Shown: positions 1 through 64,000 of the stretch, in pieces | Numbering within the stretch: the first letter of the stretch is position 1 | Layout of the letters: each line of letters starts with the position of its first letter | NCBI RefSeq assembly: GCF_016595675.1 | Contig: NZ_JAENJH010000001.1 | Location: 1,298,096 to 1,362,095 of the forward strand | Origin: Prauserella cavernicola | GTDB taxonomy: Bacteria; Actinomycetota; Actinomycetes; Mycobacteriales; Pseudonocardiaceae | Reading direction: 5' to 3' | DNA length: 64,000 nucleotides | Position numbers and translations under genes: made by a program | Notes under the pieces: model-generated | Told to the model about the DNA's origin: nothing | What the model saw: only the letters and a program-made list of their open reading frames with translations | The model's database searches: none

Positions 1-48
1 TCGTCTATCGAGTCGAATCCAGAACGACGGCGGAAGCAGATCCTTCAC
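1..48 (-). CDS. Possible 5' end of a gene running off the left edge
   Basis: A leftward reading frame opens with GTG at 48 and stays open to the window edge (16 codons, starting MKDLLPPSFWIR). A plausible ribosome binding site, GAGGTGA, lies about 8 bases upstream. Nothing can be said about function from so few residues. It could be a chance open frame; the Shine-Dalgarno match and the empty stretch behind it are the only support. Confidence 0.3.
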   Translation of the reverse strand, partial: MKDLLPPSFWIRLDRR

Positions 49-310
49 ACGCGTCTCACCTCGCGGAGCACGAAGTCGGGTCCGCCGTCTTTTCTGTACT
101 GATACCAGTTTCACAAATACCAGCAGGTAACCGCGGGACGGGCGATCCTTCACCTTTCTCGAAACCTCGCGCCTGCCACAAAGAACCGCTGACCGGTCTC
201 GCACCCGCCCACGCTCGTCCCGCGACACCGTTGACGCCTGTCGGGAATTTCCGTCGGGCAGGGACCTTCGACCCTGACGGCGGAGCTGGGGTACGAGCAC
301 GCTGAGTGCG
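49..310. other. Intergenic region, no gene recognised
   Basis: No convincing coding frame or RNA gene seen. It contains a short direct repeat ATACCAG at 102-108 and 117-123 (15-bp period), which could be a regulator site for a leftward gene, and a TTGACG hexamer at 231-236 without a good partner -10 element. If the flanking genes are divergent, this is their shared promoter region. Confidence 0.5.
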
Positions 311-1174
311 GTGTTTCTCGTCGTCTTCGTCGCGTTGCTCGCCGCCGCCGCGAACGCCCTGGGCTCGGTGTTGCAGCGGGTGGGTGTGCGCACCGTGCCC
401 CGGAACGAGCGGATGTCGGTGCGCGTGCTGCGCAGGTTCGCCAGCCAGCGCGTGTGGCTGCTGGGCATCACGGCGACGCTCGCGGGCACGGCGCTCCAGG
501 CCATCGCGCTCGCCTTCGGCCCGCTCGTGCTGGTCCAGCCGCTACTCATCAGCGAGCTCTGTTTCGCGCTGGTGTTGTCCGGCCTGGCGTTCGGCAGCCG
601 GTTGCGGACCAGGGAGTGGGCCGCGGTGGGCGCCACCGCGGCGGGAGTCGCACTGCTGCTGGTGGCGCTCGCACCCGGCGGCGGAAGCCCCCGCGACGCG
701 TCGATCGGCGCCTGGATCCTCGGCTGTCTGCTGACCATCGCCGTGGTCGGCTGCCTGGTGCTGCTGAACCACCGCGACCGGCACGCCCATCACGCGGTGT
801 ATCTCGGGACGGCCGCGGGCACGTGGTTCGCCTTTACGGCCGCGCTCGTCGCCGCCGTCACCGCCGCGCTCACCGCGGGCGGCGTCGTGGCGGCGCTCTC
901 GGCGTGGCAGACCTACGGCCTGATCCTGGCCGGGCCTGCCGGGTTCTTTCTGCTGCAGCAGATGTTGCGGGCGGGCAGGCTCGAGGCCTCCCAGCCCGCC
1001 CTCGTGCTGTCCAACCCGCTGGCCGCGCTGGGCTGGGGTGTCGTGGTGTTCGGCGAGCACGTCCGCGGTGGCGGGTGGATCACCGTCGACCTCCTCGCGC
1101 TGGCGGTCATCGCCGTGGCCACCAGCATGCTCGCCCGTTCCTCGCTGCTGAACGACCGCGCCGCCGCCGACTGA
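311..1174 (+). CDS. DMT/EamA-like multi-pass membrane protein
   Basis: A 287-residue, very hydrophobic protein with about nine predicted membrane spans and almost no loops, resembling actinobacterial drug/metabolite-transporter-like proteins. The N-terminus (VFLVVFVALLAAAANALGS) enters the membrane directly, and a positively charged RVWLLG turn precedes the second span. GTG at 311 is the first usual start; an in-frame CTG at 302 would add three residues. No ligand motif is visible, so the substrate is unknown. It stands alone upstream of the psp operon, about 135 bp before pspA, and could be transcribed with it. Confidence 0.7.
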   Translation: MFLVVFVALLAAAANALGSVLQRVGVRTVPRNERMSVRVLRRFASQRVWLLGITATLAGTALQAIALAFGPLVLVQPLLISELCFALVLSGLAFGSRLRTREWAAVGATAAGVALLLVALAPGGGSPRDASIGAWILGCLLTIAVVGCLVLLNHRDRHAHHAVYLGTAAGTWFAFTAALVAAVTAALTAGGVVAALSAWQTYGLILAGPAGFFLLQQMLRAGRLEASQPALVLSNPLAALGWGVVVFGEHVRGGGWITVDLLALAVIAVATSMLARSSLLNDRAAAD

Positions 1175-1309
1175 CGTCGCACCGCCGTGCGCGGTTTGCG
1201 GGATTGGGGACTTTCGCCTCTACCGGCAGGGCCGCACGACCCAATGCCGTGGACTGGCGGGGAGACGACTCTCGACAGCGAAGCGCCCGTCAGGAAAGGA
1301 ATGGCCGTC

Positions 1310-2083
1310 ATGGGTATCGCGCGCCGCATCGCCCTGCTGTTCCGGGTCAAGGCCAACAAGACGCTCGACCGGGCAGAGGATCCGAGGGAAGTACTCGACT
1401 ACTCGTACCAGCGTCAGGTGGAGATGCTGGCCAAGGTGCGCCGCAGCCTCGCCGATGTCGCCACCAGCCGCAAGCGGGTCGAGCTGCAGATCGGGCAGGC
1501 CCGCCAGTCCACCGAGCGGCTACAGGACCAGGCCGTGCAGGCACTCGGCATGGGCAAGGAGGATCTGGCCAGGGAGGCGCTGACCCGGCGCTCGAGCGCG
1601 CTGTCACAGATCGACCAGCTGCAGCCGCAGGCCGAGGCACTCCAGGCCGAAGAAGACAAGCTCACCGTCGCCGCACAGCGCCTGCAGGGCAAGGTGGAGG
1701 CGTTCCGCACGCGCAAGGAGACCATCAAGGCGACCTACACCGCGGCCGAGGCACAGACCAAGATCGGTGAGGCGGTCTCGGGAATCTCCGAGGAGATGGG
1801 CGACGTCGGGCTGGCCATGCAGCGCGCCGAGGACAAGACGGCGCAGATGTCCTCCCGCGCGCAGGCTCTTGACGAGCTGATGGCCTCCGGCGCACTCGAC
1901 GACGCCGCGCTGCCCGTGGGCCAGCAGGACGACATCCAGGCCGCCCTCGAACAGTCCCGCGGCGGGCAGCCCACCATCGACAGCCAGCTGGCGCAGCTCA
2001 GAGCGCAGCTGCCTTCGGCATCCCCGCCGGCCCAGCTCGAGACCGGCACACCCACCACGAGGGAAGGAGACGAGTCCACGTGA
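1310..2083 (+). CDS. pspA: PspA/IM30 family phage-shock protein
   Basis: A 257-residue protein with the PspA/IM30 layout: a short amphipathic N-terminus (MGIARRIALLFRVKANKTLD) followed by long heptad-rich coiled coil to about residue 215 and an acidic, Gln-rich tail. PspA proteins oligomerise on the inner membrane and counter loss of membrane integrity. ATG at 1310 is preferred over ATG at 1301 because AGGAAAGG sits 9-10 bases before 1310 but touches 1301. First gene of a four-gene set with pspAA, an htpX-like protease and pspAB; its stop overlaps the next start by 4 bp. Confidence 0.9.
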   Translation: MGIARRIALLFRVKANKTLDRAEDPREVLDYSYQRQVEMLAKVRRSLADVATSRKRVELQIGQARQSTERLQDQAVQALGMGKEDLAREALTRRSSALSQIDQLQPQAEALQAEEDKLTVAAQRLQGKVEAFRTRKETIKATYTAAEAQTKIGEAVSGISEEMGDVGLAMQRAEDKTAQMSSRAQALDELMASGALDDAALPVGQQDDIQAALEQSRGGQPTIDSQLAQLRAQLPSASPPAQLETGTPTTREGDEST

Positions 2084-2358
2084 TCATCCGCATCCTGGGC
2101 GAGGGACAGTACGAGTTCGACGACCACCGGCTCGACGAACTGAACGTGCTCGACGCCCGGTTACAGGACGCCGTCGACGCCGCGGATCCGGACCTGTTGA
2201 GGTCCGTGCTCACCGCGCTGCTCGACCTCGTCCGCACGCTCGGCACCTCGCTCGGCGCCGACGTGCTGGTCCCGTCCGAACTCGTGCTCCCGGCCGCCGA
2301 CGCCGGCCTGGACGAGCTCCGTGATCTGCTCACCGACGAGGGCCTCGTCCCGGGGTGA
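2080..2358 (+). CDS. pspAA: PspA-associated protein PspAA
   Basis: A 92-residue acidic protein (MIIRILGEGQYEFDD start) matching the small PspAA family encoded next to pspA in actinobacteria. It likely binds or modulates PspA in the cytoplasm; the precise mechanism is not evident from the sequence. GTG start overlaps the pspA stop (GTGA), so translation is coupled. No membrane span, no enzymatic motif. Confidence 0.85.
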   Translation: MIIRILGEGQYEFDDHRLDELNVLDARLQDAVDAADPDLLRSVLTALLDLVRTLGTSLGADVLVPSELVLPAADAGLDELRDLLTDEGLVPG

Positions 2359-2364
2359 GTTCGG

Positions 2365-3267
2365 ATGCAGACTCGATTCCTCCCCGATCGCCAGCTGACG
2401 GCCCGCATGCTGGTGACGATGTTCCTGCTCGGGCTGGTGTACGTGGCGTTCGTCGCCGTCCTCGTCGTGCTGATCAAGTCGGTGGCCGTCATCGTCGCGA
2501 TCGCCGCGGGGGTGCTGGCCGCGCAGTGGTGGTTCTCCGATCGCGTCGCCCTGTACGCGATGCGCGCCCAGCCGGTGACCCCGCAGCAGGAACCGCGGCT
2601 GCACGCGATGGTGGACCGGTTGTGCGCCAACGCGAACATGCCGAAACCCCGGATCGCCGTCGCGAACACGGAGCTGCCCAACGCCTTCGCCACGGGACGC
2701 AGCGCCAAACGTGCGGTGCTGTGCGTGACCACGGGACTGACCAGGCGACTCGACAACGAGGAACTCGAGGGCGTGCTCGCCCACGAGCTCTCGCACATCG
2801 CCCACCGCGACGTGGTCGTCCTGACCGTCGCGTCGTTCCTCGGCGTGCTCGCGGGGCTGGTCGCCCGGTTCGCCTTCTACTCGACCCTGTTCGGCGACGG
2901 TCGCAGGAGCAACCGCGACGACGGCCAGGTCTTTCTCATGATCCTGCTCGTGATGGCCGTGTCGGTCGCCGTGTACGCCATCAGCTTCCTGCTCATCCGG
3001 GCGCTGTCCCGGTACCGGGAGCTCGCCGCCGACCGCGCGGGCGCGATGCTCACCGGCCGTCCTTCCGCGCTGGCCTCCGCGCTGACGAAGGTCAGCGGGC
3101 AGATGCGCAAGATTCCCACCAGGGACCTGCGTTCCGCCGCGGCGTTCAACGCGTTCTTCTTCGCGCCGGCCACCGGAACCGGGATGAAGGTCCACAACCT
3201 GCTGGCCACGCACCCGCCGTTGCAGCAGCGGCTCGACCAGCTGGCCGGGATGACGAAACAACTGTGA
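2365..3267 (+). CDS. htpX: HtpX-like M48 zinc metalloprotease
   Basis: A 300-residue membrane peptidase. Two N-terminal membrane spans (about residues 14-55) are followed by the catalytic domain with the zinc-binding HELSH motif at 140-144, a further hydrophobic hairpin (about 150-215), and the downstream LAADRAG segment supplying the third ligand region. M48/HtpX proteases degrade damaged membrane proteins. Starting 6 bp after pspAA, it is clearly in the psp operon, linking PspA membrane protection to membrane-protein quality control. Confidence 0.88.
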   Translation: MQTRFLPDRQLTARMLVTMFLLGLVYVAFVAVLVVLIKSVAVIVAIAAGVLAAQWWFSDRVALYAMRAQPVTPQQEPRLHAMVDRLCANANMPKPRIAVANTELPNAFATGRSAKRAVLCVTTGLTRRLDNEELEGVLAHELSHIAHRDVVVLTVASFLGVLAGLVARFAFYSTLFGDGRRSNRDDGQVFLMILLVMAVSVAVYAISFLLIRALSRYRELAADRAGAMLTGRPSALASALTKVSGQMRKIPTRDLRSAAAFNAFFFAPATGTGMKVHNLLATHPPLQQRLDQLAGMTKQL

Positions 3268-3285
3268 CCGGAAAGGCGCCGTGGC

Positions 3286-3864
3286 ATGGGACTACTCGAC
3301 ATCCTGCTCGGCCGCACCAAGCCGCCCAAGCCCGACCTCGACGTGCTGTTCGCGATTCCCGGCGCCGCCTACACGGTCGAGGCCGGCCTCGGGTTCGTCC
3401 CCACCGGGGCCGGGGCCGTGTGCTTCAAGGCCGCCGAGGGCGGCGCGGCGGGCCGGACCAGGGAGGACATTCTGTCGTTGCTGCACCTCGACGAGACCAC
3501 CGGCGTCACCGCCGCCGACGACGAGTACGGCTACACCTGGATCACCTGCCGTCAGTCCACAGTGGATCTTCCCGCGTTGATGACTCAGTTGCACGCGGCC
3601 AACGCCACACTCGCCGACGCCGGGTTCGGCTCGTCGCTGCTGTGCACCGTCATCGGGTTCACCGGCACCGACCCCGCCAAGCCGCGCCGGCTGGGCCTGA
3701 TCTATCTGTTCAAGCGCGGCAGCGTCTATCCCTTCGCGCCGAACGGGCCGCACACCCGCGACAGCGCGCTCGAGCTGCAGACCCGCGCCGCGCTCGCCGA
3801 CGAGCTCCCCATCGAGCCCGATCTCGACCGCTGGTTCCCGGTCTGGTCCGCACCAGTGCCGTGA
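3286..3864 (+). CDS. pspAB: PspA-associated protein PspAB
   Basis: A 192-residue soluble protein beginning MGLLDILLGRTKPPKPDLD, characteristic of the PspAB family that co-occurs with PspA, PspAA and HtpX in actinobacteria. No catalytic motif is recognisable; a role as PspA partner or regulator is inferred only from conserved gene order. It follows the protease by 18 bp. The operon appears to end here. Confidence 0.85.
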   Translation: MGLLDILLGRTKPPKPDLDVLFAIPGAAYTVEAGLGFVPTGAGAVCFKAAEGGAAGRTREDILSLLHLDETTGVTAADDEYGYTWITCRQSTVDLPALMTQLHAANATLADAGFGSSLLCTVIGFTGTDPAKPRRLGLIYLFKRGSVYPFAPNGPHTRDSALELQTRAALADELPIEPDLDRWFPVWSAPVP

Positions 3865-3891
3865 GCCCTGTGCCGGGCTAGAGTCGCCTTT

Positions 3892-4311
3892 ATGGGTATG
3901 AGCATTCGGAACCAGCTCACCGGCACGGTCACGACTGTCGCGTCCGGTGAGGTGATGGCCACGGTCAAGGTGCGCCTGTCCGGTGGGCAGGAGATCACCG
4001 CCGCCATCACCCGGGAGTCGGTCGAGGAACTCGGACTCGCCGAGGGAACCGCCGTCCGAGTCCTGATCAAGGCCACCGAGATCTCGCTGGCCACCGGGCC
4101 GGTGAACGGCATCAGCATCCGCAACCAGCTGCCGGGCCGCGTCGCGGCGGTCGCCACCGGCGGCGCGATGGCGACGGTGAAGGTCAGCATCACCGACGGC
4201 GAGCTGACCGCGGCGATCACCCGCGACGGCGCCATCGAACTCGGCCTCGCCGAGAACAGCGCGGTCGTCGCGCTGGTCAAGTCCACCGAGGTCTCGCTGG
4301 CCACCGGCTGA
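3892..4311 (+). CDS. Double-TOBE (Mop) molybdate-binding protein
   Basis: A 139-residue protein made of two tandem Mop/TOBE domains of about 68 residues: SIRNQLTGTV...SLATG (4-70) and SIRNQLPGRV...SLATG (74-139). Such molbindins bind molybdate or tungstate oxyanions in the cytoplasm for storage or sensing. The repeats are closely similar, indicating internal duplication. No Shine-Dalgarno is seen; TAGAGT about 7 bases before the ATG suggests a leaderless mRNA. ATG at 3898 is an alternative start. A molybdenum hydroxylase lies 4 kb downstream, though not in the same operon. Confidence 0.85.
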   Translation: MGMSIRNQLTGTVTTVASGEVMATVKVRLSGGQEITAAITRESVEELGLAEGTAVRVLIKATEISLATGPVNGISIRNQLPGRVAAVATGGAMATVKVSITDGELTAAITRDGAIELGLAENSAVVALVKSTEVSLATG

Positions 4312-4415
4312 GCACGGCGAGCAGCGGGCGGCCGGTGCGCCGCGCCGCGGATCCCGGAGCTCTGGCGATTCCGGCGGCATGCGCGCGAGGTCGCCGAGCA
4401 TGATCGAGGAGGTGG

Positions 4416-5495
4416 GTGTCCGCCGTGGGCAAGGCTCGCACACTCGCCGAGGTGTACCGGCACTTCGGTGAGGTCGACGCAGCCGATACGTCGCCACTGC
4501 AGGCACGCGTCGCTGTGGCGCTGAGCTCCTCGGCCGAGGCGCTGCGCGCCATCGAGACCGCGCCCGCGCGCAAGCGGAATCCCGCGCTCGTCCTCGCCGC
4601 GCTGAACGACCTGGCCCTCGCCGGACACGCACCGGCACTGGCCACGGCGTGTGCCGCCGCGGACTCCGACGCCGCCGCCGACGCGGCGATCGACGCGCTG
4701 CTGCACCTGACCGCGCAGGTCGTGGCCGTCGCCGGGCGCCGACGGGTACGGACCAGCGAGACCGCCCGCTGCGCAGTGCTCTACCCCGCCGTCGCCGAGG
4801 CGGCACGCAGGGCGGGCGCGACCTCGGTAGGGCTGATCGACGTGGACGGCGGGCCCGGGCTGAACGTCCACCTCGATCGCGTCGGCATCACCTACGACGA
4901 CGGGCGAACGCTGGGCGACGCGTCGTCCCCGGTGCGGCTGCGGTCCTCGATCGTCGGGGGCAAGTCCGTTTCGGAGCTGGCGATTCCCGAGGTCGTGGCG
5001 CGGATCGGCGTCGGCATCGATCCGGTCGACGTCACCGACGCCGACGACGCGCGGTGGCTGCGCGCCTGTCTGCCACCGGATCGGCCGGAGCGGATCGCGG
5101 CGCTCGACGCGGAACTGGCACTGGCGGCGGCGGAGCCTCCGCTGCTGCTGCGCGGCGCTGCCCTCGATGTACTGCCCGAGGCACTCGCCCGCGTTCCGGC
5201 GGGAGCCCTGCCAATCGTCACCACCACGTGGGCACTGTCGGCGTTCTCGCTCGAGAACCGCCTGCGACTGGTGCACCTCCTCGACGCGGCGGCGACCGAC
5301 CGGCCCGTGGCGTGGGTGTCGGCGGAAGGCGTGGGCGTCGCGCCGGCGATCCCGACGTTCGGCGATCGCCGCGCCTCCGGCCACAGCATCATCGGGCTGG
5401 CCGAGTTCGCTCACGCGACCACCCGCGCCGAGGCACTCGGCCGTTGCTGGTCCCGGGGCCGGCTGCTGGCGTGGCTGGCCGAGTCCGCCGCGTGA
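4416..5495 (+). CDS. DUF2332 family protein
   Basis: A 359-residue soluble protein with the DUF2332 pattern: alpha-helical N-terminal half (AEVYRHFGEVDAADTSPLQ), a central LIDVDGGPGLNVHLDR block and the C-terminal LPIVTTTWALSAFS segment. The family is common in actinobacteria and has no assigned reaction. GTG at 4416 follows GAGGAGG with good spacing. It is followed after 95 bp by cutC on the same strand; a functional link is not evident. Confidence 0.8.
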   Translation: MSAVGKARTLAEVYRHFGEVDAADTSPLQARVAVALSSSAEALRAIETAPARKRNPALVLAALNDLALAGHAPALATACAAADSDAAADAAIDALLHLTAQVVAVAGRRRVRTSETARCAVLYPAVAEAARRAGATSVGLIDVDGGPGLNVHLDRVGITYDDGRTLGDASSPVRLRSSIVGGKSVSELAIPEVVARIGVGIDPVDVTDADDARWLRACLPPDRPERIAALDAELALAAAEPPLLLRGAALDVLPEALARVPAGALPIVTTTWALSAFSLENRLRLVHLLDAAATDRPVAWVSAEGVGVAPAIPTFGDRRASGHSIIGLAEFAHATTRAEALGRCWSRGRLLAWLAESAA

Positions 5496-5590
5496 CATCA
5501 CCGAATACCGCAAGACCTGCACGTGACGCGAGTCCCCCTGGCCACGCGGCCCGGGGCGCTCGTCCGGCTGGCGCCGGGGATACTGACGCC

Positions 5591-6355
5591 ATGCCGGTGC
5601 GAGTCGAGATCAGCGTGGAGTCTGCGGCGGGCGCCCGCATCGCGGAGCGGGCCGGAGCGGCCAGGGTCGAGCTGTGTTCCGGGCTCGCCGACGGCGGGCT
5701 GACGCCGAGCGCGGGGCTCGTCGAGGCGAGCGCCGAACTGATCGAGACGCACGTGCTGGTCCGCCCCCGGCCTGGCGATTTCCGGTACACCGCCGAGGAG
5801 ATCGCGGTGATGGTGCGCGACATCGAGCACGCCCGCGCCCACGGCGCGGCCGGCGTGGTCGTCGGCGCGCTGGACGCGAGCGGCGCGCTCGCGCCCGCCT
5901 GTCAGGAACTCGTCGCGGCGGCGGACGGGCTGCCCGTCACCCTGCACCGCGCGATCGATGTGAGCGCCGACCCGGTCGCGGTACTGGACGCGGCGATCGC
6001 ATGGGGCTTCGCCAGGGTGCTGACCTCCGGCGGAGCACCCACCGCCGTCGCCGGAGCCGAGGTGATCCGCGCGCTGGCCGAGCGCGCGGCGGGCAGGCTC
6101 GCGGTCATGGCCTGCGGCGGTGTCCGCCCGAACAACGCGCGACAGGTCGTGGCCGCCACCGGCGTCGCCGACCTGCACGCGGCACCGCGGACACCGACCG
6201 GGACGAGCGGGCTGGGCGACGTGAGCTTCGCGGGCGCCGGGGTGCCGGAGGGCCACGACCGGTTCGAGACCGACGCCGCCGCCGTCGGCGCGCTGTGCGA
6301 GCTGTTCCGGGACCCCGGGTCAGCGGCCGTAGCGCCCGAGCACGGCGGCTCGTAG
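5591..6355 (+). CDS. cutC: CutC family copper-homeostasis protein
   Basis: A 254-residue TIM-barrel protein with CutC signatures: VEISVES near the start, RVELCSGLADGGLTPS (about 28-43), LVRPRPGDFRY, VTLHRAID (about 117-124) and RVLTSGG. CutC proteins have been connected with copper tolerance, but their biochemical activity is unsettled. The 3' end overlaps the convergent CDF exporter by 36 bp. The next gene being a metal exporter fits a metal-homeostasis theme, though the two are transcribed towards each other. Confidence 0.85.
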   Translation: MPVRVEISVESAAGARIAERAGAARVELCSGLADGGLTPSAGLVEASAELIETHVLVRPRPGDFRYTAEEIAVMVRDIEHARAHGAAGVVVGALDASGALAPACQELVAAADGLPVTLHRAIDVSADPVAVLDAAIAWGFARVLTSGGAPTAVAGAEVIRALAERAAGRLAVMACGGVRPNNARQVVAATGVADLHAAPRTPTGTSGLGDVSFAGAGVPEGHDRFETDAAAVGALCELFRDPGSAAVAPEHGGS

Positions 6356-7315
6356 CTCCGGATCGGTGCGGGGCACGGGTTCGAGGAAGACCTCGTCGAT
6401 GTCGGGCAGCTCCTCGCGCAGGGTCGCGGCGAGCTTCACGCAGAGGTGCTCCAGTTCCCCGGCCGTCAGCGAGTCGTCGAAGTCGACCCGCGCGCACACC
6501 AGCACCTGGTCGGTGCCCATGAGCATGGTCTGCAGGTCCACCAGAGCGTCCACCTGGTCCACGGCGACGATCCGGTCGCGGATCCGCCGCACCAGCACGG
6601 GATCGGCGGAGCGGCCGATCAGCAGGTGCCGGTTCGTGCGTGCCAGCAGGTAGGCCACCAGCGCGAGCAGTGCGCCGATCGCGACGGAGGCGAGCCCGTC
6701 CCACACCGACGACCCGGTGAGCTGGTGCAGACCGATGCCCGCGAACGCGAGCAGCAGGCCGACGAGTGCGGCGGAGTCCTCGAACAACACCGTCTTGGGC
6801 GCGGGATCATCGGTCAGGCGCAGGTACTCGACGATCGAGCGCCGCTGTTCCCGCGACTCCCTGCGCACCTGCCGCATCGCCTGCAGCCACGACGTCGACT
6901 CGAGGCAGAACGCGATGGCCAGCACGACGTAGCCGACGAGCGGTGAGCTCTGTTCCTCCGGTTCGCCGAACACGGTGCGGAAGCCTTCGTAGAACGAGAA
7001 CATCGCGCCCGAGGCGAAGATCGACACCGCCGCGAGCAACGCCCAGAAGTAGCGTTCCTTGCCGTACCCGAAGGGATGAACCCGGTCGGCGGGACGGTCC
7101 GAGCGGCGCAACGCGGTCAGCAGCAGCACCTCGGTGAACGTGTCGGCCACCGAGTGTGCGGCCTCCGAGAGCATCGCCGCCGACCCGGTGATGACGCCCG
7201 CGATCGCTTTGAGCACGGCGATCGCGAGGTTGGCGGCACCGGCGAGCAGGACGGTCAGCGTGCTCTCGCCGGATTTCGGTGCACCCGTGGTGGATTCCTC
7301 AGTCCGATCGCTCAC
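6320..7315 (-). CDS. Cation diffusion facilitator (CDF) metal exporter
   Basis: A 331-residue protein with six predicted membrane spans and a C-terminal cytoplasmic ferredoxin-like domain, as in CDF exporters that swap divalent metal for protons. TM2 carries HSVAD (H54, D58) and TM5 carries EDSAALVG, the usual metal-binding positions; the metal cannot be assigned. GTG at 7315 (VSDRTEESTTG) is chosen because upstream in-frame sequence is low-complexity and overlaps the neighbouring 3' region. Overlaps cutC tail-to-tail. Confidence 0.85.
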   Translation of the reverse strand: MSDRTEESTTGAPKSGESTLTVLLAGAANLAIAVLKAIAGVITGSAAMLSEAAHSVADTFTEVLLLTALRRSDRPADRVHPFGYGKERYFWALLAAVSIFASGAMFSFYEGFRTVFGEPEEQSSPLVGYVVLAIAFCLESTSWLQAMRQVRRESREQRRSIVEYLRLTDDPAPKTVLFEDSAALVGLLLAFAGIGLHQLTGSSVWDGLASVAIGALLALVAYLLARTNRHLLIGRSADPVLVRRIRDRIVAVDQVDALVDLQTMLMGTDQVLVCARVDFDDSLTAGELEHLCVKLAATLREELPDIDEVFLEPVPRTDPELRAAVLGRYGR

Positions 7316-7385
7316 CCGCGGAGTGTAGGACCGGGTGGGCGAGAGCGCCGTGCGGCGAGCGCACGGGCTCCCGCCCCGCTCCGGG

Positions 7386-9563
7386 TCACTCGTCCAGCAG
7401 GTCCTCGATCGCGATCGGGATGTTGCGCACGCGGGTTCCGGTGGCGTTGAAGACGGCGTTGGCGATCGCCGCCGCCACGCCGACGATGCCGATCTCGCCG
7501 ACTCCGCGCGCTCCGACGGGATTGTGCAGTGTGTCCGGATACTGCACGAACTGGACATCGACGTCCGGGATGTCGGCGTTCACGGGAATCAGGTAGCTCG
7601 CGAAATCACCGTTGGCGAGCCTGCCGTCGGCCTCGATCTCCATGCCCTCGTGCAGTGCGGCCGAGACGCCCCAGATCATGCCGCCCATGAGCTGGCTGCG
7701 GGCGGGCTGCTCGTTGATGATCCGGCCGGCGTCGAACACCCCGAGCATCCGCGACACCCGGACCTCGCGGGTCCACCGGTGGACGCGGACCTCGCAGAAC
7801 TGGGCGCCGAAGGAGCTGAACGAGTGCTTGGACATCTCCTCGCCGGGGGCCGACGAGCCGACCGCGGCGATGGAGGACCGGTCGACCGCGCGCAGCACCT
7901 CGCCGAACGTGAGGCTCCGGCCGTCGGTGGCCAGCACGCGCCCGTCGGCGTAGGACACCTCCGCGCCCTCGAACGGCGCACCGGGAGCGGCCGCCAGCGT
8001 CAGCAGCTCGTCGATCACCTCCGGCGCGGCGACCATGATGGCCGAGCCCGCGCTCGCCGTGGCCGTCGAACCACCGGACATGCCGCCCGACGGTAGCGCC
8101 GAGTCGCCGAGCCGGGGCGTGACGCGCTCGGGCGCGATGTCGAGCGAGTCGGCACCGATCAGGGACAGCACGCTCAGCAGGCCCGTGCCAGGGTCGGCGC
8201 CGCTCGTCGCGACCTCGGCCGTGTCGTCGGCGTTGAGCGTGACCCTGACCGACGCCGGGAAGCGCAGCGCGGGAAACATCGCGGTGGCCGTGCCGAGCCC
8301 GACGAGCCAGTCGCCGTCGACACGTCCGCCCTCGGAGCGCTGCGACCAGCCGAAGCGTTCCGCGCCGATGCCGAAGCACTCGTCGAGGTGCTTGCTCGAC
8401 CACTGCAGGTCCTTGCCCGGCGGTGCCAGCGAGCTGTTGCGCCTGCGCAGCTCGATCGGGTCCATGCCCAGTTCCACGGCCAGCTCGTCGATCGCGCTCT
8501 CGAGTGCGAACGAGCCCGGCGCCTCGCCCGGCGCACGCATGAACGTGGTGGGCGGGATGTTGAGCGGCACCATCTTCTGGCTGATGACCATGTTCGGCGT
8601 CGTGTACCACTCGCGCGACGTGCTGTGCGAGGTCTGCTCGATGAACGCACGGCTCATCGGTGTGCTCGACCACGAGTCGTGGCGCAGCGCCACCAGCGTG
8701 CCGTCCTTCTCCGCGCCGAGCGCGAGGCGCTGCACGGTCGCCGCGCGGGTTCCGGTGGCGGTGAAGACCTGCTCGCGGGTGAGCGCTGCCTTGACCGGAC
8801 GGCCGAGATCGCGCGCCGCGGCCGCGGCGAGGAACGCGGGCACCGAGGTCGCCCCCTTGCCACCGAACGCCCCGCCCACGAACGGGTTCACGGCGTGCAC
8901 GGCGGACAGTGGTTCGGCCAGCGCCTGTGCCAGCGACGCCGCCTGCAGATCCGAACCCTGATTTCCACTGTAGACGGTGAGGGTGCCCGACTCCCACACC
9001 GCGACAGCGGAATGCGGTTCCATCGCGGCGTGGTTCTGCGGCGCGGTGGTGTAGGTCGCCTCGACCACCACGGGGCTCGCCGCCAGCGCGTCCTCGATGG
9101 ACTCCACACCGCTGGCGAGCACCGTGACGGTGTGCGGCGAACCGTCCATGCTCGGCGGCGCGTCCTCGGCGGCCGCGAGACCGTCCTCGAGCGAGGTGAG
9201 CGGCGTCCGCTCCCGGTAGGAGACCTCGACGAGCGACGCCGCGTCCCGCGCCTGCTCGAAGGTCTCCGCCACGACGAAGCCGATCGGCTGGCCACGGTAG
9301 GCGACGTCGGTGTCCTGCAACGGCACCCACGTCGCGCCCATGATCGGGTTGTGGGGCGTGTGCAGCTCCAGCGACTCGAACGGCGTGTAGACGGCGAGCA
9401 CGCCCGGCGCGTCGCGCACCGCGGTGACGTCCATGGCCGTGACCTCGCCGTGCGCGACGGTGCTCAGCACGACGTAGCCGAAGACCATGCCGGGCGGGTT
9501 GTGGTCCGAGCCGTACCTGGCTCGGCCGGTGACCTTGAGCGGGCTGTCCAACCTGGCGGTCAT
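7386..9563 (-). CDS. Molybdenum hydroxylase, molybdopterin-binding subunit (PaoC-like)
   Basis: A 725-residue large subunit of the xanthine dehydrogenase/aldehyde oxidase family. It has the small a/b hammerhead domain first (TGRARYGSDHNPPGMVFGYV), then the Moco-binding body with GGAFGGKG, LRRRNSS and the C-terminal GVGEIGI motif containing the catalytic Glu. Length and relatives match separately encoded large subunits such as E. coli PaoC. ATG at 9563 overlaps the stop of the FAD subunit (ATGA). Substrate is probably an aldehyde or N-heterocycle; not determinable here. Confidence 0.9.
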   Translation of the reverse strand: MTARLDSPLKVTGRARYGSDHNPPGMVFGYVVLSTVAHGEVTAMDVTAVRDAPGVLAVYTPFESLELHTPHNPIMGATWVPLQDTDVAYRGQPIGFVVAETFEQARDAASLVEVSYRERTPLTSLEDGLAAAEDAPPSMDGSPHTVTVLASGVESIEDALAASPVVVEATYTTAPQNHAAMEPHSAVAVWESGTLTVYSGNQGSDLQAASLAQALAEPLSAVHAVNPFVGGAFGGKGATSVPAFLAAAAARDLGRPVKAALTREQVFTATGTRAATVQRLALGAEKDGTLVALRHDSWSSTPMSRAFIEQTSHSTSREWYTTPNMVISQKMVPLNIPPTTFMRAPGEAPGSFALESAIDELAVELGMDPIELRRRNSSLAPPGKDLQWSSKHLDECFGIGAERFGWSQRSEGGRVDGDWLVGLGTATAMFPALRFPASVRVTLNADDTAEVATSGADPGTGLLSVLSLIGADSLDIAPERVTPRLGDSALPSGGMSGGSTATASAGSAIMVAAPEVIDELLTLAAAPGAPFEGAEVSYADGRVLATDGRSLTFGEVLRAVDRSSIAAVGSSAPGEEMSKHSFSSFGAQFCEVRVHRWTREVRVSRMLGVFDAGRIINEQPARSQLMGGMIWGVSAALHEGMEIEADGRLANGDFASYLIPVNADIPDVDVQFVQYPDTLHNPVGARGVGEIGIVGVAAAIANAVFNATGTRVRNIPIAIEDLLDE

Positions 9564-10522
9564 GCGCGATCCTCCTCCGTCACCTCGCGCAGCGCGCGGA
9601 TGATGGTCCGCCGCAGCAGCGGCGCCTTGAATCCGTTGCCGGACAACGGCCGGGCGCCCTCGGTCGCCAGCGCCGCCGCGGCCTCGAACGTCTCCTGGGT
9701 CGGTGGCGCGCCGCGCAGGGCCTGCTCCACCGACGGCAGCCGCCACGGCACGGTGGCCACTCCCCCGGCCGCCACGCGCGCGTCGACGATCCGCGAGTCC
9801 TGGACGTCGAGCGCGACCGCCGCGGAGCAGAGCGCGAACTCGTAGGACTGCCGGTCGCGCACCTTGACGTAGGTCGAGCGGCTGGCCCAGTCCAGTCGGG
9901 GAACCAGGACCTCGCTGATCAGTTCCCCCTGCCGCAGGTCGGTCTCCACCTCCGGCGTGTCTGCCGGCATGCGGTAGAAGTCGGCCAGCGCGACGGTGCG
10001 CTCACCGTCGGAACCGACCAGCCGGACCCGCGCGTCGAGGGCGACGAGCGCGACGGCGAGGTCGCTCGCGTGGGTGGCCACACAGGATTCGCTCGTGCCC
10101 AGCACCGCGTGCATCCGGTTGGCGCCGGTGAGCGCCGGGCAGCCGCTGCCGGGCTCCCGCCTGTTGCAGGGCACGGAGACGTCGCGGAAGTAGCCGCACC
10201 GGGTGCGCTGCATCAGGTTCCCGCCGATGCTGGCCATGTTGCGCAGCTGCTGCGACGCGCTCAGCAGCAGTGCCCGCGAGATCACCGGGTAGGTGCCGGG
10301 GTGGGCGGCGACGTCGCTCATCCGCTCCAGCGCGCCGATCCGCAGGCCGTCGGTGGTGTCGATCCCCTGCAGCGGCAGGGTGTTGATGTCCAGGACCCGC
10401 TCCGGGGTCAGGACGTCGAGTTTCATCAGGTCGACGAGCGTGGTGCCGCCGGCCAGGAACGTGCCGGGCGAGGCGAGCGCCGCGTCGACGGTCTCCGGTG
10501 CGGTGAGCTCAAACGGACGCAT
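9560..10522 (-). CDS. Molybdenum hydroxylase, FAD subunit with extra [4Fe-4S] site (PaoB-like)
   Basis: A 320-residue FAD subunit: FLAGGTTLVDLMK (about 22-34) and ASIGGNLMQ (97-105) bind FAD. Between them and the C-terminal domain lies an insertion with Cys at 109, 119, 128 and 147 (RCGYFRD...CNRREPGSGC...ESC), the pattern that coordinates an additional [4Fe-4S] cluster in E. coli PaoB. It passes electrons from the Fe-S subunit to FAD. Its start overlaps the stop of the [2Fe-2S] gene by 14 bp, and its stop overlaps the next start by 4 bp. Confidence 0.9.
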   Translation of the reverse strand: MRPFELTAPETVDAALASPGTFLAGGTTLVDLMKLDVLTPERVLDINTLPLQGIDTTDGLRIGALERMSDVAAHPGTYPVISRALLLSASQQLRNMASIGGNLMQRTRCGYFRDVSVPCNRREPGSGCPALTGANRMHAVLGTSESCVATHASDLAVALVALDARVRLVGSDGERTVALADFYRMPADTPEVETDLRQGELISEVLVPRLDWASRSTYVKVRDRQSYEFALCSAAVALDVQDSRIVDARVAAGGVATVPWRLPSVEQALRGAPPTQETFEAAAALATEGARPLSGNGFKAPLLRRTIIRALREVTEEDRA

Positions 10523-10961
10523 CGGCCCCCCTCACCTGGTCGACGGCCGCGACGATGTTCGGGTAGGCCGAGCAGCGGCAGAGGTTGCCGGACATGAACT
10601 CCCGCACGTCGGGCACGTCCTGCTCGACGGCCGCGACCGCCGACATGATCTGGCCCGACGTGCAGAAGCCGCACTGCAGGGCGTCCTGGTCGACGAAGGC
10701 CTGCTGCACGGGGTGCAGGTCGTCGCCCGAGGCGAGGCCTTCCACGGTGGTCACCGGCTCGCGCACGGTGGCGGCCAGGGTGAGACACGCGAGCACCGGC
10801 CTGCCGCCGACGTGCACGGTGCACGCACCGCACTGCCCCCGGTCGCAGCCTTTCTTCGGGCCGGTGACGTCGAGCCGCTCGCGCAACGCGTCCAACAGGG
10901 TCACACCGGGCTCGACGGACAGTCGTTCGGATTTACCATTGATCTGGAGTGAGATGTCCAC
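10509..10961 (-). CDS. Molybdenum hydroxylase, [2Fe-2S] subunit (PaoA-like)
   Basis: A 150-residue iron-sulfur subunit with a plant-ferredoxin-type cluster (Cys 39, 44, 47, 59; GCDRGQCGACTV) and the second helical cluster domain (Cys 97, 100, 128, 130; CGFC and CRC). No Tat signal is visible, unlike periplasmic PaoA, so a cytoplasmic enzyme is inferred. GTG start at 10961 follows AGGAAAGAGAG. First gene of the three-subunit operon; promoter and palindromic operator lie upstream, shared with a divergent TetR gene. Confidence 0.9.
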   Translation of the reverse strand: MDISLQINGKSERLSVEPGVTLLDALRERLDVTGPKKGCDRGQCGACTVHVGGRPVLACLTLAATVREPVTTVEGLASGDDLHPVQQAFVDQDALQCGFCTSGQIMSAVAAVEQDVPDVREFMSGNLCRCSAYPNIVAAVDQVRGADASV

Positions 10962-11055
10962 TGGCTCTCTTTCCTGCCACCCCTGTTGCCGAGGAACGGC
11001 CGGCGTCGGGGCGTCGTGGTGGGTTCGAGTGTGGGTGGCGCCACCACCGACGCTA

Positions 11056-11071
11056 GCGGATAATTATCCGC
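11056..11071. promoter_or_regulatory. 16-bp perfect palindrome, probable TetR operator
   Basis: GCGGATAATTATCCGC reads identically on both strands. It lies midway between the divergent molybdenum-hydroxylase operon (start 10961) and the TetR gene (start 11101), 30 bp before the latter. The position and symmetry are those of a TetR-family operator that represses both directions. Confidence 0.8.
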
Positions 11072-11100
11072 GCCGCAAAAACGAGCCGATGGAGAGGGAG

Positions 11101-11673
11101 ATGACGACAGGACCGGTCAGCCACCGCCGCGCCGACACCCGGCGCAACCACGACCGCATCCTGGCCGTCGCCGCGGAGTCGGTCACCGCGGGCGAGCTGT
11201 CGTTCAACGCCATCGCGAAGAAGGCCGGCGTCGGCGTGGGCACCGTCTACCGTCACTTCCCCACTCACGAGTCGCTGGTCCTCGCCGTCTACGAGCGCGA
11301 GGTGTGCCAGCTCGTGGAGGTGGTACCCCAACTTCTCGAATCGCACACCCCGGAACAGGCCTTCCGTCTCTGGGCCACCGATCACGTCGCGCGCTACATG
11401 ATGACCAAGCGCGGCCTCTCCGCCGCGCTGCAGGCCGCGAGCACGGCTGGCGACGGCGTGGCGGGCAACGCCTACCAGGCGATGCTCGACGCAGCCTCGA
11501 CCCTGGTGCGCGCCAACATCGACGCAGGCACTGTCCGCCCCGACCTCGATCCGGAGACGGTCCTGCGAGCACTGGGCGGGCTGTTCTTCCTCGACCCGAA
11601 CGGCGACTGGCGACGCGCCTCGTCGGAGCTCGCCGACCTGGTCTGGCGGGGAATCGCCATCGACGCGGGCTGA
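11101..11673 (+). CDS. TetR family regulator of the molybdenum-hydroxylase operon
   Basis: A 190-residue TetR protein with the helix-turn-helix at about 35-58 (FNAIAKKAGVGVGTVYRHF) and a C-terminal ligand/dimer domain. ATG at 11101 is chosen; GGAGAGGG lies just upstream, while the in-frame ATG at 11089 has no ribosome binding site. Divergent orientation and the 16-bp palindrome make local autoregulation and control of the hydroxylase very likely; the inducer is presumably the enzyme's substrate. Confidence 0.85.
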   Translation: MTTGPVSHRRADTRRNHDRILAVAAESVTAGELSFNAIAKKAGVGVGTVYRHFPTHESLVLAVYEREVCQLVEVVPQLLESHTPEQAFRLWATDHVARYMMTKRGLSAALQAASTAGDGVAGNAYQAMLDAASTLVRANIDAGTVRPDLDPETVLRALGGLFFLDPNGDWRRASSELADLVWRGIAIDAG

Positions 11674-11686
11674 CCGGCACCCCGCC

Positions 11687-12679
11687 TCAGGTCGAGCGCC
11701 GGTGGATCAGGTTCAGCGCGACCAGCGGATTGGTCTCCGGCGGCTGCTGGCCTGCGACCTGGCGTTCCAGCAGGTCCATCATCACCTCGGCGGTGCGGAG
11801 CGCGTCGATGCCCAGGCCCGTGATGGACGGGTTCTCCAGCTCGGCCAACGGCCCGTCGGTGGTGGTCGCGATCATGAGCTCGTCCGGAACGGCACGTCCC
11901 GCCGCCCGCGCGGCGGTCAGTGCGCCGACGGCGAAAACGCTCGATGTGGTGACCACCGCTTCGACCGGGTGCGGGCCGTCGAGCAGGCCGGACACCGTCT
12001 CGAACGCCGCGCTCTGCCCCCGCTCGTTGTCCGCGATCCGCACGAGCGAGCTGAGCCCGGCGGTGCGGATCACCGAGTCGTAGGTCGCGAGGATCGCGCG
12101 CCGGTACATGTTGTCGGTCTGCCCGGCGACCAGCGCGATCCGCGTCGCCGACCGGCCGATCATGTGCAGCAGCAGGTCCGCCACCGCCCGGTCGTAGTCG
12201 GCGCCCACCCACCACCGGAAACCGGGATCGCCGGGATCCTGGTCGTAGGAGACCACGGGCACGCTCTCCGCCCGCAGCCACCGCAGCGACTCGTCACGCC
12301 GGTTGGGATTCAACAGCAGGCAGCCGTCGAGCCGGGGGACGCTGCCCGCGATCTCCGCGACGTCACGGGCGTTGACCACGGAGTAACCACGCGTCATCGC
12401 CGCCATCGAGGCCCCACCGATCAGCTGGGAGAACGACGTGGTGCCGAAGCGGGACGCCGGAACGGCCTCCGGTGGCCGGAGGATCACCGCGACGGTCCTG
12501 CGTGCCTGCGAGTGCCGGAACCCGACCTCGAGTGCCGCCTGCCAGACGCGTTCCTTCGTCGTGGCGGAGACGGGACGACTGCCGGTGAAGCTGTGCGAGG
12601 CGGTGGTGATGGACACGCCTGCCCGCCTCGCCACGTCGGCGAGGCGGGCAGCGCCGCGCGCGCTATCCCGAGCGTCCAT
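11687..12679 (-). CDS. LacI family transcriptional regulator
   Basis: A 330-residue LacI/GalR protein: N-terminal helix-turn-helix (LADVARRAGVSITTASHSF, about 13-31) and a periplasmic-binding-protein-like effector domain. It is the last gene of a leftward operon after gamma-glutamyltransferase and a metabolite:H+ symporter, 6 bp after the transporter stop, so it probably senses the imported compound or its product. The recognition helix (ITTASHSFTG) departs from the common TVSRVLN wording, which may mean an unusual operator. Confidence 0.85.
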   Translation of the reverse strand: MDARDSARGAARLADVARRAGVSITTASHSFTGSRPVSATTKERVWQAALEVGFRHSQARRTVAVILRPPEAVPASRFGTTSFSQLIGGASMAAMTRGYSVVNARDVAEIAGSVPRLDGCLLLNPNRRDESLRWLRAESVPVVSYDQDPGDPGFRWWVGADYDRAVADLLLHMIGRSATRIALVAGQTDNMYRRAILATYDSVIRTAGLSSLVRIADNERGQSAAFETVSGLLDGPHPVEAVVTTSSVFAVGALTAARAAGRAVPDELMIATTTDGPLAELENPSITGLGIDALRTAEVMMDLLERQVAGQQPPETNPLVALNLIHRRST

Positions 12680-12685
12680 GGCCGA

Positions 12686-14029
12686 TCACGATAGTGCCGC
12701 GTTCTCACCGTCCGGGTCGTCGACCTCGGCGGTCGAGAGGTGCGCCGTTTCGCGCAGCGCCAGCGAGCACCCGACGAGCACGAGCATGGCGAACGTGCCG
12801 TAGATCGCCACCGACACCGGGTTCTGGCCGGTCGCCACCAGCAGCGCCGTCGCGATGAACGACGCCGTGCCACCACCGATCGACGCGCCGATCTGGTAGG
12901 ACGCCGACATTCCGCTGTAGCGCATCCTGGCGGGGTACTGCTCGGCGGTGAAGGCGGGGATCGGGCCCTGGGTCACGCCGGTGAGCAGGCCGACGAGCGA
13001 GAAACCGACCACCACCAGCGTGATGCTGTTCGAGTTCGCCAGCACGAAGAAGAGGAACAGGAACGCGCCCGACGCCACGCCACCGATCGCCATCACCGGA
13101 CGCCTGCCGACCTTGTCGCTGACGAAGGCCCAGAACGGTGCGCTGACGAACAGCACGACCGAGTAGACGAGCTGGCTGACGAGCGACTCGGTCGTCCCGT
13201 AGCCGAGCATCGTCAAGTAGGACAACAGGAACGTGAACCCGATGTAGGCGAACGTGTTGTAGCCGTAGCTCACGCCAAGGCCGAGCAGCACCGTGCGCGG
13301 GCTGCGCCGCAGCGCCTCGACGATCGGGATGCGACGGGTGGTGCCGTCCTGTTCCCCGGCGGCCACCGTGTCGTCGGGCATCGTGAGCCGCGCCAGCATG
13401 GCGATGATGACCAGCGCGCCACCCAGCAGGAACGGGATCCGCCAGCCCCACGGCGTGAGCTGGTCGTCGAACGCCACGCTCGTGAGCGCGAAGGCCGCCA
13501 CCCCGAGGAACGTGCCGAGGCCGATTCCCATGCTGGTGAAGCTGCCCCACAGACCACGGCGGTTCCCTGGTGCGTTCTCGATGCCGAACAACGCCGCGCC
13601 GCCCCATTCACCACCCGCGGCGAATCCCTGGATCAGCCGCAGGGCGACGAGCAGCACCGGGGCCCAGATGCCGATGGTGTTGAAATCGGGCAGCAGGCCG
13701 ATCAGGAAAGTACTGACACCCATCGTGGACAGGGTGATGATCAGCATTTTCTTCCGGCCGACTTTGTCGCCGAAATGCCCGATGACGATTCCGCCCAGCG
13801 GGCGGGCGAGGAACCCGGTTCCGAACGCGGCGAAGGAGTACAGCGTGCCGACGAGTGGATCGGACGCGGGGAAGAACACGGTGTTGAACACCAGACCCGC
13901 GGCGAGGCCGTAGATCAGGAAATCGTAGTACTCGAGCGCTGTTCCCAGGCCGGAGATGAGGAAGGCGCGAAGTGCGCTGGTCCGGTCCGTCGCCGGTGCC
14001 GTCGTGAACTTCTCTGTTTCCGCGGTCAC
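12686..14029 (-). CDS. MFS metabolite:H+ symporter (MHS family)
   Basis: A 447-residue, 12-span transporter of the MHS group (ShiA/ProP/KgtP-like): LEYYDFLIYGLAAG in TM1, the loop motif GHFGDKVGRKKML between TM2 and TM3, and LIQGFAAGGEWGGA in TM4. These import organic acids, betaines or amino acids with protons. GTG start at 14029 follows GGAG. It sits 12 bp after a gamma-glutamyltransferase gene, so the cargo may be a gamma-glutamyl compound or its breakdown product (inference). Confidence 0.85.
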   Translation of the reverse strand: MTAETEKFTTAPATDRTSALRAFLISGLGTALEYYDFLIYGLAAGLVFNTVFFPASDPLVGTLYSFAAFGTGFLARPLGGIVIGHFGDKVGRKKMLIITLSTMGVSTFLIGLLPDFNTIGIWAPVLLVALRLIQGFAAGGEWGGAALFGIENAPGNRRGLWGSFTSMGIGLGTFLGVAAFALTSVAFDDQLTPWGWRIPFLLGGALVIIAMLARLTMPDDTVAAGEQDGTTRRIPIVEALRRSPRTVLLGLGVSYGYNTFAYIGFTFLLSYLTMLGYGTTESLVSQLVYSVVLFVSAPFWAFVSDKVGRRPVMAIGGVASGAFLFLFFVLANSNSITLVVVGFSLVGLLTGVTQGPIPAFTAEQYPARMRYSGMSASYQIGASIGGGTASFIATALLVATGQNPVSVAIYGTFAMLVLVGCSLALRETAHLSTAEVDDPDGENAALS

Positions 14030-14041
14030 GGGTCGTACTCC

Positions 14042-15802
14042 CTACGCGCTGTGCGCAGTCGATGGGATGGCAGAACTGGTTCTTCCCGCCTCGGTGACCG
14101 ACGCGATGTTCGGGCGCGCGAAGTCGATCGTGAAGGGCTCGTTGGAGGCCGCGACCAGTTCGGGGTCGAGGTCGCCGAGCGCGGACAGCGCCTCGGCGCG
14201 GTCCTCGTGCACGAGCAGTGGGTGACCGCTCGCGTCGAGCCGGGGCAGGCAGAGCGCCTCTCGCGGCGAGTGGCCGCCGTCGACGAGGTTGATGACGACC
14301 TGCGCGACGGCGCTGATGATGCGCCGTCCGCCCGAGGCTCCGACGGCGTGCCGGGCCGCGTCGCTCAGGACGAGGGCAGGCCCCATGTTGGCGAGCGGGC
14401 GCGCGCCGGGCGCGATGCTGTTGGCCGCGCCGGGAGCGGCGTTGAACCACGCCATCGCCGAGTCGAACAACAGCCCGGTGCGCGGGCACAGCACGGCGGA
14501 GCCGAAGTGGTTGGCCGCCGTGTGCGTGATGGCCACCGTCCGTCCGTCGCGGTCGGTCGCGGAGATGTGGGTGGTGCCCGAGGTCGGCGGCGTCGCGGTG
14601 GCGGGTGACCACTGTGGAGCGTCGCGGCCGTCGTCGTGCGGCCACGGGTCGTGCGCCGGGCTGCCCGCGTAGGTGAACCACGGGTGTCCCGACTCCCACC
14701 GGACGACGTTGTCGCCCTGCGCGCACAACGCGGCGAGGCGGGCGGCGTAGCCGTCGCTGAGCAGGCCGCGCGTCGGCACCGGCACCACGTCGGGATCGCC
14801 GAGCCAGTGGTAGCGGTCGGCGAAGGCGTGCCGGAGCACGAGTGCAAGGGCGCGGGTCGTCTCGGGACTCTCGTGCGAGGTGCGCGGGCGCGACTGCAGC
14901 GCCTCCCACGCGCGCAGGATCTGCAGTTCGGTCAGTCCACCGCCGGGCGCGGGCGGCACGGCGACGAGCGCACCCCGGTAGTCGATCGTCAGCGCGGGCC
15001 CGATCCGCGGGCCGGAGGCGGCCAGATCGGCCATCGTCAGCAGCCCGCCGCGCTCGCGCGAGGTCTCCACCAGGCGTTGCGCGATGGCGCCCTCGGTGAG
15101 TGCGGTCAGCGGCGAGCACGCGATCTCCTCGAGCGTGGCCGCCAGAACGGGCTGCCGCACGCTCTCGCGCTCGCCGAGGGAGGAGCCGTAGAAGGCGGGC
15201 GATGTCCGGCCGATCGGGAGTCCGTCGTCGGCCAGGAACGTCGTCCGCGTTCCCTCGTCGGCTCGCAGCCGCTCGAGATCGCTGAAGGCGTTGGTGAGAA
15301 ACCACGTGTCGGCGGGAAAACCGTCGTGGGCCGCGTCGACGGCGGGCCCGCACACGGTGCGGCGGTCGAGCGCACCCCAGCGCTCGTGCGCGGTCAGCAG
15401 CCCGAGCAGGGTGCGCGGCACGCCCGCGGCGCGCGGACCGTCGACGTTGGCGTTGCCCAGCACGGGCGCGAGGCCCAGCACCGCCGGACCCGCCGCCGCG
15501 GGGTCGAGGTCGAACATCCGCGCGTCGGCGGCGAGCGGCGCCCGGGGACCGAACTCGACCGCCCGCGGGTCGGTGGCCCGGTCGGCGTAGAGCAGGAAGC
15601 CGCAGCCCGCGAGGGTCGTCTCGGTGGGCTCGACCACGCCCGCGACGAGCGCGGCCGCGACCGCCGCGTCGACGGCATTGCCCCCGCGCTCGAGCATCTC
15701 CAGCCCCGCGGTGACACTGCGCTCCCGAGGAGCCACGACCGAGCCGTGCTCGTGGTCCTGCTCGGCAGCGACCGGGATGTGTCCTAGTCGGTGTGATCCC
15801 AC
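14042..15802 (-). CDS. Gamma-glutamyltransferase family protein
   Basis: A 586-residue Ntn-hydrolase that should self-cleave before Thr411 (SGTTHISATD), which then becomes the nucleophile of the small subunit. The large-subunit part has GGNAVDAAVAAALV (about 40-53). No signal peptide is seen, unlike E. coli Ggt, suggesting cytoplasmic action on an imported substrate; this fits the adjacent symporter. It might be a glutathione hydrolase or a cephalosporin/glutaryl-type acylase relative. GTG start at 15802 is preceded by GAGAGG. Confidence 0.82.
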   Translation of the reverse strand: MGSHRLGHIPVAAEQDHEHGSVVAPRERSVTAGLEMLERGGNAVDAAVAAALVAGVVEPTETTLAGCGFLLYADRATDPRAVEFGPRAPLAADARMFDLDPAAAGPAVLGLAPVLGNANVDGPRAAGVPRTLLGLLTAHERWGALDRRTVCGPAVDAAHDGFPADTWFLTNAFSDLERLRADEGTRTTFLADDGLPIGRTSPAFYGSSLGERESVRQPVLAATLEEIACSPLTALTEGAIAQRLVETSRERGGLLTMADLAASGPRIGPALTIDYRGALVAVPPAPGGGLTELQILRAWEALQSRPRTSHESPETTRALALVLRHAFADRYHWLGDPDVVPVPTRGLLSDGYAARLAALCAQGDNVVRWESGHPWFTYAGSPAHDPWPHDDGRDAPQWSPATATPPTSGTTHISATDRDGRTVAITHTAANHFGSAVLCPRTGLLFDSAMAWFNAAPGAANSIAPGARPLANMGPALVLSDAARHAVGASGGRRIISAVAQVVINLVDGGHSPREALCLPRLDASGHPLLVHEDRAEALSALGDLDPELVAASNEPFTIDFARPNIASVTEAGRTSSAIPSTAHSA

Positions 15803-15858
15803 CCGTGCGCCTCTCTGTCCAGGCCTTTCGGCAACGACCTCAGGACGCTAGAAGCAGG

Positions 15859-15892
15859 TGCAAAACGACAACAAGCTAGTTTGCATATTTTG
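15859..15892. promoter_or_regulatory. Inverted repeat upstream of the gamma-glutamyltransferase operon
   Basis: GCAAAA at 15859-15864 is matched by TTTTGC at 15887-15892, enclosing an AT-rich stretch unusual for this genome. It lies 57 bp upstream of the GTG start of the transferase gene and overlaps possible leftward promoter elements (TTGTTG, 18 bp, TAGCGT). A regulator site is plausible; the LacI gene of the same operon is the obvious candidate. Weak evidence. Confidence 0.4.
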
Positions 15893-15915
15893 CGTGCGGG
15901 CGTGACGGGAGAGAG

Positions 15916-16113
15916 TCAGTCTCCGTCGGCGGGCTCGGTGTCGGACTGACGTCGCTTGTTCTCGTGGTACGCGCAGCTGAGCAGGCAAGCCGCCCCGAGT
16001 CCGATGTAGACATATCCATCGAGGAACCCGAGTCCGGCGAACCCGAGCGCCAGCCAGATCACGGACGCGACAGCAAGCGCGACGAGCCGGACACGACTGG
16101 GAAAGGTCCTCAT
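15916..16113 (-). CDS. Small two-span membrane protein
   Basis: A 65-residue protein with two hydrophobic segments (about 9-26 and 31-48) joined by a short loop and a charged C-terminal tail (HENKRRQSDTEPADGD). No family recognised. It lies between the transferase operon promoter and the GntR gene with its own small gap on each side. Coding is supported by the amphipathic layout and clean start and stop. Confidence 0.55.
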   Translation of the reverse strand: MRTFPSRVRLVALAVASVIWLALGFAGLGFLDGYVYIGLGAACLLSCAYHENKRRQSDTEPADGD

Positions 16114-16178
16114 GTCGCGAGCCTAGATCACCAGCGCGCGGCGTGACGATCGCTGCGATCGGCCCCGTGGAGCAGCGG

Positions 16179-17072
16179 CTACCCGTCGGTCTCGTGGTCC
16201 ACGGTCACCTTCTCGGCACTGACCGTGCCGAGGTGACGCCGCATCGCATCCGACGCCTCGGCCCGGCGGCCGGCGAGGAGCAGGTCGGCGATCTCGACGT
16301 GCTCCCGGCAGCGGACGATCGCCCGGTCGCGGGCGAGTGAGCGTCGGTACTCGATCAGCCGCCGCAGCCGGTCGATGCGCTTGAGCGCGTCGATGAAGAA
16401 GGTGTTGCCGCTGCACTCCAGGATCGTCTCGTGAAAGGTGCTGTTGAGGTCGAACAGCTCCGCGTTGCCAATGGTCCAGATCTCGCCGTCGACGAGCCGC
16501 CGCTGCTGCTCGCGCACCTTCTCCACGGCCTCGCGGTCGAGGGCGAAGTCCGGTTCGAGCAGCGCGGCGGGCTCCACCACGAGCCGGAACCGGTAACTGT
16601 CCTCATAGGACTTCTGTGACGTGAGCATGGGCTGGAACTCCCAGCCGTAGCCGGGCAGCCGCTCGATCCAGCCCTCGGCGCTGATGCGGCGCAGGATCCG
16701 CGTGAGCTGGCCTGAGGTCAGGTTGTAGTCGCGGGCCAGCGCGTTCTCGGTCACCCGGTCTGCGAGCCTGCCGTCGAGACGGTCGGCGGCGATGCGGAGG
16801 TACAGCCGCTCGGTGTAGTCGGCGTCGGCGTCCGGTCGCGCGGGAGGAAGCTCGTCGGCGGTCCGCAGGACGGTGTAGCCGCCCGTGCCGGCGACACCCA
16901 CGACGCCGTCGTCGGCGAGCAGGCGCAGGGCGCTGCGCACCGGCGAGCGGGACACGCGCAGCTGCTCCGCCAGCGTCCGCTCGACCAGCCTCGTGCCCGG
17001 CGGCACCCGCCGCTCGCGGATGTGGTCGACGATGCGTGCGGCGGTCTGGCGGGTCAGCGGGGTCGGCGCCAC
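16179..17072 (-). CDS. GntR family regulator with two winged-helix domains
   Basis: A 297-residue regulator. The first GntR winged helix is at about 7-68 (RLVERTLAEQLRVSRSPVRSAL), a second winged-helix segment follows at about 84-150 (ENALARDYNLTSGQLTRIL), then an FCD-like all-helical effector domain (about 155-285). Most FCD-type GntR proteins have only one DNA-binding domain. It closes a leftward group with aldehyde dehydrogenase, cupin and ABM genes and is the best candidate to bind the wide dyad at 19361-19388. Confidence 0.8.
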   Translation of the reverse strand: MAPTPLTRQTAARIVDHIRERRVPPGTRLVERTLAEQLRVSRSPVRSALRLLADDGVVGVAGTGGYTVLRTADELPPARPDADADYTERLYLRIAADRLDGRLADRVTENALARDYNLTSGQLTRILRRISAEGWIERLPGYGWEFQPMLTSQKSYEDSYRFRLVVEPAALLEPDFALDREAVEKVREQQRRLVDGEIWTIGNAELFDLNSTFHETILECSGNTFFIDALKRIDRLRRLIEYRRSLARDRAIVRCREHVEIADLLLAGRRAEASDAMRRHLGTVSAEKVTVDHETDG

Positions 17073-17145
17073 GGTCTGCGCGCCTCCTTCCGGTCGTCGC
17101 GGTGTGCGATCGACGTCGGCGACCAGACTACGACGCGCCCGCTCG

Positions 17146-17442
17146 TCACGGCCGGAGCACGTCGACCACGTGCTCCACCTCCGGCGGAGCGGCGAAGTAC
17201 GGGCTCACGAGCTCCCGCCACCTGCTGAACGCCTCCGACTCGCGGAAGGAGACGGTGTGGTGCTCGATCGTCTCCCACTCCACGAGCAGGCGGTAGAGCC
17301 GCGGGACCTCGATGCTGCGGGTGAGCCGGATGGCGCGACACCCCGGAGCGGCGCGAAACAGCGGCGCGGCCTCGGCGACGGCCGACTCGAAGGCCAGCTC
17401 GTCGCCCGTCGTCACCCGCAGGTGCGCGATCTCGGTGACCAT
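17146..17442 (-). CDS. Antibiotic-biosynthesis-monooxygenase (ABM) fold protein
   Basis: A 98-residue dimeric-ferredoxin-like protein (VTEIAHLRVTTGDELAFESA...PGCRAIRLTRSIEVP...YRLLVEWETIEHHTVSF). ABM-fold proteins oxidise quinol-type compounds without cofactor, degrade haem or act as isomerases; the reaction here is not evident. ATG at 17442 follows GAGAAGGGA. It lies 38 bp after the cupin gene, in an operon with aldehyde dehydrogenase. Confidence 0.75.
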   Translation of the reverse strand: MVTEIAHLRVTTGDELAFESAVAEAAPLFRAAPGCRAIRLTRSIEVPRLYRLLVEWETIEHHTVSFRESEAFSRWRELVSPYFAAPPEVEHVVDVLRP

Positions 17443-17480
17443 CGTCGTTCCCTTCTCCGCTTCGGCGGCCCGGTCGGTGC

Positions 17481-17921
17481 TCACTGGGTGTGGTGTTCGG
17501 CGTCGACGCGGTTGGTCACGCCGGTCTCGACGAGCGTGCGCGTGGCATCCACCGACGCGTAGGTCCACAGGATGCGCATCGGCACGGTGGCGGAGGCGTT
17601 GCGGAAGCGATGGGGCACCCCGGCCGGGACGTAGGTCGTGTCGAAGCGGGTGAGTTCGTACTCGGCGCCGTCGATCTCGGCGATCGCGTCGCCCTCGAGA
17701 ATCACCACGCTCTCGGGACAGTTGTGGGTGTGCAACGGAATTCCGGCTTCGCCGTCGAACAGCGTCTGGCCGTTGAGGAACACCCGGGCGCCGCGGGCGC
17801 GGTTGACGAGCGGGATGGTGCTCGCTCCTCCACCGCGGGAGAACGCCTCCAGCTCGGCGGGGCGCAGCACCGCCGAGGGGAAGTCCGCGAAACAGGGTGC
17901 GTCGGTGTGCTGGTCGTCCAT
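17481..17921 (-). CDS. Cupin domain protein
   Basis: A 146-residue single cupin. Motif 1 provides H64, H66 and E70 (PLHTHNCPE), and motif 2 gives a His in AGVPHRFRN (about 103), the four-ligand set for a metal. It may be a dioxygenase, isomerase or a sensor-like enzyme. Its ATG shares one base with the aldehyde dehydrogenase stop (TGATG), so the two are coupled. Confidence 0.78.
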   Translation of the reverse strand: MDDQHTDAPCFADFPSAVLRPAELEAFSRGGGASTIPLVNRARGARVFLNGQTLFDGEAGIPLHTHNCPESVVILEGDAIAEIDGAEYELTRFDTTYVPAGVPHRFRNASATVPMRILWTYASVDATRTLVETGVTNRVDAEHHTQ

Positions 17922-19294
17922 CAGGCACTCACCGGTCCAATCCACAGTGTCTTGACGTTGACGAACTCGCGGATGCCCTCCGCGCCGAGCTCCCGGCCGT
18001 AGCCGGACTTCTTGATGCCGCCGAAGGGCAGCCGGGGGTCGGAGGCGACGAGGCCGTTGACGAACACCGCGCCGGCGTCGATCGAGCCGGCCAGCTCTCT
18101 GGCGCGGTCGACGTCGTGGGTCCAGATCGCCGCGCCCAGGCCGAACTCCGTCTGGTTGGCCAGGGTCACCGCCTCCTCCGCGTCGCGGACCCTGGTGATG
18201 GCGGCGACCGGGCCGAAGGTCTCCTCCTCGAACGCGGCCATGCCGGGCGCCACGTGGTCGAGCACGGTCGGCGGGTAGAAGAAACCCGGCCCCTCCACCG
18301 GCTCGCCGCCCGTGAGCACCCGGGCGCCCGCCTCGACGCTGCGCCGCACCTGTGCGTGCAGCGCATCGCGCAGGTTCGCCCTGGCCATCGGGCCGATGCG
18401 GGTCGCGGGATCGCGGGGATCTCCGACCTTCAGCGCGGCGGCGGCCTCGGTGAAGGCCGCGACGAACTCGTCGGCCACCGGCTCCTCGACGAGAAAGCGC
18501 TTGGCGTTGACGCAGCTCTGCCCGACGTTGGTGAACCGTGCCCTGACCGCGGTCTCGGCCGCGGCCGCCAGGTCGGCGTCGGCCAGCACGATGAACGGGT
18601 CGGACCCGCCGAGCTCGAGCACCTGCTTCTTCAGGTGCGAGCCCGCCTGGGCCGCGACGAGTGCGCCGACCTCGGTGGAGCCGGTGAGCGTGACGGCGGC
18701 GATCCGGTCGTCGGCGATGAGCCGCTCCACCGCGGGCACCTCGACGAGCAGGGTCCGGGCGAGCCCGTCCGGCGCCCCGGCGGCCCGCACGATGTCCTCC
18801 ACCGCTAGTGCGCACTGCGCGACGTTGTTGGCGTGCTTGAGGATCGTCCCGTTGCCGGCCGCCAGCGCGGGAGCGGCGAACCGGAAGAACTGCCAGAAGG
18901 GGTAGTTCCACGGCATGATCGCGAGCACGACCCCGAGCGGGTCGTGGACGATGGCGGACTCCGCGGCGTTGGACTCCACCGGGCGCGCGGCCAGGTATGC
19001 CGGAGCGTGCTCGGCGTAGTGCTCGCACGTGACCGCGCACTTCTCGATCTCGGCTTCGGCCTCGGTGATCGGCTTGCCCATCTCGGCGGTGATCAGCCGC
19101 GCGTAGGTGTCCTTACCCGCCCGCAGAACCCGCGCGATGCGGCTGAGCAGCTCCACGCGTTCGGCGACGGGCCGGGTGCGCCACTTCCGCTGCGCGGCGG
19201 CCGCGCCGTCGAGTGCCGCGTCCACTTCGGACTCGGTGTGCGGCGTGAACCGGGCGAGTTCGGCCTCGGTGGCCGGGTCGATCGAGACGATCAT
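17921..19294 (-). CDS. NAD(P)-dependent aldehyde dehydrogenase (succinate-semialdehyde type)
   Basis: A 457-residue ALDH with MPWNYPFWQFFR for cofactor binding, TLTGSTEVG (203-210), the general base E227 (LELGGSDPF) and catalytic C261 (VGQSCVNAKR). Length and wording match short succinate-semialdehyde dehydrogenases (GabD2-like), but other aldehydes are possible. First gene of the operon ALDH-cupin-ABM-GntR; a promoter overlapping a dyad element lies 52-94 bp upstream. Confidence 0.85.
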   Translation of the reverse strand: MIVSIDPATEAELARFTPHTESEVDAALDGAAAAQRKWRTRPVAERVELLSRIARVLRAGKDTYARLITAEMGKPITEAEAEIEKCAVTCEHYAEHAPAYLAARPVESNAAESAIVHDPLGVVLAIMPWNYPFWQFFRFAAPALAAGNGTILKHANNVAQCALAVEDIVRAAGAPDGLARTLLVEVPAVERLIADDRIAAVTLTGSTEVGALVAAQAGSHLKKQVLELGGSDPFIVLADADLAAAAETAVRARFTNVGQSCVNAKRFLVEEPVADEFVAAFTEAAAALKVGDPRDPATRIGPMARANLRDALHAQVRRSVEAGARVLTGGEPVEGPGFFYPPTVLDHVAPGMAAFEEETFGPVAAITRVRDAEEAVTLANQTEFGLGAAIWTHDVDRARELAGSIDAGAVFVNGLVASDPRLPFGGIKKSGYGRELGAEGIREFVNVKTLWIGPVSA

Positions 19295-19345
19295 CGGGAT
19301 TGTCGTTCCTTTCCTCGACGGGCGACGTGGGGCCGACCGTCGAGA

Positions 19346-19374
19346 ACACTAGAACGACGGTTGGTATTTTGCAA
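19346..19374 (-). promoter_or_regulatory. Predicted promoter of the aldehyde dehydrogenase operon
   Basis: On the minus strand TTGCAA (19369-19374) and TAGTGT (19346-19351) are separated by 17 bp, upstream of the ATG at 19294. Matches to the housekeeping consensus are moderate (4/6 and 3/6). The -35 element lies inside the operator dyad, so a bound regulator would block RNA polymerase. Confidence 0.45.
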
Positions 19375-19388
19375 TTGTGATGTACCAA
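19361..19388. promoter_or_regulatory. 28-bp interrupted dyad, probable GntR operator
   Basis: TTGGTA (19361-19366), CAATTG (19372-19377) and TACCAA (19383-19388) share one symmetry centre, so 10 of 14 base pairs of the 28-bp element are symmetric. The three-part layout, outer arms plus a central palindrome, is wider than a normal single GntR site and could suit a regulator with two winged-helix domains per subunit. Confidence 0.6.
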
Positions 19389-19433
19389 ACGTCGCGGCGG
19401 CCCGCGAGTGCCGTCCGGCGTCGCTCTCTGGCC

Positions 19434-20243
19434 TCATCCACTGCCGCGCTCCCCCGCGCGAACGCGCGACACCACGTCACGCACGACGGCGAGGGTGTCG
19501 TCGGGGTGGTCGAGATGCACGCTGTGGGTCGCGCCGGGCCAGCACACGAGCGGCGCACCGAACGCGTAGGCGAGCCGGGCGTGAGCGCGTCGGATCGCGT
19601 CGCCCGGTTTCCGGTCCGCGGTCACCACCGCCGAGGGCAGCCGCGGCAGGTCCTGTTCGCTGAACCCGGCCGAGAGCCGCCCGATCCCGCGCACCGACCG
19701 GGCCAGCGTCGGGATGTCGGTGTCGGCGATCCTGGCGTGCGCGGCGGCGCAGTCCGGCCGTAGGTCGCTACGCCGCAGGGTGCGCGACATGGAGCCGCGC
19801 ACCGCGGCGGAGAACGCCCGGCGCAGGCCCGGCGCGCCGGCGAGCGGGCCGACCACCCGCATCACCCGCTCGAGACGCGCGCACGCGCGGGGGTCGTTGA
19901 TCGGCGTGGCATCGAGCAGCACCACGCCCGCGACCTTGTCCGGATGGTCGCGGGCGAGCAGTGCGGCCACCGCTCCCCCGAGGCTCTGCCCGACCGCCAC
20001 GACCGGCCCGCAGTCCAGCCGCTCGATCAGCGCGTCCAGGTGGGCGGCGGCGTCGGCCAGCGAGCCTTCCTCCGCAGAGCTGCCGGTGCCGGGCCGGTCG
20101 TGCACGATGACGCGGCAGCCGGGATCGGCGAGCAGCCCCTCCGAGAGTCCGGGAAAAAAGCCCTCGCAGGACTCGGCCCCGCCTGGCAGCAGCAGGACGG
20201 CCTGCCCGGAGTCGCCGTCGATCCTCACCCCGTCGATCACCAC
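19434..20243 (-). CDS. Alpha/beta hydrolase
   Basis: A 269-residue alpha/beta-hydrolase-fold protein. The nucleophile elbow is GQSLGG with S87, an HDRPGTGSS segment (48-56) follows strand 4, and the catalytic His is probably in GATHSVHLDHP near residue 240. No signal peptide, so intracellular esterase or lyase-like function. It is encoded on the same strand as, and 139 bp upstream of, the aldehyde dehydrogenase operon, with that operon's promoter lying between, so it is likely transcribed separately. Confidence 0.78.
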   Translation of the reverse strand: MVIDGVRIDGDSGQAVLLLPGGAESCEGFFPGLSEGLLADPGCRVIVHDRPGTGSSAEEGSLADAAAHLDALIERLDCGPVVAVGQSLGGAVAALLARDHPDKVAGVVLLDATPINDPRACARLERVMRVVGPLAGAPGLRRAFSAAVRGSMSRTLRRSDLRPDCAAAHARIADTDIPTLARSVRGIGRLSAGFSEQDLPRLPSAVVTADRKPGDAIRRAHARLAYAFGAPLVCWPGATHSVHLDHPDDTLAVVRDVVSRVRAGERGSG

Positions 20244-20397
20244 ACGTGCTCCTCAGTCCGTTGTCCGAAGTGGAGGTGGTTACACCATCGTCAATGTTTC
20301 CGGATCAGGGTGTGGACCGCACTCAGACAGGGAACATCAATTTCATGAACCGGTACATTCTCGATCCGGCGCACCGGCGCGGCCCGCCGGCGGCCGG

Positions 20398-21225
20398 ATG
20401 ACCACGGGACCCGACGACGCGGGACTTCGGCACCAGGCCGCGTTGTTCGCCTCCGACGCCGAGTTCCTGGAACTGGTACTGCCGTTCCTGCGAGACGGGC
20501 ACGAGGCGGGTGAGCCGACGGTCGTCGCGCTCGACGAGGAGCGGACCGGCCTGGTCGAGGCCGCCTTGGGTACCGGCCTCGACGTGACCTTCCTCGAGAG
20601 CGCCACGCGGTACTCGGGTCCCGCGCACACGGTCGACGCGTACCGGAAGATGTTCGCGTCCTATCTGGAGGAGGACACGGAGCGGGTCCGGCTGGTCGGT
20701 GGCATTCCCCTGAGTCCGTGGACCAGAACTGGCCCTGGTGGGCGCACTACGAAGCGCCAACTCCGAGTTCCAGGGCCCGGCGGAGTTCCTGGCCAGGCCC
20801 GCGGGCGGCGTGGACGCCCTCGAAACACGCACGCCCGACGTCGAACTGGTCGATCCGCGGCCGAGGGACGCCCGCCGCGCGGCGCGGAGCCTCGGCGGGA
20901 CCACCCGGCGCCCGGAGGACCGGGTCGCGGATTTCGTCTACGCGGTGAGCGAGACGGTCACGAACGCGATCGTCCACGGCCGCTCGCCCGCTCGCGGCTC
21001 TGGGCGGCGCCCGAACGTCTGGTGGCGACCGTCAGCGACCGCGGCCACGGACCCGGCGATCCCGTCGTGGGGCTGCTGCCCGTCGCGGACAGTCCCTCGG
21101 GAGGCGTGGGCCTGTGGCTGGTGCACCAGATCTGCGACCACGTGACCCTCGGCCGCGACGACGACGGTTTCACCGTCCGCATGATCGTGGGCACCCGCGT
21201 CACGCGCTGGGGCAGCTCGTCGTGA
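20398..21225 (+). pseudogene. MEDS/HATPase anti-sigma sensor (RsbA-like), three frameshifts
   Basis: The first about 105 residues are a MEDS sensory domain (RHQAALFASDAEFLELVLPF). After LVGGIPLS (about 20713-20718) the homologous sequence continues one base out of frame (VDQNWPWWAHYEA), shifts again at about 20754-20758 (ANSEFQGP... through SETVTNAIVHGRSPAR), and shifts a third time at about 20985-20995 back to the starting frame (RLWAAPERLVATVSDRGHG...). The last two parts form a histidine-kinase-like ATPase domain. All three events look like single-base deletions; the net -3 leaves one open frame of 275 codons with about 90 nonsense residues in the middle. Such proteins normally control SigB/F-type sigma factors, like the one encoded just downstream. 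Confidence 0.75.
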
Positions 21226-21559
21226 CGTCGATGACGGGCATGCCGTCGACCTGACACAACCCCAGGGTGCGGTTGACGACCCGGCCTGCCAGCACCCGCA
21301 GCGGAACGGACCGCTCCAGGCAGCGGCGCCTGCAGTCCAGCAGCACGTCGATCCCGACGGCGCCGAAGAACCGGACCTCCCGCAGGTCGACGACGAGCCG
21401 GCCGGGAGACCGGGCCAGCGCCGATCCGAGCTGGGCCTGCAGGGCGGGCGCCGAGCTCACGTCGACCTCGCCCTCGACCCGCACGACCACTCCCGCGTAC
21501 TCGCGCCGCCTCGTGATGGCCAGCAACGGGTCGTGCGGGCGGTGGTCCTGCTCGAACAT
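21200..21559 (-). CDS. STAS-domain anti-sigma antagonist without phospho-serine
   Basis: A 119-residue STAS protein (VVVRVEGEVDVSSAPALQAQL...GRLVVDLREVRFFGAVGIDVLL). In SpoIIAA/RsbV the loop is D-S-S-G with a phosphorylated Ser; here the equivalent is G66-A67-V68-G69, so kinase control by that route should be impossible. It might be constitutively active or bind something else. ATG at 21559 follows GGGAAGGATC. Its 3' end overlaps the convergent sensor gene by 26 bp; a SigB/F-type promoter lies upstream. Confidence 0.8.
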   Translation of the reverse strand: MFEQDHRPHDPLLAITRRREYAGVVVRVEGEVDVSSAPALQAQLGSALARSPGRLVVDLREVRFFGAVGIDVLLDCRRRCLERSVPLRVLAGRVVNRTLGLCQVDGMPVIDVTTSCPSA

Positions 21560-21599
21560 GCCGGATCCTTCCCTGTGCGCGCGGACGAGGGCTTGTCGC

Positions 21600-21625
21600 C
21601 TACCCGTACCGCTCCGCGAGGAAAC
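21600..21625 (-). promoter_or_regulatory. SigB/SigF-type promoter for the STAS gene
   Basis: Minus strand GTTTCC (21620-21625), a 14-bp spacer, then GGGTAG (21600-21605), 41 bp before the ATG. This agrees with the actinobacterial stress-sigma consensus (GTTT, 14-16 bp, GGGTAT/C). It implies that the divergently encoded sigma factor transcribes its own antagonist gene. Confidence 0.65.
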
Positions 21626-21706
21626 TCCCCCGCGGGAGAAACCGGGCCGTCGCTGCTCACGGAGCTGCAACGGTTCTGTATCCAGTAGACACAATGCCCG
21701 GAAACC

Positions 21707-21732
21707 GGTTGCGGCCTCTCGAACCGGGGTAG
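21707..21732 (+). promoter_or_regulatory. Possible SigB/F-type promoter for the sigma gene
   Basis: GGTTGC at 21707 with GGGTAG at 21727-21732 and a 16-bp spacer between GGTT and GGGTAG. The start codon follows 8 bases after the -10 element, so the transcript would be leaderless or nearly so, in line with the lack of a Shine-Dalgarno sequence. Suggests autoregulation. Confidence 0.5.
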
Positions 21733-21740
21733 CCCCTCCC

Positions 21741-22478
21741 ATGAAAAATTCAATTCGCGCGCCCGCCCGGGCACAACCCGCAGCGGGCCGGTACACCCCC
21801 GAACCCCTCGACCGGCGCGACGACATCGTCGCGCGGTATCTGCCGCTCGCCGACCAGCTGGCCCGCCGGTTCGCTGGACGAAGCGAGCCCTACGAAGACC
21901 TCCAGCAGGCCGCCCGTCTGGGCCTGGTGCGGGCCGCGAGCCGCTACGACGGCACGCGCAGCTTTCCCAAGTTCGCCATCCCCACCATCCTCGGCGAGCT
22001 ACGACACCACTTCCGCGACTGCACCTGGCCGGTGCACGTCCCACGCCGGGTCCAGGAGCTGGGCCTCGCGCTGAACAGGACCACCGACGACATCACCGTG
22101 AAGGAGGGCCACTCGCCCACTCGCGGTGAGCTCGCCACCGCCCTGCGGGTCACCCCTCGCGACATCGACGACGCCCAGCGTGCGATCAACGGCCGCTGGA
22201 CCTCCTCCATCGACAGGGATGACGCGTCCGACGCCCCCGCGGAACCGGCCTCCGAGGTCCCCCAGCAGACCGACCAGACGGAACCGGTGGCCGACCACCT
22301 CACTCTGGCCACGTTGTTCGCGCAGCTTCCCGAACGACACCAACGGGTACTCCGGCTGCGGTTCTACGCGAACATGACCCAGCGCGAGATCGCGCACGAC
22401 GTCGGCGTGTCGCAGATGCACGTCTCCCGCCTGATCCACTCGGCCCTGCATACACTTCGCGACGGCATCGAACCCTGA
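21741..22478 (+). CDS. SigB/SigF/SigG family RNA polymerase sigma factor
   Basis: A 245-residue stress-type sigma factor without region 1.1. Region 2 has YLPLADQLARRFAGR and DLQQAARLGLVRAASRYD; region 3 follows FRDCTWPVHVPRRVQEL; region 4 ends with QREIAHDVGVSQMHVSRLI as helix-turn-helix. A Pro/Asp-rich linker at about 155-180 separates regions 3 and 4. ATG at 21741 lacks a Shine-Dalgarno. The neighbouring sensor and STAS genes form its partner-switching module. Confidence 0.88.
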   Translation: MKNSIRAPARAQPAAGRYTPEPLDRRDDIVARYLPLADQLARRFAGRSEPYEDLQQAARLGLVRAASRYDGTRSFPKFAIPTILGELRHHFRDCTWPVHVPRRVQELGLALNRTTDDITVKEGHSPTRGELATALRVTPRDIDDAQRAINGRWTSSIDRDDASDAPAEPASEVPQQTDQTEPVADHLTLATLFAQLPERHQRVLRLRFYANMTQREIAHDVGVSQMHVSRLIHSALHTLRDGIEP

Positions 22479-22515
22479 GCAGCGGGGACGATCCGCGGTC
22501 AGGAGGTGGGGCCCG

Positions 22516-23262
22516 GTGCGGACCGTCGGCGTCGACCTGGCGGCGGAACCGGCGTCCACGGCGGTCGCCGTCCTCGACTGGCGGCAGGGCGCGGCCATAG
22601 TCACCGACATCGCGTTTCCCGCCGACGACGACGCGGTGCTGCGACTCTGTGAGCACGCCGACAAGGTGGGCATCGACTGCCCGCTGGGCTGGCCGGACTC
22701 GTTCGTCGAGTTCGTCCGCGCCCAGCGAGACACCCCGCTGGAACTCGCGACCGAGCAACCGGGGCCGGCCTGGCGCCGGTCGCTGGCCTACCGGTGGACC
22801 GACGAGCGCGTCCGCGCGGTGACGGGACTGATCCCGCTCAGCGTGGCGACCGACCGCATCGGACTGACCGCCATGCGTGCCGTGCGCCTGCAGTCACTGC
22901 TCGCCCGGCAGGGCCACGACATCGACCGCACGGGGGCGGGTCTGCTCGTGGAGGTGTACCCGGCCGCGGGACTCAAGCGCTGGAGCCTGACCCATCGCCG
23001 GTACAAGGGAGGCAAGCACCTCGCCGCCCGAACAGCTCTGATCGGCGACCTGTGCGCGGCCGCCCCGTGGCTCGACCTCGCCGATGCTGGGGAACTCTGC
23101 CTGCGGCAGGACCACGTGCTGGACGCCGTGATCGCCGCGTTGCTCGCCCGCGCCGCCGCACTGGGCCACACGCTGGGACCCACCCCGGCCGAGGCGGAGG
23201 CGGCGCGGACGGAGGGCTGGATCGCGCTGCCGACGTGTTCGCTCGCCGACCTGCCCTCGTGA
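22516..23262 (+). CDS. DUF429 family protein
   Basis: A 248-residue protein with the DUF429 wording: VGVDLAAEP at the N-terminus, VGIDCPLGWPDSF (about 51-63), VEVYPAAGLKRW (about 146-157) and DHVLDAVIAALLAR near the C-terminus. The spaced acidic residues resemble an RNase-H-like nuclease fold, but no activity is established. GTG at 22516 follows AGGAGGTG. It begins 37 bp after the sigma gene and may be co-transcribed. Confidence 0.78.
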   Translation: MRTVGVDLAAEPASTAVAVLDWRQGAAIVTDIAFPADDDAVLRLCEHADKVGIDCPLGWPDSFVEFVRAQRDTPLELATEQPGPAWRRSLAYRWTDERVRAVTGLIPLSVATDRIGLTAMRAVRLQSLLARQGHDIDRTGAGLLVEVYPAAGLKRWSLTHRRYKGGKHLAARTALIGDLCAAAPWLDLADAGELCLRQDHVLDAVIAALLARAAALGHTLGPTPAEAEAARTEGWIALPTCSLADLPS

Positions 23263-23272
23263 GGCCGCGGGT

Positions 23273-24430
23273 TCAGCCCTCGCTGTCGCCGCGTCCGAGT
23301 TCGGCGAGGACCTCGTGGGTGTCCGCGCCGTGGTCTCGTGGCGCCGTGCGGACGCTGCCCGGCGTGCGGGCGAGTTTGATCGGAATGCCGATTCCGCGGT
23401 AGCCGTCGAGTTCGACGACCATCTCGCGGTGGAGCACCTGCGGATCGGTCAGTGTCTCGCCGACATCGTGCACGGGTGAGGACGGCACTCCGCGCTCGAG
23501 CAGCCTGGCGCCGAGGTCCTCGCGCTCGTGCTCGGCCAGCAGCGCCCCGATGATCGCGCTCAGCTCGCCCCGGTTGATCACGCGGTCGGCGTTGGTGGCG
23601 AAGCGGACGTCGTCGGCGAGCGCGGGCCGGCCGAGAACCTCGACGAGGCAACGGAACTGACGGTCGTTGCCCACCCCGAGGAAGAGCGGGCCGTTGCTGG
23701 TGGCGAAGGTGTCGTAGGGCGCGATGGTCGGATGCGCGGAGCCGCTGCGCGCGGGAACGCGCCCGTTCGCGAACCAGGTCGCCGAATGCGGGTGCAGCAA
23801 CGTGACGGCGGTGTCGAGCAATGTGTTGTCGACCAGTTGGCCACGTCCGGACCGGTGCCGCTCGTTCAGTGCGAGCAGGATTCCCGAGAACGACAGGATT
23901 CCCGTCACCATGTCGACAACGGGCACGCCGACGCGCACCGCGGGCCGGTCGGCTTCACCGTTGATGCTCATGAGTCCCGCGTAGGCCTGCAGGATCGCGT
24001 CGTAGCCCGGCGCCGAGCCCTTGGGTCCGTCCACTCCGAACCCGGTGATGCGGGCGTGGACGAGCCGGGGATAACGCTCGCGAAGGGTGTCGTCGTCGAA
24101 GCCCCACTTCGCCAGCGTGCCCGCCTTGAAGTTCTCGACGAGCACGTCGGCCGTCTCCAGCAGCCGGGTGAGTGCGGCCTGCCCCTCCGGCGAGGCGAGG
24201 TCGAGCGCGATGTTGCGCTTGTTGCGGTTGAGGCCGGTGAAGTAGGCGCTGGTTCCGGGACGCACGAAGGGCGGCCCCCAGCCACGGGTCTCGTCGCCGG
24301 CGGGCGGTTCCACCTTGATCACGTCGGCGCCGTGGTCGGCCATCATCTGAGTACACAGTGGACCCGCGAGCACGCGGGAGAGATCGACGACCCTGATTCC
24401 GGCCAGCGATCCTTCGGCGGTCGGCAACAT
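23273..24430 (-). CDS. CaiB/BaiF family (class III) CoA-transferase
   Basis: A 385-residue class III CoA-transferase: RVVDLSRVLAGPLCTQMMADHGADV opens the Rossmann part, and the catalytic Asp lies in PVVDMVTG (about 170). It transfers CoA between a short acyl-CoA and an organic acid. The start is 7 bp after the acyl-CoA dehydrogenase stop. With that enzyme, an IclR regulator and a TRAP importer, it likely activates the imported acid before dehydrogenation (inference). Confidence 0.85.
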   Translation of the reverse strand: MLPTAEGSLAGIRVVDLSRVLAGPLCTQMMADHGADVIKVEPPAGDETRGWGPPFVRPGTSAYFTGLNRNKRNIALDLASPEGQAALTRLLETADVLVENFKAGTLAKWGFDDDTLRERYPRLVHARITGFGVDGPKGSAPGYDAILQAYAGLMSINGEADRPAVRVGVPVVDMVTGILSFSGILLALNERHRSGRGQLVDNTLLDTAVTLLHPHSATWFANGRVPARSGSAHPTIAPYDTFATSNGPLFLGVGNDRQFRCLVEVLGRPALADDVRFATNADRVINRGELSAIIGALLAEHEREDLGARLLERGVPSSPVHDVGETLTDPQVLHREMVVELDGYRGIGIPIKLARTPGSVRTAPRDHGADTHEVLAELGRGDSEG

Positions 24431-24437
24431 TCGCTCC

Positions 24438-25604
24438 TCAGTACGACTTCGGCAGGCCGAGCACGTGCTGCGACACGTAGTTCAGCACCATCTCCTGGCT
24501 GACCGGGGCCAGCCGGAGGATCCGCGACTCCCGGAAGTAGCGCTCGACGTGATATTCCTTCGCGTAACCCATCCCGCCGTGGGTCTGCACCGCCTGGTCG
24601 GCCGCGGCGAACCCGGCGTCGGCGCAGAGGAACTTCGCCATGTTGGCCTCCCGCCCGCAGGAGAGGCCGTTGTCGTAGCGCCACGCGGCGTTGCGGGCCA
24701 TGAGCTCTGCCGCGTCCAGCCGGGTCGCGGCCTCGGCGAGCGGGAACGCGACTCCCTGGTTCTGCCCGATCGGACGGTCGAACACGACACGGTCGTTCGC
24801 GTAGCGCACCGCCCGGCGCAACGCCGCCCTGCCGATCCCGAGCGCCTCGTGCGCGAGCAGGATCCGTTCGGGGTTGAGCCCGTCGAGCAGGTACGTGAAG
24901 CCCTTGCCCTCCTCGCCGACCCTGGCCGAGGCCGGGACGCGCAGCTCGTCGATGAAGACCTCGTAGGAGGGCACCGCGTTGCGGCCGAGCTTCGGGATGG
25001 GTCGCAGCTGCACCGCGTCGGACTCGATGTCGATCAGGAACAGCGACATCCCGTCGGTCGGCTTGCGCACCTCGGCGCGGGGTGTGGTCCTGGCGATCAG
25101 CACCATCTTCTGGGACTGGCCCGCCTTGGTGATCCACACCTTGCGGCCGTTGAGCACGTAGTCGGAGCCGTCCCGGCGGGCGAAGGTGCTGATGCGCGTG
25201 GTGTCGGTGCCCGCGTCGGGCTCGGTGACCCCGAAACAGACGTGCAGGCTGCCGTCCGCGGCGCGCGGCAGGACCTCCTCGCGCAGCTCGGCGCTGCCGT
25301 GTTTGACGATGGTGTTGAGGCCGAAGATCGTCAGGTGCATCGTGCTGCACCCGTTCATGCCCGCGCCGGAGGAGGCCACCTCCTCCAGCAGCAACGACGC
25401 CTCCAGCAGGCCCAGTCCCCCGCCGCCGTAGGCCTCGGGGATCGCGATGCCCAGCCAGCCGCCGTCGGCGAAGGCACGGTAGAAGTCCCAGGGGAACTCG
25501 CCCCGGTCGTCGCGCTCGGCCCAGTACTCGTCGCCGAACCTGGCGGCGAGGTCCCGCGCGGCCTGGCGCAGGTGCCGCTGGTCGTCAGTCAGCTCGAAGT
25601 GCAC
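24438..25604 (-). CDS. Acyl-CoA dehydrogenase
   Basis: A 388-residue flavoprotein: helical N-domain, FAD-binding CFGVTEPDAGTDTTRIS region (about 130-147), VWITKAGQ, and C-terminal helices with THGGMGYAKEYHVERYFRE. The usual catalytic Glu of medium-chain enzymes (YEGT) is replaced by LAPVS, so the base must lie elsewhere, as in other subfamilies. GTG start at 25604. Two IclR-type sites (25616-25651) sit right before the start, so this operon is probably repressed until its acid is present. Confidence 0.87.
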   Translation of the reverse strand: MHFELTDDQRHLRQAARDLAARFGDEYWAERDDRGEFPWDFYRAFADGGWLGIAIPEAYGGGGLGLLEASLLLEEVASSGAGMNGCSTMHLTIFGLNTIVKHGSAELREEVLPRAADGSLHVCFGVTEPDAGTDTTRISTFARRDGSDYVLNGRKVWITKAGQSQKMVLIARTTPRAEVRKPTDGMSLFLIDIESDAVQLRPIPKLGRNAVPSYEVFIDELRVPASARVGEEGKGFTYLLDGLNPERILLAHEALGIGRAALRRAVRYANDRVVFDRPIGQNQGVAFPLAEAATRLDAAELMARNAAWRYDNGLSCGREANMAKFLCADAGFAAADQAVQTHGGMGYAKEYHVERYFRESRILRLAPVSQEMVLNYVSQHVLGLPKSY

Positions 25605-25615
25605 GATGTCCCAAC

Positions 25616-25631
25616 GTCCCTATATAAGAAC
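25616..25631. promoter_or_regulatory. IclR-type 16-bp site 1
   Basis: GTCCCTATATAAGAAC. One of four related 16-mers (consensus close to RTTCsTATATAGGAAC) around the IclR gene. It is 11 bp upstream of the acyl-CoA dehydrogenase start and 20 bp, two helical turns, from site 2. Confidence 0.6.
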
Positions 25632-25635
25632 TAGT

Positions 25636-25651
25636 AAACCTATATAGGAAC
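25636..25651. promoter_or_regulatory. IclR-type 16-bp site 2
   Basis: AAACCTATATAGGAAC, containing the perfect palindrome CCTATATAGG. Its CCTATATAGGAAC part differs at one position from the matching 13 bases of site 1. Confidence 0.65.
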
Positions 25652-25698
25652 GTATGGCGTGCCGGGCCGCCCTGTCAACCGCGACCGCGACGGCTATC

Positions 25699-25714
25699 GT
25701 TCGTACATACGAAC
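25699..25714. promoter_or_regulatory. IclR-type 16-bp site 3 (near-perfect palindrome)
   Basis: GTTCGTACATACGAAC, symmetric apart from the central CA; with flanking bases the arms are CGTTCGTA and TACGAACG. It lies 15 bp before the iclR start codon and would serve autoregulation. Confidence 0.72.
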
Positions 25715-25729
25715 GCGTCGGGAGTGGAC

Positions 25730-26455
25730 ATGACCGAATCAGTCGCCAAGTCGCACCGCACGGTCAGCCGGGTGACCGCGATCCTCGAACTGGCGGCGGC
25801 GCAGCCCGGAGTCCGGCTCGGCACACTCGCCTCGGCGCTCGACGCCCCGAAGTCGTCGGTGTTCGGACTGGTCAAGGGCCTGGTGTCGACCGGCTACCTG
25901 GTGGAGGACAACGGCGGCTTCCACCTGGGACCCGCACTGGGGAACCTGCTCACCGCAGAGCGGCCCAACCTCGCCGACGCGGCCCGCCCGACGCTCGAGG
26001 ACCTGCGCGACACCTTCGACGAGACGGCCATGCTCGGCACCAGCGTCGGCGACTCCGTCGTCTACGTCGCGGTCGCCGAGTCGCACCAGCTGATCCGCTA
26101 TTCGCCGCCGCTGCGCCACCGCCGCCCCCTGTACCCGCCGAGCGCGGGCAAGGTGCTGCTGTCGCACTGGAACCCGCGCCAGCGCGAGAACTACCTGCGC
26201 TCGATTCTCGACGACCCGGCCGCGATCGAGCAGGCGACCGCGGAACTCGAGCGCGTGCGCACCGAGGGCGTCGCACTCAACCGCGGTGAGACGCTGCCGG
26301 AGATCAGCGCCACCGCGCGGCCCATCGTGGTGCGTGATCGCACCATCGCCGCCATCGCGGTCGCGGGCCCGACGCCGCGCATCGCCGACCGGCTGCCCGA
26401 GATCGCCGAGGCGCTGATCGAGGCGACCAGGACCGTGGCCGCCAGGCTGGCCTGA
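25730..26455 (+). CDS. IclR family transcriptional regulator
   Basis: A 241-residue IclR protein: N-terminal winged helix (RVTAILELAAAQPGVRLGTLASALDAPKSSVFGLVKGL, about 14-52) and C-terminal effector domain with PPSAGKVLLSHW and ISATARPIVVRD. ATG at 25730 is favoured, with GGGAG 5 bases upstream; GTG at 25724 would add two residues. Divergent from the acyl-CoA dehydrogenase/CaiB operon and upstream of the TRAP operon; its four probable sites cover all three promoters. Confidence 0.86.
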   Translation: MTESVAKSHRTVSRVTAILELAAAQPGVRLGTLASALDAPKSSVFGLVKGLVSTGYLVEDNGGFHLGPALGNLLTAERPNLADAARPTLEDLRDTFDETAMLGTSVGDSVVYVAVAESHQLIRYSPPLRHRRPLYPPSAGKVLLSHWNPRQRENYLRSILDDPAAIEQATAELERVRTEGVALNRGETLPEISATARPIVVRDRTIAAIAVAGPTPRIADRLPEIAEALIEATRTVAARLA

Positions 26456-26540
26456 GCCCCGCGCACCGCCGCACCACCCCGCCACACCCGCCGTTGACAG
26501 TGCGGCGCGTCACTCCTTACGGTGGCATATCGGAACAGCC

Positions 26541-26556
26541 ATTCGTATTTAGGAAC
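26541..26556. promoter_or_regulatory. IclR-type 16-bp site 4
   Basis: ATTCGTATTTAGGAAC, only 9 bp before the dctP-like start codon and overlapping its AGGAAC ribosome-binding region. A protein bound here would block transcription through the leader. Confidence 0.62.
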
Positions 26557-26565
26557 GGTGATGCG

Positions 26566-27642
26566 ATGCGGCACTCACCTCGGCGGTTCGGCGCCTTCGT
26601 GGCGCCCGTCGCGCTGCTGCTGTCTGCCAGTGCCTGCGCTCCCCCTGCGCCCAGTCTCGAGACCGACGGCGTCTACACGCTGAAGGTCGCCGACTCCTAT
26701 CCCGTCGGGCATCCCTTCGCCGAAGCGGGCGCGAGCGTGCTGATGGACCGGGCACGCGAACTCTCCGGCGGCAGGCTGCAGTTCGACTACTTCCCCTCCG
26801 AGCAGATGGGCCATGCCGCGGACCTGCCGTCGCTGATCCGCTCCGGTGTGGTCGACCTGGGTTCGGTGGCACCCGCCTACGCGCCAGCGGAACTGCCACT
26901 GTCCGGCGTCGCGGACCTGCCGGGCCTCGTCGAGGACTCGTGCACGGGCTCACTCGCCTCCGCCGAGCTGATGTCCGAGGGCGGAATCCTCTGGCGGGAG
27001 GACTTCGAGCCCAAGGGATTGCGGCCACTCGTCGTCGGCATGATCCCCGACTACGAGGTGCTCACCGGATCGCGTCCCGTGCGCACGCCGGACGACCTCC
27101 GGGGTCTGCAGCTCCGCTCGTCGGGCGGCACCATCGACCGCACCGTCGAGGGTTTCGGCGCCGCGCCCGTCGGGATGCCCGCCACCGAGATGTACGAGGC
27201 GATCTCGCGCGGCACGGTCGACGGCACCGTGCTCGGCCCGGTCAGCGCCGCGCCTTACCACCTCGAGGAGGTCACCGGCTTCGCCACCACAGGCGCCCGC
27301 CTCGGCAGTTTCACCATGACCTACAGCATCAGCGAGGCCGCGTGGGACGTGCTGCCCGAGGACCTGCGCGACGTGCTGCGGCGCGCGGGCGAGGAAGCCA
27401 CCCGCAGCCTGTGCACGGCGCTGCAGGAGGGCAACGCCGAGGGCAGGGAGGCGATGAGCGAGGCGGGCGTGCAGCTGCACCGCGTCGAAGGAGCCGAGCG
27501 CGACGTCTGGGATCGCGCGACCTCGCCCATCCACGAGCAGTGGACCACCGACATGGAACAGATCGGCAGGCCCGGCACCGCGGCGCTGGCCGAGATGAAG
27601 GACCAGCTCCGAGTGGAACGAGCCTCCGATGACAACGACTGA
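26566..27642 (+). CDS. TRAP transporter solute-binding lipoprotein (DctP-like)
   Basis: A 358-residue binding protein. The N-terminus has Arg residues, a hydrophobic stretch and a lipobox ending LSASAC, after which the mature domain begins (YTLKVADSYPVGHPFAEAG). FPSEQMGHAADLPSLIRSG and a conserved Arg in LRGLQLRSSGG (about 180-190) are typical for carboxylate capture by DctP proteins. ATG at 26566 is chosen because the signal peptide starts there. First gene of the TRAP operon. Confidence 0.87.
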   Translation: MRHSPRRFGAFVAPVALLLSASACAPPAPSLETDGVYTLKVADSYPVGHPFAEAGASVLMDRARELSGGRLQFDYFPSEQMGHAADLPSLIRSGVVDLGSVAPAYAPAELPLSGVADLPGLVEDSCTGSLASAELMSEGGILWREDFEPKGLRPLVVGMIPDYEVLTGSRPVRTPDDLRGLQLRSSGGTIDRTVEGFGAAPVGMPATEMYEAISRGTVDGTVLGPVSAAPYHLEEVTGFATTGARLGSFTMTYSISEAAWDVLPEDLRDVLRRAGEEATRSLCTALQEGNAEGREAMSEAGVQLHRVEGAERDVWDRATSPIHEQWTTDMEQIGRPGTAALAEMKDQLRVERASDDND

Positions 27643-28207
27643 CGCGGGCACACCCGCCGAGCCGGAAACGGTGGCAGGGCAACGGAAAACGCTGCCGGAG
27701 CGAGTCGTCTCCGCGGTCGAGCGGGTGGGCCTCACCATCGCGGCGGGCGCACTGCTCACCATGACCGTGCTGATGGTGGTCGAGACCGCGATGCGCTACT
27801 TCGTCGGCTCGCCGCTGGGCTGGAGCTTCGGGTTCATCCAGGACTACCTGCTGCCCGGCTACTTCTTCCTCGCGCTGGCCTACACGGTGCGCTCCGGCGC
27901 CCACGTGACCATCGACGTCGTTTACCAGCGCTGCCCCGCGGGTGTGCGGACGGCGATGACCGTGATCGCCAGGGTGCTCATGCTCGGGTTCTCCGCGCTG
28001 CTGCTGTGGGCCGGGCTGCTGACGACCCACGAGGCGTGGAGCGCGCACGACATCCCGCCGCCAGGCGGATCCGAGTTCAGCATTCCCACGTGGACGTGGC
28101 ACGTCCTCGTGCCCATCGGGGCAGTGCTGCTGACCGCCCGGCTGCTCGTCGACCTCGTCACCCGGCGAGAGCCGGACCGCACGGACGAGACGGGAGAGAT
28201 CGCCTGA
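27629..28207 (+). CDS. TRAP transporter small permease (DctQ-like)
   Basis: A 192-residue protein with four predicted membrane spans; MRYFVGSPLGWSFGFIQDYLLPGYFFLALAYTVRSGAHVTIDV contains the DctQ hallmark region. It pairs with the large permease to form the Na+-coupled importer. Overlaps the binding-protein gene by 14 bp and shares one base with the next start. Confidence 0.87.
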   Translation: MTTTDAGTPAEPETVAGQRKTLPERVVSAVERVGLTIAAGALLTMTVLMVVETAMRYFVGSPLGWSFGFIQDYLLPGYFFLALAYTVRSGAHVTIDVVYQRCPAGVRTAMTVIARVLMLGFSALLLWAGLLTTHEAWSAHDIPPPGGSEFSIPTWTWHVLVPIGAVLLTARLLVDLVTRREPDRTDETGEIA

Positions 28208-29499
28208 TGTCCGTCGTCATCGTGATCGCCGTGCTGCTGCTGTTGCTGCTCATCCGGATCCCGGTCGGATTCGCCATCGCCATCGCGGGAACTTTGGGTC
28301 TCTACGTCCACAGTGGACTGTCCGTCGTGCTCGGCGTGCTCCAGTCGGCTCCCGCCGCGGCGGTGTCGTCGTACTCACTGTCACCGATCCCGTTGTTCAT
28401 CCTCATGGCCCAGTTCGTGGTGGCGAGCGGGGTCATGGACGATCTCTTCCGCGCCACCCAGGTCTGGGTCGGCAGGATCCGGGGCGGAGCCGGTATCGCC
28501 GCCACCGGTGCGGGTGCGATGTTCGCCGCGGTGTCGGGATCGAGCACCGCGGCCGCGGCCACGCTCGCCCACACCTCCACCACGAAGATGATCGCCTCCG
28601 GCTACAGTCCCCGGATCTCCACCGGGCTCGTCGCCGTCGTCGGCACCCTGGCCGCGATGGTGCCACCCAGCATCATCCTGGTGTTCTACGCCATCCTGGC
28701 CGAGCAGAGCGTCGGACAGGTGCTCGTCGCCGGGTTCCTCCCCGGGGCGATGGTGACGCTCGCGCTCATCGTCACGCTGCTGATCCTCATCAAGGTGAAC
28801 CCGGCCTCGGCTCCTCCCGGTGAGCGGCACGCGTGGAGGGACAAGCTCTCGAGCCTCACCTCGGCGGGCCCGGTGCTGGCGCTGTTCGCGCTCGTGACCG
28901 GAACCGTCTACTTCGGAGTCGCGACGCCGACGGAGGCCGCCGCGCTCGGGTCGCTGGGCGGGTTCGCGATGCTCGTCGCGCGCAAGCGGGCGAGCTGGCA
29001 GGCCATCAAGCACGCGATCGTCGAGACCATCAACGCCAGCGTGATGATCCTGATGATCATCCTCGGCGCCCACATCCTCGGCTACTTCATCACCTCGACC
29101 AGGGTCACGCCCGCCGTCGTGGACTGGGTCGGCTCGCTGAACGTCGCGCCGATCGTCGTCATCATCGTGCTCGCCATCGGCTACGTGATCCTGGGCTTCT
29201 TCCTTGACCAGATCGCCATCCTGGCGTTGACCGTGCCAGTGGTGCTGCCGCTGATCATCGAGCTCGGCTACGACCCGATCTGGTTCGGCGTGCTGATGGT
29301 GCTGCTCGCCGAGATCGGTCTGGTCACCCCGCCACTGGGCCTCAACGTGTTCGTCGTGGCCCGCACCGCGAAGCGGCCCGTCTCGGAGGTCTTCTGGGGC
29401 GCGGCACCGTTCGCACTGGCCGTGGCGGCGGTGGCGGCGCTGCTGATCGCGTTCCCGGAGATCGTGCTCTGGATTCCGGACACCATGGCGGCCGAGTAG
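28207..29499 (+). CDS. TRAP transporter large permease (DctM-like)
   Basis: A 430-residue, 12-span permease: IRIPVGFAIAIAG in the first span, FRATQVWVGRIRGGAGIA, GSSTAAAATLAHTST and VPPSIILVFYAILAEQS are DctM signatures. ATG at 28207 overlaps the DctQ stop by one base. A strong hairpin 4 bp after the stop ends the operon. The cargo is likely an organic acid handled by the CaiB/acyl-CoA dehydrogenase pair. Confidence 0.88.
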   Translation: MSVVIVIAVLLLLLLIRIPVGFAIAIAGTLGLYVHSGLSVVLGVLQSAPAAAVSSYSLSPIPLFILMAQFVVASGVMDDLFRATQVWVGRIRGGAGIAATGAGAMFAAVSGSSTAAAATLAHTSTTKMIASGYSPRISTGLVAVVGTLAAMVPPSIILVFYAILAEQSVGQVLVAGFLPGAMVTLALIVTLLILIKVNPASAPPGERHAWRDKLSSLTSAGPVLALFALVTGTVYFGVATPTEAAALGSLGGFAMLVARKRASWQAIKHAIVETINASVMILMIILGAHILGYFITSTRVTPAVVDWVGSLNVAPIVVIIVLAIGYVILGFFLDQIAILALTVPVVLPLIIELGYDPIWFGVLMVLLAEIGLVTPPLGLNVFVVARTAKRPVSEVFWGAAPFALAVAAVAALLIAFPEIVLWIPDTMAAE

Positions 29500-29502
29500 G
29501 TG

Positions 29503-29536
29503 CTTCGGCGGGGCGCCCACGGGTGCCCCGCCGAAG
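29503..29536. terminator. Hairpin terminator, probably bidirectional
   Basis: Perfect 12-bp stem CTTCGGCGGGGC / GCCCCGCCGAAG with a 10-base loop that can pair further. It starts 4 bp after the dctM stop. It also lies 6 bp beyond the frame-corrected stop (29542) of the leftward gene remnant, so it may serve both. No T-run, as is common in high-GC actinobacteria. Confidence 0.75.
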
Positions 29537-29541
29537 CTCTC

Positions 29542-29780
29542 TCACACGGGGGTGACCAGCAAGATCACGCCCACCTCGGTTCCGCAGTCGACGAACACCG
29601 GTCCGACGCCGTGGCCAGGAACTCGTCGGGTCCCGACCGCAGGATCCGCACGTTCTCCAACGCCGGCTTGTCCGGAAATCCGCCGATCACGGATCGCAAT
29701 CCCTCGCCACCACCGCAACTTCCGGTGATGGTCACCTTCTCGCCGCGCGTGGTGGTGGGGTTGGGACAGACGCGGTTCAC
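29542..29780 (-). pseudogene. Frameshifted small Ig-like/secreted-type protein remnant
   Basis: From GTG at 29780 the frame reads RGEKVTITGSCGGGEGLR and PALENVRILRSGPDEFL, then runs into unlike sequence and stops at 29565. Dropping back one base at about 29615-29619 (a GG where GGG is expected) gives GHGVGPVFVDCGTEVGVIL and a stop at 29542, right against the hairpin terminator. The content looks like the end of an actinobacterial secreted beta-sandwich protein, but no signal peptide is present, since the upstream gene ends here (GTGA overlap). So it looks both 5'-truncated and frameshifted. Confidence 0.45.
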
Positions 29781-30658
29781 ACGTCGTCGGCGATGCCGTC
29801 CAGAACGGCCAGCTCGTCGTCGGGAAGCACGAGGCCGGCGGCGGCGACGTTGTCCCGCAGGTGCTGCACGGACGAGGTTCCGGGGATCAGCAGGAGGTTC
29901 GGCGAGCGCTGCAGCAGCCAGGCCAGCGCCACGGCCATCGGCGTCGTCTCCAGCCGGGCGGCGACCTGGTCCAGCTCGGCGGACTGCAACGGGTTGAAGC
30001 CGCCGAGCGGCCAGAACGCGGCGTAGGAGATGCCCTGCTCGTTCAGCTCGGCGATCAGGGCGTCGTCACGCCGGGTGGCCACGTTGTACCAGTTCTGCAC
30101 GGTCACGACCGGAGCGATCGAGCGGGCCTGCGCCACCTGCTCGGCATCCACGGTGCTGACGCCCAGGTGGCGGATCAGCCCCTCCTGCCGCAGCTCGGCC
30201 AGGGTGCCGAACGCCTCGGCCAGCGACCCGGGCACCGGCGAGTGGCCGTCGGCACCACCACCCCAGCGCAGGTTCACCACGTCGAGCGCGTCGACGCCGA
30301 GGTTGACCAGGTTCTCGTGCACCTGCGCCCGCAGCTGTTCGGGGTCCCGGGCGTGGACCCAGCTCCCCTCGTCGTCGCGCACCGCGCCGACCTTGGTGAC
30401 GATCACGAGGTCGTCCGGGTAGGGCGCGAGCGCCTCGCGGATCAGCCGGTTGGTGACGTGCGGACCGTAGAAGTCCGCCGTGTCGATGTGGCGGATGCCG
30501 GCGTCGAGCGCGGCGCGCAGCACGGCGATCGCCTCGTCCGGGTCGGCGGGAGGGCCGAAGACGCCCGGCCCCGCGAGCTGCATCGCGCCGTAACCGACCC
30601 GCGTGAACTCGAGGTCAGCGACCCGGTAGGTGCCGCCGGGCAGTTCGCTCCCACTCAT
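29777..30658 (-). CDS. Aldo/keto reductase
   Basis: A 293-residue AKR barrel: VGYGAMQLAGPGVFG at the start, DTADFYG with D59 and Y64, VTKVG with K89, and NLRWGG where the tetrad His is replaced by R131, as in YdbC-type reductases. C-terminal LLLIPGTSSVQHLRDN binds NADPH. ATG at 30658 is used; a TTG at 30670 next to GGTGAGGA would add four residues. Substrate unknown. Its stop overlaps the start of a gene remnant. Confidence 0.85.
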   Translation of the reverse strand: MSGSELPGGTYRVADLEFTRVGYGAMQLAGPGVFGPPADPDEAIAVLRAALDAGIRHIDTADFYGPHVTNRLIREALAPYPDDLVIVTKVGAVRDDEGSWVHARDPEQLRAQVHENLVNLGVDALDVVNLRWGGGADGHSPVPGSLAEAFGTLAELRQEGLIRHLGVSTVDAEQVAQARSIAPVVTVQNWYNVATRRDDALIAELNEQGISYAAFWPLGGFNPLQSAELDQVAARLETTPMAVALAWLLQRSPNLLLIPGTSSVQHLRDNVAAAGLVLPDDELAVLDGIADDV

Positions 30659-30781
30659 GCGTTCGTCCAATCCTCACCTGGTGTTGTCTCACTCCCATCG
30701 TCGCCCACGAGCGGACTCCGCGAGAATCGAGCACCACCGTCGAGGGGAAAGCGGACATCGAGGCCCGCTTCCCCCTCGTGC

Positions 30782-32059
30782 TCAGGCCACCTGAACCGGT
30801 GCGGCCGCCGTCCGCGGCGTCCGCACGAGGACGAGCACCGCCAAGGCACCGGCGAGCGTGACGACGCCGGCGAGGACGAAGGCGGTGCTGTAGCTGCCCG
30901 TCGTCTGCACGACCGCGCCCGTCACGATCGGGGCGAGGATCCCGGCGAGGGTGGAGCACATCTGGATCACGCCTGCCAGCCTGCCCGTGTAGCGCGCGGG
31001 CACGAGCGCGACGATCAGCGCCTGGTACTGGTAGCTGGCCAGCAGGAAGAACGTGGCCACACAGACCAGGACCATGCCGAACGTGGGCGAGGTGACGAAC
31101 GGCGACGGGCCGAAACACACGGCGACCGCGACGAGGCAGCCCACGATCATCCACTTGCGTGGCGTCACGAGACTGCCGGTGTTGCGGATCAGCCGGTCCG
31201 CGACCAGGCCTCCCACGATGAGGCCCGCCGTCGCCGCGAACCACGGGATGGTCGCGATGCCACCGAGTTCGGTCTCGGACACGCCCCGAGCGTCCACAAG
31301 GTACTGCGGGTACCAGGTCATGAACATGAACAGCACCCAGGAGTAGGCGAAGAACGCGATCGCCAGCGCCGCGATCCGGACGTCGCGCAACACGCTCCAG
31401 AACCCGGGTCGTGCGGCCTCGTCGCCCGCACCGGTGTCCGCCGACTCGTGGTCGGCTGTGACGAACGCGCGCTCGGCCTCGTCGGCTTTGGGGTGGTCCT
31501 CGGGCCGGTCCCTGGCGATGAACCACCAGGCGGCACACCACACGAGCCCGACAGAGCCGAGCACGACGAACGTCGGCCGCCAGCCGATCGTCGTGCACAT
31601 CAGCACGATCAGCGGCGTCGCGATGATCGGCCCGATCGTCGTGCCGGACTGCGCGAGGTTGAGCATCGTCGAGGTCTGCCTGCGCGGGAACCAGTTCGCC
31701 GTCAGCTTGGTGCTGATCGGCGCCTGCGGTCCCTCGCCCGCACCGAACAGCAGCCTGGCCACGATGAACGACCCCGCGCTCCAGGCGCTCGCGGTGATCG
31801 GAATCGTCAGCGACCACACGAGCATGCACACCGTGTACGCCCGGCGGACACCGATCTTGTCCACCATGAGACCGCCGATGAGGGCGAACGGTGAGTAGGT
31901 CCAGAAGAACGCGCTGAGGATCACTCCCCACACCGCGGGCGAGAAGTCGAACTCGGCGAGAATGAAGGGAGCGGCCACCGACAGCGCGACCCGGTCCCCG
32001 TAGTTGATCAGGCACGCCAGGAAGTTCATCGCGAACACCCGGTAGCGGATCCTGGTCAT
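30782..32059 (-). CDS. MFS transporter, anion:cation symporter (ACS) type
   Basis: A 425-residue 12-span transporter. NYGDRVALSVAAPFILAEF in TM1, GGLMVDKIGVRRAYTVCMLVWS between TM2 and TM3 and LLFGAGEGPQAPISTKLTANWFP in TM4 mark the ACS group, which imports organic anions such as sugar acids and tartrate. ATG at 32059 follows GGAGGT. It begins 16 bp after E1 beta, making E1 alpha-E1 beta-transporter one leftward operon under the LacI-controlled divergent promoter. Confidence 0.85.
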   Translation of the reverse strand: MTRIRYRVFAMNFLACLINYGDRVALSVAAPFILAEFDFSPAVWGVILSAFFWTYSPFALIGGLMVDKIGVRRAYTVCMLVWSLTIPITASAWSAGSFIVARLLFGAGEGPQAPISTKLTANWFPRRQTSTMLNLAQSGTTIGPIIATPLIVLMCTTIGWRPTFVVLGSVGLVWCAAWWFIARDRPEDHPKADEAERAFVTADHESADTGAGDEAARPGFWSVLRDVRIAALAIAFFAYSWVLFMFMTWYPQYLVDARGVSETELGGIATIPWFAATAGLIVGGLVADRLIRNTGSLVTPRKWMIVGCLVAVAVCFGPSPFVTSPTFGMVLVCVATFFLLASYQYQALIVALVPARYTGRLAGVIQMCSTLAGILAPIVTGAVVQTTGSYSTAFVLAGVVTLAGALAVLVLVRTPRTAAAPVQVA

Positions 32060-32075
32060 CGTTGACCTCCGTGCG

Positions 32076-33050
32076 TCAGTCGCGGGCCAGTGTCCGCAGT
32101 TCGGTTTCGATCCGGTCTGTGCCGGGCAGCAGCTCGGCGGCCAGCGCGGGAGCGGCGGGAATCCGCCCGTCCGCCGCGCCGATGCGCACCGGCCGTGCCG
32201 AGAGCACCCCGGCCTCGAGCGCGCGCACGACGACCTCGCCGCCGAAGCCACCGGTCACGTTGGCCTCGTGCACCACCGCGAGCCGGCCGCCGGTCCTCGC
32301 GACCGACGCGTGCACGGCGTCGTGGTCGAACGGGTTCAGCCACGGTGTCTCCAGCACCGTCACCTCGATGCCGTCGGCGGCCAGCCGGTCGGCGGCCTCC
32401 AGCACGCGGTGGGTGATCGCTCCCCACGTCACGACCGTCGCGGCCGAACCGGTCCTGCGCACGGTGCTGCCACCGATCGGCGCCGGAGCAGCGCTCGTGT
32501 CCACCTCCTGCTTCTCACCGAAGTACAGGGTCCGGTTGTCGAAGACCACCACCGGGTCGTCGCAGTGGACGGCGGACAGCATGGAGTCGTAGGCGTTCTG
32601 CGGCGTGGACGGCACCACCACGCGCAGACCGGGGATGTGGGTGAACAGCGCCTCGAGGTTCTGGGAGTGCTGCGCGCAGGCTCCCGGCGAGTTGCCCTGC
32701 TGCGTGCGCACGGTCAGCGGAGCGGCGAGCCTGCCCCCGGACACGTACCGCACGTTCGCGGCCTGGTTCACCAGCTGGTCGAGAGCGACGAGGAAGAAGT
32801 CGGCCCACATGATCTCGACGATCGGCCGCCTGCCCAGCATCGCGGCGCCGACGGCACTGCCGAGGATCGCGGACTCGCTGATCGGCGTGTCGAACACGCG
32901 ATCGCCGAAGTCCTTCCACAGTTTCCTGGTGACGCCGTGCACGCCGCCCGGCTTGGCGACGTCCTCGCCGTAGAGCAGGGTTTCCGGCAGCTCTTCCAGG
33001 CAGCGGCGCAGCGCCGCGTTGACCGCGCCCGCGTAGGTCAGTTCAGGCAT
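32076..33050 (-). CDS. 2-oxoacid dehydrogenase E1 beta subunit (acetoin/pyruvate type)
   Basis: A 324-residue E1 beta: LLYGEDVAKPGGVHGVTRKL (about 24-43), PISESAILGSAVGAAMLGRRPIVEIMWADFF and QQGNSPGACAQHSQNLEALF are the TPP-binding and subunit-contact blocks. It works as an alpha2beta2 tetramer with the neighbouring alpha subunit, decarboxylating a 2-oxoacid or cleaving an acetoin-like compound. No E2 or E3 genes are present in the cluster. Starts within the alpha gene (8-bp overlap). Confidence 0.87.
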   Translation of the reverse strand: MPELTYAGAVNAALRRCLEELPETLLYGEDVAKPGGVHGVTRKLWKDFGDRVFDTPISESAILGSAVGAAMLGRRPIVEIMWADFFLVALDQLVNQAANVRYVSGGRLAAPLTVRTQQGNSPGACAQHSQNLEALFTHIPGLRVVVPSTPQNAYDSMLSAVHCDDPVVVFDNRTLYFGEKQEVDTSAAPAPIGGSTVRRTGSAATVVTWGAITHRVLEAADRLAADGIEVTVLETPWLNPFDHDAVHASVARTGGRLAVVHEANVTGGFGGEVVVRALEAGVLSARPVRIGAADGRIPAAPALAAELLPGTDRIETELRTLARD

Positions 33051-33984
33051 ACAGGTGCTCCTTGGCGGTGTCGGGATCGGCGAACGGGTCGGCCAGCGCC
33101 TGCTCCGCCGCCGCCTCGATCTCGGCTCGCGCGCGCCCCTCGATCGCGTCGGTGTCCACGCCGCTGCCCGCCAGTGCCGAGGTGGCGACGGCGAGGGGCT
33201 CGACGAGACCGTCGGCCTCCAGCTCGGCGCGGGTGCGGTACTGCTGCACGTCGCCGATGTAGTGGCCGACGAGCCGCTGCGTGATCAGCTCGACGAACGC
33301 GGGGCCGCCGCCGTTCCTGGCCTCGGCGGCGTACCCGGCGACCGTGGAGCGGACCCGCGCGGGATCGTTGCCGTCGATCCGGGTGGCCGGAATGCCCAGC
33401 GCGGTGGCCCGCTCGGTGAGCTGGTCGTTGCGCACCATGTCGTTGATCGGCGTCAGCTCGGAGTACCGGTTGTTCTCGCAGACGAACAGCACCGGGAGAT
33501 CGAAGGCGGCGGCGAAGTTCATGGCCTCGCCCACGGCGCCCTGATTCATGGCGCCGTCGCCGAACACCGCCATCGCGATCCGGCCGCTGCCGTCGTGCTT
33601 GCCGGCGAGCGCGGCGCCCACCGCGTGGGAGGCGCCGGCGCCCACGATGGAGTTCTCGCCGTAGAAGCCGTACTCGGGCGCGGAGAAATAGGCCGAACCG
33701 CCCCGGCCGCCGTTGACCCCGGTCGCCCTGCCGAGCAGTTCGGCGAACAGCTCCCGAGTGGGCGTGCCCTTTGCCAGCGCCCAGCCGTGCCCGCGGTAGG
33801 TCGCGAACAACGCGTCACCGTCCACCAGCTCGGTGCACGCGCCGACGGGCGCGGCCTCCTGCCCGATGCACAGGTGCACGGACCCGATCAGCTCACCCGA
33901 CTTGTGCAGGGCCTGCAGCTTCTCCTCGAACGCCCTGATCCGCCACATCGCGGCCAGGTCCGCCTCCAGCCGGTCCTCAGTCAT
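33043..33984 (-). CDS. 2-oxoacid dehydrogenase E1 alpha subunit (acetoin/pyruvate type)
   Basis: A 313-residue E1 alpha. The TPP motif is GDGAMNQG (142-149) with NN at 171-172; HLCIGQEAAPVGAC and YRGHGWALAKG are the substrate-side segments. ATG at 33984 follows GAGGAGG. First gene of the leftward operon; a 20-bp operator lies 21 bp before its start. In acetoin or pyruvate complexes the product is transferred to an E2 lipoyl domain, which is not encoded here. Confidence 0.87.
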   Translation of the reverse strand: MTEDRLEADLAAMWRIRAFEEKLQALHKSGELIGSVHLCIGQEAAPVGACTELVDGDALFATYRGHGWALAKGTPTRELFAELLGRATGVNGGRGGSAYFSAPEYGFYGENSIVGAGASHAVGAALAGKHDGSGRIAMAVFGDGAMNQGAVGEAMNFAAAFDLPVLFVCENNRYSELTPINDMVRNDQLTERATALGIPATRIDGNDPARVRSTVAGYAAEARNGGGPAFVELITQRLVGHYIGDVQQYRTRAELEADGLVEPLAVATSALAGSGVDTDAIEGRARAEIEAAAEQALADPFADPDTAKEHLYA

Positions 33985-34004
33985 CGACACCTCCTCGATC
34001 AAGC

Positions 34005-34024
34005 AAGTCAAACGATTGTCTAAC
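34005..34024 (+). promoter_or_regulatory. LacI-type operator copy A
   Basis: AAGTCAAACGATTGTCTAAC on the plus strand, matching copy B (34100-34119, minus strand) at 17 of 20 positions. The core CAAACGATTG is a near-palindrome centred on CG, as LacI-family sites usually are. It lies 20 bp upstream of the E1 alpha start. Confidence 0.7.
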
Positions 34025-34099
34025 GAGCCAGTGATACATGGTCTCCGTTATCGCTTCCTCATCGGCGTTTATTGCCATCCTCGGCGTGCTGCACGTACG

Positions 34100-34119
34100 G
34101 TAAGGCAATCGATTGACTT
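34100..34119 (-). promoter_or_regulatory. LacI-type operator copy B
   Basis: Minus strand AAGTCAATCGATTGCCTTAC with the perfect palindrome CAATCGATTG at 34106-34115. It lies 15 bp before the lyase start codon. With copy A about 95 bp away in opposite orientation, it brackets the divergent promoter and could allow looping. Confidence 0.72.
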
Positions 34120-34134
34120 CGACAAGGGAGGGTA

Positions 34135-35457
34135 ATGATCCCGCAGCGCTTCGAGATGTTGCTCGAGCTGTACGGCGACGAACGCACCACGGAGATCCTG
34201 TCCGAGCAGGCGATGATCGGGTCGTGGTTGCGCGTCGAGGCCGCGCTGGCCACGGCACAGGGCGAGCTGGGGGTACTCGGCGCCGCCGAGGCCACGGCCA
34301 TCGTCGAGGCGGCCACGCCGGACAACATCGACTCCGAGCGGCTCTGGAAGGAGACCAGGACGGTCGGCTACCCGATCCTGTCGCTCGTCAGGCAGATCGA
34401 CGGCGCACTGCCCGAACAGCGACGCGGGCGGGTGCACTACGGCGCCACCACCCAGGACATCATGGACTCGGGACTGGCGCTACAGCTCGACGACACCGCG
34501 CGGCGGCTGCTCGAACTGCTGACCCGCCTCGGCGACGCACTCGCCGAGCTTGCCGAGCGGCACGTCCACACGGTCATCGCGGGGCGCACGCACGCCCTGC
34601 ACGCCGTGCCCACCACCTTCGGCGCCAAACTCGCGCCCTACGTCGCCGAGCTGACCCGCCACCGCGACCGGCTGGCCGCCGCGCGCGAACGGGTCGCGGT
34701 CGTCTCGCTGTTCGGCGCGGGCGGCACGTCGGCGGCCTACGGTGAGCAGGCTCCCGCGGTGCGGGCCCGCGTCGCCGAACTGCTCGGGCTGAGCGGCACC
34801 GACGTGCCGTGGCACGTGGCTCGCGACGGCCTTGCCGAGTTCGGCCTCGTGTGCTGTCTGCTGAGCGCGACGTGCGCGCGGTTCGCCAGGGAGGTCGTCG
34901 ACCTCTCGCGCACGGAGATCGCGGAGGTCAGCGAGGCGAGCGGCCATCACCGCGGCGCCTCGTCGACCATGCCGCAGAAGGCCAATCCCATCGAGTCCGA
35001 GGCGGTGATCGGGCTGTCGGCCACGGCCGGCGCTCTCGGTTCGGCGCTGTTTCGCGCGATGGAGGCGGGCCACGAACGCGCCGCTGGTGAGTGGCAGGCC
35101 GAGTGGCAGGTGTTGCCGCAGCTGGCCGCGCTGGGTGCCGCCGCGCTGCGCACCACCACGTCGATCGTCGAGGGCCTGCAGGTGTTTCCCGACGCCATGC
35201 GCGCCAACCTCGACGCCGACGGCGGCCTGGTCATGGCCGAGGCGTACATGATGCGCCTCGCCCCGTCGCTCGGCCGCGAACGCGCTCACGACGTGGTGTA
35301 CGAGGCGGTGCGCCGGTGCCGCGTCTCCGGTGAGCCGCTCGCGGACATCCTGCGCGAGTCGCTGCCCGCCGACTGCGCGGAGATCACCCCGGACACCTAC
35401 GTCGGCGATCCACAACGGACGGTCGAGGCCGCCGTGTCCGCCTGGCGCGAACACTGA
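34135..35457 (+). CDS. Fumarase/aspartase superfamily lyase (PcaB-like)
   Basis: A 440-residue helical lyase with HYGATTQDIMDS (101-112) and the signature loop SSTMPQKANP (276-285), whose Ser277 is the likely general base. Nearest in wording to 3-carboxy-cis,cis-muconate cycloisomerase and adenylosuccinate lyase; it should eliminate or add across a fumarate-like bond. The neighbours do not form a protocatechuate pathway, so the substrate is open (an N- or O-succinyl adduct is one possibility). ATG at 34135 follows AGGGAGGG. Confidence 0.85.
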   Translation: MIPQRFEMLLELYGDERTTEILSEQAMIGSWLRVEAALATAQGELGVLGAAEATAIVEAATPDNIDSERLWKETRTVGYPILSLVRQIDGALPEQRRGRVHYGATTQDIMDSGLALQLDDTARRLLELLTRLGDALAELAERHVHTVIAGRTHALHAVPTTFGAKLAPYVAELTRHRDRLAAARERVAVVSLFGAGGTSAAYGEQAPAVRARVAELLGLSGTDVPWHVARDGLAEFGLVCCLLSATCARFAREVVDLSRTEIAEVSEASGHHRGASSTMPQKANPIESEAVIGLSATAGALGSALFRAMEAGHERAAGEWQAEWQVLPQLAALGAAALRTTTSIVEGLQVFPDAMRANLDADGGLVMAEAYMMRLAPSLGRERAHDVVYEAVRRCRVSGEPLADILRESLPADCAEITPDTYVGDPQRTVEAAVSAWREH

Positions 35458-35470
35458 GGAGGACAGACGA

Positions 35471-36250
35471 GTGGGACGTTTCGACGACAGGACCGCGATC
35501 GTCAGCGGCGCGGGAGGCGGTATCGGGCGCGCGTGCGCCCTGCTGCTGGCCGCCGAGGGAGCGCGCGTCGCGGTGACCGACATCGCGAGGGACCGGGCCG
35601 AGGAGACCACCGCGCTCGTCAGGGCTGCGGGCGGCGTGGCCGCGACCTACCCCGCGGACGTCACCTCCGGGGCCGAGATCAACGAGGTCGTGGCCTCCGC
35701 CGAACGCGACCTGGGTCCGGTCACGCTCGCCGTGGGCGCGGCGGGGATCATCCGCAACCGGCCTTTCCTCGAGCTGCCCGAGGAAGGCTGGGACGCCACG
35801 ATGGCCGTCAACCTCAAGGGCACGTTCCTGCTCCTGCAGGCCGCGGGCAGGCGCGCCCGCGAGCACGGCGGGGGCTCGATGGTGGCGATCGCATCCGTCG
35901 CGGGCCGCGGCGCGCGGCCGACGTCGGCGGACTACGCCGCGAGCAAGGCCGGGGTGATCAGTCTCGTCCGGTCGGCGGCACAGGCGCTGGCCGCCGACGG
36001 CGTGCGGGTCAACTCCGTGTGTCCCGGCGTGGTCGACACCGACATGACGCGCGCCATCCACCGGGAGCGCGCCGCGATCACGGGCACGACGCCCGAGAAG
36101 TCCTTCGCCGCGCTGGCCGGGCAGATCCCGCTCGGCCGCACGGTCTCGCCCGGCGAGGTCGCCGAGACGGTGGCCTTCCTGCTCTCCCCCACCGCGTCGT
36201 ACATCACCGCACAGGCCGTGAACGTCTGTGGCGGACTGGAAATGGACTGA
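35471..36250 (+). CDS. Short-chain dehydrogenase/reductase
   Basis: A 259-residue classical SDR: SGAGGGIGRA binds the cofactor (12-21), an Asp in VTDIARD at the end of strand 2 suggests NAD(H), and Ser (IASVAG), Tyr and Lys (YAASKAG) form the catalytic triad. GTG at 35471 follows GAGGAGG. It is 13 bp after the lyase, in the same operon, and probably oxidises a hydroxy-acid intermediate to a keto acid (inference). Confidence 0.86.
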   Translation: MGRFDDRTAIVSGAGGGIGRACALLLAAEGARVAVTDIARDRAEETTALVRAAGGVAATYPADVTSGAEINEVVASAERDLGPVTLAVGAAGIIRNRPFLELPEEGWDATMAVNLKGTFLLLQAAGRRAREHGGGSMVAIASVAGRGARPTSADYAASKAGVISLVRSAAQALAADGVRVNSVCPGVVDTDMTRAIHRERAAITGTTPEKSFAALAGQIPLGRTVSPGEVAETVAFLLSPTASYITAQAVNVCGGLEMD

Positions 36251-36260
36251 GGAGTTCCCC

Positions 36261-36746
36261 ATGCTGCACGGTGTCTGGCACTTCAGTTTCACAGTGTCCG
36301 ATCTGGACGCTTCGGTGGCGTTCTACCAGGACCTGCTGGACTTCCAGCTGATCCACACCCAGGAACAGCGCAATCCCTACACGAGCAAGCTCGTCGGCTA
36401 CCCCGACGCCCACCTGCGCGTCGCCCAGCTCGCGGTGCCCGGCCAGCCGCGCGGGCTGTCCAGCCACGACCTGGAGCTGGTGCAGTACCTCAACCCCGAG
36501 GGCAGGCACGTGGACACCGAGATCCGCGACCCCGGTGCCGCGCACCTCGCGCTCACGGTCGACGACATCCACGACCGGCACACCAAGCTCACCGACGCCG
36601 GCGTGCGGTTCTACTCCGAGCCCAACGCCATCACGGCCGGGGTCAACGAGGGCGGGTTCACGTGCTACTTCGAGGACCCCGACGGCGCCGTGCTGGAACT
36701 GGTGCAACCTCCGGCTCACCGTTTGGCGGCCAACGGGCCCGCCTGA
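36261..36746 (+). CDS. VOC superfamily (glyoxalase-like) protein
   Basis: A 161-residue vicinal-oxygen-chelate protein with both halves of the fold: GVWHFSFTVSDLDASVAFYQDLLDF (3-28) and AAHLALTVDDIHDRHTKL (about 93-110). Metal ligands are plausibly the His in each first strand and the Glu in EDPDGAVLELVQP. It may be an epimerase, isomerase or lyase. ATG at 36261 follows TGAGGAG, 10 bp after the SDR stop. Confidence 0.82.
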   Translation: MLHGVWHFSFTVSDLDASVAFYQDLLDFQLIHTQEQRNPYTSKLVGYPDAHLRVAQLAVPGQPRGLSSHDLELVQYLNPEGRHVDTEIRDPGAAHLALTVDDIHDRHTKLTDAGVRFYSEPNAITAGVNEGGFTCYFEDPDGAVLELVQPPAHRLAANGPA

Positions 36747-36795
36747 CCTAAACTGTCGCGGCACGCAGCCGACCGACACCAGCGAAGGCCAGGGA

Positions 36796-37827
36796 ATGCC
36801 GAGCAGGCCCAGCAGGGAACGAGCAGCCAAGGTCACGCTCAACGACGTGGCCATGGTCGCAGGCGTCGACCGGTCGGTCGTGTCCAGGGTGATCAACGGC
36901 GACCCGAACCTCAGCGTGCGGCAGGAGACCCGGCAGCGGGTGCTGGACGCGATCGACCGGCTCGGGTACCGGCCCAACGCCGCGGCCCGCAGCCTGCGCA
37001 CCGCCCGCGCGTACATGTTCGGCCTGGTCATCCCTGACTTCGCCAACCCGGTCTACGCCGAGATCATCAAGGGAGCCGAGCGGGCCGCAGGCAACCTCGG
37101 CTACGGCTTGATGACGGCCAGCTCGGGCGGCGTGCAGCTGGGCCTGGCGCACCACCTCGCACTGCTCGGCCAGGGCCGGGTGGACGGGCTGCTCTTCGCG
37201 GGCGAGGAGACCGGGCACGAGCTGGAGCAGCTGCGGACCTCGGCGGTGCCGTGGTTGCTGGTGAACCGCAGGATCGAGGGGTCGCGCCGCTACGTCGTGC
37301 TCGACGACGAACGCGGCAGCGGCCTCGCCGTGGAGCACATGGTCGCCCTCGGGCACCGTCGGATCGCGCATCTGGCGGGCCCCGAGGGCGCCGACACCGC
37401 GCGACGCAGGCGCGCGGGCTACACCGCCGCGATGACCGAGGCCGGACTGAACCCCGATCCTCGCCACGTCGTCCACGCCGACTACACCTCTGACGGCGGC
37501 GCGGCCGCGATGACCGCGTTGCTCAGGATCGAGCCACGCCCCACCGCGGTGGTGGTCGCCAACGTCGCGTCCGCCGTCGGGGCCCTGCACACCCTGCACG
37601 AGGCGGGCCTGTCGGTGCCAGGGGACCTGTCGGTGATCGCGATCCACGACATGCCACTGGCCGGACATCTGGTGCCCGCGCTCACGACCGTTCGCATGCC
37701 GCTCGGCAGGCTCGGCGAGCGCGCGCTGGAACTGCTCGCCACCTCGAACCTCACCGACGACATCACCGAGGTCGTCACCGAGCCCGTCGACGTGGTCGTG
37801 CGAGCGTCCACCGCCCCGCCGCGCTGA
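36796..37827 (+). CDS. LacI family regulator of the lyase/E1 cluster
   Basis: A 343-residue LacI protein: helix-turn-helix at about 13-34 (VTLNDVAMVAGVDRSVVSRVIN), hinge RPNAAARSLRT, and a full effector-binding domain. It ends the rightward lyase-SDR-VOC group and is the natural ligand of the paired 20-bp operators at 34005-34119. ATG at 36796 follows AGGCCAGGGA. Confidence 0.86.
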   Translation: MPSRPSRERAAKVTLNDVAMVAGVDRSVVSRVINGDPNLSVRQETRQRVLDAIDRLGYRPNAAARSLRTARAYMFGLVIPDFANPVYAEIIKGAERAAGNLGYGLMTASSGGVQLGLAHHLALLGQGRVDGLLFAGEETGHELEQLRTSAVPWLLVNRRIEGSRRYVVLDDERGSGLAVEHMVALGHRRIAHLAGPEGADTARRRRAGYTAAMTEAGLNPDPRHVVHADYTSDGGAAAMTALLRIEPRPTAVVVANVASAVGALHTLHEAGLSVPGDLSVIAIHDMPLAGHLVPALTTVRMPLGRLGERALELLATSNLTDDITEVVTEPVDVVVRASTAPPR

Positions 37828-37880
37828 CCGGGCACGTCGCGACCACAATGGACACGATGTCCGCGGGCGGCCGGAGGGGA

Positions 37881-38300
37881 CTAGCCGTCGCGCGGCACGC
37901 GGGTCAGTAGCGAGACGAGCCGGCTCAGTTCGCGATCGTCCAGCGCCGCGAGCGGGGTCTTCGCGAGCGCCTCCCGGATCACCTCGTCCCGGACCTGCCT
38001 GCCCTTGGCGGTCAGCACCAGCACGCGGGAACGCCGATCGGCGGGATCCACGGCGCGCTCGGCCAGGCCTCGGTCGACGAGCTGGTTGGTCACGAAGGTG
38101 AGGTTCGATGCGTTGCAGTACAACCGCTCGGCCAGCACCTTCATCGACGGCGGCGGAGCGGCGGGATCGATCGCCCACAGCGCCTGGAACGTCGCCGGGG
38201 TGAGCCGGTGCTCGGCCAGCACCGGACCGATGAGGTCGACGGTCCGCATCCAGACGTCGTAGACGGCGGCGACCGCCGCGCTGAGTTCGGACGCGGTCAT
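37881..38300 (-). CDS. MarR family regulator
   Basis: A 139-residue winged-helix protein: LTPATFQALWAID, the recognition region MKVLAERLYCNASNLTFVTNQLVDRGLAER and the wing DPADRRSRVLVLTAKG are typical of MarR. A Cys in the recognition segment (LYCNAS, about residue 62) could be redox-relevant. Divergent from an SDR gene; two 13-bp palindromes lie in the 82-bp gap. Confidence 0.85.
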   Translation of the reverse strand: MTASELSAAVAAVYDVWMRTVDLIGPVLAEHRLTPATFQALWAIDPAAPPPSMKVLAERLYCNASNLTFVTNQLVDRGLAERAVDPADRRSRVLVLTAKGRQVRDEVIREALAKTPLAALDDRELSRLVSLLTRVPRDG

Positions 38301-38319
38301 GCCACCATCCTACCGGTAC

Positions 38320-38332
38320 TTCAAGACTCGAA
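38320..38332. promoter_or_regulatory. MarR operator 1
   Basis: TTCAAGACTCGAA, a 13-bp palindrome with one mismatch, 20 bp from the MarR start codon. Same pattern as the perfect copy 34 bp away. Confidence 0.65.
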
Positions 38333-38353
38333 ATAACCTGCTAGCGTTAGTGC

Positions 38354-38366
38354 TTCAAGCCTTGAA
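38354..38366. promoter_or_regulatory. MarR operator 2
   Basis: TTCAAGCCTTGAA, perfect 6+1+6 palindrome, 16 bp before the SDR start codon. With operator 1 it explains joint control of both divergent genes. Confidence 0.72.
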
Positions 38367-38382
38367 CTAAAAGGAGGACCCT

Positions 38383-39207
38383 GTGGCAGAGGACTATCGC
38401 GGCAGCACGGCGCTCGTCACCGGCGCGTCGAAGGGACTGGGCCGCGCCTACGCGCTCGAACTGGCGCGCCGGGGAGCGCGGGTGATCCTGCTGGCCCGCT
38501 CGGAGAGCGAGCTGTGGGACCTCGCCACGCACATCCGGGAGCGCCACGACGGGCCTGGCGCCGAGGTCCTCGTCGGCGACCTCGCCGCACCCGACGGCCC
38601 GGACCGGATCCTGCGGGAGCTGCGCGAGCGCGGGCTGAGCGTCGACCTGCTGGTCAACAACGCGGGCATGGGCAGCGCGGGCCCGTTCCTCAGCCGCCCG
38701 CTCGAGCCGCAGCTGCGATCCGTCGGGCTCAACGTCAGCGGCCTGCTCGCACTGACCCACGCGATCGGATCCGAACTGGCCGCCCGCGGCTCCGGCGGCA
38801 TCATCAACGTGGCCTCCACCGCGGCCTTCCAGCCCATGCCGTATCAGGCCAGTTATGGCGCCACCAAAGCATTCGTGCTGTCGTTGACCGAGGCGCTGGC
38901 CGAAGAGCTGCGCGGCACCGGCGTCCACGTCATGGCCGCACACCCCGGACCGATCGCGACGGGATTCTTCGACGGCACCTCGGCCACGATCCACCCGATC
39001 GCCGACACGCCTGCCACCGTCGCGGCACGCACGCTCGACGACTTCGCCCGGCGGCGCGCGGTGTCCTACCCGGGCCGGGCGCTGACCAGGACGGTCAACC
39101 GGATCCTGACCTGGCCCTCACGCCTGCTGCCGCGCACGGCCGTCACCCGGCTGATGGGCGCGTTCAACCGCAAGCTGCGCATGCACGAGGTCGTCGATGT
39201 CAGCTGA
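38383..39207 (+). CDS. SDR family reductase
   Basis: A 274-residue SDR: TGASKGLGRA (14-23), NNAG (about 93), and the Ser (VASTAAF), Tyr and Lys (YGATKAF) catalytic residues. An Arg after strand 2 (LLARSESEL) suggests NADP(H). The basic C-terminal helix (WPSRLLPRTAVTRLMG) resembles membrane-associated ketoreductases. GTG at 38383 follows AAGGAGG. Controlled by the divergent MarR gene; substrate unknown. Confidence 0.84.
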   Translation: MAEDYRGSTALVTGASKGLGRAYALELARRGARVILLARSESELWDLATHIRERHDGPGAEVLVGDLAAPDGPDRILRELRERGLSVDLLVNNAGMGSAGPFLSRPLEPQLRSVGLNVSGLLALTHAIGSELAARGSGGIINVASTAAFQPMPYQASYGATKAFVLSLTEALAEELRGTGVHVMAAHPGPIATGFFDGTSATIHPIADTPATVAARTLDDFARRRAVSYPGRALTRTVNRILTWPSRLLPRTAVTRLMGAFNRKLRMHEVVDVS

Positions 39208-39222
39208 CACCGCCTGACACCG

Positions 39223-39702
39223 CTACGGCGCGAAGAACTCCCGGTACGTCGCGCGCATCTCGTCGCCCAGGCCGGGATCAGGTCCCTCGACCACCGCTGA
39301 CGGCACCACCGTGGTGATCGGCAGGGCGGCCACGGGCGCGGGCTCCACACCCCACTCGGTCAGCCACTCGCCGAGCTGGCGGCTCGACGCAGCGTAGACG
39401 ATGCGGCCCAGCCCCACCCAGCCGTGGCTCGCCGCGCACATCGGACAGTGCTCGCCGGAGGTGTAGACCGTGGCCGCGGCGCGCTCGGCCGGAGCGAGGT
39501 GCGCCGCGGCCCACCGGGAGATCGCGAACTCGGGGTGCTGGGTGGCGTCGCCGTCCTTGACGCGGTTGCGGTCCTCGAACAGGACCGTGCCGTCGGCGCC
39601 GACCAGCACGGAGCCGAAGGGCTCGTCGCCGTCCGACAGCGCCGACCTGGCCAGGGCGAGGCAGCGCAGCAGGTGCGCGCGGTCGGTGTCGTCGATCGTC
39701 AT
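39223..39702 (-). CDS. Nucleoside/CMP-type deaminase
   Basis: A 159-residue zinc deaminase: HPEFA supplies H56 and the proton-shuttling E58, and EHCPMCAAS supplies C86 and C89. The wording is nearest to guanine deaminase and tRNA-adenosine deaminase relatives; the base is not determinable. Overlaps the muconolactone-isomerase-like gene by 4 bp, thus in the SorC operon. Confidence 0.82.
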   Translation of the reverse strand: MTIDDTDRAHLLRCLALARSALSDGDEPFGSVLVGADGTVLFEDRNRVKDGDATQHPEFAISRWAAAHLAPAERAAATVYTSGEHCPMCAASHGWVGLGRIVYAASSRQLGEWLTEWGVEPAPVAALPITTVVPSAVVEGPDPGLGDEMRATYREFFAP

Positions 39703-39989
39703 CCCGGGTTCGCCTCCGCGGTCAGGGGGTGGGTCGCCAGTGGTGTCACGTCGATCTCGGCGTAGGGGCGGGCCGGCAGGCTCTCCAGCGCCTGTTCGAG
39801 GGCGTCGGCGTCGGGCACGTCCCAGATGCCGACGTTCGCGCGCCTGCCCGGCACCCGCCAGATGTCGCGCAGCACTCCGTGGTCCATGAGCTCGCGGCCG
39901 CGCGTGCGCTCCCGCGCGATGAGCTCCGCCCGCTCGTCGGGCGGGAGCTCGTAGGCACGCGCGGTGTCGATGCGGACCAGGAACTGCAT
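39699..39989 (-). CDS. Muconolactone isomerase-like protein
   Basis: A 96-residue dimeric ferredoxin-fold protein (MQFLVRIDTARAYELPPDER...LMDHGVLRDIWRVPGRRANVGIWDVPDADALEQAL...), the length and pattern of muconolactone delta-isomerase. No other beta-ketoadipate genes are near, so it may act on another lactone. ATG at 39989 follows GGAG. Lies between the SorC gene and the deaminase. Confidence 0.72.
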   Translation of the reverse strand: MQFLVRIDTARAYELPPDERAELIARERTRGRELMDHGVLRDIWRVPGRRANVGIWDVPDADALEQALESLPARPYAEIDVTPLATHPLTAEANPG

Positions 39990-40026
39990 GGGATCTCCGT
40001 TCTCGGTGGCTGCCCAGCCGGGCTCC

Positions 40027-40962
40027 TCACACGGTCGCGAGGATGAGTTCGGCGGTGTGGATGTCGGTGACCAGGCGGTTGAACAGGCCGGCCCTGGCGC
40101 CGGCGATGATGCTGCCGACCTTGTTGGCGCCGACGGCGACGGCGATGGTCGACGGAATGGCCCGCAGCTGGTCCGTGCTGATCCGGACCATACGGTCACT
40201 GCCGGGAAAGACCGCCTCACCGCCCAACTGGTCGAAGAAGTTCAGGCAGATGTCGCCGACGGCGGTCTGCAGGCCCGCCGCCTCCATGGGAATCGAGGTC
40301 GAGATCGACGACCGCGACGTGGGCGGCGCGCCGACGCCGAGGAGCGCGACCGTGGCCCGCTGCCAGAGGTCGGTGACCCTGCGGAACTCCGGGTCCTCGT
40401 CGAGGGTGGCGCGCATGGCTTTCGACGGCATCGCCTGTGCGAACAGGAAATGCGGCCGGGCACCGACGCGCTCGGCCAGTGACCGCACGATCTCGTTGGT
40501 CTGGTGCCAGGGCTCTGGCTCGGCCACCCCGCCCACCATGGGAACGAGGTTCACGCCGGGCAGGGCGGGCAGCACGGAGCGGCTGAGCTCGTAGACGGTC
40601 CGTCCCGACGAGACGAGCAGCACGTCGCCTGGCGTCGGCCCGCTCGCCCGCAACGCGCTGCCCACCGGCTCGGCCAGGGTGGCGATCTCGCCGTTGCCGA
40701 AGGGCGCCAGCCAGACCTGCTTGAGCCCCAGCACCTCGGCGACCCGTTCTGGATGCGCCGCCACGGCGACCGCGCCGGGGTCGTGCACGGTGATCCGGAC
40801 GATGCCGAGCCGCCGCGCGTCGGCGAGCAGCCTGCTGACCGTCGGCCGGGACACCGACAGCCGCTCCGCGATGCGCGCCTGCCCGAGCTCGTCCAGGTAG
40901 TACAGCTGCGCGGCCTGGTGCATCAGCCGCAGGTCGCGGCGCGAATGCTCGGCGCTGGCCAT
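40027..40962 (-). CDS. SorC family sugar/polyol-responsive regulator
   Basis: A 311-residue SorC/DeoR-type protein: N-terminal helix-turn-helix (LGQARIAERLSVSRPTVSRLL, about 26-46) and a sugar-phosphate-isomerase-like effector domain. Its divergent neighbour is the erythritol/threitol operon, and SorC regulators often respond to phosphorylated sugars, so erythrulose phosphate is a reasonable inducer (inference). Confidence 0.85.
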   Translation of the reverse strand: MASAEHSRRDLRLMHQAAQLYYLDELGQARIAERLSVSRPTVSRLLADARRLGIVRITVHDPGAVAVAAHPERVAEVLGLKQVWLAPFGNGEIATLAEPVGSALRASGPTPGDVLLVSSGRTVYELSRSVLPALPGVNLVPMVGGVAEPEPWHQTNEIVRSLAERVGARPHFLFAQAMPSKAMRATLDEDPEFRRVTDLWQRATVALLGVGAPPTSRSSISTSIPMEAAGLQTAVGDICLNFFDQLGGEAVFPGSDRMVRISTDQLRAIPSTIAVAVGANKVGSIIAGARAGLFNRLVTDIHTAELILATV

Positions 40963-41006
40963 GACGTCCTCCTCCGTTGCCCCACCCTAACCACGCAGTC
41001 TTGCAC

Positions 41007-41018
41007 ATCTGTTCAGAT
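41007..41018. promoter_or_regulatory. Palindrome in the SorC/erythritol divergent promoter
   Basis: ATCTGTTCAGAT, arms ATCTG/CAGAT around TT. TGTTCA within it recurs at 41040-41045, exactly 30 bp on. Possible SorC site between the divergent start codons (40962 and 41104). Confidence 0.5.
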
Positions 41019-41103
41019 CTGCACGAACGTGTTGACGGATGTTCACCATTCACGTGACCCTGCCTGGTACCAACTGACGACCAGTGCCAACGGAGGTACT
41101 CAG

Positions 41104-42219
41104 GTGACCACCTCGGACACCCCTCAGATTCCCGGCCGGATGCAGGCGGTCGTGGTGCACGGCCCGGAGGACTACCGACTGGAAGAGGTGGACGTCCCCA
41201 CGCCAGGTCCCGGCCAGCTGCTGCTGAAGGTCGAGGCGGTCGGGGTGTGCGCCAGCGATCTGAAGTGCTACCACGGCGCCGCGAAGTTCTGGGGCGACGA
41301 GCACCGGCCCGCGTGGGCACAGACCGACCGCGTTCCCGGACACGAGTTCGTCGGCACCGTGGTCGCGGGTGACGAGGAAGCCCAGCAGCACCACCGCGCC
41401 GGCATCGGCGACCGGATCGTGTGCGAGCAGATCGTGCCGTGCGAGCAGTGCCGCTACTGCCGCGACGGGAAGTACTGGATGTGCGGGCCGCACGACATGT
41501 TCGGCTTCCGCGGCCACGACGGCGCCATGGCGGAGTACATGATCGTGCCGCACAACGCGCGCGCCCACCGGGTCTCCCCCGACCTCGCGCCGCAGCACGC
41601 CGCGTACGCGGAACCGCTGTCCTGCGCGATGCACGCGGTGGAGCGGGCCAACATCGGCTTCGGCGACGTCGTCGTGGTGGCCGGGTGCGGGCCGATCGGA
41701 CTCGGGCTCATCGCGGGCGCCCGCCAGAAGAACCCGCTCACCCTGATCGCACTCGACCTGGACGACGCGAAGCTGGAGCTGGGCCGCAAGTGCGGCGCCG
41801 ACGTCGTGATCAACGTGTCCGATGAGGACGCCATCGCGCGGGTCAAGGAGATGACCGACGGCTACGGCGCCGACGTGTACCTGGAGGGCACGGGCCATCC
41901 CTCCGCCGTCGCCCAGGGGCTGGACCTGCTGCGCAAGCTCGGCACCTACGTGGAGTACTCCGTCTTCGGTTCCGACGTCACGGTGGACTGGTCGATCATC
42001 TCCGACGACAAGGAACTGGACGTGCTGGGCGCGCACCTCGGGCCGCACTGCTGGCCCGCGGCGATCAAGCTCATCGAGAGCGGCGCGCTGCCGCTCGACG
42101 ACATCTGCACCCACCAGTTCGGACTGGCCGACTTCCAGAAGGCGCTCGACCTGGTGGCCGACACCTCCGGCGCGTCGGTGAAGGTCTCGATCCTGCCGAA
42201 CAGCGAGGTGCCGGCGTGA
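41104..42219 (+). CDS. eltD: Zinc-dependent polyol dehydrogenase, erythritol/L-threitol dehydrogenase type
   Basis: A 371-residue medium-chain dehydrogenase. Catalytic zinc ligands are C49 and H80 with E81; the structural zinc site is C113, C116, C119 and C127. The cofactor site is GCGPIGLGLIAGAR, and an Asp in LDLDDAKL indicates NAD. Wording and operon partners match the mycobacterial erythritol/L-threitol dehydrogenase (EltD), which oxidises the tetritol to erythrulose. GTG start at 41104 follows GGAGGT. First gene of the operon. Confidence 0.78.
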   Translation: MTTSDTPQIPGRMQAVVVHGPEDYRLEEVDVPTPGPGQLLLKVEAVGVCASDLKCYHGAAKFWGDEHRPAWAQTDRVPGHEFVGTVVAGDEEAQQHHRAGIGDRIVCEQIVPCEQCRYCRDGKYWMCGPHDMFGFRGHDGAMAEYMIVPHNARAHRVSPDLAPQHAAYAEPLSCAMHAVERANIGFGDVVVVAGCGPIGLGLIAGARQKNPLTLIALDLDDAKLELGRKCGADVVINVSDEDAIARVKEMTDGYGADVYLEGTGHPSAVAQGLDLLRKLGTYVEYSVFGSDVTVDWSIISDDKELDVLGAHLGPHCWPAAIKLIESGALPLDDICTHQFGLADFQKALDLVADTSGASVKVSILPNSEVPA

Positions 42220-43547
42220 CCACGACGGACAGCGCGCTCACCTCCGGCCGCGAGACGTTCTTCGACCGGATCGGCATTCCGCACCCGCTGCGCTGGGGTT
42301 TCCTCGGCGTGCTGGTCTTCATGACCGGTAACGGAACCGAGTCCAACTTCATCAGCCCCCACATCGGCGCCGTGCTCGGCAGCCCGGAGGGCACGGTGGC
42401 CACGATCATCGCGATGTACGGCGTCGCGGGCATCGTCGGCAGCTACCTCTCCGGCGCGCTGGCCGACCTGTGGGGGCCGCGGCGCGTGATGCTGATCGGT
42501 GCCGTGGTGTGGATCGTGTTCGAGGTCCTGTTCCTGCTGGCGCTGGCCGCGGGCAGCCTGCCGCTGGTGCTGCTGACCTACTTCCTGCGCGGCTTCGGGT
42601 TCCCGTTCTTCGCCTTCGGATTCCTGGTGTGGGTCAACATCGCCACCCCGGAATCGCGCAACGGCAAGGCCGTGGGCTGGTTCTACGTGATGTTCACCGG
42701 TGGCCTGCCCACCCTGGGCTCGCTGTTCGCGATCGGCATGATCCCGGCGTTCGGCGGCGGCACCGCGGGCGAGACCGGGGCGATGATCGCCTCCATCGCG
42801 CTGGTGGTGCTCGGCTTCCTCATCGCCTGGTTCGGTGTGCGGGACCCACGGGGCAACCGCCGGATCGCGCCGGAGGGCGAGACCTCGGCGCAGGTGCTCA
42901 CCGCCGGGCTCCGGCTGTCCGTCCAGCAGCCCAAGATCATGATGGGTTTCCTGGTGCGGCTGATCAACACCGCGCCGCAGTTCGGAATGTTCGTCATCTT
43001 CCCGGCGGTGATCGCCAATGACCTCGGCTGGGGCCAGGCGCGGTGGCTGACGATGACGGTGTTCGTCTACGCCACCAACATCCTCGTGAACGCCGTGTTC
43101 GGCGCGATCGGCGACCGGTGGGGCTGGCAGCGGACCGTGAAGTGGTTCGGCGTGTTCGGCTCGGCGGTCGGACTGTTGCTCTGGTGGTACGTCCCCCAGG
43201 CGGTGCCCGCGGGTTCGACGTGGGGCTTCTGGGTGTCGGTGGCCGCCGGTTGCGTGTTCGGCTGCCTGCTGGCCGGGTTCGTGCCGATGGGCGCGATCAT
43301 GCCCGCGCTCGCCCCGGAGCACAAAGGCGCGGCGATGGCCATGTACACCACCGCGGCGGGTGGCGCGCAGTTCCTCGGCTACGGCGTGGTCGCGCTGGTT
43401 CTCGCCCTCGGCCTCGGCAACGCGGGTGTGGTCTGGGCCTTCGTTCTGCTCTACGTGGCCGCGTTCGTGATGGTGTCCTTCCTGAAGGTCCCGCGCGACG
43501 CCGCTGTGCAGTCCCGGCCGCGGACCGCGATCGCCGGGGAGGCGTGA
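42216..43547 (+). CDS. MFS polyol permease
   Basis: A 443-residue 12-span transporter: PLRWGFLGVLVFMTGNGTESNF in TM1, SGALADLWGPRRVMLIGA between TM2 and TM3, and FLRGFGFPFFAFGFLVWVN in TM4. It resembles the ribitol/arabitol permease group (RbtT/DalT-like). GTG start overlaps the dehydrogenase stop (GTGA). It most likely imports erythritol or threitol. Confidence 0.84.
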   Translation: MTTTDSALTSGRETFFDRIGIPHPLRWGFLGVLVFMTGNGTESNFISPHIGAVLGSPEGTVATIIAMYGVAGIVGSYLSGALADLWGPRRVMLIGAVVWIVFEVLFLLALAAGSLPLVLLTYFLRGFGFPFFAFGFLVWVNIATPESRNGKAVGWFYVMFTGGLPTLGSLFAIGMIPAFGGGTAGETGAMIASIALVVLGFLIAWFGVRDPRGNRRIAPEGETSAQVLTAGLRLSVQQPKIMMGFLVRLINTAPQFGMFVIFPAVIANDLGWGQARWLTMTVFVYATNILVNAVFGAIGDRWGWQRTVKWFGVFGSAVGLLLWWYVPQAVPAGSTWGFWVSVAAGCVFGCLLAGFVPMGAIMPALAPEHKGAAMAMYTTAAGGAQFLGYGVVALVLALGLGNAGVVWAFVLLYVAAFVMVSFLKVPRDAAVQSRPRTAIAGEA

Positions 43548-45277
43548 TGACCCGCATCTACGACGACCCGGCGACGTTCGCCGACGACCAGCTGTCCGGG
43601 TTCCTCGACCTCTACTCCGACCGCCTGCACGGCGTGCACGGCGGGGTGGTCGCCCACCGCGGCGACACTCCACAGGTGGCGGTGGTGATCGGCGGCGGCT
43701 CCGGGCACTACCCGGCGTTCTGCGGCACCGTCGGGCCCGGACTCGCCTCGGCCGCGGTGGTGGGCAACATCTTCACCTCCCCGTCGGCCGCTCAGGCGTA
43801 CTCGGTCGGCAGGGCGGCGGACCAGGGCCGCGGGGTGATCTTCAGTTTCGGCAACTACGCCGGGGACACGATCAACTTCGGCATCGCCGCCCAGCGGCTG
43901 CGCGACGAGGGCATCGACGCCAGGGTCGTGATCGTCACCGACGACATCGCCTCGGCGGACGAGGTCGACAAGCGACGTGGGATCGCCGGTGACTTCACGG
44001 TCTTCAAGGTGATGGGCGCCGCGGCCGCCGAGGGCCGCGACATCGACGAGGTCGAACGGCTCGGCAGGGCGGCCAACGCGGCGACGCGCACCCTGGGCGT
44101 CGCGTTCTCCGGGTGCACCATGCCCGGCGAGAGCGACCCGCTGTTCACCGTGCCGGACGGACACCTCGGGCTGGGGCTCGGCATCCACGGCGAGCCCGGG
44201 ATCCGGGACGTGGCCATGCTTCCCGCCGCCGAGCTGGCCGCGCTGCTCACCGACCGGGTGACCGACGCCGCGCCCGCCGGCATCGGGCGACGGGCAGGTG
44301 TGATTCTCAACGGACTGGGCACCACGAAGTACGAGGAGCTGTTCCTGCTCTGGGGACACGTGGCGAAACGCTTGCGGGACAAGGGCTTCGAAGTGGTCGA
44401 GCCCGAGGTCGGCGAGCTGGTCACCAGTCTCGACATGGGTGGCTGCTCGCTCACCCTGATGTGGCTGGACGACGAGCTGGAACCGTTGTGGCGGGCCGAC
44501 GCCTACACCCCGGCGTACCGCAAGTCGGCCGCGCCACTGCGGGCGCTGCGACCACCGAATCCCCACGAGCTGGCCGATGCCGAGGCGGTGCGCACCGCGC
44601 CGGAGGCGACCCCGGCCGCCGCCCGGCTGGGACTGACCGTGCGCGCGGCCTTCGACGCCGCCCACCGGACACTGACCGAGCACGAACACGAGCTCGGCAG
44701 GATCGACGCGGTGGCGGGCGACGGCGACCACGGGCGAGGAATGGTCAAGGGCGTCACCGCTGCTCTCGATCGGTTGCGGGACAACGAATCGGGTGTCGGC
44801 GGCGGCTGGCTGCTCCAGGAGGCGGGGCAGGCGTGGGCCGAGCGCGCGGGCGGTACGTCCGGCGTGCTGTGGGGCGCCGCGCTGGACGCCTTCGGGCGCA
44901 CACTCACCGACAGCGCGCAGGAGTACCCCGCCACCGCCGTCGCGAAGGGCGTGCGGGCGTTCACCGACGCGATCTCCGAGCTCGGTGGCGCCCGGCCAGG
45001 CGACAAGACACTGCTGGACGCGCTGGTGCCGTTCGCCGAGGAGCTGGAGTCCGCCACGGCGGACGGCACGGCGCTCGTGCCGGCGTGGCAGGCCGCGGCC
45101 AGGGTCGCGACCGAGGCCGCGGAGTCCACCGCGACACTGCGCCCTCAGGTGGGCCGGGCCCGGCCGCTGGCCGAGAAGAGCATCGGCACACCCGACGCGG
45201 GCGCCACCTCGCTGGCACTGGTGGTCACCGCCGTCGGCGAGGCGCTGACCGTCGAGACGGAAAGGAAACGATCGTGA
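43547..45277 (+). CDS. DhaK-DhaL fused kinase, erythrulose kinase type
   Basis: A 576-residue ATP-dependent kinase. The DhaK half (1-330) has [10 protein letters not shown] (50-59), FGNYAGD and H214 in GIHGEPG, which forms the hemiaminal link to the ketone; the DhaL half (about 360-570) has DGDHGRGM binding Mg-ATP and GGTSGVLWG. In the M. smegmatis tetritol pathways a kinase of this family phosphorylates D-erythrulose; dihydroxyacetone is the alternative. Start overlaps the permease stop. Confidence 0.84.
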
Positions 45278-45765
45278 GTGAGCGGCTGCGCATCGTCGTC
45301 GGCTCCGACGACGCGGGCTACGCCTACAAGGAACAGTTCAAGGCGGACCTGGAGAAGGACGAGCGGGTGGCCACGGTGACCGATGTCGGCGTGGACGAGT
45401 CGGGAGACACCGCCTACCCGCACATCGGCGTCGCCGCGGCCAGGGAGGTGGCCGACGGCAACGCCGATCGCGCGCTGCTGGTCTGCGGTACCGGGCTCGG
45501 TGTCGCGATCTCGGCCAACAAGGTTCCTGGCATCCGGGCGGTGACCGCGCACGACTCGTTCTCAGTGGAGCGGTCGGTCCTGAGCAACGACGCCCAGGTG
45601 CTCTGCGTCGGCCAGCGCGTGATCGGGGTCGAGCTGGCCAGGCGGCTGGTCAGCGAATGGCTGGAGTACCGGTTCGATCCGCAGAGCTCGTCGGCGGCCA
45701 AGGTCGACGCCCTCAACGCCTACGACACGGCGTCGCGATCTCCGGAAAGCGAGGACCCGAGGTAA
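45274..45765 (+). CDS. RpiB/LacAB-type sugar-phosphate isomerase (erythrulose-phosphate isomerase candidate)
   Basis: A 163-residue RpiB-fold isomerase: [12 protein letters not shown] at the N-terminus, C71 in [16 protein letters not shown] as proton shuttle, and [14 protein letters not shown]. In this context it should convert D-erythrulose 4-phosphate into D-erythrose 4-phosphate, feeding the pentose phosphate pathway, as the mycobacterial DerI does. GTG start overlaps the kinase stop. Last gene before a hairpin. Confidence 0.82.
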
Positions 45766-45785
45766 CGGGTTGGCGCGCGGGCGAA

Positions 45786-45813
45786 ACAAAAACGGGCCTC
45801 GGCTCGATTTTGT
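45786..45813 (+). terminator. Hairpin terminator after the tetritol operon
   Basis: ACAAAA and TTTTGT bracket a CGGGC/GCTCG stem (one G-U pair, one A-A mismatch) with a 4-base loop CTCG. It has T-rich descending bases, so it resembles an intrinsic terminator. It lies 20 bp after the isomerase stop. Confidence 0.65.
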
Positions 45814-45836
45814 GGGGCAGAGAGACAGGAGCTGTC

Positions 45837-46298
45837 ATGCCCAAGCACGCCGCGCGCAGGCCGAGAAAGCAGCAGCAACAGTTCTTCCGGCAGGTGTTCC
45901 TGGCCATCCAGGCGCTGTTTCTGGCCGCACTGCTCGTCGCGATCGCGTTCGGGAGGCCGGACTGCGACGGTCTGACCGGCGCCGATCTCGAGGCGTGCCG
46001 GGACACCGCGCCCGGCGCAGGGGGGCCGGCGGCGATGGTTCTGTTGCTGTGGGCGAACGTGACCGTGGCGCTGGGCGTCATCGGGCTGATCGAGCGCTAC
46101 TGGCCGGCGGCGGCCCCCTTCAAGCGGGTCTTGGACAGTCCGCGGCCGACCAGTGTGAGCACCTCGGCCTCGCGAGGGCGAGGTCGTCGAGCGGTGCGTG
46201 ATCTGACCGCTCACGGGCCCGGCGACACTCCACAACGGACTGACGACCACGGTCGCCGCGTCGTGACCGTGGCCCCGCCGCGAACACACCTGCCGTGA
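45837..46298 (+). CDS. Small membrane protein with two spans
   Basis: A 153-residue protein. A basic N-terminus (PKHAARRPRKQQQQ) leads into span 1 (about 17-38), a loop with two Cys (DCDGLTGADLEACRD), and span 2 (about 64-88). The last 55 residues are low-complexity and Arg-rich and overlap an opposite-strand frame, so the true C-terminus may be shorter or the reading shifted. ATG at 45837 follows AGGAG. Family not recognised. Confidence 0.55.
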   Translation: MPKHAARRPRKQQQQFFRQVFLAIQALFLAALLVAIAFGRPDCDGLTGADLEACRDTAPGAGGPAAMVLLLWANVTVALGVIGLIERYWPAAAPFKRVLDSPRPTSVSTSASRGRGRRAVRDLTAHGPGDTPQRTDDHGRRVVTVAPPRTHLP

Positions 46299-46398
46299 CG
46301 CCGGCGGACGCGAAGATGCCGTCGTAACCGAGGACGAAGAACGCCGTCGTGGCCACGGTGGACAGTGCCAGCAGGGCCGCGGTGTGCGGGAGGTCCAC
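46120..46398 (-). CDS. Possible small membrane protein downstream of the multicopper oxidase
   Basis: GTG at 46398 opens 12 bp after the oxidase stop; residues 5-42 are strongly hydrophobic (LLALSTVATTAFFVLGYDGIF), followed by a basic tail. It overlaps the 3' part of the opposite-strand gene by 179 bp, so at least one of the two annotations is wrong at its end. No ribosome binding site. Function unknown. Confidence 0.35.
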   Translation of the reverse strand: MDLPHTAALLALSTVATTAFFVLGYDGIFASAGVTAGVFAAGPRSRRGDRGRQSVVECRRARERSDHAPLDDLALARPRCSHWSAADCPRPA

Positions 46399-46409
46399 GC
46401 CGCCGCAGC

Positions 46410-47924
46410 CTAGTGACCGTGTCCGCCGCCGATGTCGGCCGGCCGCCCACCCGGTTCGACCACCACGAACTGGCCCATCATGCCCTGGTCCTCGTGCCAG
46501 AGCAGGTGGCAGTGGTACATGTACGGCATCGCGGGGTCGGTGTGCTCGGTGAACCGCATGATGAGCCGGAACCGGACCTCTGGCGGCAGGTAGACGGTGT
46601 CCTTCCAGCCGGACAGCTCAGGAGGCGGAGGGCGCCCGTCGACGCTGAGCACCTGGAACTGCACGTCGTGGACGTGGAAGTTGTGCGGCTGGCGGTGCCC
46701 GTTCCAGACCTCCCAGACCTCGGTGGTGTCCACCGTGACGACGTCGTCGACGCGGCCCAGGTCCATCTCCTCGTCGTTGATCCGGTTGTTGCGCAGCTCG
46801 AACGTCCGCGTGACCGCGACCGCCGACTCGTCGAGCCGGTCGACGACGGCCAGCCGCGCCGGTACCTCCGGCGAGGGCGCGAGGCGCGCCGCGGCACGCA
46901 GGAGCAGCACGTCGAGCTCGTCGGCGGCGCCGCTGTTGCGGGCGCGGGCGTCGGTGAGCCCGAGGTCCTGCGGGTACGACCGCAAGGTCACCTCCTGACC
47001 CGGCTCCAGCTCCACGACGACCTCCGCCCGCTCCCCCGGCGTCAGCAACACCCGCTGGAGCGAGAGCGGCTCGCTCAGCAACCCGCCGTCGCTCGCGATC
47101 ATCGTCACCGGGCGGCCGTCGCCGAGCCCGAAGTTGTAGCTGCGTGCGGTCGAGGCGTTGAGCAGCCGCAGCCGGGTGCGCCGCGCGCCGACCTCGAACA
47201 CGGGCCCGGCCGTGCCGTTGACGAGGATCGTGTCGCCGACCATGCCGTTGTCGTGACGGGCGGTCTCGATCAGCTGCCCCGTGGAGTCGAAGGTCTTGTC
47301 CTGCACGATCACGGGGATGTCGTCCACGCCGTAGGTGCGCGGCAGGTCGAGCGCGGCCTCGTGGTCGTCGTCCACGATGAACAGTCCACCGAGACCTCGG
47401 TAGACGTGCCGTTCGGTCTGGCCGTGGGGATGCGGGTGGTACCAGAGCGTGGCGGCGGGCTGGTCGACCCGCCACGACGGTGACCACGTGGCGCCGGGCT
47501 CGACCATCTGATGTGGACCACCGTCCGCGGCGGCCGGCAGGTGCATGCCGTGCCAGTGCAGGGTGGTGGCCTCGTCGAGGTGGTTCGTCAGCGTGATGCG
47601 GACGGTCTCGCCGCGCCGCGCGCGCAGCGTGGGACCGAGCAGAGCCCCGTTGAGTCCCCACGTGTCGGCCTCGCCGCCCGCGACGATCGCGGAGCGGCCG
47701 GCCTGCGCCGCCAGGGCGAACTCCGTGGTTCCGCCGCGCCGGTCGGCCTCGGCGAGCGGCGGGATGCGGAGCCGGTTGCGGAAGTCGACCCTGCCGACCG
47801 TGTCGATCGCGCCGCGCGAGCCGAGAGCCGAGCAGCCGGGCAGGGTGGCGGCCGCGGTGACCGCGGCACCGAGTGCGAGGAAGCCGCGCCGGCTCAGGCC
47901 GGGCGCGCGACGTCGCGCGTTCAT
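46410..47924 (-). CDS. Tat-exported multicopper oxidase
   Basis: A 504-residue three-cupredoxin oxidase. The signal has the twin-arginine motif SRRGFLALG (11-19) and a lipobox-like LPGC (28-31), so it is exported folded and may be lipid-anchored. Copper motifs are HWHG (123-126), HPHPHG (163-168), HNFHVHDVQF (about 405) and HCHLLWHEDQGMM (about 471-483), giving the type 1 and trinuclear sites. It oxidises phenols, bilirubin-like compounds or Cu(I). ATG at 47924. Followed in the window by a possible small membrane protein. Confidence 0.9.
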   Translation of the reverse strand: MNARRRAPGLSRRGFLALGAAVTAAATLPGCSALGSRGAIDTVGRVDFRNRLRIPPLAEADRRGGTTEFALAAQAGRSAIVAGGEADTWGLNGALLGPTLRARRGETVRITLTNHLDEATTLHWHGMHLPAAADGGPHQMVEPGATWSPSWRVDQPAATLWYHPHPHGQTERHVYRGLGGLFIVDDDHEAALDLPRTYGVDDIPVIVQDKTFDSTGQLIETARHDNGMVGDTILVNGTAGPVFEVGARRTRLRLLNASTARSYNFGLGDGRPVTMIASDGGLLSEPLSLQRVLLTPGERAEVVVELEPGQEVTLRSYPQDLGLTDARARNSGAADELDVLLLRAAARLAPSPEVPARLAVVDRLDESAVAVTRTFELRNNRINDEEMDLGRVDDVVTVDTTEVWEVWNGHRQPHNFHVHDVQFQVLSVDGRPPPPELSGWKDTVYLPPEVRFRLIMRFTEHTDPAMPYMYHCHLLWHEDQGMMGQFVVVEPGGRPADIGGGHGH

Positions 47925-47952
47925 GGGAGTCCTTTCGGAGCTGGGCCAGTGC

Positions 47953-48381
47953 TCAGGCGGCGGCCGCGACCGGGGCTCGGCGAGCAAGCCGCGCGGGGCG
48001 CAGTGACACGGCGCAGAGCAGCAGCGAGACGATGACGATGCCGACGCCGAGCGGCACGTGGACGATGAGGACGTCGGCGTGGCCGAGCCCGAGCTGAACG
48101 GTCTCGGCAGCGAAGAGCAGCGTGGCCAGTACCGGGACCCAGAGACTTCCCCTGCCGGGGCGCCACCACAGGATGCCGAGTCCGATGAGGATCATCGACA
48201 GCGTGACGATGATGGATCCGTTGACTCCGTGCAGATCCAGGGCGGCGCCGTCGCCGTCGAGGCTCCAGCCCGCCAGCAACGGCTGCGCGCAGACGAGGAT
48301 GACGTGCGCGACGGCGACGACGATGAGCAGTACGCGAAGAACCTGGCGTGCCCTCCTGCCGAGCGGGGACCTGTCAGTCAC
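47953..48381 (-). CDS. DUF6220-like four-span membrane protein
   Basis: A 142-residue protein with four predicted spans; LDLHGVNGSIIVTLSMILIGLGIL and HADVLIVHVPLGVGIVIVSLLL each hold a His in a membrane-embedded HG or HV context, a pattern found in haem-binding or DUF6220-type proteins. GTG at 48381 overlaps the monooxygenase stop by 8 bp and the oxidase follows after 28 bp, so the three genes form one operon. Confidence 0.65.
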   Translation of the reverse strand: MTDRSPLGRRARQVLRVLLIVVAVAHVILVCAQPLLAGWSLDGDGAALDLHGVNGSIIVTLSMILIGLGILWWRPGRGSLWVPVLATLLFAAETVQLGLGHADVLIVHVPLGVGIVIVSLLLCAVSLRPARLARRAPVAAAA

Positions 48382-49561
48382 GACGGCCGCCGCTGGGTGA
48401 CCCGTCGACGCGGTAGCCGTACTGCTCGGCGGTGGCCCTGGCACCCATGCGGAGGAACAGGCTCAGCGTCAGGTCGCGGAACAGACTGCCGGTGGCCGAC
48501 GACGCCTTGCGCTCCCCCACCTGCCGCCCGAACCGGGCGATCTTCTCGGCACGTCCCTTGCGCAGCCGCTGGTAGGACGTGAACGCGGCGGCCGGGGCCT
48601 GCTCGTCGCGCAGGCATCGCGCGAGCACCACCGCGTCCTCGATCGCCAGGCTCGCGCCCTGCCCGGTCGACGGGCTGACGGCGTGCGCGGCGTCCCCGAC
48701 CAGGCACACCCGCTCGGTGCACCAGGTCCGCGGCGAGGGCAGGTCGTAGAGCGGCCAGACGCCGACGGCGCGCTGGGTCGCGGCCAGGATCCGCGGGACC
48801 GGGGCGGGGTCGCCGTCGTACAGGTCGCGCAGCGTGCTCATCCAGCGCGTCTGGTCGAGGTCGTCCAGCTCCGAGCGCGCGGGCTCGGTGGCCCTGGGCA
48901 CGTTGGTGAACCAGTACGCGAGGTTGTCCTTCACCGCGTAGCCGAAGAACCCGCGCCGGCCGAAGATCATCTGCTGCCGGGCACTGTCGGGCAGGTCGAC
49001 CTTCGTCCAGCCGCCGCAGTCGACGATCCCGGTGTAGGTGGGCAGCGGCGCGTCGGGCCACGTGTGGCGGCGAACCGCGGACCAGATGCCGTCAGCGCCG
49101 ATCACCACGTCGGCGTCGATCGTGGTGCCGTCGGCGAAGGCCGCCCGCACGCCGTCGCCGTGCTCGGCGAGCCCGGTGAGCCGCGCACCCGTGTCGAACC
49201 GGACGCCCGCCTCTCTCGCTCGCCTGGCGAGCTCGGTGCGCAGCGCGGCGCGGCGCAGCACCACTGCCCGCGCACCGTAGCGCGCCGCGTCGTCCTCGCC
49301 GCTCAACCTCGCGATGCGGCGGCCTGACGCGTTGTGGAAGTCCAGCCCCGAGAGCTCGAACCCGCCCGCGGCCGCCGGCACGTCACCGTGGCCCAGCGCG
49401 CGCAGCGCGTTGACGCCGTTCGGCGCCAGCGTCAGGAACGCGCCCTCGGTGTCGCTGCCCTCCGGCCTCGCCTCGACCAGGCGCACCGGCAGGTCGTGGG
49501 CCCGCAGGGCGAGCGCGAGCGCGGACCCGGCGATGCCCCCTCCGACGATCAGGATCTCCAT
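48374..49561 (-). CDS. FAD-dependent aromatic-type monooxygenase
   Basis: A 395-residue class A flavoprotein monooxygenase: IVGGGIAGSALALALR (4-19) binds ADP, VIGADGIWSAVRR (about 155-167) is the DG motif, and VCLVGDAAHAVSPSTGQGASLAIEDA contains the GD motif. It hydroxylates an aromatic or polyketide-like compound with NAD(P)H and oxygen, or inactivates an antibiotic as TetX does. ATG at 49561 follows AAGGAG. Divergent from MarR, with a 28-bp inverted repeat just upstream. Confidence 0.87.
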   Translation of the reverse strand: MEILIVGGGIAGSALALALRAHDLPVRLVEARPEGSDTEGAFLTLAPNGVNALRALGHGDVPAAAGGFELSGLDFHNASGRRIARLSGEDDAARYGARAVVLRRAALRTELARRAREAGVRFDTGARLTGLAEHGDGVRAAFADGTTIDADVVIGADGIWSAVRRHTWPDAPLPTYTGIVDCGGWTKVDLPDSARQQMIFGRRGFFGYAVKDNLAYWFTNVPRATEPARSELDDLDQTRWMSTLRDLYDGDPAPVPRILAATQRAVGVWPLYDLPSPRTWCTERVCLVGDAAHAVSPSTGQGASLAIEDAVVLARCLRDEQAPAAAFTSYQRLRKGRAEKIARFGRQVGERKASSATGSLFRDLTLSLFLRMGARATAEQYGYRVDGSPSGGRRD

Positions 49562-49579
49562 CGTCAACTCCTTGAGAGA

Positions 49580-49607
49580 TTTAGTTCGTTCTATCGAACG
49601 AACTAAA
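49580..49607. promoter_or_regulatory. 28-bp inverted repeat, MarR operator
   Basis: TTTAGTTCGTT at 49580-49590 and its exact complement AACGAACTAAA at 49597-49607, separated by CTATCG. It starts 19 bp from the monooxygenase ATG and ends 16 bp before the MarR ATG, so it covers both promoters. Confidence 0.85.
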
Positions 49608-49609
49608 GT

Positions 49610-49615
49610 TATCAT
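49610..49615 (+). promoter_or_regulatory. -10 element of a leaderless marR transcript
   Basis: TATCAT with 7 bases to the ATG at 49623 and no Shine-Dalgarno between. Transcription would begin at or next to the start codon. The operator lies just upstream and would cover the -35 position. Confidence 0.5.
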
Positions 49616-49622
49616 TGATCTC

Positions 49623-50099
49623 ATGGGCACGGCAACGCAGGACGATCCGGAACGCGCCGAGGCACTGCGGGCGATCGCCGACTCAGGCCGGATGCAGAGC
49701 ACCGCGATGGTGCTGTTCCACACCAACCTGTCCAAGCAGGTCGGGCTCGGGCCGACCGAGGAGAAGGTGCTGGAGCTGGTGCGCAGGCACGGGCACCCCT
49801 CGGCCGGGGAGCTCTCGGAGCAGGCCGGGATGGCGAAGAACTCGATCAGTGACGTGCTCGACCGGCTCGAGAGCAAGGGGTTCGTCGAACGACAGCCTCA
49901 TCCCACCGACGGGCGCAAGGTGGCGATCGTCGCCACGGGCGAGGGCGCCGCCCGCATCGGCGGGCTCTTCACGGGGATGATGCGCAGGCTGGCGAAGCTG
50001 CAGGAGAACTACACCACCGACGAGCTGCGGCTGATCGCCGACTACCAGCGACAGGCGGCCGAGATCCAGGCCGACGAGGGCCGCAAGCTCTCCTCGTAG
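49623..50099 (+). CDS. MarR family regulator of the monooxygenase/oxidase operon
   Basis: A 158-residue MarR protein: LGPTEEKVLELVRRHGHPSAGELSEQAGMAKNSISDVLDRLESKGFVERQ is the winged helix and HPTDGRKVAIVATGEG the wing. It is probably released from the 28-bp repeat by an aromatic ligand. ATG at 49623 appears leaderless. Confidence 0.86.
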   Translation: MGTATQDDPERAEALRAIADSGRMQSTAMVLFHTNLSKQVGLGPTEEKVLELVRRHGHPSAGELSEQAGMAKNSISDVLDRLESKGFVERQPHPTDGRKVAIVATGEGAARIGGLFTGMMRRLAKLQENYTTDELRLIADYQRQAAEIQADEGRKLSS

Positions 50100-50158
50100 G
50101 CCCGGCTGTCCGCCGCGCTGAGCCCGGTGGACGTCCCGGCCCGCGGGCCCGCAACACT

Positions 50159-50734
50159 GTGCCGGTGAAGTACCGAAGACTCGCCCTGCTCGCGGTGTTC
50201 GCACTCGGAGCCTGCACCGGCGAGCCCGCCCCGGTCGCGCCGAGCCCCACGGCACCGCCGACCGCCGCCGACGCCTGCCCCGGCACCGGAGTCGCCGTCA
50301 CCACGGGACTCTCCGAGGCGGCGACGGGCCTGCGAGTACTGCACCTCGAACTCACCAACTGCGGCGACGAGCCCTACGAGCTGACCGGGCATCCGGAGCT
50401 CCGCGTACTGGACGACAGCGGTGACCCGCTCACCGTGCGCATCGGCCACGGCTCCTCGGGAATCGCGACGGTCACCGGATTCGACGACCCGCCCCGGCCG
50501 CTGAGCCTGCGGCCCGGCGAGGTGGCCGAGACGCTGCTGATGTGGAAGAACACCACCACCGACGGCACACCCCAGCTCGGCAGCGCCCTGTCGATCGCGC
50601 CCATGCCGGAGCGGCCGTGGCAGCCCGTGGAGGTCGGCGAGGGCTCCGGCGATCTCCACCTCGATCTCGGCACCACCGGAGAGCTCGGCGTCAGCGCCTG
50701 GCGCCAGGCGGCCACCCCAGAAGGCACCTCGTGA
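50159..50734 (+). CDS. DUF4232 family lipoprotein
   Basis: A 191-residue exported protein: basic start, hydrophobic core and lipobox FALGAC (Cys about residue 19), a Pro/Thr linker, then one beta-sandwich DUF4232 domain (LRVLHLELTNCGDEPYELTGHPELRVLDDSGDPL). GTG at 50165 is an equally good start. Role unknown; such proteins sit on the outer face of the membrane. Overlaps the next gene by GTGA. Confidence 0.8.
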   Translation: MPVKYRRLALLAVFALGACTGEPAPVAPSPTAPPTAADACPGTGVAVTTGLSEAATGLRVLHLELTNCGDEPYELTGHPELRVLDDSGDPLTVRIGHGSSGIATVTGFDDPPRPLSLRPGEVAETLLMWKNTTTDGTPQLGSALSIAPMPERPWQPVEVGEGSGDLHLDLGTTGELGVSAWRQAATPEGTS

Positions 50735-50969
50735 CCGTCGAGTACCCGGCGATGCGGGCCCAGGTCGTCGTCGCGCTGCATGCTCTCGCCGATGTCGACT
50801 ACGAGCAGCGAGTGTGGATTCGCCGGGATACCCGCACTCCAGGTTCTACGACGACTTCGACCTGAGCATTCACATCCTGTACGACGGCACGAGGCCGCTG
50901 GAACTACCCGAGTGGCCGGTCGGCGTCGCGACGGCGAAGGCCGCACTCGACGTGTTCACCCGCGGCTGA
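50731..50969 (+). pseudogene. SCO4402-like small protein, frameshifted
   Basis: GTG at 50731 starts TVEYPAMRAQVVVALHALAD then VDYEQRVWI, after which the homologous reading continues one base back, at about 50812-50820, as SPGYPHSRFYDDFDLSIHIL and PEWPVGVATAKAALDVFTRG, ending with TGA at 50967-50969. The unshifted frame stops early, at 50865. The combined 79-residue product has the layout of the small SCO4402-type family. The change looks like a one-base deletion. Confidence 0.65.
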
Positions 50970-50974
50970 GAGCC

Positions 50975-51355
50975 CTACGGCTTCACACACACGACCGGGC
51001 AGGTCGCGTCGCCGAGCAGGTGGTGGGCGTTGCTGCCCAGGATCATCTTCGCCGTGGCGGTCCGCTTGCGAATGCCGACCACCAGCAGCCGGGCATCGGT
51101 GTCCTCGACGAGCCGCAAGGCCCGGTCGGCGGGGTCGTCGTCGCCACGGTAGGTCGAGTACTCGATCGCCCGCGCCTGCAGCGTCGCCGTGAACTCGTCC
51201 GTGCGCGCCCAGGACGCGTGCCCTGGCCGGGAGGGGACGTCACTGCGGCTCAGCACCACGTGCAGGTGCTCGCCGTCGGCTCGGTGGTCCATGGCCCAGT
51301 CGAGGGCCGCGGCGCCGGCCGCTGAATCCGTGGCAAAGACCACAATGGACATCAC
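50975..51355 (-). CDS. Universal stress protein (UspA family)
   Basis: A 126-residue single-domain Usp: VVFATDSAAGAAALDWAM at the N-terminus and the nucleotide-binding segment VVGIRKRTATAKMILGSNAHHLL near the C-terminus. The usual GxxG is GIRK here, the second Gly being Lys, a variant seen in many Usp proteins, so ATP binding is uncertain. GTG at 51355 or ATG at 51352 start. Confidence 0.82.
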   Translation of the reverse strand: MMSIVVFATDSAAGAAALDWAMDHRADGEHLHVVLSRSDVPSRPGHASWARTDEFTATLQARAIEYSTYRGDDDPADRALRLVEDTDARLLVVGIRKRTATAKMILGSNAHHLLGDATCPVVCVKP

Positions 51356-51382
51356 GCACTCACTTTCCGTTGTCCGTCAACG

Positions 51383-51871
51383 TCATCGGACGGGAAGCAC
51401 GACCACGCCGTCGGCGTCGCTGTGCAGCTCGGCGCCGGGAGTGAACGTCGCGCCACCGAACCGGACCGGCACGTCGCGTTCTCCCTGCCCGGTCTTGGTG
51501 CTCTTGCGCGGGTTCGTGCCGAGCGCCTTGATACCGATGTCGAGCGCGCCCAGTGCGGCGGCGTCCCGCACCGCCCCGTTGATCACGACGCCGGCCCATC
51601 CCCCGGCCACCGCCAGCCCGGCGATCAGGTCGCCCATCAAGGCGCGATGTACCGACCCGCCGCCGTCGACCACCAGCACCCGGCCGCGCCCCGGTTCGGT
51701 CAGGACCTCCTTGAGCAGGGCGTTGTCCTCGTGGCATCGCACGGTGACGATCGGCCCGGTGAAGGACGCGCGGCCGCCGAAGGACCGGAACTGCGTGTCA
51801 CAGGACTCGAGGGCATCGCCGTGCTCGTCGAACAGGTCGGACGTGGGCACGGCGCGCTGGTGCTGGGTCAA
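51383..51871 (-). CDS. RraA-like protein (HMG/CHA aldolase family)
   Basis: A 162-residue RraA-fold protein: [35 protein letters not shown] carries the metal- and substrate-binding Gly, Asp and Arg residues shared with 4-hydroxy-4-methyl-2-oxoglutarate aldolase and oxaloacetate decarboxylase. A TTG start at 51871 is inferred because GAGGAG lies 7 bases before it and the family begins there; GTG a few codons on is the alternative. Divergent from the dehydrogenase/racemase/transporter genes. Confidence 0.75.
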
Positions 51872-51921
51872 CGGATCACTCCTCGACGATCGGTCGCTGT
51901 CGGCCGTCAGCGTACAAGCAT

Positions 51922-51931
51922 GGTTATAACC
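51922..51931. promoter_or_regulatory. GGTTATAACC palindrome, copy 1
   Basis: Perfect 10-bp palindrome (TGGTTATAACCTA context), 50 bp upstream of the RraA-like start. The same 10-mer recurs at 51998-52007, with 76 bp between centres. Confidence 0.7.
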
Positions 51932-51997
51932 TACCGGACCGACCAGGCGGCCTTGAGCTTGTGACAACGGACATAAGCCGACCGCTTGACGAACGCA

Positions 51998-52007
51998 GGT
52001 TATAACC
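51998..52007. promoter_or_regulatory. GGTTATAACC palindrome, copy 2
   Basis: Second identical palindrome (AGGTTATAACCAG context), 136 bp before the dehydrogenase start. The pair flanks the core of the divergent promoter; the regulator is not evident, the nearest being the LuxR gene at 55271-56113. Confidence 0.7.
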
Positions 52008-52143
52008 AGCAGAGTCCCCCGGCAGCGAGTCCCGCGTGCCGCGGACCGGGTACCTGATGTGCTCCCGCGGCGCGCGACGCAGTTGTGCTCTCGACGCGGT
52101 GCAGATCGGGCACCGCGCCACACCCGAAAGGCCCTCACCTGAC

Positions 52144-53232
52144 ATGACTGGCACGCGAGTTCACGCCTACCGGCTCGGCGTTCTCCTCGGCGACGGCATC
52201 GGCCCCGAGATCGTTCCGTCCGCGGTCGCGGTCGTCGACGCCGCGCTCGAGCGCGCCGGGGTCGAGCCCGTCGAGTGGGTCGAACTGCCGCTGGGCGCCG
52301 ACGCGATCGACAGCCACGGCGCCCACACCCCGGAGTCCACACTCGACGCGCTCGCCGGGCTGGACGCCTGGCTGCTCGGCCCGCACGACAGCGTCGCCTA
52401 TCCGGAACCGCACAGGTCGCAGCTCAACCCGAGTGGCACGATCCGCAAGCACTTCGGGCTCTTCGCCAACATCCGGCCGGCCAAGGCGCTCCCCGGCGGC
52501 AACGCGGTGGTCGACAACACCGACCTGATCATCGTCAGGGAGAACACCGAGGGCTTCTACGCCGACCGCAACACCCATGCGGGCACCGGCGAGTTCATGC
52601 CGACCCCCGACGTCGCGATCGCGCACGGCATCATCACGCGCGCGGCCACCGAACGCATCGCGACGACCGCCTTCGAGCTGGCCCGTACCCGCGGCAAGAA
52701 GGTGACCATCGTCCACAAGGCCAACGTGCTCAAGCTGACCACCGGCCTGTTCCGCTCGGTCTGTCTCGAGATCGCGGCGCGGTACCCCGACGTCACGGTC
52801 GACGACTTCCACATCGACGCGATGACGATGAAGCTGGTCCGCAAGGCCGACGAGTTCGACGTGATCGTCACCGAGAACATGTTCGGCGACATCCTGTCCG
52901 ATCTCGCCGGTGAGATCGCCGGCTCGCTGGGCATCGCGCCGTCGGTCAACTCGTCCGCGACGCACGCGATGGCCCAGGCCGCCCACGGCTCGGCGCCCGA
53001 CATCGCGGACAGGAACCTCGCCAACCCGATCGCCATGCACCTGTCCAGCGCGATGCTGCTCGACTGGCTCGCCACCAGGAACGACGACGAGCGCCTGCGC
53101 GGGGCCGCGAAGCGCCTCGAACAGGGCGTCGCGGCGACCGTGACCGCGGGCACCTCGACCCGCGACCTCGGCGGTTCCGCCTCCACCACGGAGTTCACCG
53201 AGGCCGTCGTCGCCGCGATCCACGCCTCGTGA
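52144..53232 (+). CDS. Isocitrate/isopropylmalate-family decarboxylating dehydrogenase (tartrate/malate type)
   Basis: A 362-residue beta-decarboxylating dehydrogenase: [17 protein letters not shown] at the start, [19 protein letters not shown] (about 98-116) binding substrate, [12 protein letters not shown], the catalytic Lys in VHKANVLK and [19 protein letters not shown] for metal. HGSAPDIA binds NAD. The pattern differs from leuB and icd and suits tartrate, malate or a methyl-malate-like acid. ATG at 52144. First gene of the operon with the racemase-family gene. Confidence 0.82.
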
Positions 53233-53891
53233 GCGGGCACCGGCCTCTCGTGGCGCTGATCCACGCCACGCCCGCGGCCATGGCGCCCGCCGCGGCGGCC
53301 TTCGCGGACGCGTTCCCCGCCGTGCGGCTGTGGAACCTGCTCGACGACACCCTGGTGGCCGACGCGGAGCGGGCGGGCGGGCTGACCGCCGCACTGCGCA
53401 CCCGGATGCGCACGCTGATCGGCTACGCCATCGACGGCGGTGCGGACGCCGTCGTGCTGAGCTGCTCGATGTTCGGGCCCGTCGCGGCCGAGCAGTACGA
53501 CGTTCCGGTCCTGTCCTCCGACGCGGCACTGTTCGACGCGGTGGCCCGGCTCGCCCCTGGGCGGGCCACCGTACTCGGGCCGTTCCCCGCCGCCACCGAG
53601 GACACCGTCGCACGGCTGCGGGCTCACCTCGGCCACTCCACGACCGTCTCGGGCGTGGTCGTCGCCGGGGTCCGCGAGGCGCTCGCCTCCGGGCAGCCGG
53701 CGAGAGCGGGTGAGCTGATCGCCGCGGCCGCGACCGACGCGGGCCACGCCGATGTGCTCGTGCTGGGCCAGTTCTCGCTGGCCCCGGCCAGAGACGAGGC
53801 ACAGGCCGCACTGCCGATACCCGTGTTCAGCTCTCCGCACCTGGCGGCACAGGCACTGCGCGCCAGGCTCGGCGGCGACGCGACGCCATGA
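53229..53891 (+). CDS. Asp/Glu racemase superfamily protein lacking second Cys
   Basis: A 220-residue protein of the Asp/Glu/hydantoin racemase fold. The first catalytic Cys is C79 (VVLSCSMFGP), but the second position reads VLGQFSLAP with Q181 instead of Cys. One-Cys members include decarboxylases and isomerases (arylmalonate decarboxylase uses only one Cys), so this is probably not a simple racemase. GTG start overlaps the dehydrogenase stop (GTGA). Confidence 0.78.
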   Translation: MSGHRPLVALIHATPAAMAPAAAAFADAFPAVRLWNLLDDTLVADAERAGGLTAALRTRMRTLIGYAIDGGADAVVLSCSMFGPVAAEQYDVPVLSSDAALFDAVARLAPGRATVLGPFPAATEDTVARLRAHLGHSTTVSGVVVAGVREALASGQPARAGELIAAAATDAGHADVLVLGQFSLAPARDEAQAALPIPVFSSPHLAAQALRARLGGDATP

Positions 53892-53962
53892 CCACCCCTG
53901 GCTGAGGCACCCAGCCGCTCCCCTGACACCGCCCGATGTGCTCGACCAACGTTGGAGAACAC

Positions 53963-55261
53963 ATGCTCGCCGTGCTCGGCTTCCTGACTCTCGGCACCTT
54001 CATGGTGCTGGTGATGCGCAAGTACGCCACCGCGTTCGTCGCCATCATCGCCGCCCCGGTCCTCTTCGCGATCATCGCGGGCCGGGGCGGGGATCTCGGC
54101 GACATGGCGATGGCGGGGATCGAAACCGTCGCGCCCACGGCGGTGCTGCTGCTCTTCGCGGTGCTCTACTTCGGCGTGATGATGGACGCCAAGCTGTTCG
54201 ACCCGATCTCCAACGGGATCATCCGGCTGTCCAAAGGGGACCCGGTGCGGATCTGTGTGGGCACCGCGGTGCTCTCGCTGCTGGTGGCACTGGACGGCGA
54301 CGGCACCACGAGCTACATGATCATCTGCTCGGCGTTCTTGCCGATCTACCGCCGCATCGGCATGAACCCGCTCGTGATCGCGGCCATCGCGACCATGAGC
54401 CTCGGCGCCATCTCCGGCTCGACCCCGTGGGGCGGTGCCGCCACCCGTGCGATCTCGGTCCTGCACCTCGACGCCGCCGAGTACTTCGTGCCGATCATCC
54501 CGTCGCTGGCGCTGACCTCGGTCCTCATCGTCGGCATCGCCTACCTGCTCGGGCGGGGACAGCGCAAACGCATCGACCCCGACGTCGTCGCCGAGTTCGC
54601 CGCGGAGATCGCGAACAGCGACACCGACCGTTCCGCGGCCCGGAGCTGGAAGCTGTGGTTCAACGCCGGGCTCACCGCGCTGCTGCTGGTACTCCTCGTC
54701 ACCGGCGTCGCACCGCTCGTCACGCTCTTCATGGGTGGCTTCGTCATCGCCCTGCTCGTCAACCACCCGAAGCTCGCCGATCAGGGCGAGGTCGTCAAAC
54801 GCCACGCCTCCTCGGCGGTGCCGGTGGTCATGCTCGTGCTCGGCGCCGGGATCTTCACCGGGATCCTGTCCGAGACCGGCATGGTCGACGCGATGGCCGA
54901 GTCCGCGCTCGCCATCGTCCCCGACGGTCTCGGACAGCTCATCCCGCTGTTCACCGCCCTCGTCGGACTCCCGCTGAGCTTCTTCATGTCCAACGACGCG
55001 TACTTCTTCGGCGTCGTGCCCGTGCTCGCCGAATCGGCGGCACAACACGGCGTCGAGGCCTACGAGATCGCCCGCGCCGCCGTCGCGGGGCAGATGCTGC
55101 ACTCCATCGGGCCGGCCTCGGCTCCGCTGTGGGTGCTGCTCGGTCTGCTCAAGAAGGACCTCGGCGAGTTCCAGCGCTTCGCCCTGATCCGGGTCACCGT
55201 CGCCTCGCTCGGCATGGTCGGCTTCATGGTCCTCACCGGAGCGATCTCCGTGGGCTTCTGA
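53963..55261 (+). CDS. CitMHS family transporter
   Basis: A 432-residue, 11-12 span carrier: FGVMMDAKLFDPISNGII, LDGDGTTSYMIICSAFLP, and ISGSTPWGGAATRAISVL are CitMHS blocks; members import metal-complexed citrate or related acids with protons. ATG at 53963 follows GGAG. Separated by 71 bp from the racemase-family gene but likely co-transcribed. It would supply the organic acid to the dehydrogenase and RraA-like enzyme. Confidence 0.84.
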   Translation: MLAVLGFLTLGTFMVLVMRKYATAFVAIIAAPVLFAIIAGRGGDLGDMAMAGIETVAPTAVLLLFAVLYFGVMMDAKLFDPISNGIIRLSKGDPVRICVGTAVLSLLVALDGDGTTSYMIICSAFLPIYRRIGMNPLVIAAIATMSLGAISGSTPWGGAATRAISVLHLDAAEYFVPIIPSLALTSVLIVGIAYLLGRGQRKRIDPDVVAEFAAEIANSDTDRSAARSWKLWFNAGLTALLLVLLVTGVAPLVTLFMGGFVIALLVNHPKLADQGEVVKRHASSAVPVVMLVLGAGIFTGILSETGMVDAMAESALAIVPDGLGQLIPLFTALVGLPLSFFMSNDAYFFGVVPVLAESAAQHGVEAYEIARAAVAGQMLHSIGPASAPLWVLLGLLKKDLGEFQRFALIRVTVASLGMVGFMVLTGAISVGF

Positions 55262-55270
55262 CGCGCGAGG

Positions 55271-56113
55271 TCAGTCGATGAGTCGTCGCGCCCGTGCGAG
55301 AAAGGCGGCGTGGGTGCGGTTGGTGGCATCGAGTTTGCGCATGGCGCTGCGGACGTACGCCTTCACGGTGTTCGGCATCAGCCCCAGCGCCGCGGCGATG
55401 TCGTTGTTCGAGGCCCCGGCGGCAACCTGCTGGAGCACCTGCACCTCGCGTCGCGACAGCGGGCCGCGCTCGCCCGGTTGCGCCGGGCGCTGCGCCCCGG
55501 TGACCCGCAGCAGGCCGTCGCAGACCTCGTGCAGACGTTGCCGTGCGGCGTCGTCGCCGACCAGTTCGATCGCGGACTCCAGCTGGGTCAGCAGGGCGTC
55601 CAGGGCGTGCGGGTCGAGCGAGTGCGTCGCCGCCTGTGCGGCCACGCGGCGCTGGACCTCGAGCTCGATCTCCAGCTCACGTTCAAGTGCCCTCACGGCG
55701 GCGTCCGCGCGGGCCAGGGTGCGGTCGCCGAACGGGAGCGGGTCACGCCGGGCCAGGTAGAGCAGTCCCACCGCGCTGCCGTGCAGCCGCACCGGCATGG
55801 CCAGTGCCGTGTCGACGCGCTCGGGCGCGACAGCGCGATCGTAGGCGTGCACGATGTGCGGCGCGGCGAAATAGTCGCTCACGGCCACCGGCCTTCCGAG
55901 CGCGAGCGCCTTGCCGCCGAGCCCGGCTCCGCGCCGGACCCGCAGGTGCCGCAGGCTCTGCCCGAGGTTGCCGTCCAGGTGCCGGATCGTCATCGAGGCG
56001 CCGTCGGCGTCGAGCGGCCCGCCGAAGGCCAGGTCGACCGCGCAGTCGGCACGCAGTCCGCGCACGCCGCGCGAGAGCAGCCGGTCGAGTTCGCGGGTGG
56101 AGGCGACGGGCAT
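55271..56113 (-). CDS. GAF-LuxR transcriptional regulator
   Basis: A 280-residue regulator with an N-terminal GAF-like sensory domain (about 10-140; GAGLGGKALALGRPVAVSDYF, MPVRLHGSAVGLLYLARR) and a C-terminal LuxR helix-turn-helix (LSRREVQVLQQVAAGASNNDIAAAL...TVKAYVRSAMRKL). No receiver Asp. Convergent with the CitMHS gene and 3 bp after the double TetR gene, on the same strand. Confidence 0.84.
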   Translation of the reverse strand: MPVASTRELDRLLSRGVRGLRADCAVDLAFGGPLDADGASMTIRHLDGNLGQSLRHLRVRRGAGLGGKALALGRPVAVSDYFAAPHIVHAYDRAVAPERVDTALAMPVRLHGSAVGLLYLARRDPLPFGDRTLARADAAVRALERELEIELEVQRRVAAQAATHSLDPHALDALLTQLESAIELVGDDAARQRLHEVCDGLLRVTGAQRPAQPGERGPLSRREVQVLQQVAAGASNNDIAAALGLMPNTVKAYVRSAMRKLDATNRTHAAFLARARRLID

Positions 56114-56116
56114 GGT

Positions 56117-57346
56117 TCACCCCTCCCGCGATGCCGAGCCGACGGTCCTGAGTGGATGGTTGGTCGGCACGTCGAGCACGGCCGTCGCCGCGTGTGCGAT
56201 CGCGTCCACCGCGCCCTCGGCGCGCAGGACGCGCGGGGTCCGGACGGTGTCGTCGATGAGGACCCGCGCCGTATGGGCGAGCAGCTGGGTGGCCGGGTCG
56301 GACCGCTCCGGGTGCGCGGCGCGCGTCCAGTGCGCCCACTCCTGGAGGTGCTCGCCCCGGGCACGGACGAGCCGCTCGGCGGCGTCGGCGGGCAGGTGAT
56401 GAGACTCCGTCACGGTCACCGACAGCAGGTTCTCCGCCTCGGTCGCGAGCCCGACGTAGCCCGCGACCAGCGCGGCAGGCGCACCGGACTCGCCGGTGAC
56501 CGATCGCAGGGCCCTGATCGTCTCCAGCGACACCCATTCGCCGAACCGGTCGACGATCGCCACGAGCATGGCGGTCTTGCTCTCGAAGTAGCGGTAGATG
56601 GCGGGCCCGGCCAGGCCCGCGGCGGCGGCGATCCCGTCGACGCTCGCGCCGTCGAACCCGTGGTGCCGGAACGTCTCCGCGGCGATGGTGATCAGTTGTT
56701 CCCGGCGTGAGGCCGGCACCGGCCCACCGCTCGGTCTCGTCCCGGCGTCGAGCGGGCGCGCGTCGTGGTCCACCACGGCGAGCGCCGCCGCGCTGAGCCA
56801 CGCGGCCGTCTGCTCGGTGTCGCCGGGCCCCGCGGGGTTCTCGCCGTGACTGTTGAGCACGGCGATCACCGCCCATGCCCGCACCGTGACGTCGACGGGC
56901 TCGAGCTCCGGCATCCGGTTCCGGATCACGCGGGCGAGCCCGGCCGCCAGGTCGTTCAGCCTGCTGCGCAGGATGCGGGAGCTCTCCGGGTCCAGGTGGC
57001 GGGCCTCCCGCTTCCACAGCCGGGTCATGTCCGGGTTGGCCAGTGACGCCCTGGCCATGCCGTGCAGGTCGGAGGGCAGCTCCGCCGGGTCGTAGCCGTT
57101 CGCGAACCTCGGCAGTGCCTCCAGGAACTGTCCCTGCGTCTCGAACAGCACGTGGGACAGCAACGCGTCCTTGTTGGCGTAGTGCCGGTACAGCGCGCGC
57201 GGCGTGATCCCCGTGGCCTCGGCGATGTCGCTCATCCGCACCGAGTGGAAGCCGCGCTCGGCGAACAACGCCCGCGCGTTGGCGGAGATCTGCTCCCTGC
57301 GGTCACTCGGCCTGCGGGCCTTGGGGGTTCCCACTCCGCTGGTCAT
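56117..57346 (-). CDS. Fused double TetR regulator
   Basis: A 409-residue protein built of two complete TetR units. The first helix-turn-helix is at about 38-60 (MSDIAEATGITPRALYRHY) and the second at about 235-258 (VDGIAAAAGLAGPAIYRYF), each followed by a helical ligand domain. Normal TetR proteins have one unit and dimerise. Divergent from the cupin/AMACR acyl-CoA operon, which it probably represses, and upstream of the GAF-LuxR gene. Confidence 0.86.
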   Translation of the reverse strand: MTSGVGTPKARRPSDRREQISANARALFAERGFHSVRMSDIAEATGITPRALYRHYANKDALLSHVLFETQGQFLEALPRFANGYDPAELPSDLHGMARASLANPDMTRLWKREARHLDPESSRILRSRLNDLAAGLARVIRNRMPELEPVDVTVRAWAVIAVLNSHGENPAGPGDTEQTAAWLSAAALAVVDHDARPLDAGTRPSGGPVPASRREQLITIAAETFRHHGFDGASVDGIAAAAGLAGPAIYRYFESKTAMLVAIVDRFGEWVSLETIRALRSVTGESGAPAALVAGYVGLATEAENLLSVTVTESHHLPADAAERLVRARGEHLQEWAHWTRAAHPERSDPATQLLAHTARVLIDDTVRTPRVLRAEGAVDAIAHAATAVLDVPTNHPLRTVGSASREG

Positions 57347-57382
57347 CCGCCGAGACTAACACGTGAACGCTGATGTACTTAC

Positions 57383-57412
57383 TTGACGCTTTGGTCTGTT
57401 TGGCCCCATACT
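57383..57412 (+). promoter_or_regulatory. Predicted promoter of the acyl-CoA operon
   Basis: TTGACG (57383-57388), an 18-bp spacer and CATACT (57407-57412). The leader to the ATG at 57501 would be about 80 bases. It lies in the 154-bp gap shared with the divergent double TetR gene. Confidence 0.45.
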
Positions 57413-57500
57413 TCCGCCCTAATGCGGAGATCGACTCGTTAACGTTCAACGACGTAGCGCAGACTCCGCCACGTACACATCTCGGGAGGCGAGCGACACG

Positions 57501-58034
57501 ATGAAGGTCCGCAGGGTTGTCATGGGCGACGACGGCAACGGCATGACGACGGTGATCGAGGACGCGTCCGTGGAGCCGACCACGGCCACGCTGCTGCCGG
57601 GCGTGGAGATCCACCGCGTGTGGGAGCTCGACTCGGTGTCGGTGCCCGTCACCGACGCGTCGGCGGGCGCCCCCAAGTCCACGTTCTTCCCCGCTCACCC
57701 CGGCGTGCGGTTCGGGTTCCTCACCGTGCCGCCCGGCATCACCTACATCCCGGAGCCCGGCGCGGACCTGCAGGCCGCGGCGGCGGAGATGGAGCAGCGC
57801 CTGCCGGGCGCGGCCGCGACATTCGCGTTCCCCGACAAGCCGGGCGCACACGTCACGCAGACCGTCGACTACATCGTCGTGCTCTCCGGCGCGGGCCTGC
57901 TCCGCTTCGACGACGTCGAGGTGCGGCTCTCCCAGGGCGACTGCCTGATCCAGAACGGCAACCCGCACGCCTGGTTCAACGACGGAGACGAGCCGTTCGT
58001 GCTGGCCTTCGCCCTCTGCGGCGCGCCCGCCTGA
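57501..58034 (+). CDS. Cupin domain protein at the head of the acyl-CoA operon
   Basis: A 177-residue single-cupin protein. Candidate metal ligands are H117 (GAHVTQ), D123 (TVDYIV) and H156 (NGNPHAWF), a reduced set compared with HxH cupins. FLTVPPGITYIPEPG precedes the barrel. Enzymatic or sensor role unclear; genes of this type often accompany catabolism of terpenoid or aromatic acids. ATG at 57501 has GGGAGG 11 bases upstream. Confidence 0.75.
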   Translation: MKVRRVVMGDDGNGMTTVIEDASVEPTTATLLPGVEIHRVWELDSVSVPVTDASAGAPKSTFFPAHPGVRFGFLTVPPGITYIPEPGADLQAAAAEMEQRLPGAAATFAFPDKPGAHVTQTVDYIVVLSGAGLLRFDDVEVRLSQGDCLIQNGNPHAWFNDGDEPFVLAFALCGAPA

Positions 58035-58062
58035 CCCACCTCCGCACCGAAAGGCACTGCGC

Positions 58063-59247
58063 GTGAGCACACAGCCGGCGCCCTACCCGGGAGGCGGGCC
58101 GGGTGAGCACCCGAGCTCACCCGGCCCGCTCGCCGGGGTGAAGGTGGTGGAGCTGGCCGCGATCGGGCCCGCACCGTTCGCGGCGATGCTCCTCGCCGAC
58201 ATGGGCGCGCAGGTGATCCGCCTCGAACGCCCCGGCGACGGCAGCGTCGGCGCGGGCTCGTGGAACCACCTGCACCGAGGCAGGCCGTCCGTGGCCTGCG
58301 ACCTCTCCACCACCCAGGGCCGGGAGCTCGTGCTGCGACTGGCCGAGACCGCCGACCTCGTGGTCGAGGGGTTCCGGCCCGGGGTGCTGGAGCGGCTGGG
58401 CCTGGGTCCCGACGACGTGCTGGCGCGCAACCCCGCGCTGGTGTACGGCCGGGCCACCGGGTACGGCCAGGACGGACCGCTGGCGACCGTGCCCGGACAC
58501 GACATCAACTACCTCGCGGTGGCGGGAGCGCTCGGCGCCATCCGCCGCCACGGGCAACGCCCGCTCGCTCCGCTGAGCCTCGTAGGCGACTTCGGCGGCG
58601 GCGGGATGCTGCTCGCCTTCGGCCTGCTGTGCGGACTCGTCGAGGCCCGCACCTCCGGCCGGGGGCAGGTGGTGGACGCCGCGATGGTCGACGGCACCGC
58701 GCTGCTCACCACCGTGTTCCACGCGCTGCGCAACGCGGGCGACTGGGCCGAGGAGCCGGGCACCAACGTCCTCGACAGCGGTGCGCACTTCTACGAGGTC
58801 TACGACACCGCCGACGGTCACGTCGCCGTCGGCGCGCTCGAACCGAAGTTCTACGCCGAACTGCTGCGGTTGCTCGCACTCGACCCGGCCGAGTTCCCGC
58901 AGTGGGAGCGTGCGCGCTGGACCGAGCTCAAGCACCGGTTCGCGCGGATCTTCCGGACCCGCACCACCGCGCACTGGGCCGAGCTGTTCGAACACGAGCA
59001 GGCCTGCGTCACCGCCGTATACGGACTCGGCGACGCGCCCGATCATCCCCACAACCGGGCCCGCGGCACGTTCGTCGAGATCGACGGCGCGCTGCAGCCC
59101 GCCCCGGCTCCCCGGTTCAGCCGGACCCCCGCACCGACCCCGGCGCCCGCCGCCGACCCGGGGCCGGACGACGGGGCCGCGCTCGCCGCGTGGGGACTCG
59201 GCGCGGACGACATCGCCACCCTCACCCGATCACCTGAAAGGACCTGA
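58063..59247 (+). CDS. Alpha-methylacyl-CoA racemase-type CoA enzyme (AMACR/Mcr-like)
   Basis: A 394-residue class III CoA-transferase-fold protein: VVELAAIGPAPFAAMLLADMGA, GHDINYLAVAGAL with the active-site His (about 146), and SLVGDFGGGGMLLAFG with the active-site Asp (about 174) match the AMACR pair of catalytic residues. It would epimerise 2-methylacyl-CoAs, as in branched-chain, sterol or isoprenoid side-chain degradation. Pro/Ala-rich tail. GTG start at 58063. Confidence 0.82.
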   Translation: MSTQPAPYPGGGPGEHPSSPGPLAGVKVVELAAIGPAPFAAMLLADMGAQVIRLERPGDGSVGAGSWNHLHRGRPSVACDLSTTQGRELVLRLAETADLVVEGFRPGVLERLGLGPDDVLARNPALVYGRATGYGQDGPLATVPGHDINYLAVAGALGAIRRHGQRPLAPLSLVGDFGGGGMLLAFGLLCGLVEARTSGRGQVVDAAMVDGTALLTTVFHALRNAGDWAEEPGTNVLDSGAHFYEVYDTADGHVAVGALEPKFYAELLRLLALDPAEFPQWERARWTELKHRFARIFRTRTTAHWAELFEHEQACVTAVYGLGDAPDHPHNRARGTFVEIDGALQPAPAPRFSRTPAPTPAPAADPGPDDGAALAAWGLGADDIATLTRSPERT

Positions 59248-59250
59248 TCC

Positions 59251-60243
59251 ATGGGCTCGCCACAGCTGTCCTGCGCGTTCTACACAGGACCGAACACCCC
59301 GGACCACATCGCGCTCGCCGAACGACTCGGCTACCACCGGGCGTGGGTGTACGACTCCCCCGCGCTGTGCCTCGACTCGTGGAGCGCACTGGCCCGCGCC
59401 GCCGACCGCACCGAGCGGATCGGCCTCGCCACCGGTGTGGCGGTGCCCAAGCTGCGCCACCTCACGGTGACGGCGTCGGCCATCGCGACCATCGAGTCGA
59501 TCGCCCCCGGCCGTTTCACCCTCGGGGTGGGAACCGGCTTCACCGGACTGCGCGCACTCGGGCACAAGCCGATGAAGTGGACCGACGTCGCCGAGTACGT
59601 CACGGCGCTCAAGACCCTGCTGCGCGGCGAGCCCGTGCAGTGGGAGGGCAAGACGATGCGCCTCATGCACGCGAGCGGCTACCTGCCGTCGCTGCCCGTC
59701 GAGTTCGACGTCTACATGGCCACCGAGGGCCCCAAGGGCTTCGCCGTGGCCAGGGAGCACGCCGACGGCATTCTCACCGTGAACGCCGAACCGGACGAGG
59801 GCTGGAAGAACTCCGCGCGCTGGGCGATGGGCACGGTGCTCGACGACGGCGAGTCCCCGACCGCCGACCGCGTGTGGGCCGCCGCCGGCCATGCCGCCGT
59901 CGTGATCTATCACCTCTACTACGAGGCGGGCCTCGACCTGAACGCGTTGCCGGGCGGAGCGGAGTGGGGCGAGGTGATCGCGTCGATGTCCGAGGAGGAG
60001 CGGCATCTGTCCCTCCACAAGGGACACCTGATGGAGGTGTCCGAGCACGACGACCGGCTCATCCCGCGCGAGACCGTCTCGGCGCTGACGTTCACCGGCA
60101 CCGTCGAGCAGCTGCGGGCCCGGCTCGAGGAGATGGCGGCCAAGGGCATCACCGAGGTCGTCTACCAGCCCGCGGGCCCGGACATCCCCCGTGAGCTCGA
60201 GGCCTTCGCCAGCCTCGTGCCGTCGGAAGCCGTGGCGCGCTGA
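59251..60243 (+). CDS. LLM class (luciferase-like) flavin/F420 oxidoreductase
   Basis: A 330-residue TIM-barrel oxidoreductase: AERLGYHRAWVYDSPA, RIGLATGVAVPKLRHLTVTA, and RFTLGVGTGFTGLRALGHKP are typical of F420-dependent members, and a C-terminal segment FTGTVEQLRARLEEMAAKGITEVVYQPAG closes the barrel. It starts 3 bp after the racemase. It could be an F420-dependent dehydrogenase or a monooxygenase acting on the acyl chain. Confidence 0.83.
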   Translation: MGSPQLSCAFYTGPNTPDHIALAERLGYHRAWVYDSPALCLDSWSALARAADRTERIGLATGVAVPKLRHLTVTASAIATIESIAPGRFTLGVGTGFTGLRALGHKPMKWTDVAEYVTALKTLLRGEPVQWEGKTMRLMHASGYLPSLPVEFDVYMATEGPKGFAVAREHADGILTVNAEPDEGWKNSARWAMGTVLDDGESPTADRVWAAAGHAAVVIYHLYYEAGLDLNALPGGAEWGEVIASMSEEERHLSLHKGHLMEVSEHDDRLIPRETVSALTFTGTVEQLRARLEEMAAKGITEVVYQPAGPDIPRELEAFASLVPSEAVAR

Positions 60244-61111
60244 TGTCGGCGAGCACGATCCGGTACGAGCAGCCCGAGCCCGCCATCGCCCGGATCGTGC
60301 TCGCCCGTCCCGGCAAGCGCAACGCACAGGACCGCGATCTGCTGTACGCACTCGACGACGCCTACACCCGCGCGGTGCGCGACGACCAGGTCCGGGTGAT
60401 CATCCTCGCCGCCGAGGGCCCCGACTTCTCCTCCGGCCACGACCTCGACGCCGACTGGACGATGGACGGCACGCGGGCCAGAACGCTCACCGGCGGGTTC
60501 GAGGCCGAGGGCGCGGAGAGCTGGTTCGCCACCGAGGAGGAGCTGTTCACCGGCCTGTGCCTGCGGTGGCGGGATCTGCCGCGGCCCACCATCGCCGAGG
60601 TCAGGGGCCGGGTGATCGGCGGCGGCCTAATGCTCGTGTGGCCGTGTGACCTCGTGGTGGCCGCCGAGTCGGCGACCTTCGCCGACCCGATCACCGCGTT
60701 CGACATGAACGGCACCGAGTACTTCACGCACCTGTGGGAGGTCGGTGCCCGACGGGCCAAGGAAATGCTGTTCACCGGCGATCCGATCGGAGCGCACGAC
60801 GCGCTGGCGATGGGCATGGTCAACCGGGTCGTGCCCGACGCCGACCTCGAGAGCGCCACCCTGGAGCTGGCGGGCCGGATCGCCGCCCGGCCCCCGTTCG
60901 GGCTGCGGCTGGCCAAGCGCGCGGTGAACCACGGACTCGACCTCCAGGGCCAGCGTGCCGCCGTCGAGTCGGCCTTCGGCCTGCACCAGCTCGGCCACAA
61001 CCACAACCTCCGGCTGCACGGCGACATCGTCGATCCGGCGGGCCGCGAGATCATCAGGCAGAACTCCCGGCGGGGCCGTCCGGACCACCGGGACACCTCC
61101 ACCCGGGAGCC

Positions 61112-61115
<4 letters not shown>
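60243..61115 (+). CDS. Enoyl-CoA hydratase/isomerase family protein
   Basis: A 290-residue crotonase: ARPGKRNAQDRDLLYALDDA, oxyanion-hole segments EGPDFSSGHDLDAD and GRVIGGGLMLVWPCDLVVAA, then AKEMLFTGDPIGAHDALAMGMVN. The usual Glu of the hydratase active site is not obvious in ITAFDMNGTEYF, so it may be an isomerase or C-C hydrolase. One base overlaps the LLM gene. Confidence 0.83.
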
Positions 61116-62677
<1,562 letters not shown>

Positions 62678-62702
62678 GCCCCACCGACGGAAGGAAGAAC
62701 CC

Positions 62703-63842
62703 GTGCCACTGGACGCCGGGACGCGCAAGGACTTCGCGGAGGCGGTCCGCGAGTTCGCCGAGCGCGAGTGCGGAACGAGAGAGCGGCGCGTCGCCCACAC
62801 CGGCGGCGAGACCGAGGCCCACAGCCCCGGCCTCTACGCGAAGCTGGCCGAACTCGGCTGGACCGGGGTGGCGATGCCCGAGGAGTACGGCGGCGGTGGC
62901 GGCGGACTCGCCGACGCGTGCGTGCTGCTGGAGGAACTGGCGTACGGCCAGGTCCCGGTGTTCGCGCTCGGGATCTCGATGATCGCGGCGAAGGCCGTGG
63001 AGAAGTTCGGCACGGAGCAGCAGCGCGAGGACCTGATCGGCGGGTTCTGCCGCGGCGAGGTCTGCTCGGTGGCGATGAGCGAACCCGAGGCGGGCTCGGA
63101 CGTGGGATCGCTGCGGTGCCGGGCCGAGCGGCATGGCGACGAGTTCGTGCTCAACGGGCAGAAGACGTGGATCTCGTGCGCGCACTACGCCGACCGGATG
63201 CTGCTCGTGTGCCGCACCGACTCGTCGGCGGCCAAGCACCAGGGCATCACGATGCTGACCGTGCCGCTGCCCACCGACGGTGTCACGGTCCGCGGGATCG
63301 ACACGCTCGGCGGGCGCGAGGTCAACGACGTCTACTTCACCGACGCCGTGGTGCCCGCCGCGAACGTCATCGGTGAGGTGGGCGGCGCGTGGCCGCAGCT
63401 GATGGCCGGACTGAACTTCGAACGGATCACCTGCGCTGCGATCTTCCTGGGCAAGGCGAGGCGCGCGTTCGACGACACGCTGGCCTATCTCAAGCAGCGC
63501 ACGCAGTTCGGCCGCCCGATCGGTAGCTTCCAGGTGTTGCGGCACCGGATGGCCGACCTCGCGACCGAACTAGAGTGCTGCCGGGAGTTCGTGCACGGCC
63601 TCGCGGCCAGAGTCGACACCGAGCCCGAGGTGCAGCGGGCGAGGGAGGCCTCGATGGCCAAGCTGAAGGTCACCGAGACCGCCAAGCGCATCAGCATCGA
63701 GGGCATGCAGATGTTCGGAGGGGCGGGCTACACCACCGAGTTCGACATCGAGCGGCACCTGCGCGGCAACATCATCTCGACGGTGTTCGCGGGCACCAGC
63801 GAGATCCAGCGCGAGATCATCGCGAGTTCCTACGGCCTCTGA
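62703..63842 (+). CDS. Acyl-CoA dehydrogenase
   Basis: A 379-residue ACAD: MSEPEAGSDVGSLRC binds FAD and substrate, KTWISCAHYADRML follows, and MQMFGGAGYTTEFDIERHLR then VFAGTSEIQREI form the C-terminal part. The Glu of the typical YEGT is Ala here (FAGT), so a different base is used, as in isovaleryl- or branched-chain-type enzymes. GTG at 62703 follows GGAAGGAAG. Last gene of the operon. Confidence 0.86.
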   Translation: MPLDAGTRKDFAEAVREFAERECGTRERRVAHTGGETEAHSPGLYAKLAELGWTGVAMPEEYGGGGGGLADACVLLEELAYGQVPVFALGISMIAAKAVEKFGTEQQREDLIGGFCRGEVCSVAMSEPEAGSDVGSLRCRAERHGDEFVLNGQKTWISCAHYADRMLLVCRTDSSAAKHQGITMLTVPLPTDGVTVRGIDTLGGREVNDVYFTDAVVPAANVIGEVGGAWPQLMAGLNFERITCAAIFLGKARRAFDDTLAYLKQRTQFGRPIGSFQVLRHRMADLATELECCREFVHGLAARVDTEPEVQRAREASMAKLKVTETAKRISIEGMQMFGGAGYTTEFDIERHLRGNIISTVFAGTSEIQREIIASSYGL

Positions 63843-63871
63843 GGTTCTGCGGGGCCGCCGACGCGAACGTT

Positions 63872-64000
63872 CTAGCGTTGGTTGTGTGCGGCGAGGTGCT
63901 TGCGCAGATAGGTCAGGTGCTTGACGATCGCGTCCTCGGCGGCATCAGGATCACGCTCGGCGATGGCATCCACGATGGCCTTGTGCTGACGCACCGTCGC
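63872..64000 (-). CDS. 3' end of a GntR/FCD regulator, cut by the window edge
   Basis: The leftward frame reads VRQHKAIVDAIAERDPD and AIVKHLTYLRKHLAAHNQ and ends with TAG at 63872-63874. The pattern, HxxI...AI..RD...A......HL, is the last helices of an FCD effector domain of GntR regulators. The remainder lies beyond the window. It probably regulates the acyl-CoA operon or the next locus to the right. Confidence 0.75.
   Translation of the reverse strand, partial: ATVRQHKAIVDAIAERDPDAAEDAIVKHLTYLRKHLAAHNQR

Follow-up and report, generated by a model that had tools for sequence, protein, structure and literature searches.

In Prauserella cavernicola, two divergent gene units that share a predicted pair of LacI operators would import and degrade a sugar acid of the L-fucose type, and the final C-C bond would be cut by a predicted E2-free TPP-dependent E1 enzyme; we give this reading a probability of about 0.45. 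The genes are included in a stretch of 64,000 nucleotides of contig NZ_JAENJH010000001.1, hereafter the window. A first-pass annotation of this DNA had proposed that an organic anion is imported, processed by a lyase, oxidized by an SDR and cleaved by the TPP enzyme. The order of these steps fits a sugar-acid pathway and was retained; the "organic anion" is here narrowed to what is likely a (deoxy)sugar acid, given the sugar genes that accompany the cluster in related bacteria. The same annotation knew of no described pathway with this gene set, and none was found in the literature searched.

Organization of the divergent units

The genes listed by the first-pass annotation are all present and in frame, show a high third-codon GC content, and form two divergent arms with 150 bp between them. 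The minus-strand arm includes the genes for E1 alpha (33043..33984, ATG at 33984), E1 beta (32076..33050) and an ACS-type MFS transporter, the predicted sugar-acid importer (30782..32059). The plus-strand arm includes the genes encoding a lyase of the fumarase/CMLE superfamily (34135..35457), an SDR dehydrogenase (35471..36250), a VOC protein (approximately 36261..36746) and a LacI-family regulator (36796..37827). Given that the genes of each arm overlap or are separated by 10-49 nt, each arm is operon-like. The program-made ORF starts of the SDR, VOC, LacI and MFS genes were too long. The transporter matches MFS_1 (210 bits), and its best NCBIfam model is the D-galactonate transporter TIGR00893, with 274.5 bits, below the cut-off of 395. 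A gene for a muconolactone-isomerase-family protein (MIase; 39699..39989, minus strand), located 1.9 kb beyond lacI, is a possible satellite, since this family is present in 5 of the 25 orthologous clusters described below and beside other E1 genes. Two further candidates, a TRAP operon at 26.5-29.5 kb and an AKR gene at 29777-30670, were rejected as parts of the cluster; tblastn at E 1e-15 gave no match for either in the remaining loci that carry the cluster, and no operator site accompanies them.

A predicted LacI operator pair in the shared intergenic region

The regulator shows a LacI HTH and a periplasmic-binding-like domain (Peripla_BP_3), and palindromic candidate operators are located close by. 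Allowing up to one mismatch, the palindrome GTCAAWCGWTTGAC occurs twice in the 7.2 Mb genome, and both sites are placed in the divergent gap: predicted operator 1, GTCAAACGATTGTC, at 34007..34020, 22 nt before the ATG of E1 alpha, and predicted operator 2, GGCAATCGATTGAC, at 34104..34117, 17 nt before the ATG of the lyase gene. The reversed pattern, used as a control, gave 0 sites in 10 genomes. The palindrome was also found in 23 of the 25 orthologous clusters, with 41 sites in 468,852 b and none for the control; in eight of these clusters there were 17 real sites versus a mean of 0.03 for shuffled palindromes. Since the sole two sites of the genome are in the shared gap and the palindrome recurs in nearly all the clusters, both arms probably belong to one LacI regulon, in agreement with the control originally proposed from the first-pass reading. 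A sigma-70 promoter scan found nothing. As in LacI-family sugar regulons, CG-centred palindromes are found close to where the two arms start and, in relatives, close to the starts of ABC, Gfo and fucosidase-type units; this case differs in that no description of the motif or of the regulon was found in the literature searched.

Distribution of the cluster and its link to sugar genes

A gene-neighbourhood search, which had been suggested by the first-pass annotation, revealed that the cluster is widespread and not genus-specific, given that it recurs in 19 of the 80 GTDB loci retrieved with the lyase. At phylum level, an E1 search at E 1e-90 matched the window itself and nothing else (1/396). 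Twenty-five distinct clusters were tabulated; they were chosen for having lyase, E1 alpha and E1 beta (25/25 each), and they carry SDR in 24 cases, VOC in 24 and LacI in 23, the missing gene falling at the end of the locus. The accessory genes, besides MIase, are Gfo (20), an L-fuconolactonase-like hydrolase (16), a ribose-type SBP (15), aldehyde:ferredoxin oxidoreductase (AOR, 8), MFS (4) and RhaM (3). Chance grouping was ruled out by the operator and gene-content statistics. The loci from Chloroflexi and Bacillota carry SDR, lyase and LacI, as well as VOC in two of them, with no E1 within the stretch covered.

The clusters of the relatives thus include genes for a ribose-type ABC transporter, the L-fuconolactonase-like hydrolase and the mutarotase RhaM (PF05336), which is named after rhamnose, a point against a fucose-type substrate. 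The hydrolase scores 200.8 bits against the L-fucono-1,5-lactonase model NF052480, below its cut-off of 400, and also matches PDB 4dlf. In addition, a close relative of a GH95/GH139-type alpha-L-fucosidase was found in 8 of 26 genomes (5/10 and 3/16), in most cases adjacent to the cluster or preceded by its operator, and in none of the Nonomuraea genomes of the set of 16. This gene is preceded by an operator site with 0 or 1 mismatch in four genomes (G337, G182, G162 and G202), adjoins the cluster without such a site in G255, and adjoins lacI in two Actinomadura loci. Four of four of these proteins match PF22124 with 37-40 bits (cut-off 27), and the best 18 Foldseek rows for a structure model (pLDDT 90.6) are GH95, GH139 or other alpha-L-fucosidase entries. 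No paper on DUF5703 was found in the literature searched. By its domain and modelled fold, this glycosidase is of GH95 type in its catalytic part, belongs to GH95 or GH139, and is a predicted alpha-L-fucosidase. More speculatively, given its position between both families, the true sugar might even be the 2-O-methyl-L-fucose of rhamnogalacturonan II.

The ribose-type ABC transporter, the hydrolase, RhaM and the fucosidase-type gene of the relatives are missing in the window species: no gene related to the fucosidase-type enzyme is present in its genome, its cluster lacks a lactonase gene, and the best match to Gfo elsewhere in the genome has 30% identity, so that only distant relatives were found and a Gfo orthologue was discarded. 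The substrate of the window cluster is in consequence assigned by analogy, and this species probably takes up the acid itself.

Proposed route and the reaction of E1

In the proposed route, the ACS-type transporter would bring in an acid such as L-fuconate; in the relatives, the free sugar would enter through the ABC transporter and the acid would be made by Gfo/Idh and the lactonase. The lyase would then remove the C2 proton and the 3-hydroxyl to give a 2-keto-3-deoxy acid, standing in for the enolase-type fuconate dehydratase. The SDR would act on the CH3-CHOH-CHOH tail, whose motif resembles butanediol, and oxidize it to a 5-hydroxy-4-keto acyloin, which the VOC protein would isomerize or epimerize via an enediolate. 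Finally, E1 would split the C4-C5 acyloin bond in the manner of acetoin dehydrogenase E1, setting free acetaldehyde together with a C4 oxo-acid at the level of oxaloacetate, with no acyl group handed to a lipoyl-E2.

An oxidative, non-phosphorylative L-fucose pathway is known from Xanthomonas and Burkholderia, as outlined in PMC13406643. Compared with that outline, the relatives carry candidate counterparts in the Gfo/Idh dehydrogenase, the L-fuconolactonase-like hydrolase and the SDR, with a sugar acid as presumed intermediate; in contrast, in the clusters the lyase, the VOC protein and E1 would occupy the place of the enolase-type dehydratase and the FAH-family hydrolase. The enolase-type L-fuconate dehydratase was found in 0 of 25 clusters (tblastn, three queries from L163, L167 and L063, E 1e-8) and the 2,4-diketo-3-deoxyfuconate hydrolase of the FAH family also in 0 of 25 (one query, from L165); the lyase and E1 probably replace these two enzymes.

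Within the same sugar-acid pathway, E1 could instead decarboxylate a 2-oxo acid non-oxidatively at C1-C2, yielding an aldehyde that an aldehyde oxidoreductase would oxidize. 2-Oxo acids are the substrates of most enzymes in the E1 family, the AOR gene accompanies the 8 clusters mentioned above, and ADC-type genes are located beside other E2-less E1s (L116, L162 and L164); nonetheless, this reaction would leave the VOC protein, whose H/E/H/E positions of glyoxalase-I type are invariant in 25 rows, without a clear role. The SDR also fits acyloin chemistry better, since among the best 60 of 168 PDB rows its nearest solved structures are a putative acetoin/diacetyl reductase and FabG-type enzymes; in those rows, L-KDF dehydrogenase does not stand out as a close match. 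We therefore regard decarboxylation as a possible but rather doubtful alternative to acyloin cleavage.

E1 genes without a neighbouring E2

Both E1 subunits show the TPP fold and conserved positions that match the catalytic residues of PDH: E1 alpha matches E1_dh (212 bits) and carries the loop GHYIGD, versus GHSMSD in human PDH (alignment to 1ni4), and in E1 beta (Transket_pyr and Transketolase_C) residues E59 and H128 are invariant in a 26-row alignment. The absence of E2 noted in the first-pass annotation holds not only for the window, where no E2 gene is near the E1 genes, but for the whole E1 clade in the flanks covered: a profile search of 3 to 7 kb found E2 in 0 of 22 members, counting those whose flanks reach 3 kb or more in both directions and excluding 11 rows with less on one side. 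In the window genome, the two other two-subunit E1s (C4 and C22) each have an E2 within 2 kb, and a third E1 is a fused Kgd-type frame. In the wider clade E2 is present in 1 of 27, and elsewhere E2 or a lipoyl protein in 25 of 38, with some E2 labels resting on the lipoyl domain alone and L188, whose lipoyl-type match is just under the threshold, labelled as without; L025 was left out of the tree, and the rows, with several per genus, are not independent. Next to the loop His, on its C-terminal side, 40 rows carry Tyr, one of them with E2, and 18 rows carry Ser or Phe, with E2 or a lipoyl protein in 13 of these; five GHS-type E1s also have no E2 nearby. In sum, the window E1 resembles the acetoin and pyruvate dehydrogenase E1s in its two subunits and conserved residues, and differs from them in the Tyr and in the gene company of its clade.

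A different explanation is that E1 is an ordinary oxidative decarboxylase that borrows the E2 and E3 of a different cellular complex, in which case the pathway would end in an acyl-CoA. The conserved catalytic positions agree with this, and there are three E2 genes elsewhere in the window genome (C4, C22 and C44), as well as the fused Kgd; moreover, in Rhodococcus sp. WB1 (L163) a related fused E1 has as its neighbour an E2 that is fused to a MIase domain. However, both the E2-free flanks and the distribution of the Tyr speak against borrowing. Furthermore, the Jiangellaceae clusters encode an E2 relic with a PSBD (subunit-binding domain) and the catalytic-core fold, its structure model being weak (pLDDT 53.3); it has no lipoyl match, and the His position of DHRxxDG is Pro in 7 of 7, which would make it of little use for acyl transfer. 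We consider a borrowed E2 unlikely, and cleavage by E1 without E2 is the best reading of these sequences.

The lyase

The lyase matches Lyase_1 of Pfam (133 bits) and ADSL_C (34 bits), and S277 of its SSTMPQKAN loop as well as H153 are conserved in 29 rows. It shares the family and the SSxMPxKxN loop with 3-carboxymuconate cycloisomerase, Tad1 and adenylosuccinate lyase; in contrast, it remains below the cut-off of all the 19 NCBIfam models matched, and it has other gene company. To our knowledge, no sugar-acid dehydratase has been described in the fumarase superfamily. Related lyases with 51-61% identity form a separate clade, where the four transporters tested are of DASS type (PF00939) and three of the neighbouring genes encode aldehyde dehydrogenases; di- or tricarboxylates may thus be the favoured substrates of the lyase lineage.

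A di- or tricarboxylate or an aromatic-derived lactone acid of the muconate or aconitate type, handled by a CMLE-, aconitate- or fumarate-type lyase with the nearby MIase as partner, would suit the database names of the lyase, its best PDB match (trans-aconitate decarboxylase Tad1), the DASS-linked sister clade, the MIase genes and the ACS-type anion transporter, but we find it still less probable, given that the scores stay below the PcaB equivalog cut-offs (PRK09053, 352.6/595; TIGR02426, 282.1/355.75), that H153 of the lyase aligns with an Asn in Tad1 (9h4h sequence), which led us to reject a Tad1-type decarboxylase, and that in relatives the cluster or the operator is shared by genes for a sugar ABC transporter, a lactonase, a mutarotase and a fucosidase-type enzyme.

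Implications

On a more tentative level, the acyloin-cleaving pathway might represent a third actinobacterial fucose-type route, in which the lyase dehydrates the acid, the SDR forms the acyloin, and the direct cleavage falls to an E1 of pyruvate/acetoin-dehydrogenase origin that no longer has an E2; the Jiangellaceae scaffold, lipoyl-less and catalytically dead, would then be an E2 in the process of being lost, and the wider clade, with several unrelated catabolic clusters and some fused E1 alpha-beta proteins, a group of free-standing E1 lyases. With its conserved operator, the regulon lends itself to direct tests in genera that can be cultured, for instance Prauserella, Nonomuraea and Jiangella. 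If the proposed route is correct, it would be a new sugar-acid pathway with two unexpected enzymes, substrates could be predicted for many genes at present annotated as "pyruvate dehydrogenase E1" or "3-carboxymuconate cycloisomerase", and a natural E1 free of the lipoyl complex would provide a model for the dismantling of a multienzyme complex and might serve as a C-C lyase in synthesis.

Gene organization and conservation of the cluster

The cluster lies in a 7.2 Mb actinobacterial genome and consists of two divergent units. The minus-strand unit encodes both subunits of a TPP enzyme of the PDH/acetoin dehydrogenase type, E1α (33043-33984) and E1β (32076-33050), and an MFS transporter (30782-32059); the plus-strand unit encodes a lyase (34135-35457), an SDR (35471-36250), a VOC protein (~36261-36746) and a LacI regulator (36796-37827). 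E1α and E1β overlap by 8 nt, and the remaining intergenic gaps inside the arms are of 10-49 nt. The first-pass annotation had proposed these two arms, and all their genes were located; the sole correction needed was to trim start codons in a mechanical ORF list.

Two other blocks were observed in the window. At 39223-45277, minus-strand genes for a muconolactone-isomerase-family protein (MIase) and a deaminase-like protein oppose a Zn-alcohol dehydrogenase, an RbtT/DalT-type MFS and a dihydroxyacetone kinase; the arrangement resembles a block for polyol/DHA catabolism and has no LacI operator. The region 23273-29499, with a CaiB-type CoA transferase, an acyl-CoA dehydrogenase, a BhcR-like regulator and a TRAP transporter, is probably a distinct block for the use of (di)carboxylates.

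A GTDB scan with the lyase confirmed at least 565 relatives; 80 loci were kept, and 19 of these carry, in the same stretch, an E1α of at least 63% identity. In a class-wide sample, E1α was found at E 1e-100 in 9/394 genomes (the window genome counted); in the stretch fetched from one of these, G097, the remaining cluster genes are absent. Gene content was tabulated for 25 distinct clusters: the lyase, E1α and E1β are each present in all 25, the SDR and the VOC in 24 each, LacI in 23, a Gfo/Idh dehydrogenase in 20, a fuconolactonase-like hydrolase in 16 and a ribose-type binding protein in 15. Less frequent are an aldehyde:ferredoxin oxidoreductase (AOR, 8/25), MIase (5/25), SBP_bac_1-like proteins (4/25), RhaM and a cyclase (3/25 each), and the ACS-type MFS (4/25: the window, its two congeners and an Amycolatopsis MAG). 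Neither an enolase-type dehydratase nor an FAH hydrolase was found in any of the 25 clusters. In loci L163 and L167 a related E1 is accompanied by an enolase-type gene (in L163, from the record annotation) and there is no lyase, which hints that the lyase and the enolase-type dehydratase are alternatives. The AOR gene, beside or inside the cluster (e.g. L025:7304-9091), was unexpected company; AOR may consume an aldehyde that E1 would release. The SBP_bac_1-like proteins (L023:12858-14096, L024:1358-2578, L040, L056) show no signal peptide at the start, judged by eye, and in at least three clusters their genes have a LacI operator near the start.

A conserved palindrome between the divergent units

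The 150 bp between E1α and the lyase contain two CG-centred palindromes, at 34007-34020 (22 nt ahead of the E1α start codon) and at 34104-34117 (17 nt ahead of that of the lyase). In a whole-genome search allowing up to 1 mismatch, GTCAAWCGWTTGAC matched only these two sites in the window genome, with 1 mismatch each, and the reversed-pattern control gave no sites in 10 genomes. The motif is present in 23/25 orthologous clusters, with 41 sites in 468,852 bases against none for the control. Most of the 41 sites lie close to a called gene start, at a distance of up to ~134 nt; the genes concerned encode an SDR, the lyase, E1α, an ABC transporter or Gfo. LacI is the predicted binder of the palindromes; a single regulon would be the simplest reading of the two arms, and the sequence argues for their co-expression.

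E1 without a neighbouring E2

Residues E59 and H128 of E1β and H72 and H247 of E1α, which match catalytic residues of PDH, are kept across 26 aligned rows, and E1α H247-Y248 falls on the GHS site of the human enzyme in the alignment. An E1α tree of 76 rows was scored for the lipoyl acyltransferase partner (E2) within 7 kb, counting only rows whose flanks reach 3 kb or more in both directions. The window E1α falls in a 29-row clade (SH-aLRT 97) in which none of 22 scored rows has an E2; the enclosing 36-row clade (support 100) has it in 1/27, and the other 40 rows have an E2 or lipoyl protein in 25/38. GHY is the loop sequence of 40 rows: 29 lack E2, 1 has it and 10 have short flanks. In 18 rows the loop is GHS or GHF; 13 of these have E2 or a lipoyl protein and 5 do not. 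A further 19 rows do not fit the motif. Since this E1 clade also covers unrelated catabolic clusters, of the M20/IclR/ADC type (L116, L162, L164, and L161 without ADC) and L123, the absence of E2 is not peculiar to fucose-type clusters.

E1 genes repeatedly have an MIase gene next to them (L165, L023, L024, L056, L118 and the window), which suggests a possible role of MIase-type proteins in E1 chemistry. On a plasmid of Rhodococcus sp. WB1 (L163:9985-11679), an MIase domain and a complete E2 (lipoyl, PSBD and 2-oxoacid_dh) form one fused protein, encoded directly after a fused E1 alpha-beta. Three actinobacterial MAG loci (L060, L066, L067) combine a fused E1 alpha-beta (668 aa), an SDR and a 41-44% lyase, two of them with LacI; L066 is labelled Bifidobacterium breve, a label that looks wrong.

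Proposed pathway

No description of this cluster was found in open-licence PMC papers. PMC13406643 sets out two bacterial L-fucose routes, neither of which has the gene set of the window cluster.

In the proposed scheme the acid would be taken up, dehydrated by the lyase (Ser277 and His153 are present), oxidised by the SDR and isomerised via an enediolate by the metal-type VOC, whose H18, E83, H106 and E157 are invariant in 25 aligned rows; E1 would then cleave an acyloin. We infer this intermediate from the butanediol-like tail of fuconate, the nearest solved structure of the SDR, annotated as a putative acetoin(diacetyl) reductase, and the kinship of E1 to acetoin dehydrogenase. Counting against the scheme, L055, L063 and L077 (Chloroflexi, Bacillota) have no E1 in the stretch fetched, and an E2 supplied in trans may serve E1. 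The lyase may instead act on dicarboxylates, because lyases at 51-61% identity, which form a separate clade, adjoin DASS-type transporters (all four transporters tested) and aldehyde dehydrogenases (three neighbours).

Sister lyases of other actinobacteria are accompanied by anion transporters of the DASS type (L030, L031, L037, L042), by aldehyde dehydrogenases (L035, L042, L047) or by both. Several of these loci also have LacI, and they possibly represent a second undescribed lyase pathway.
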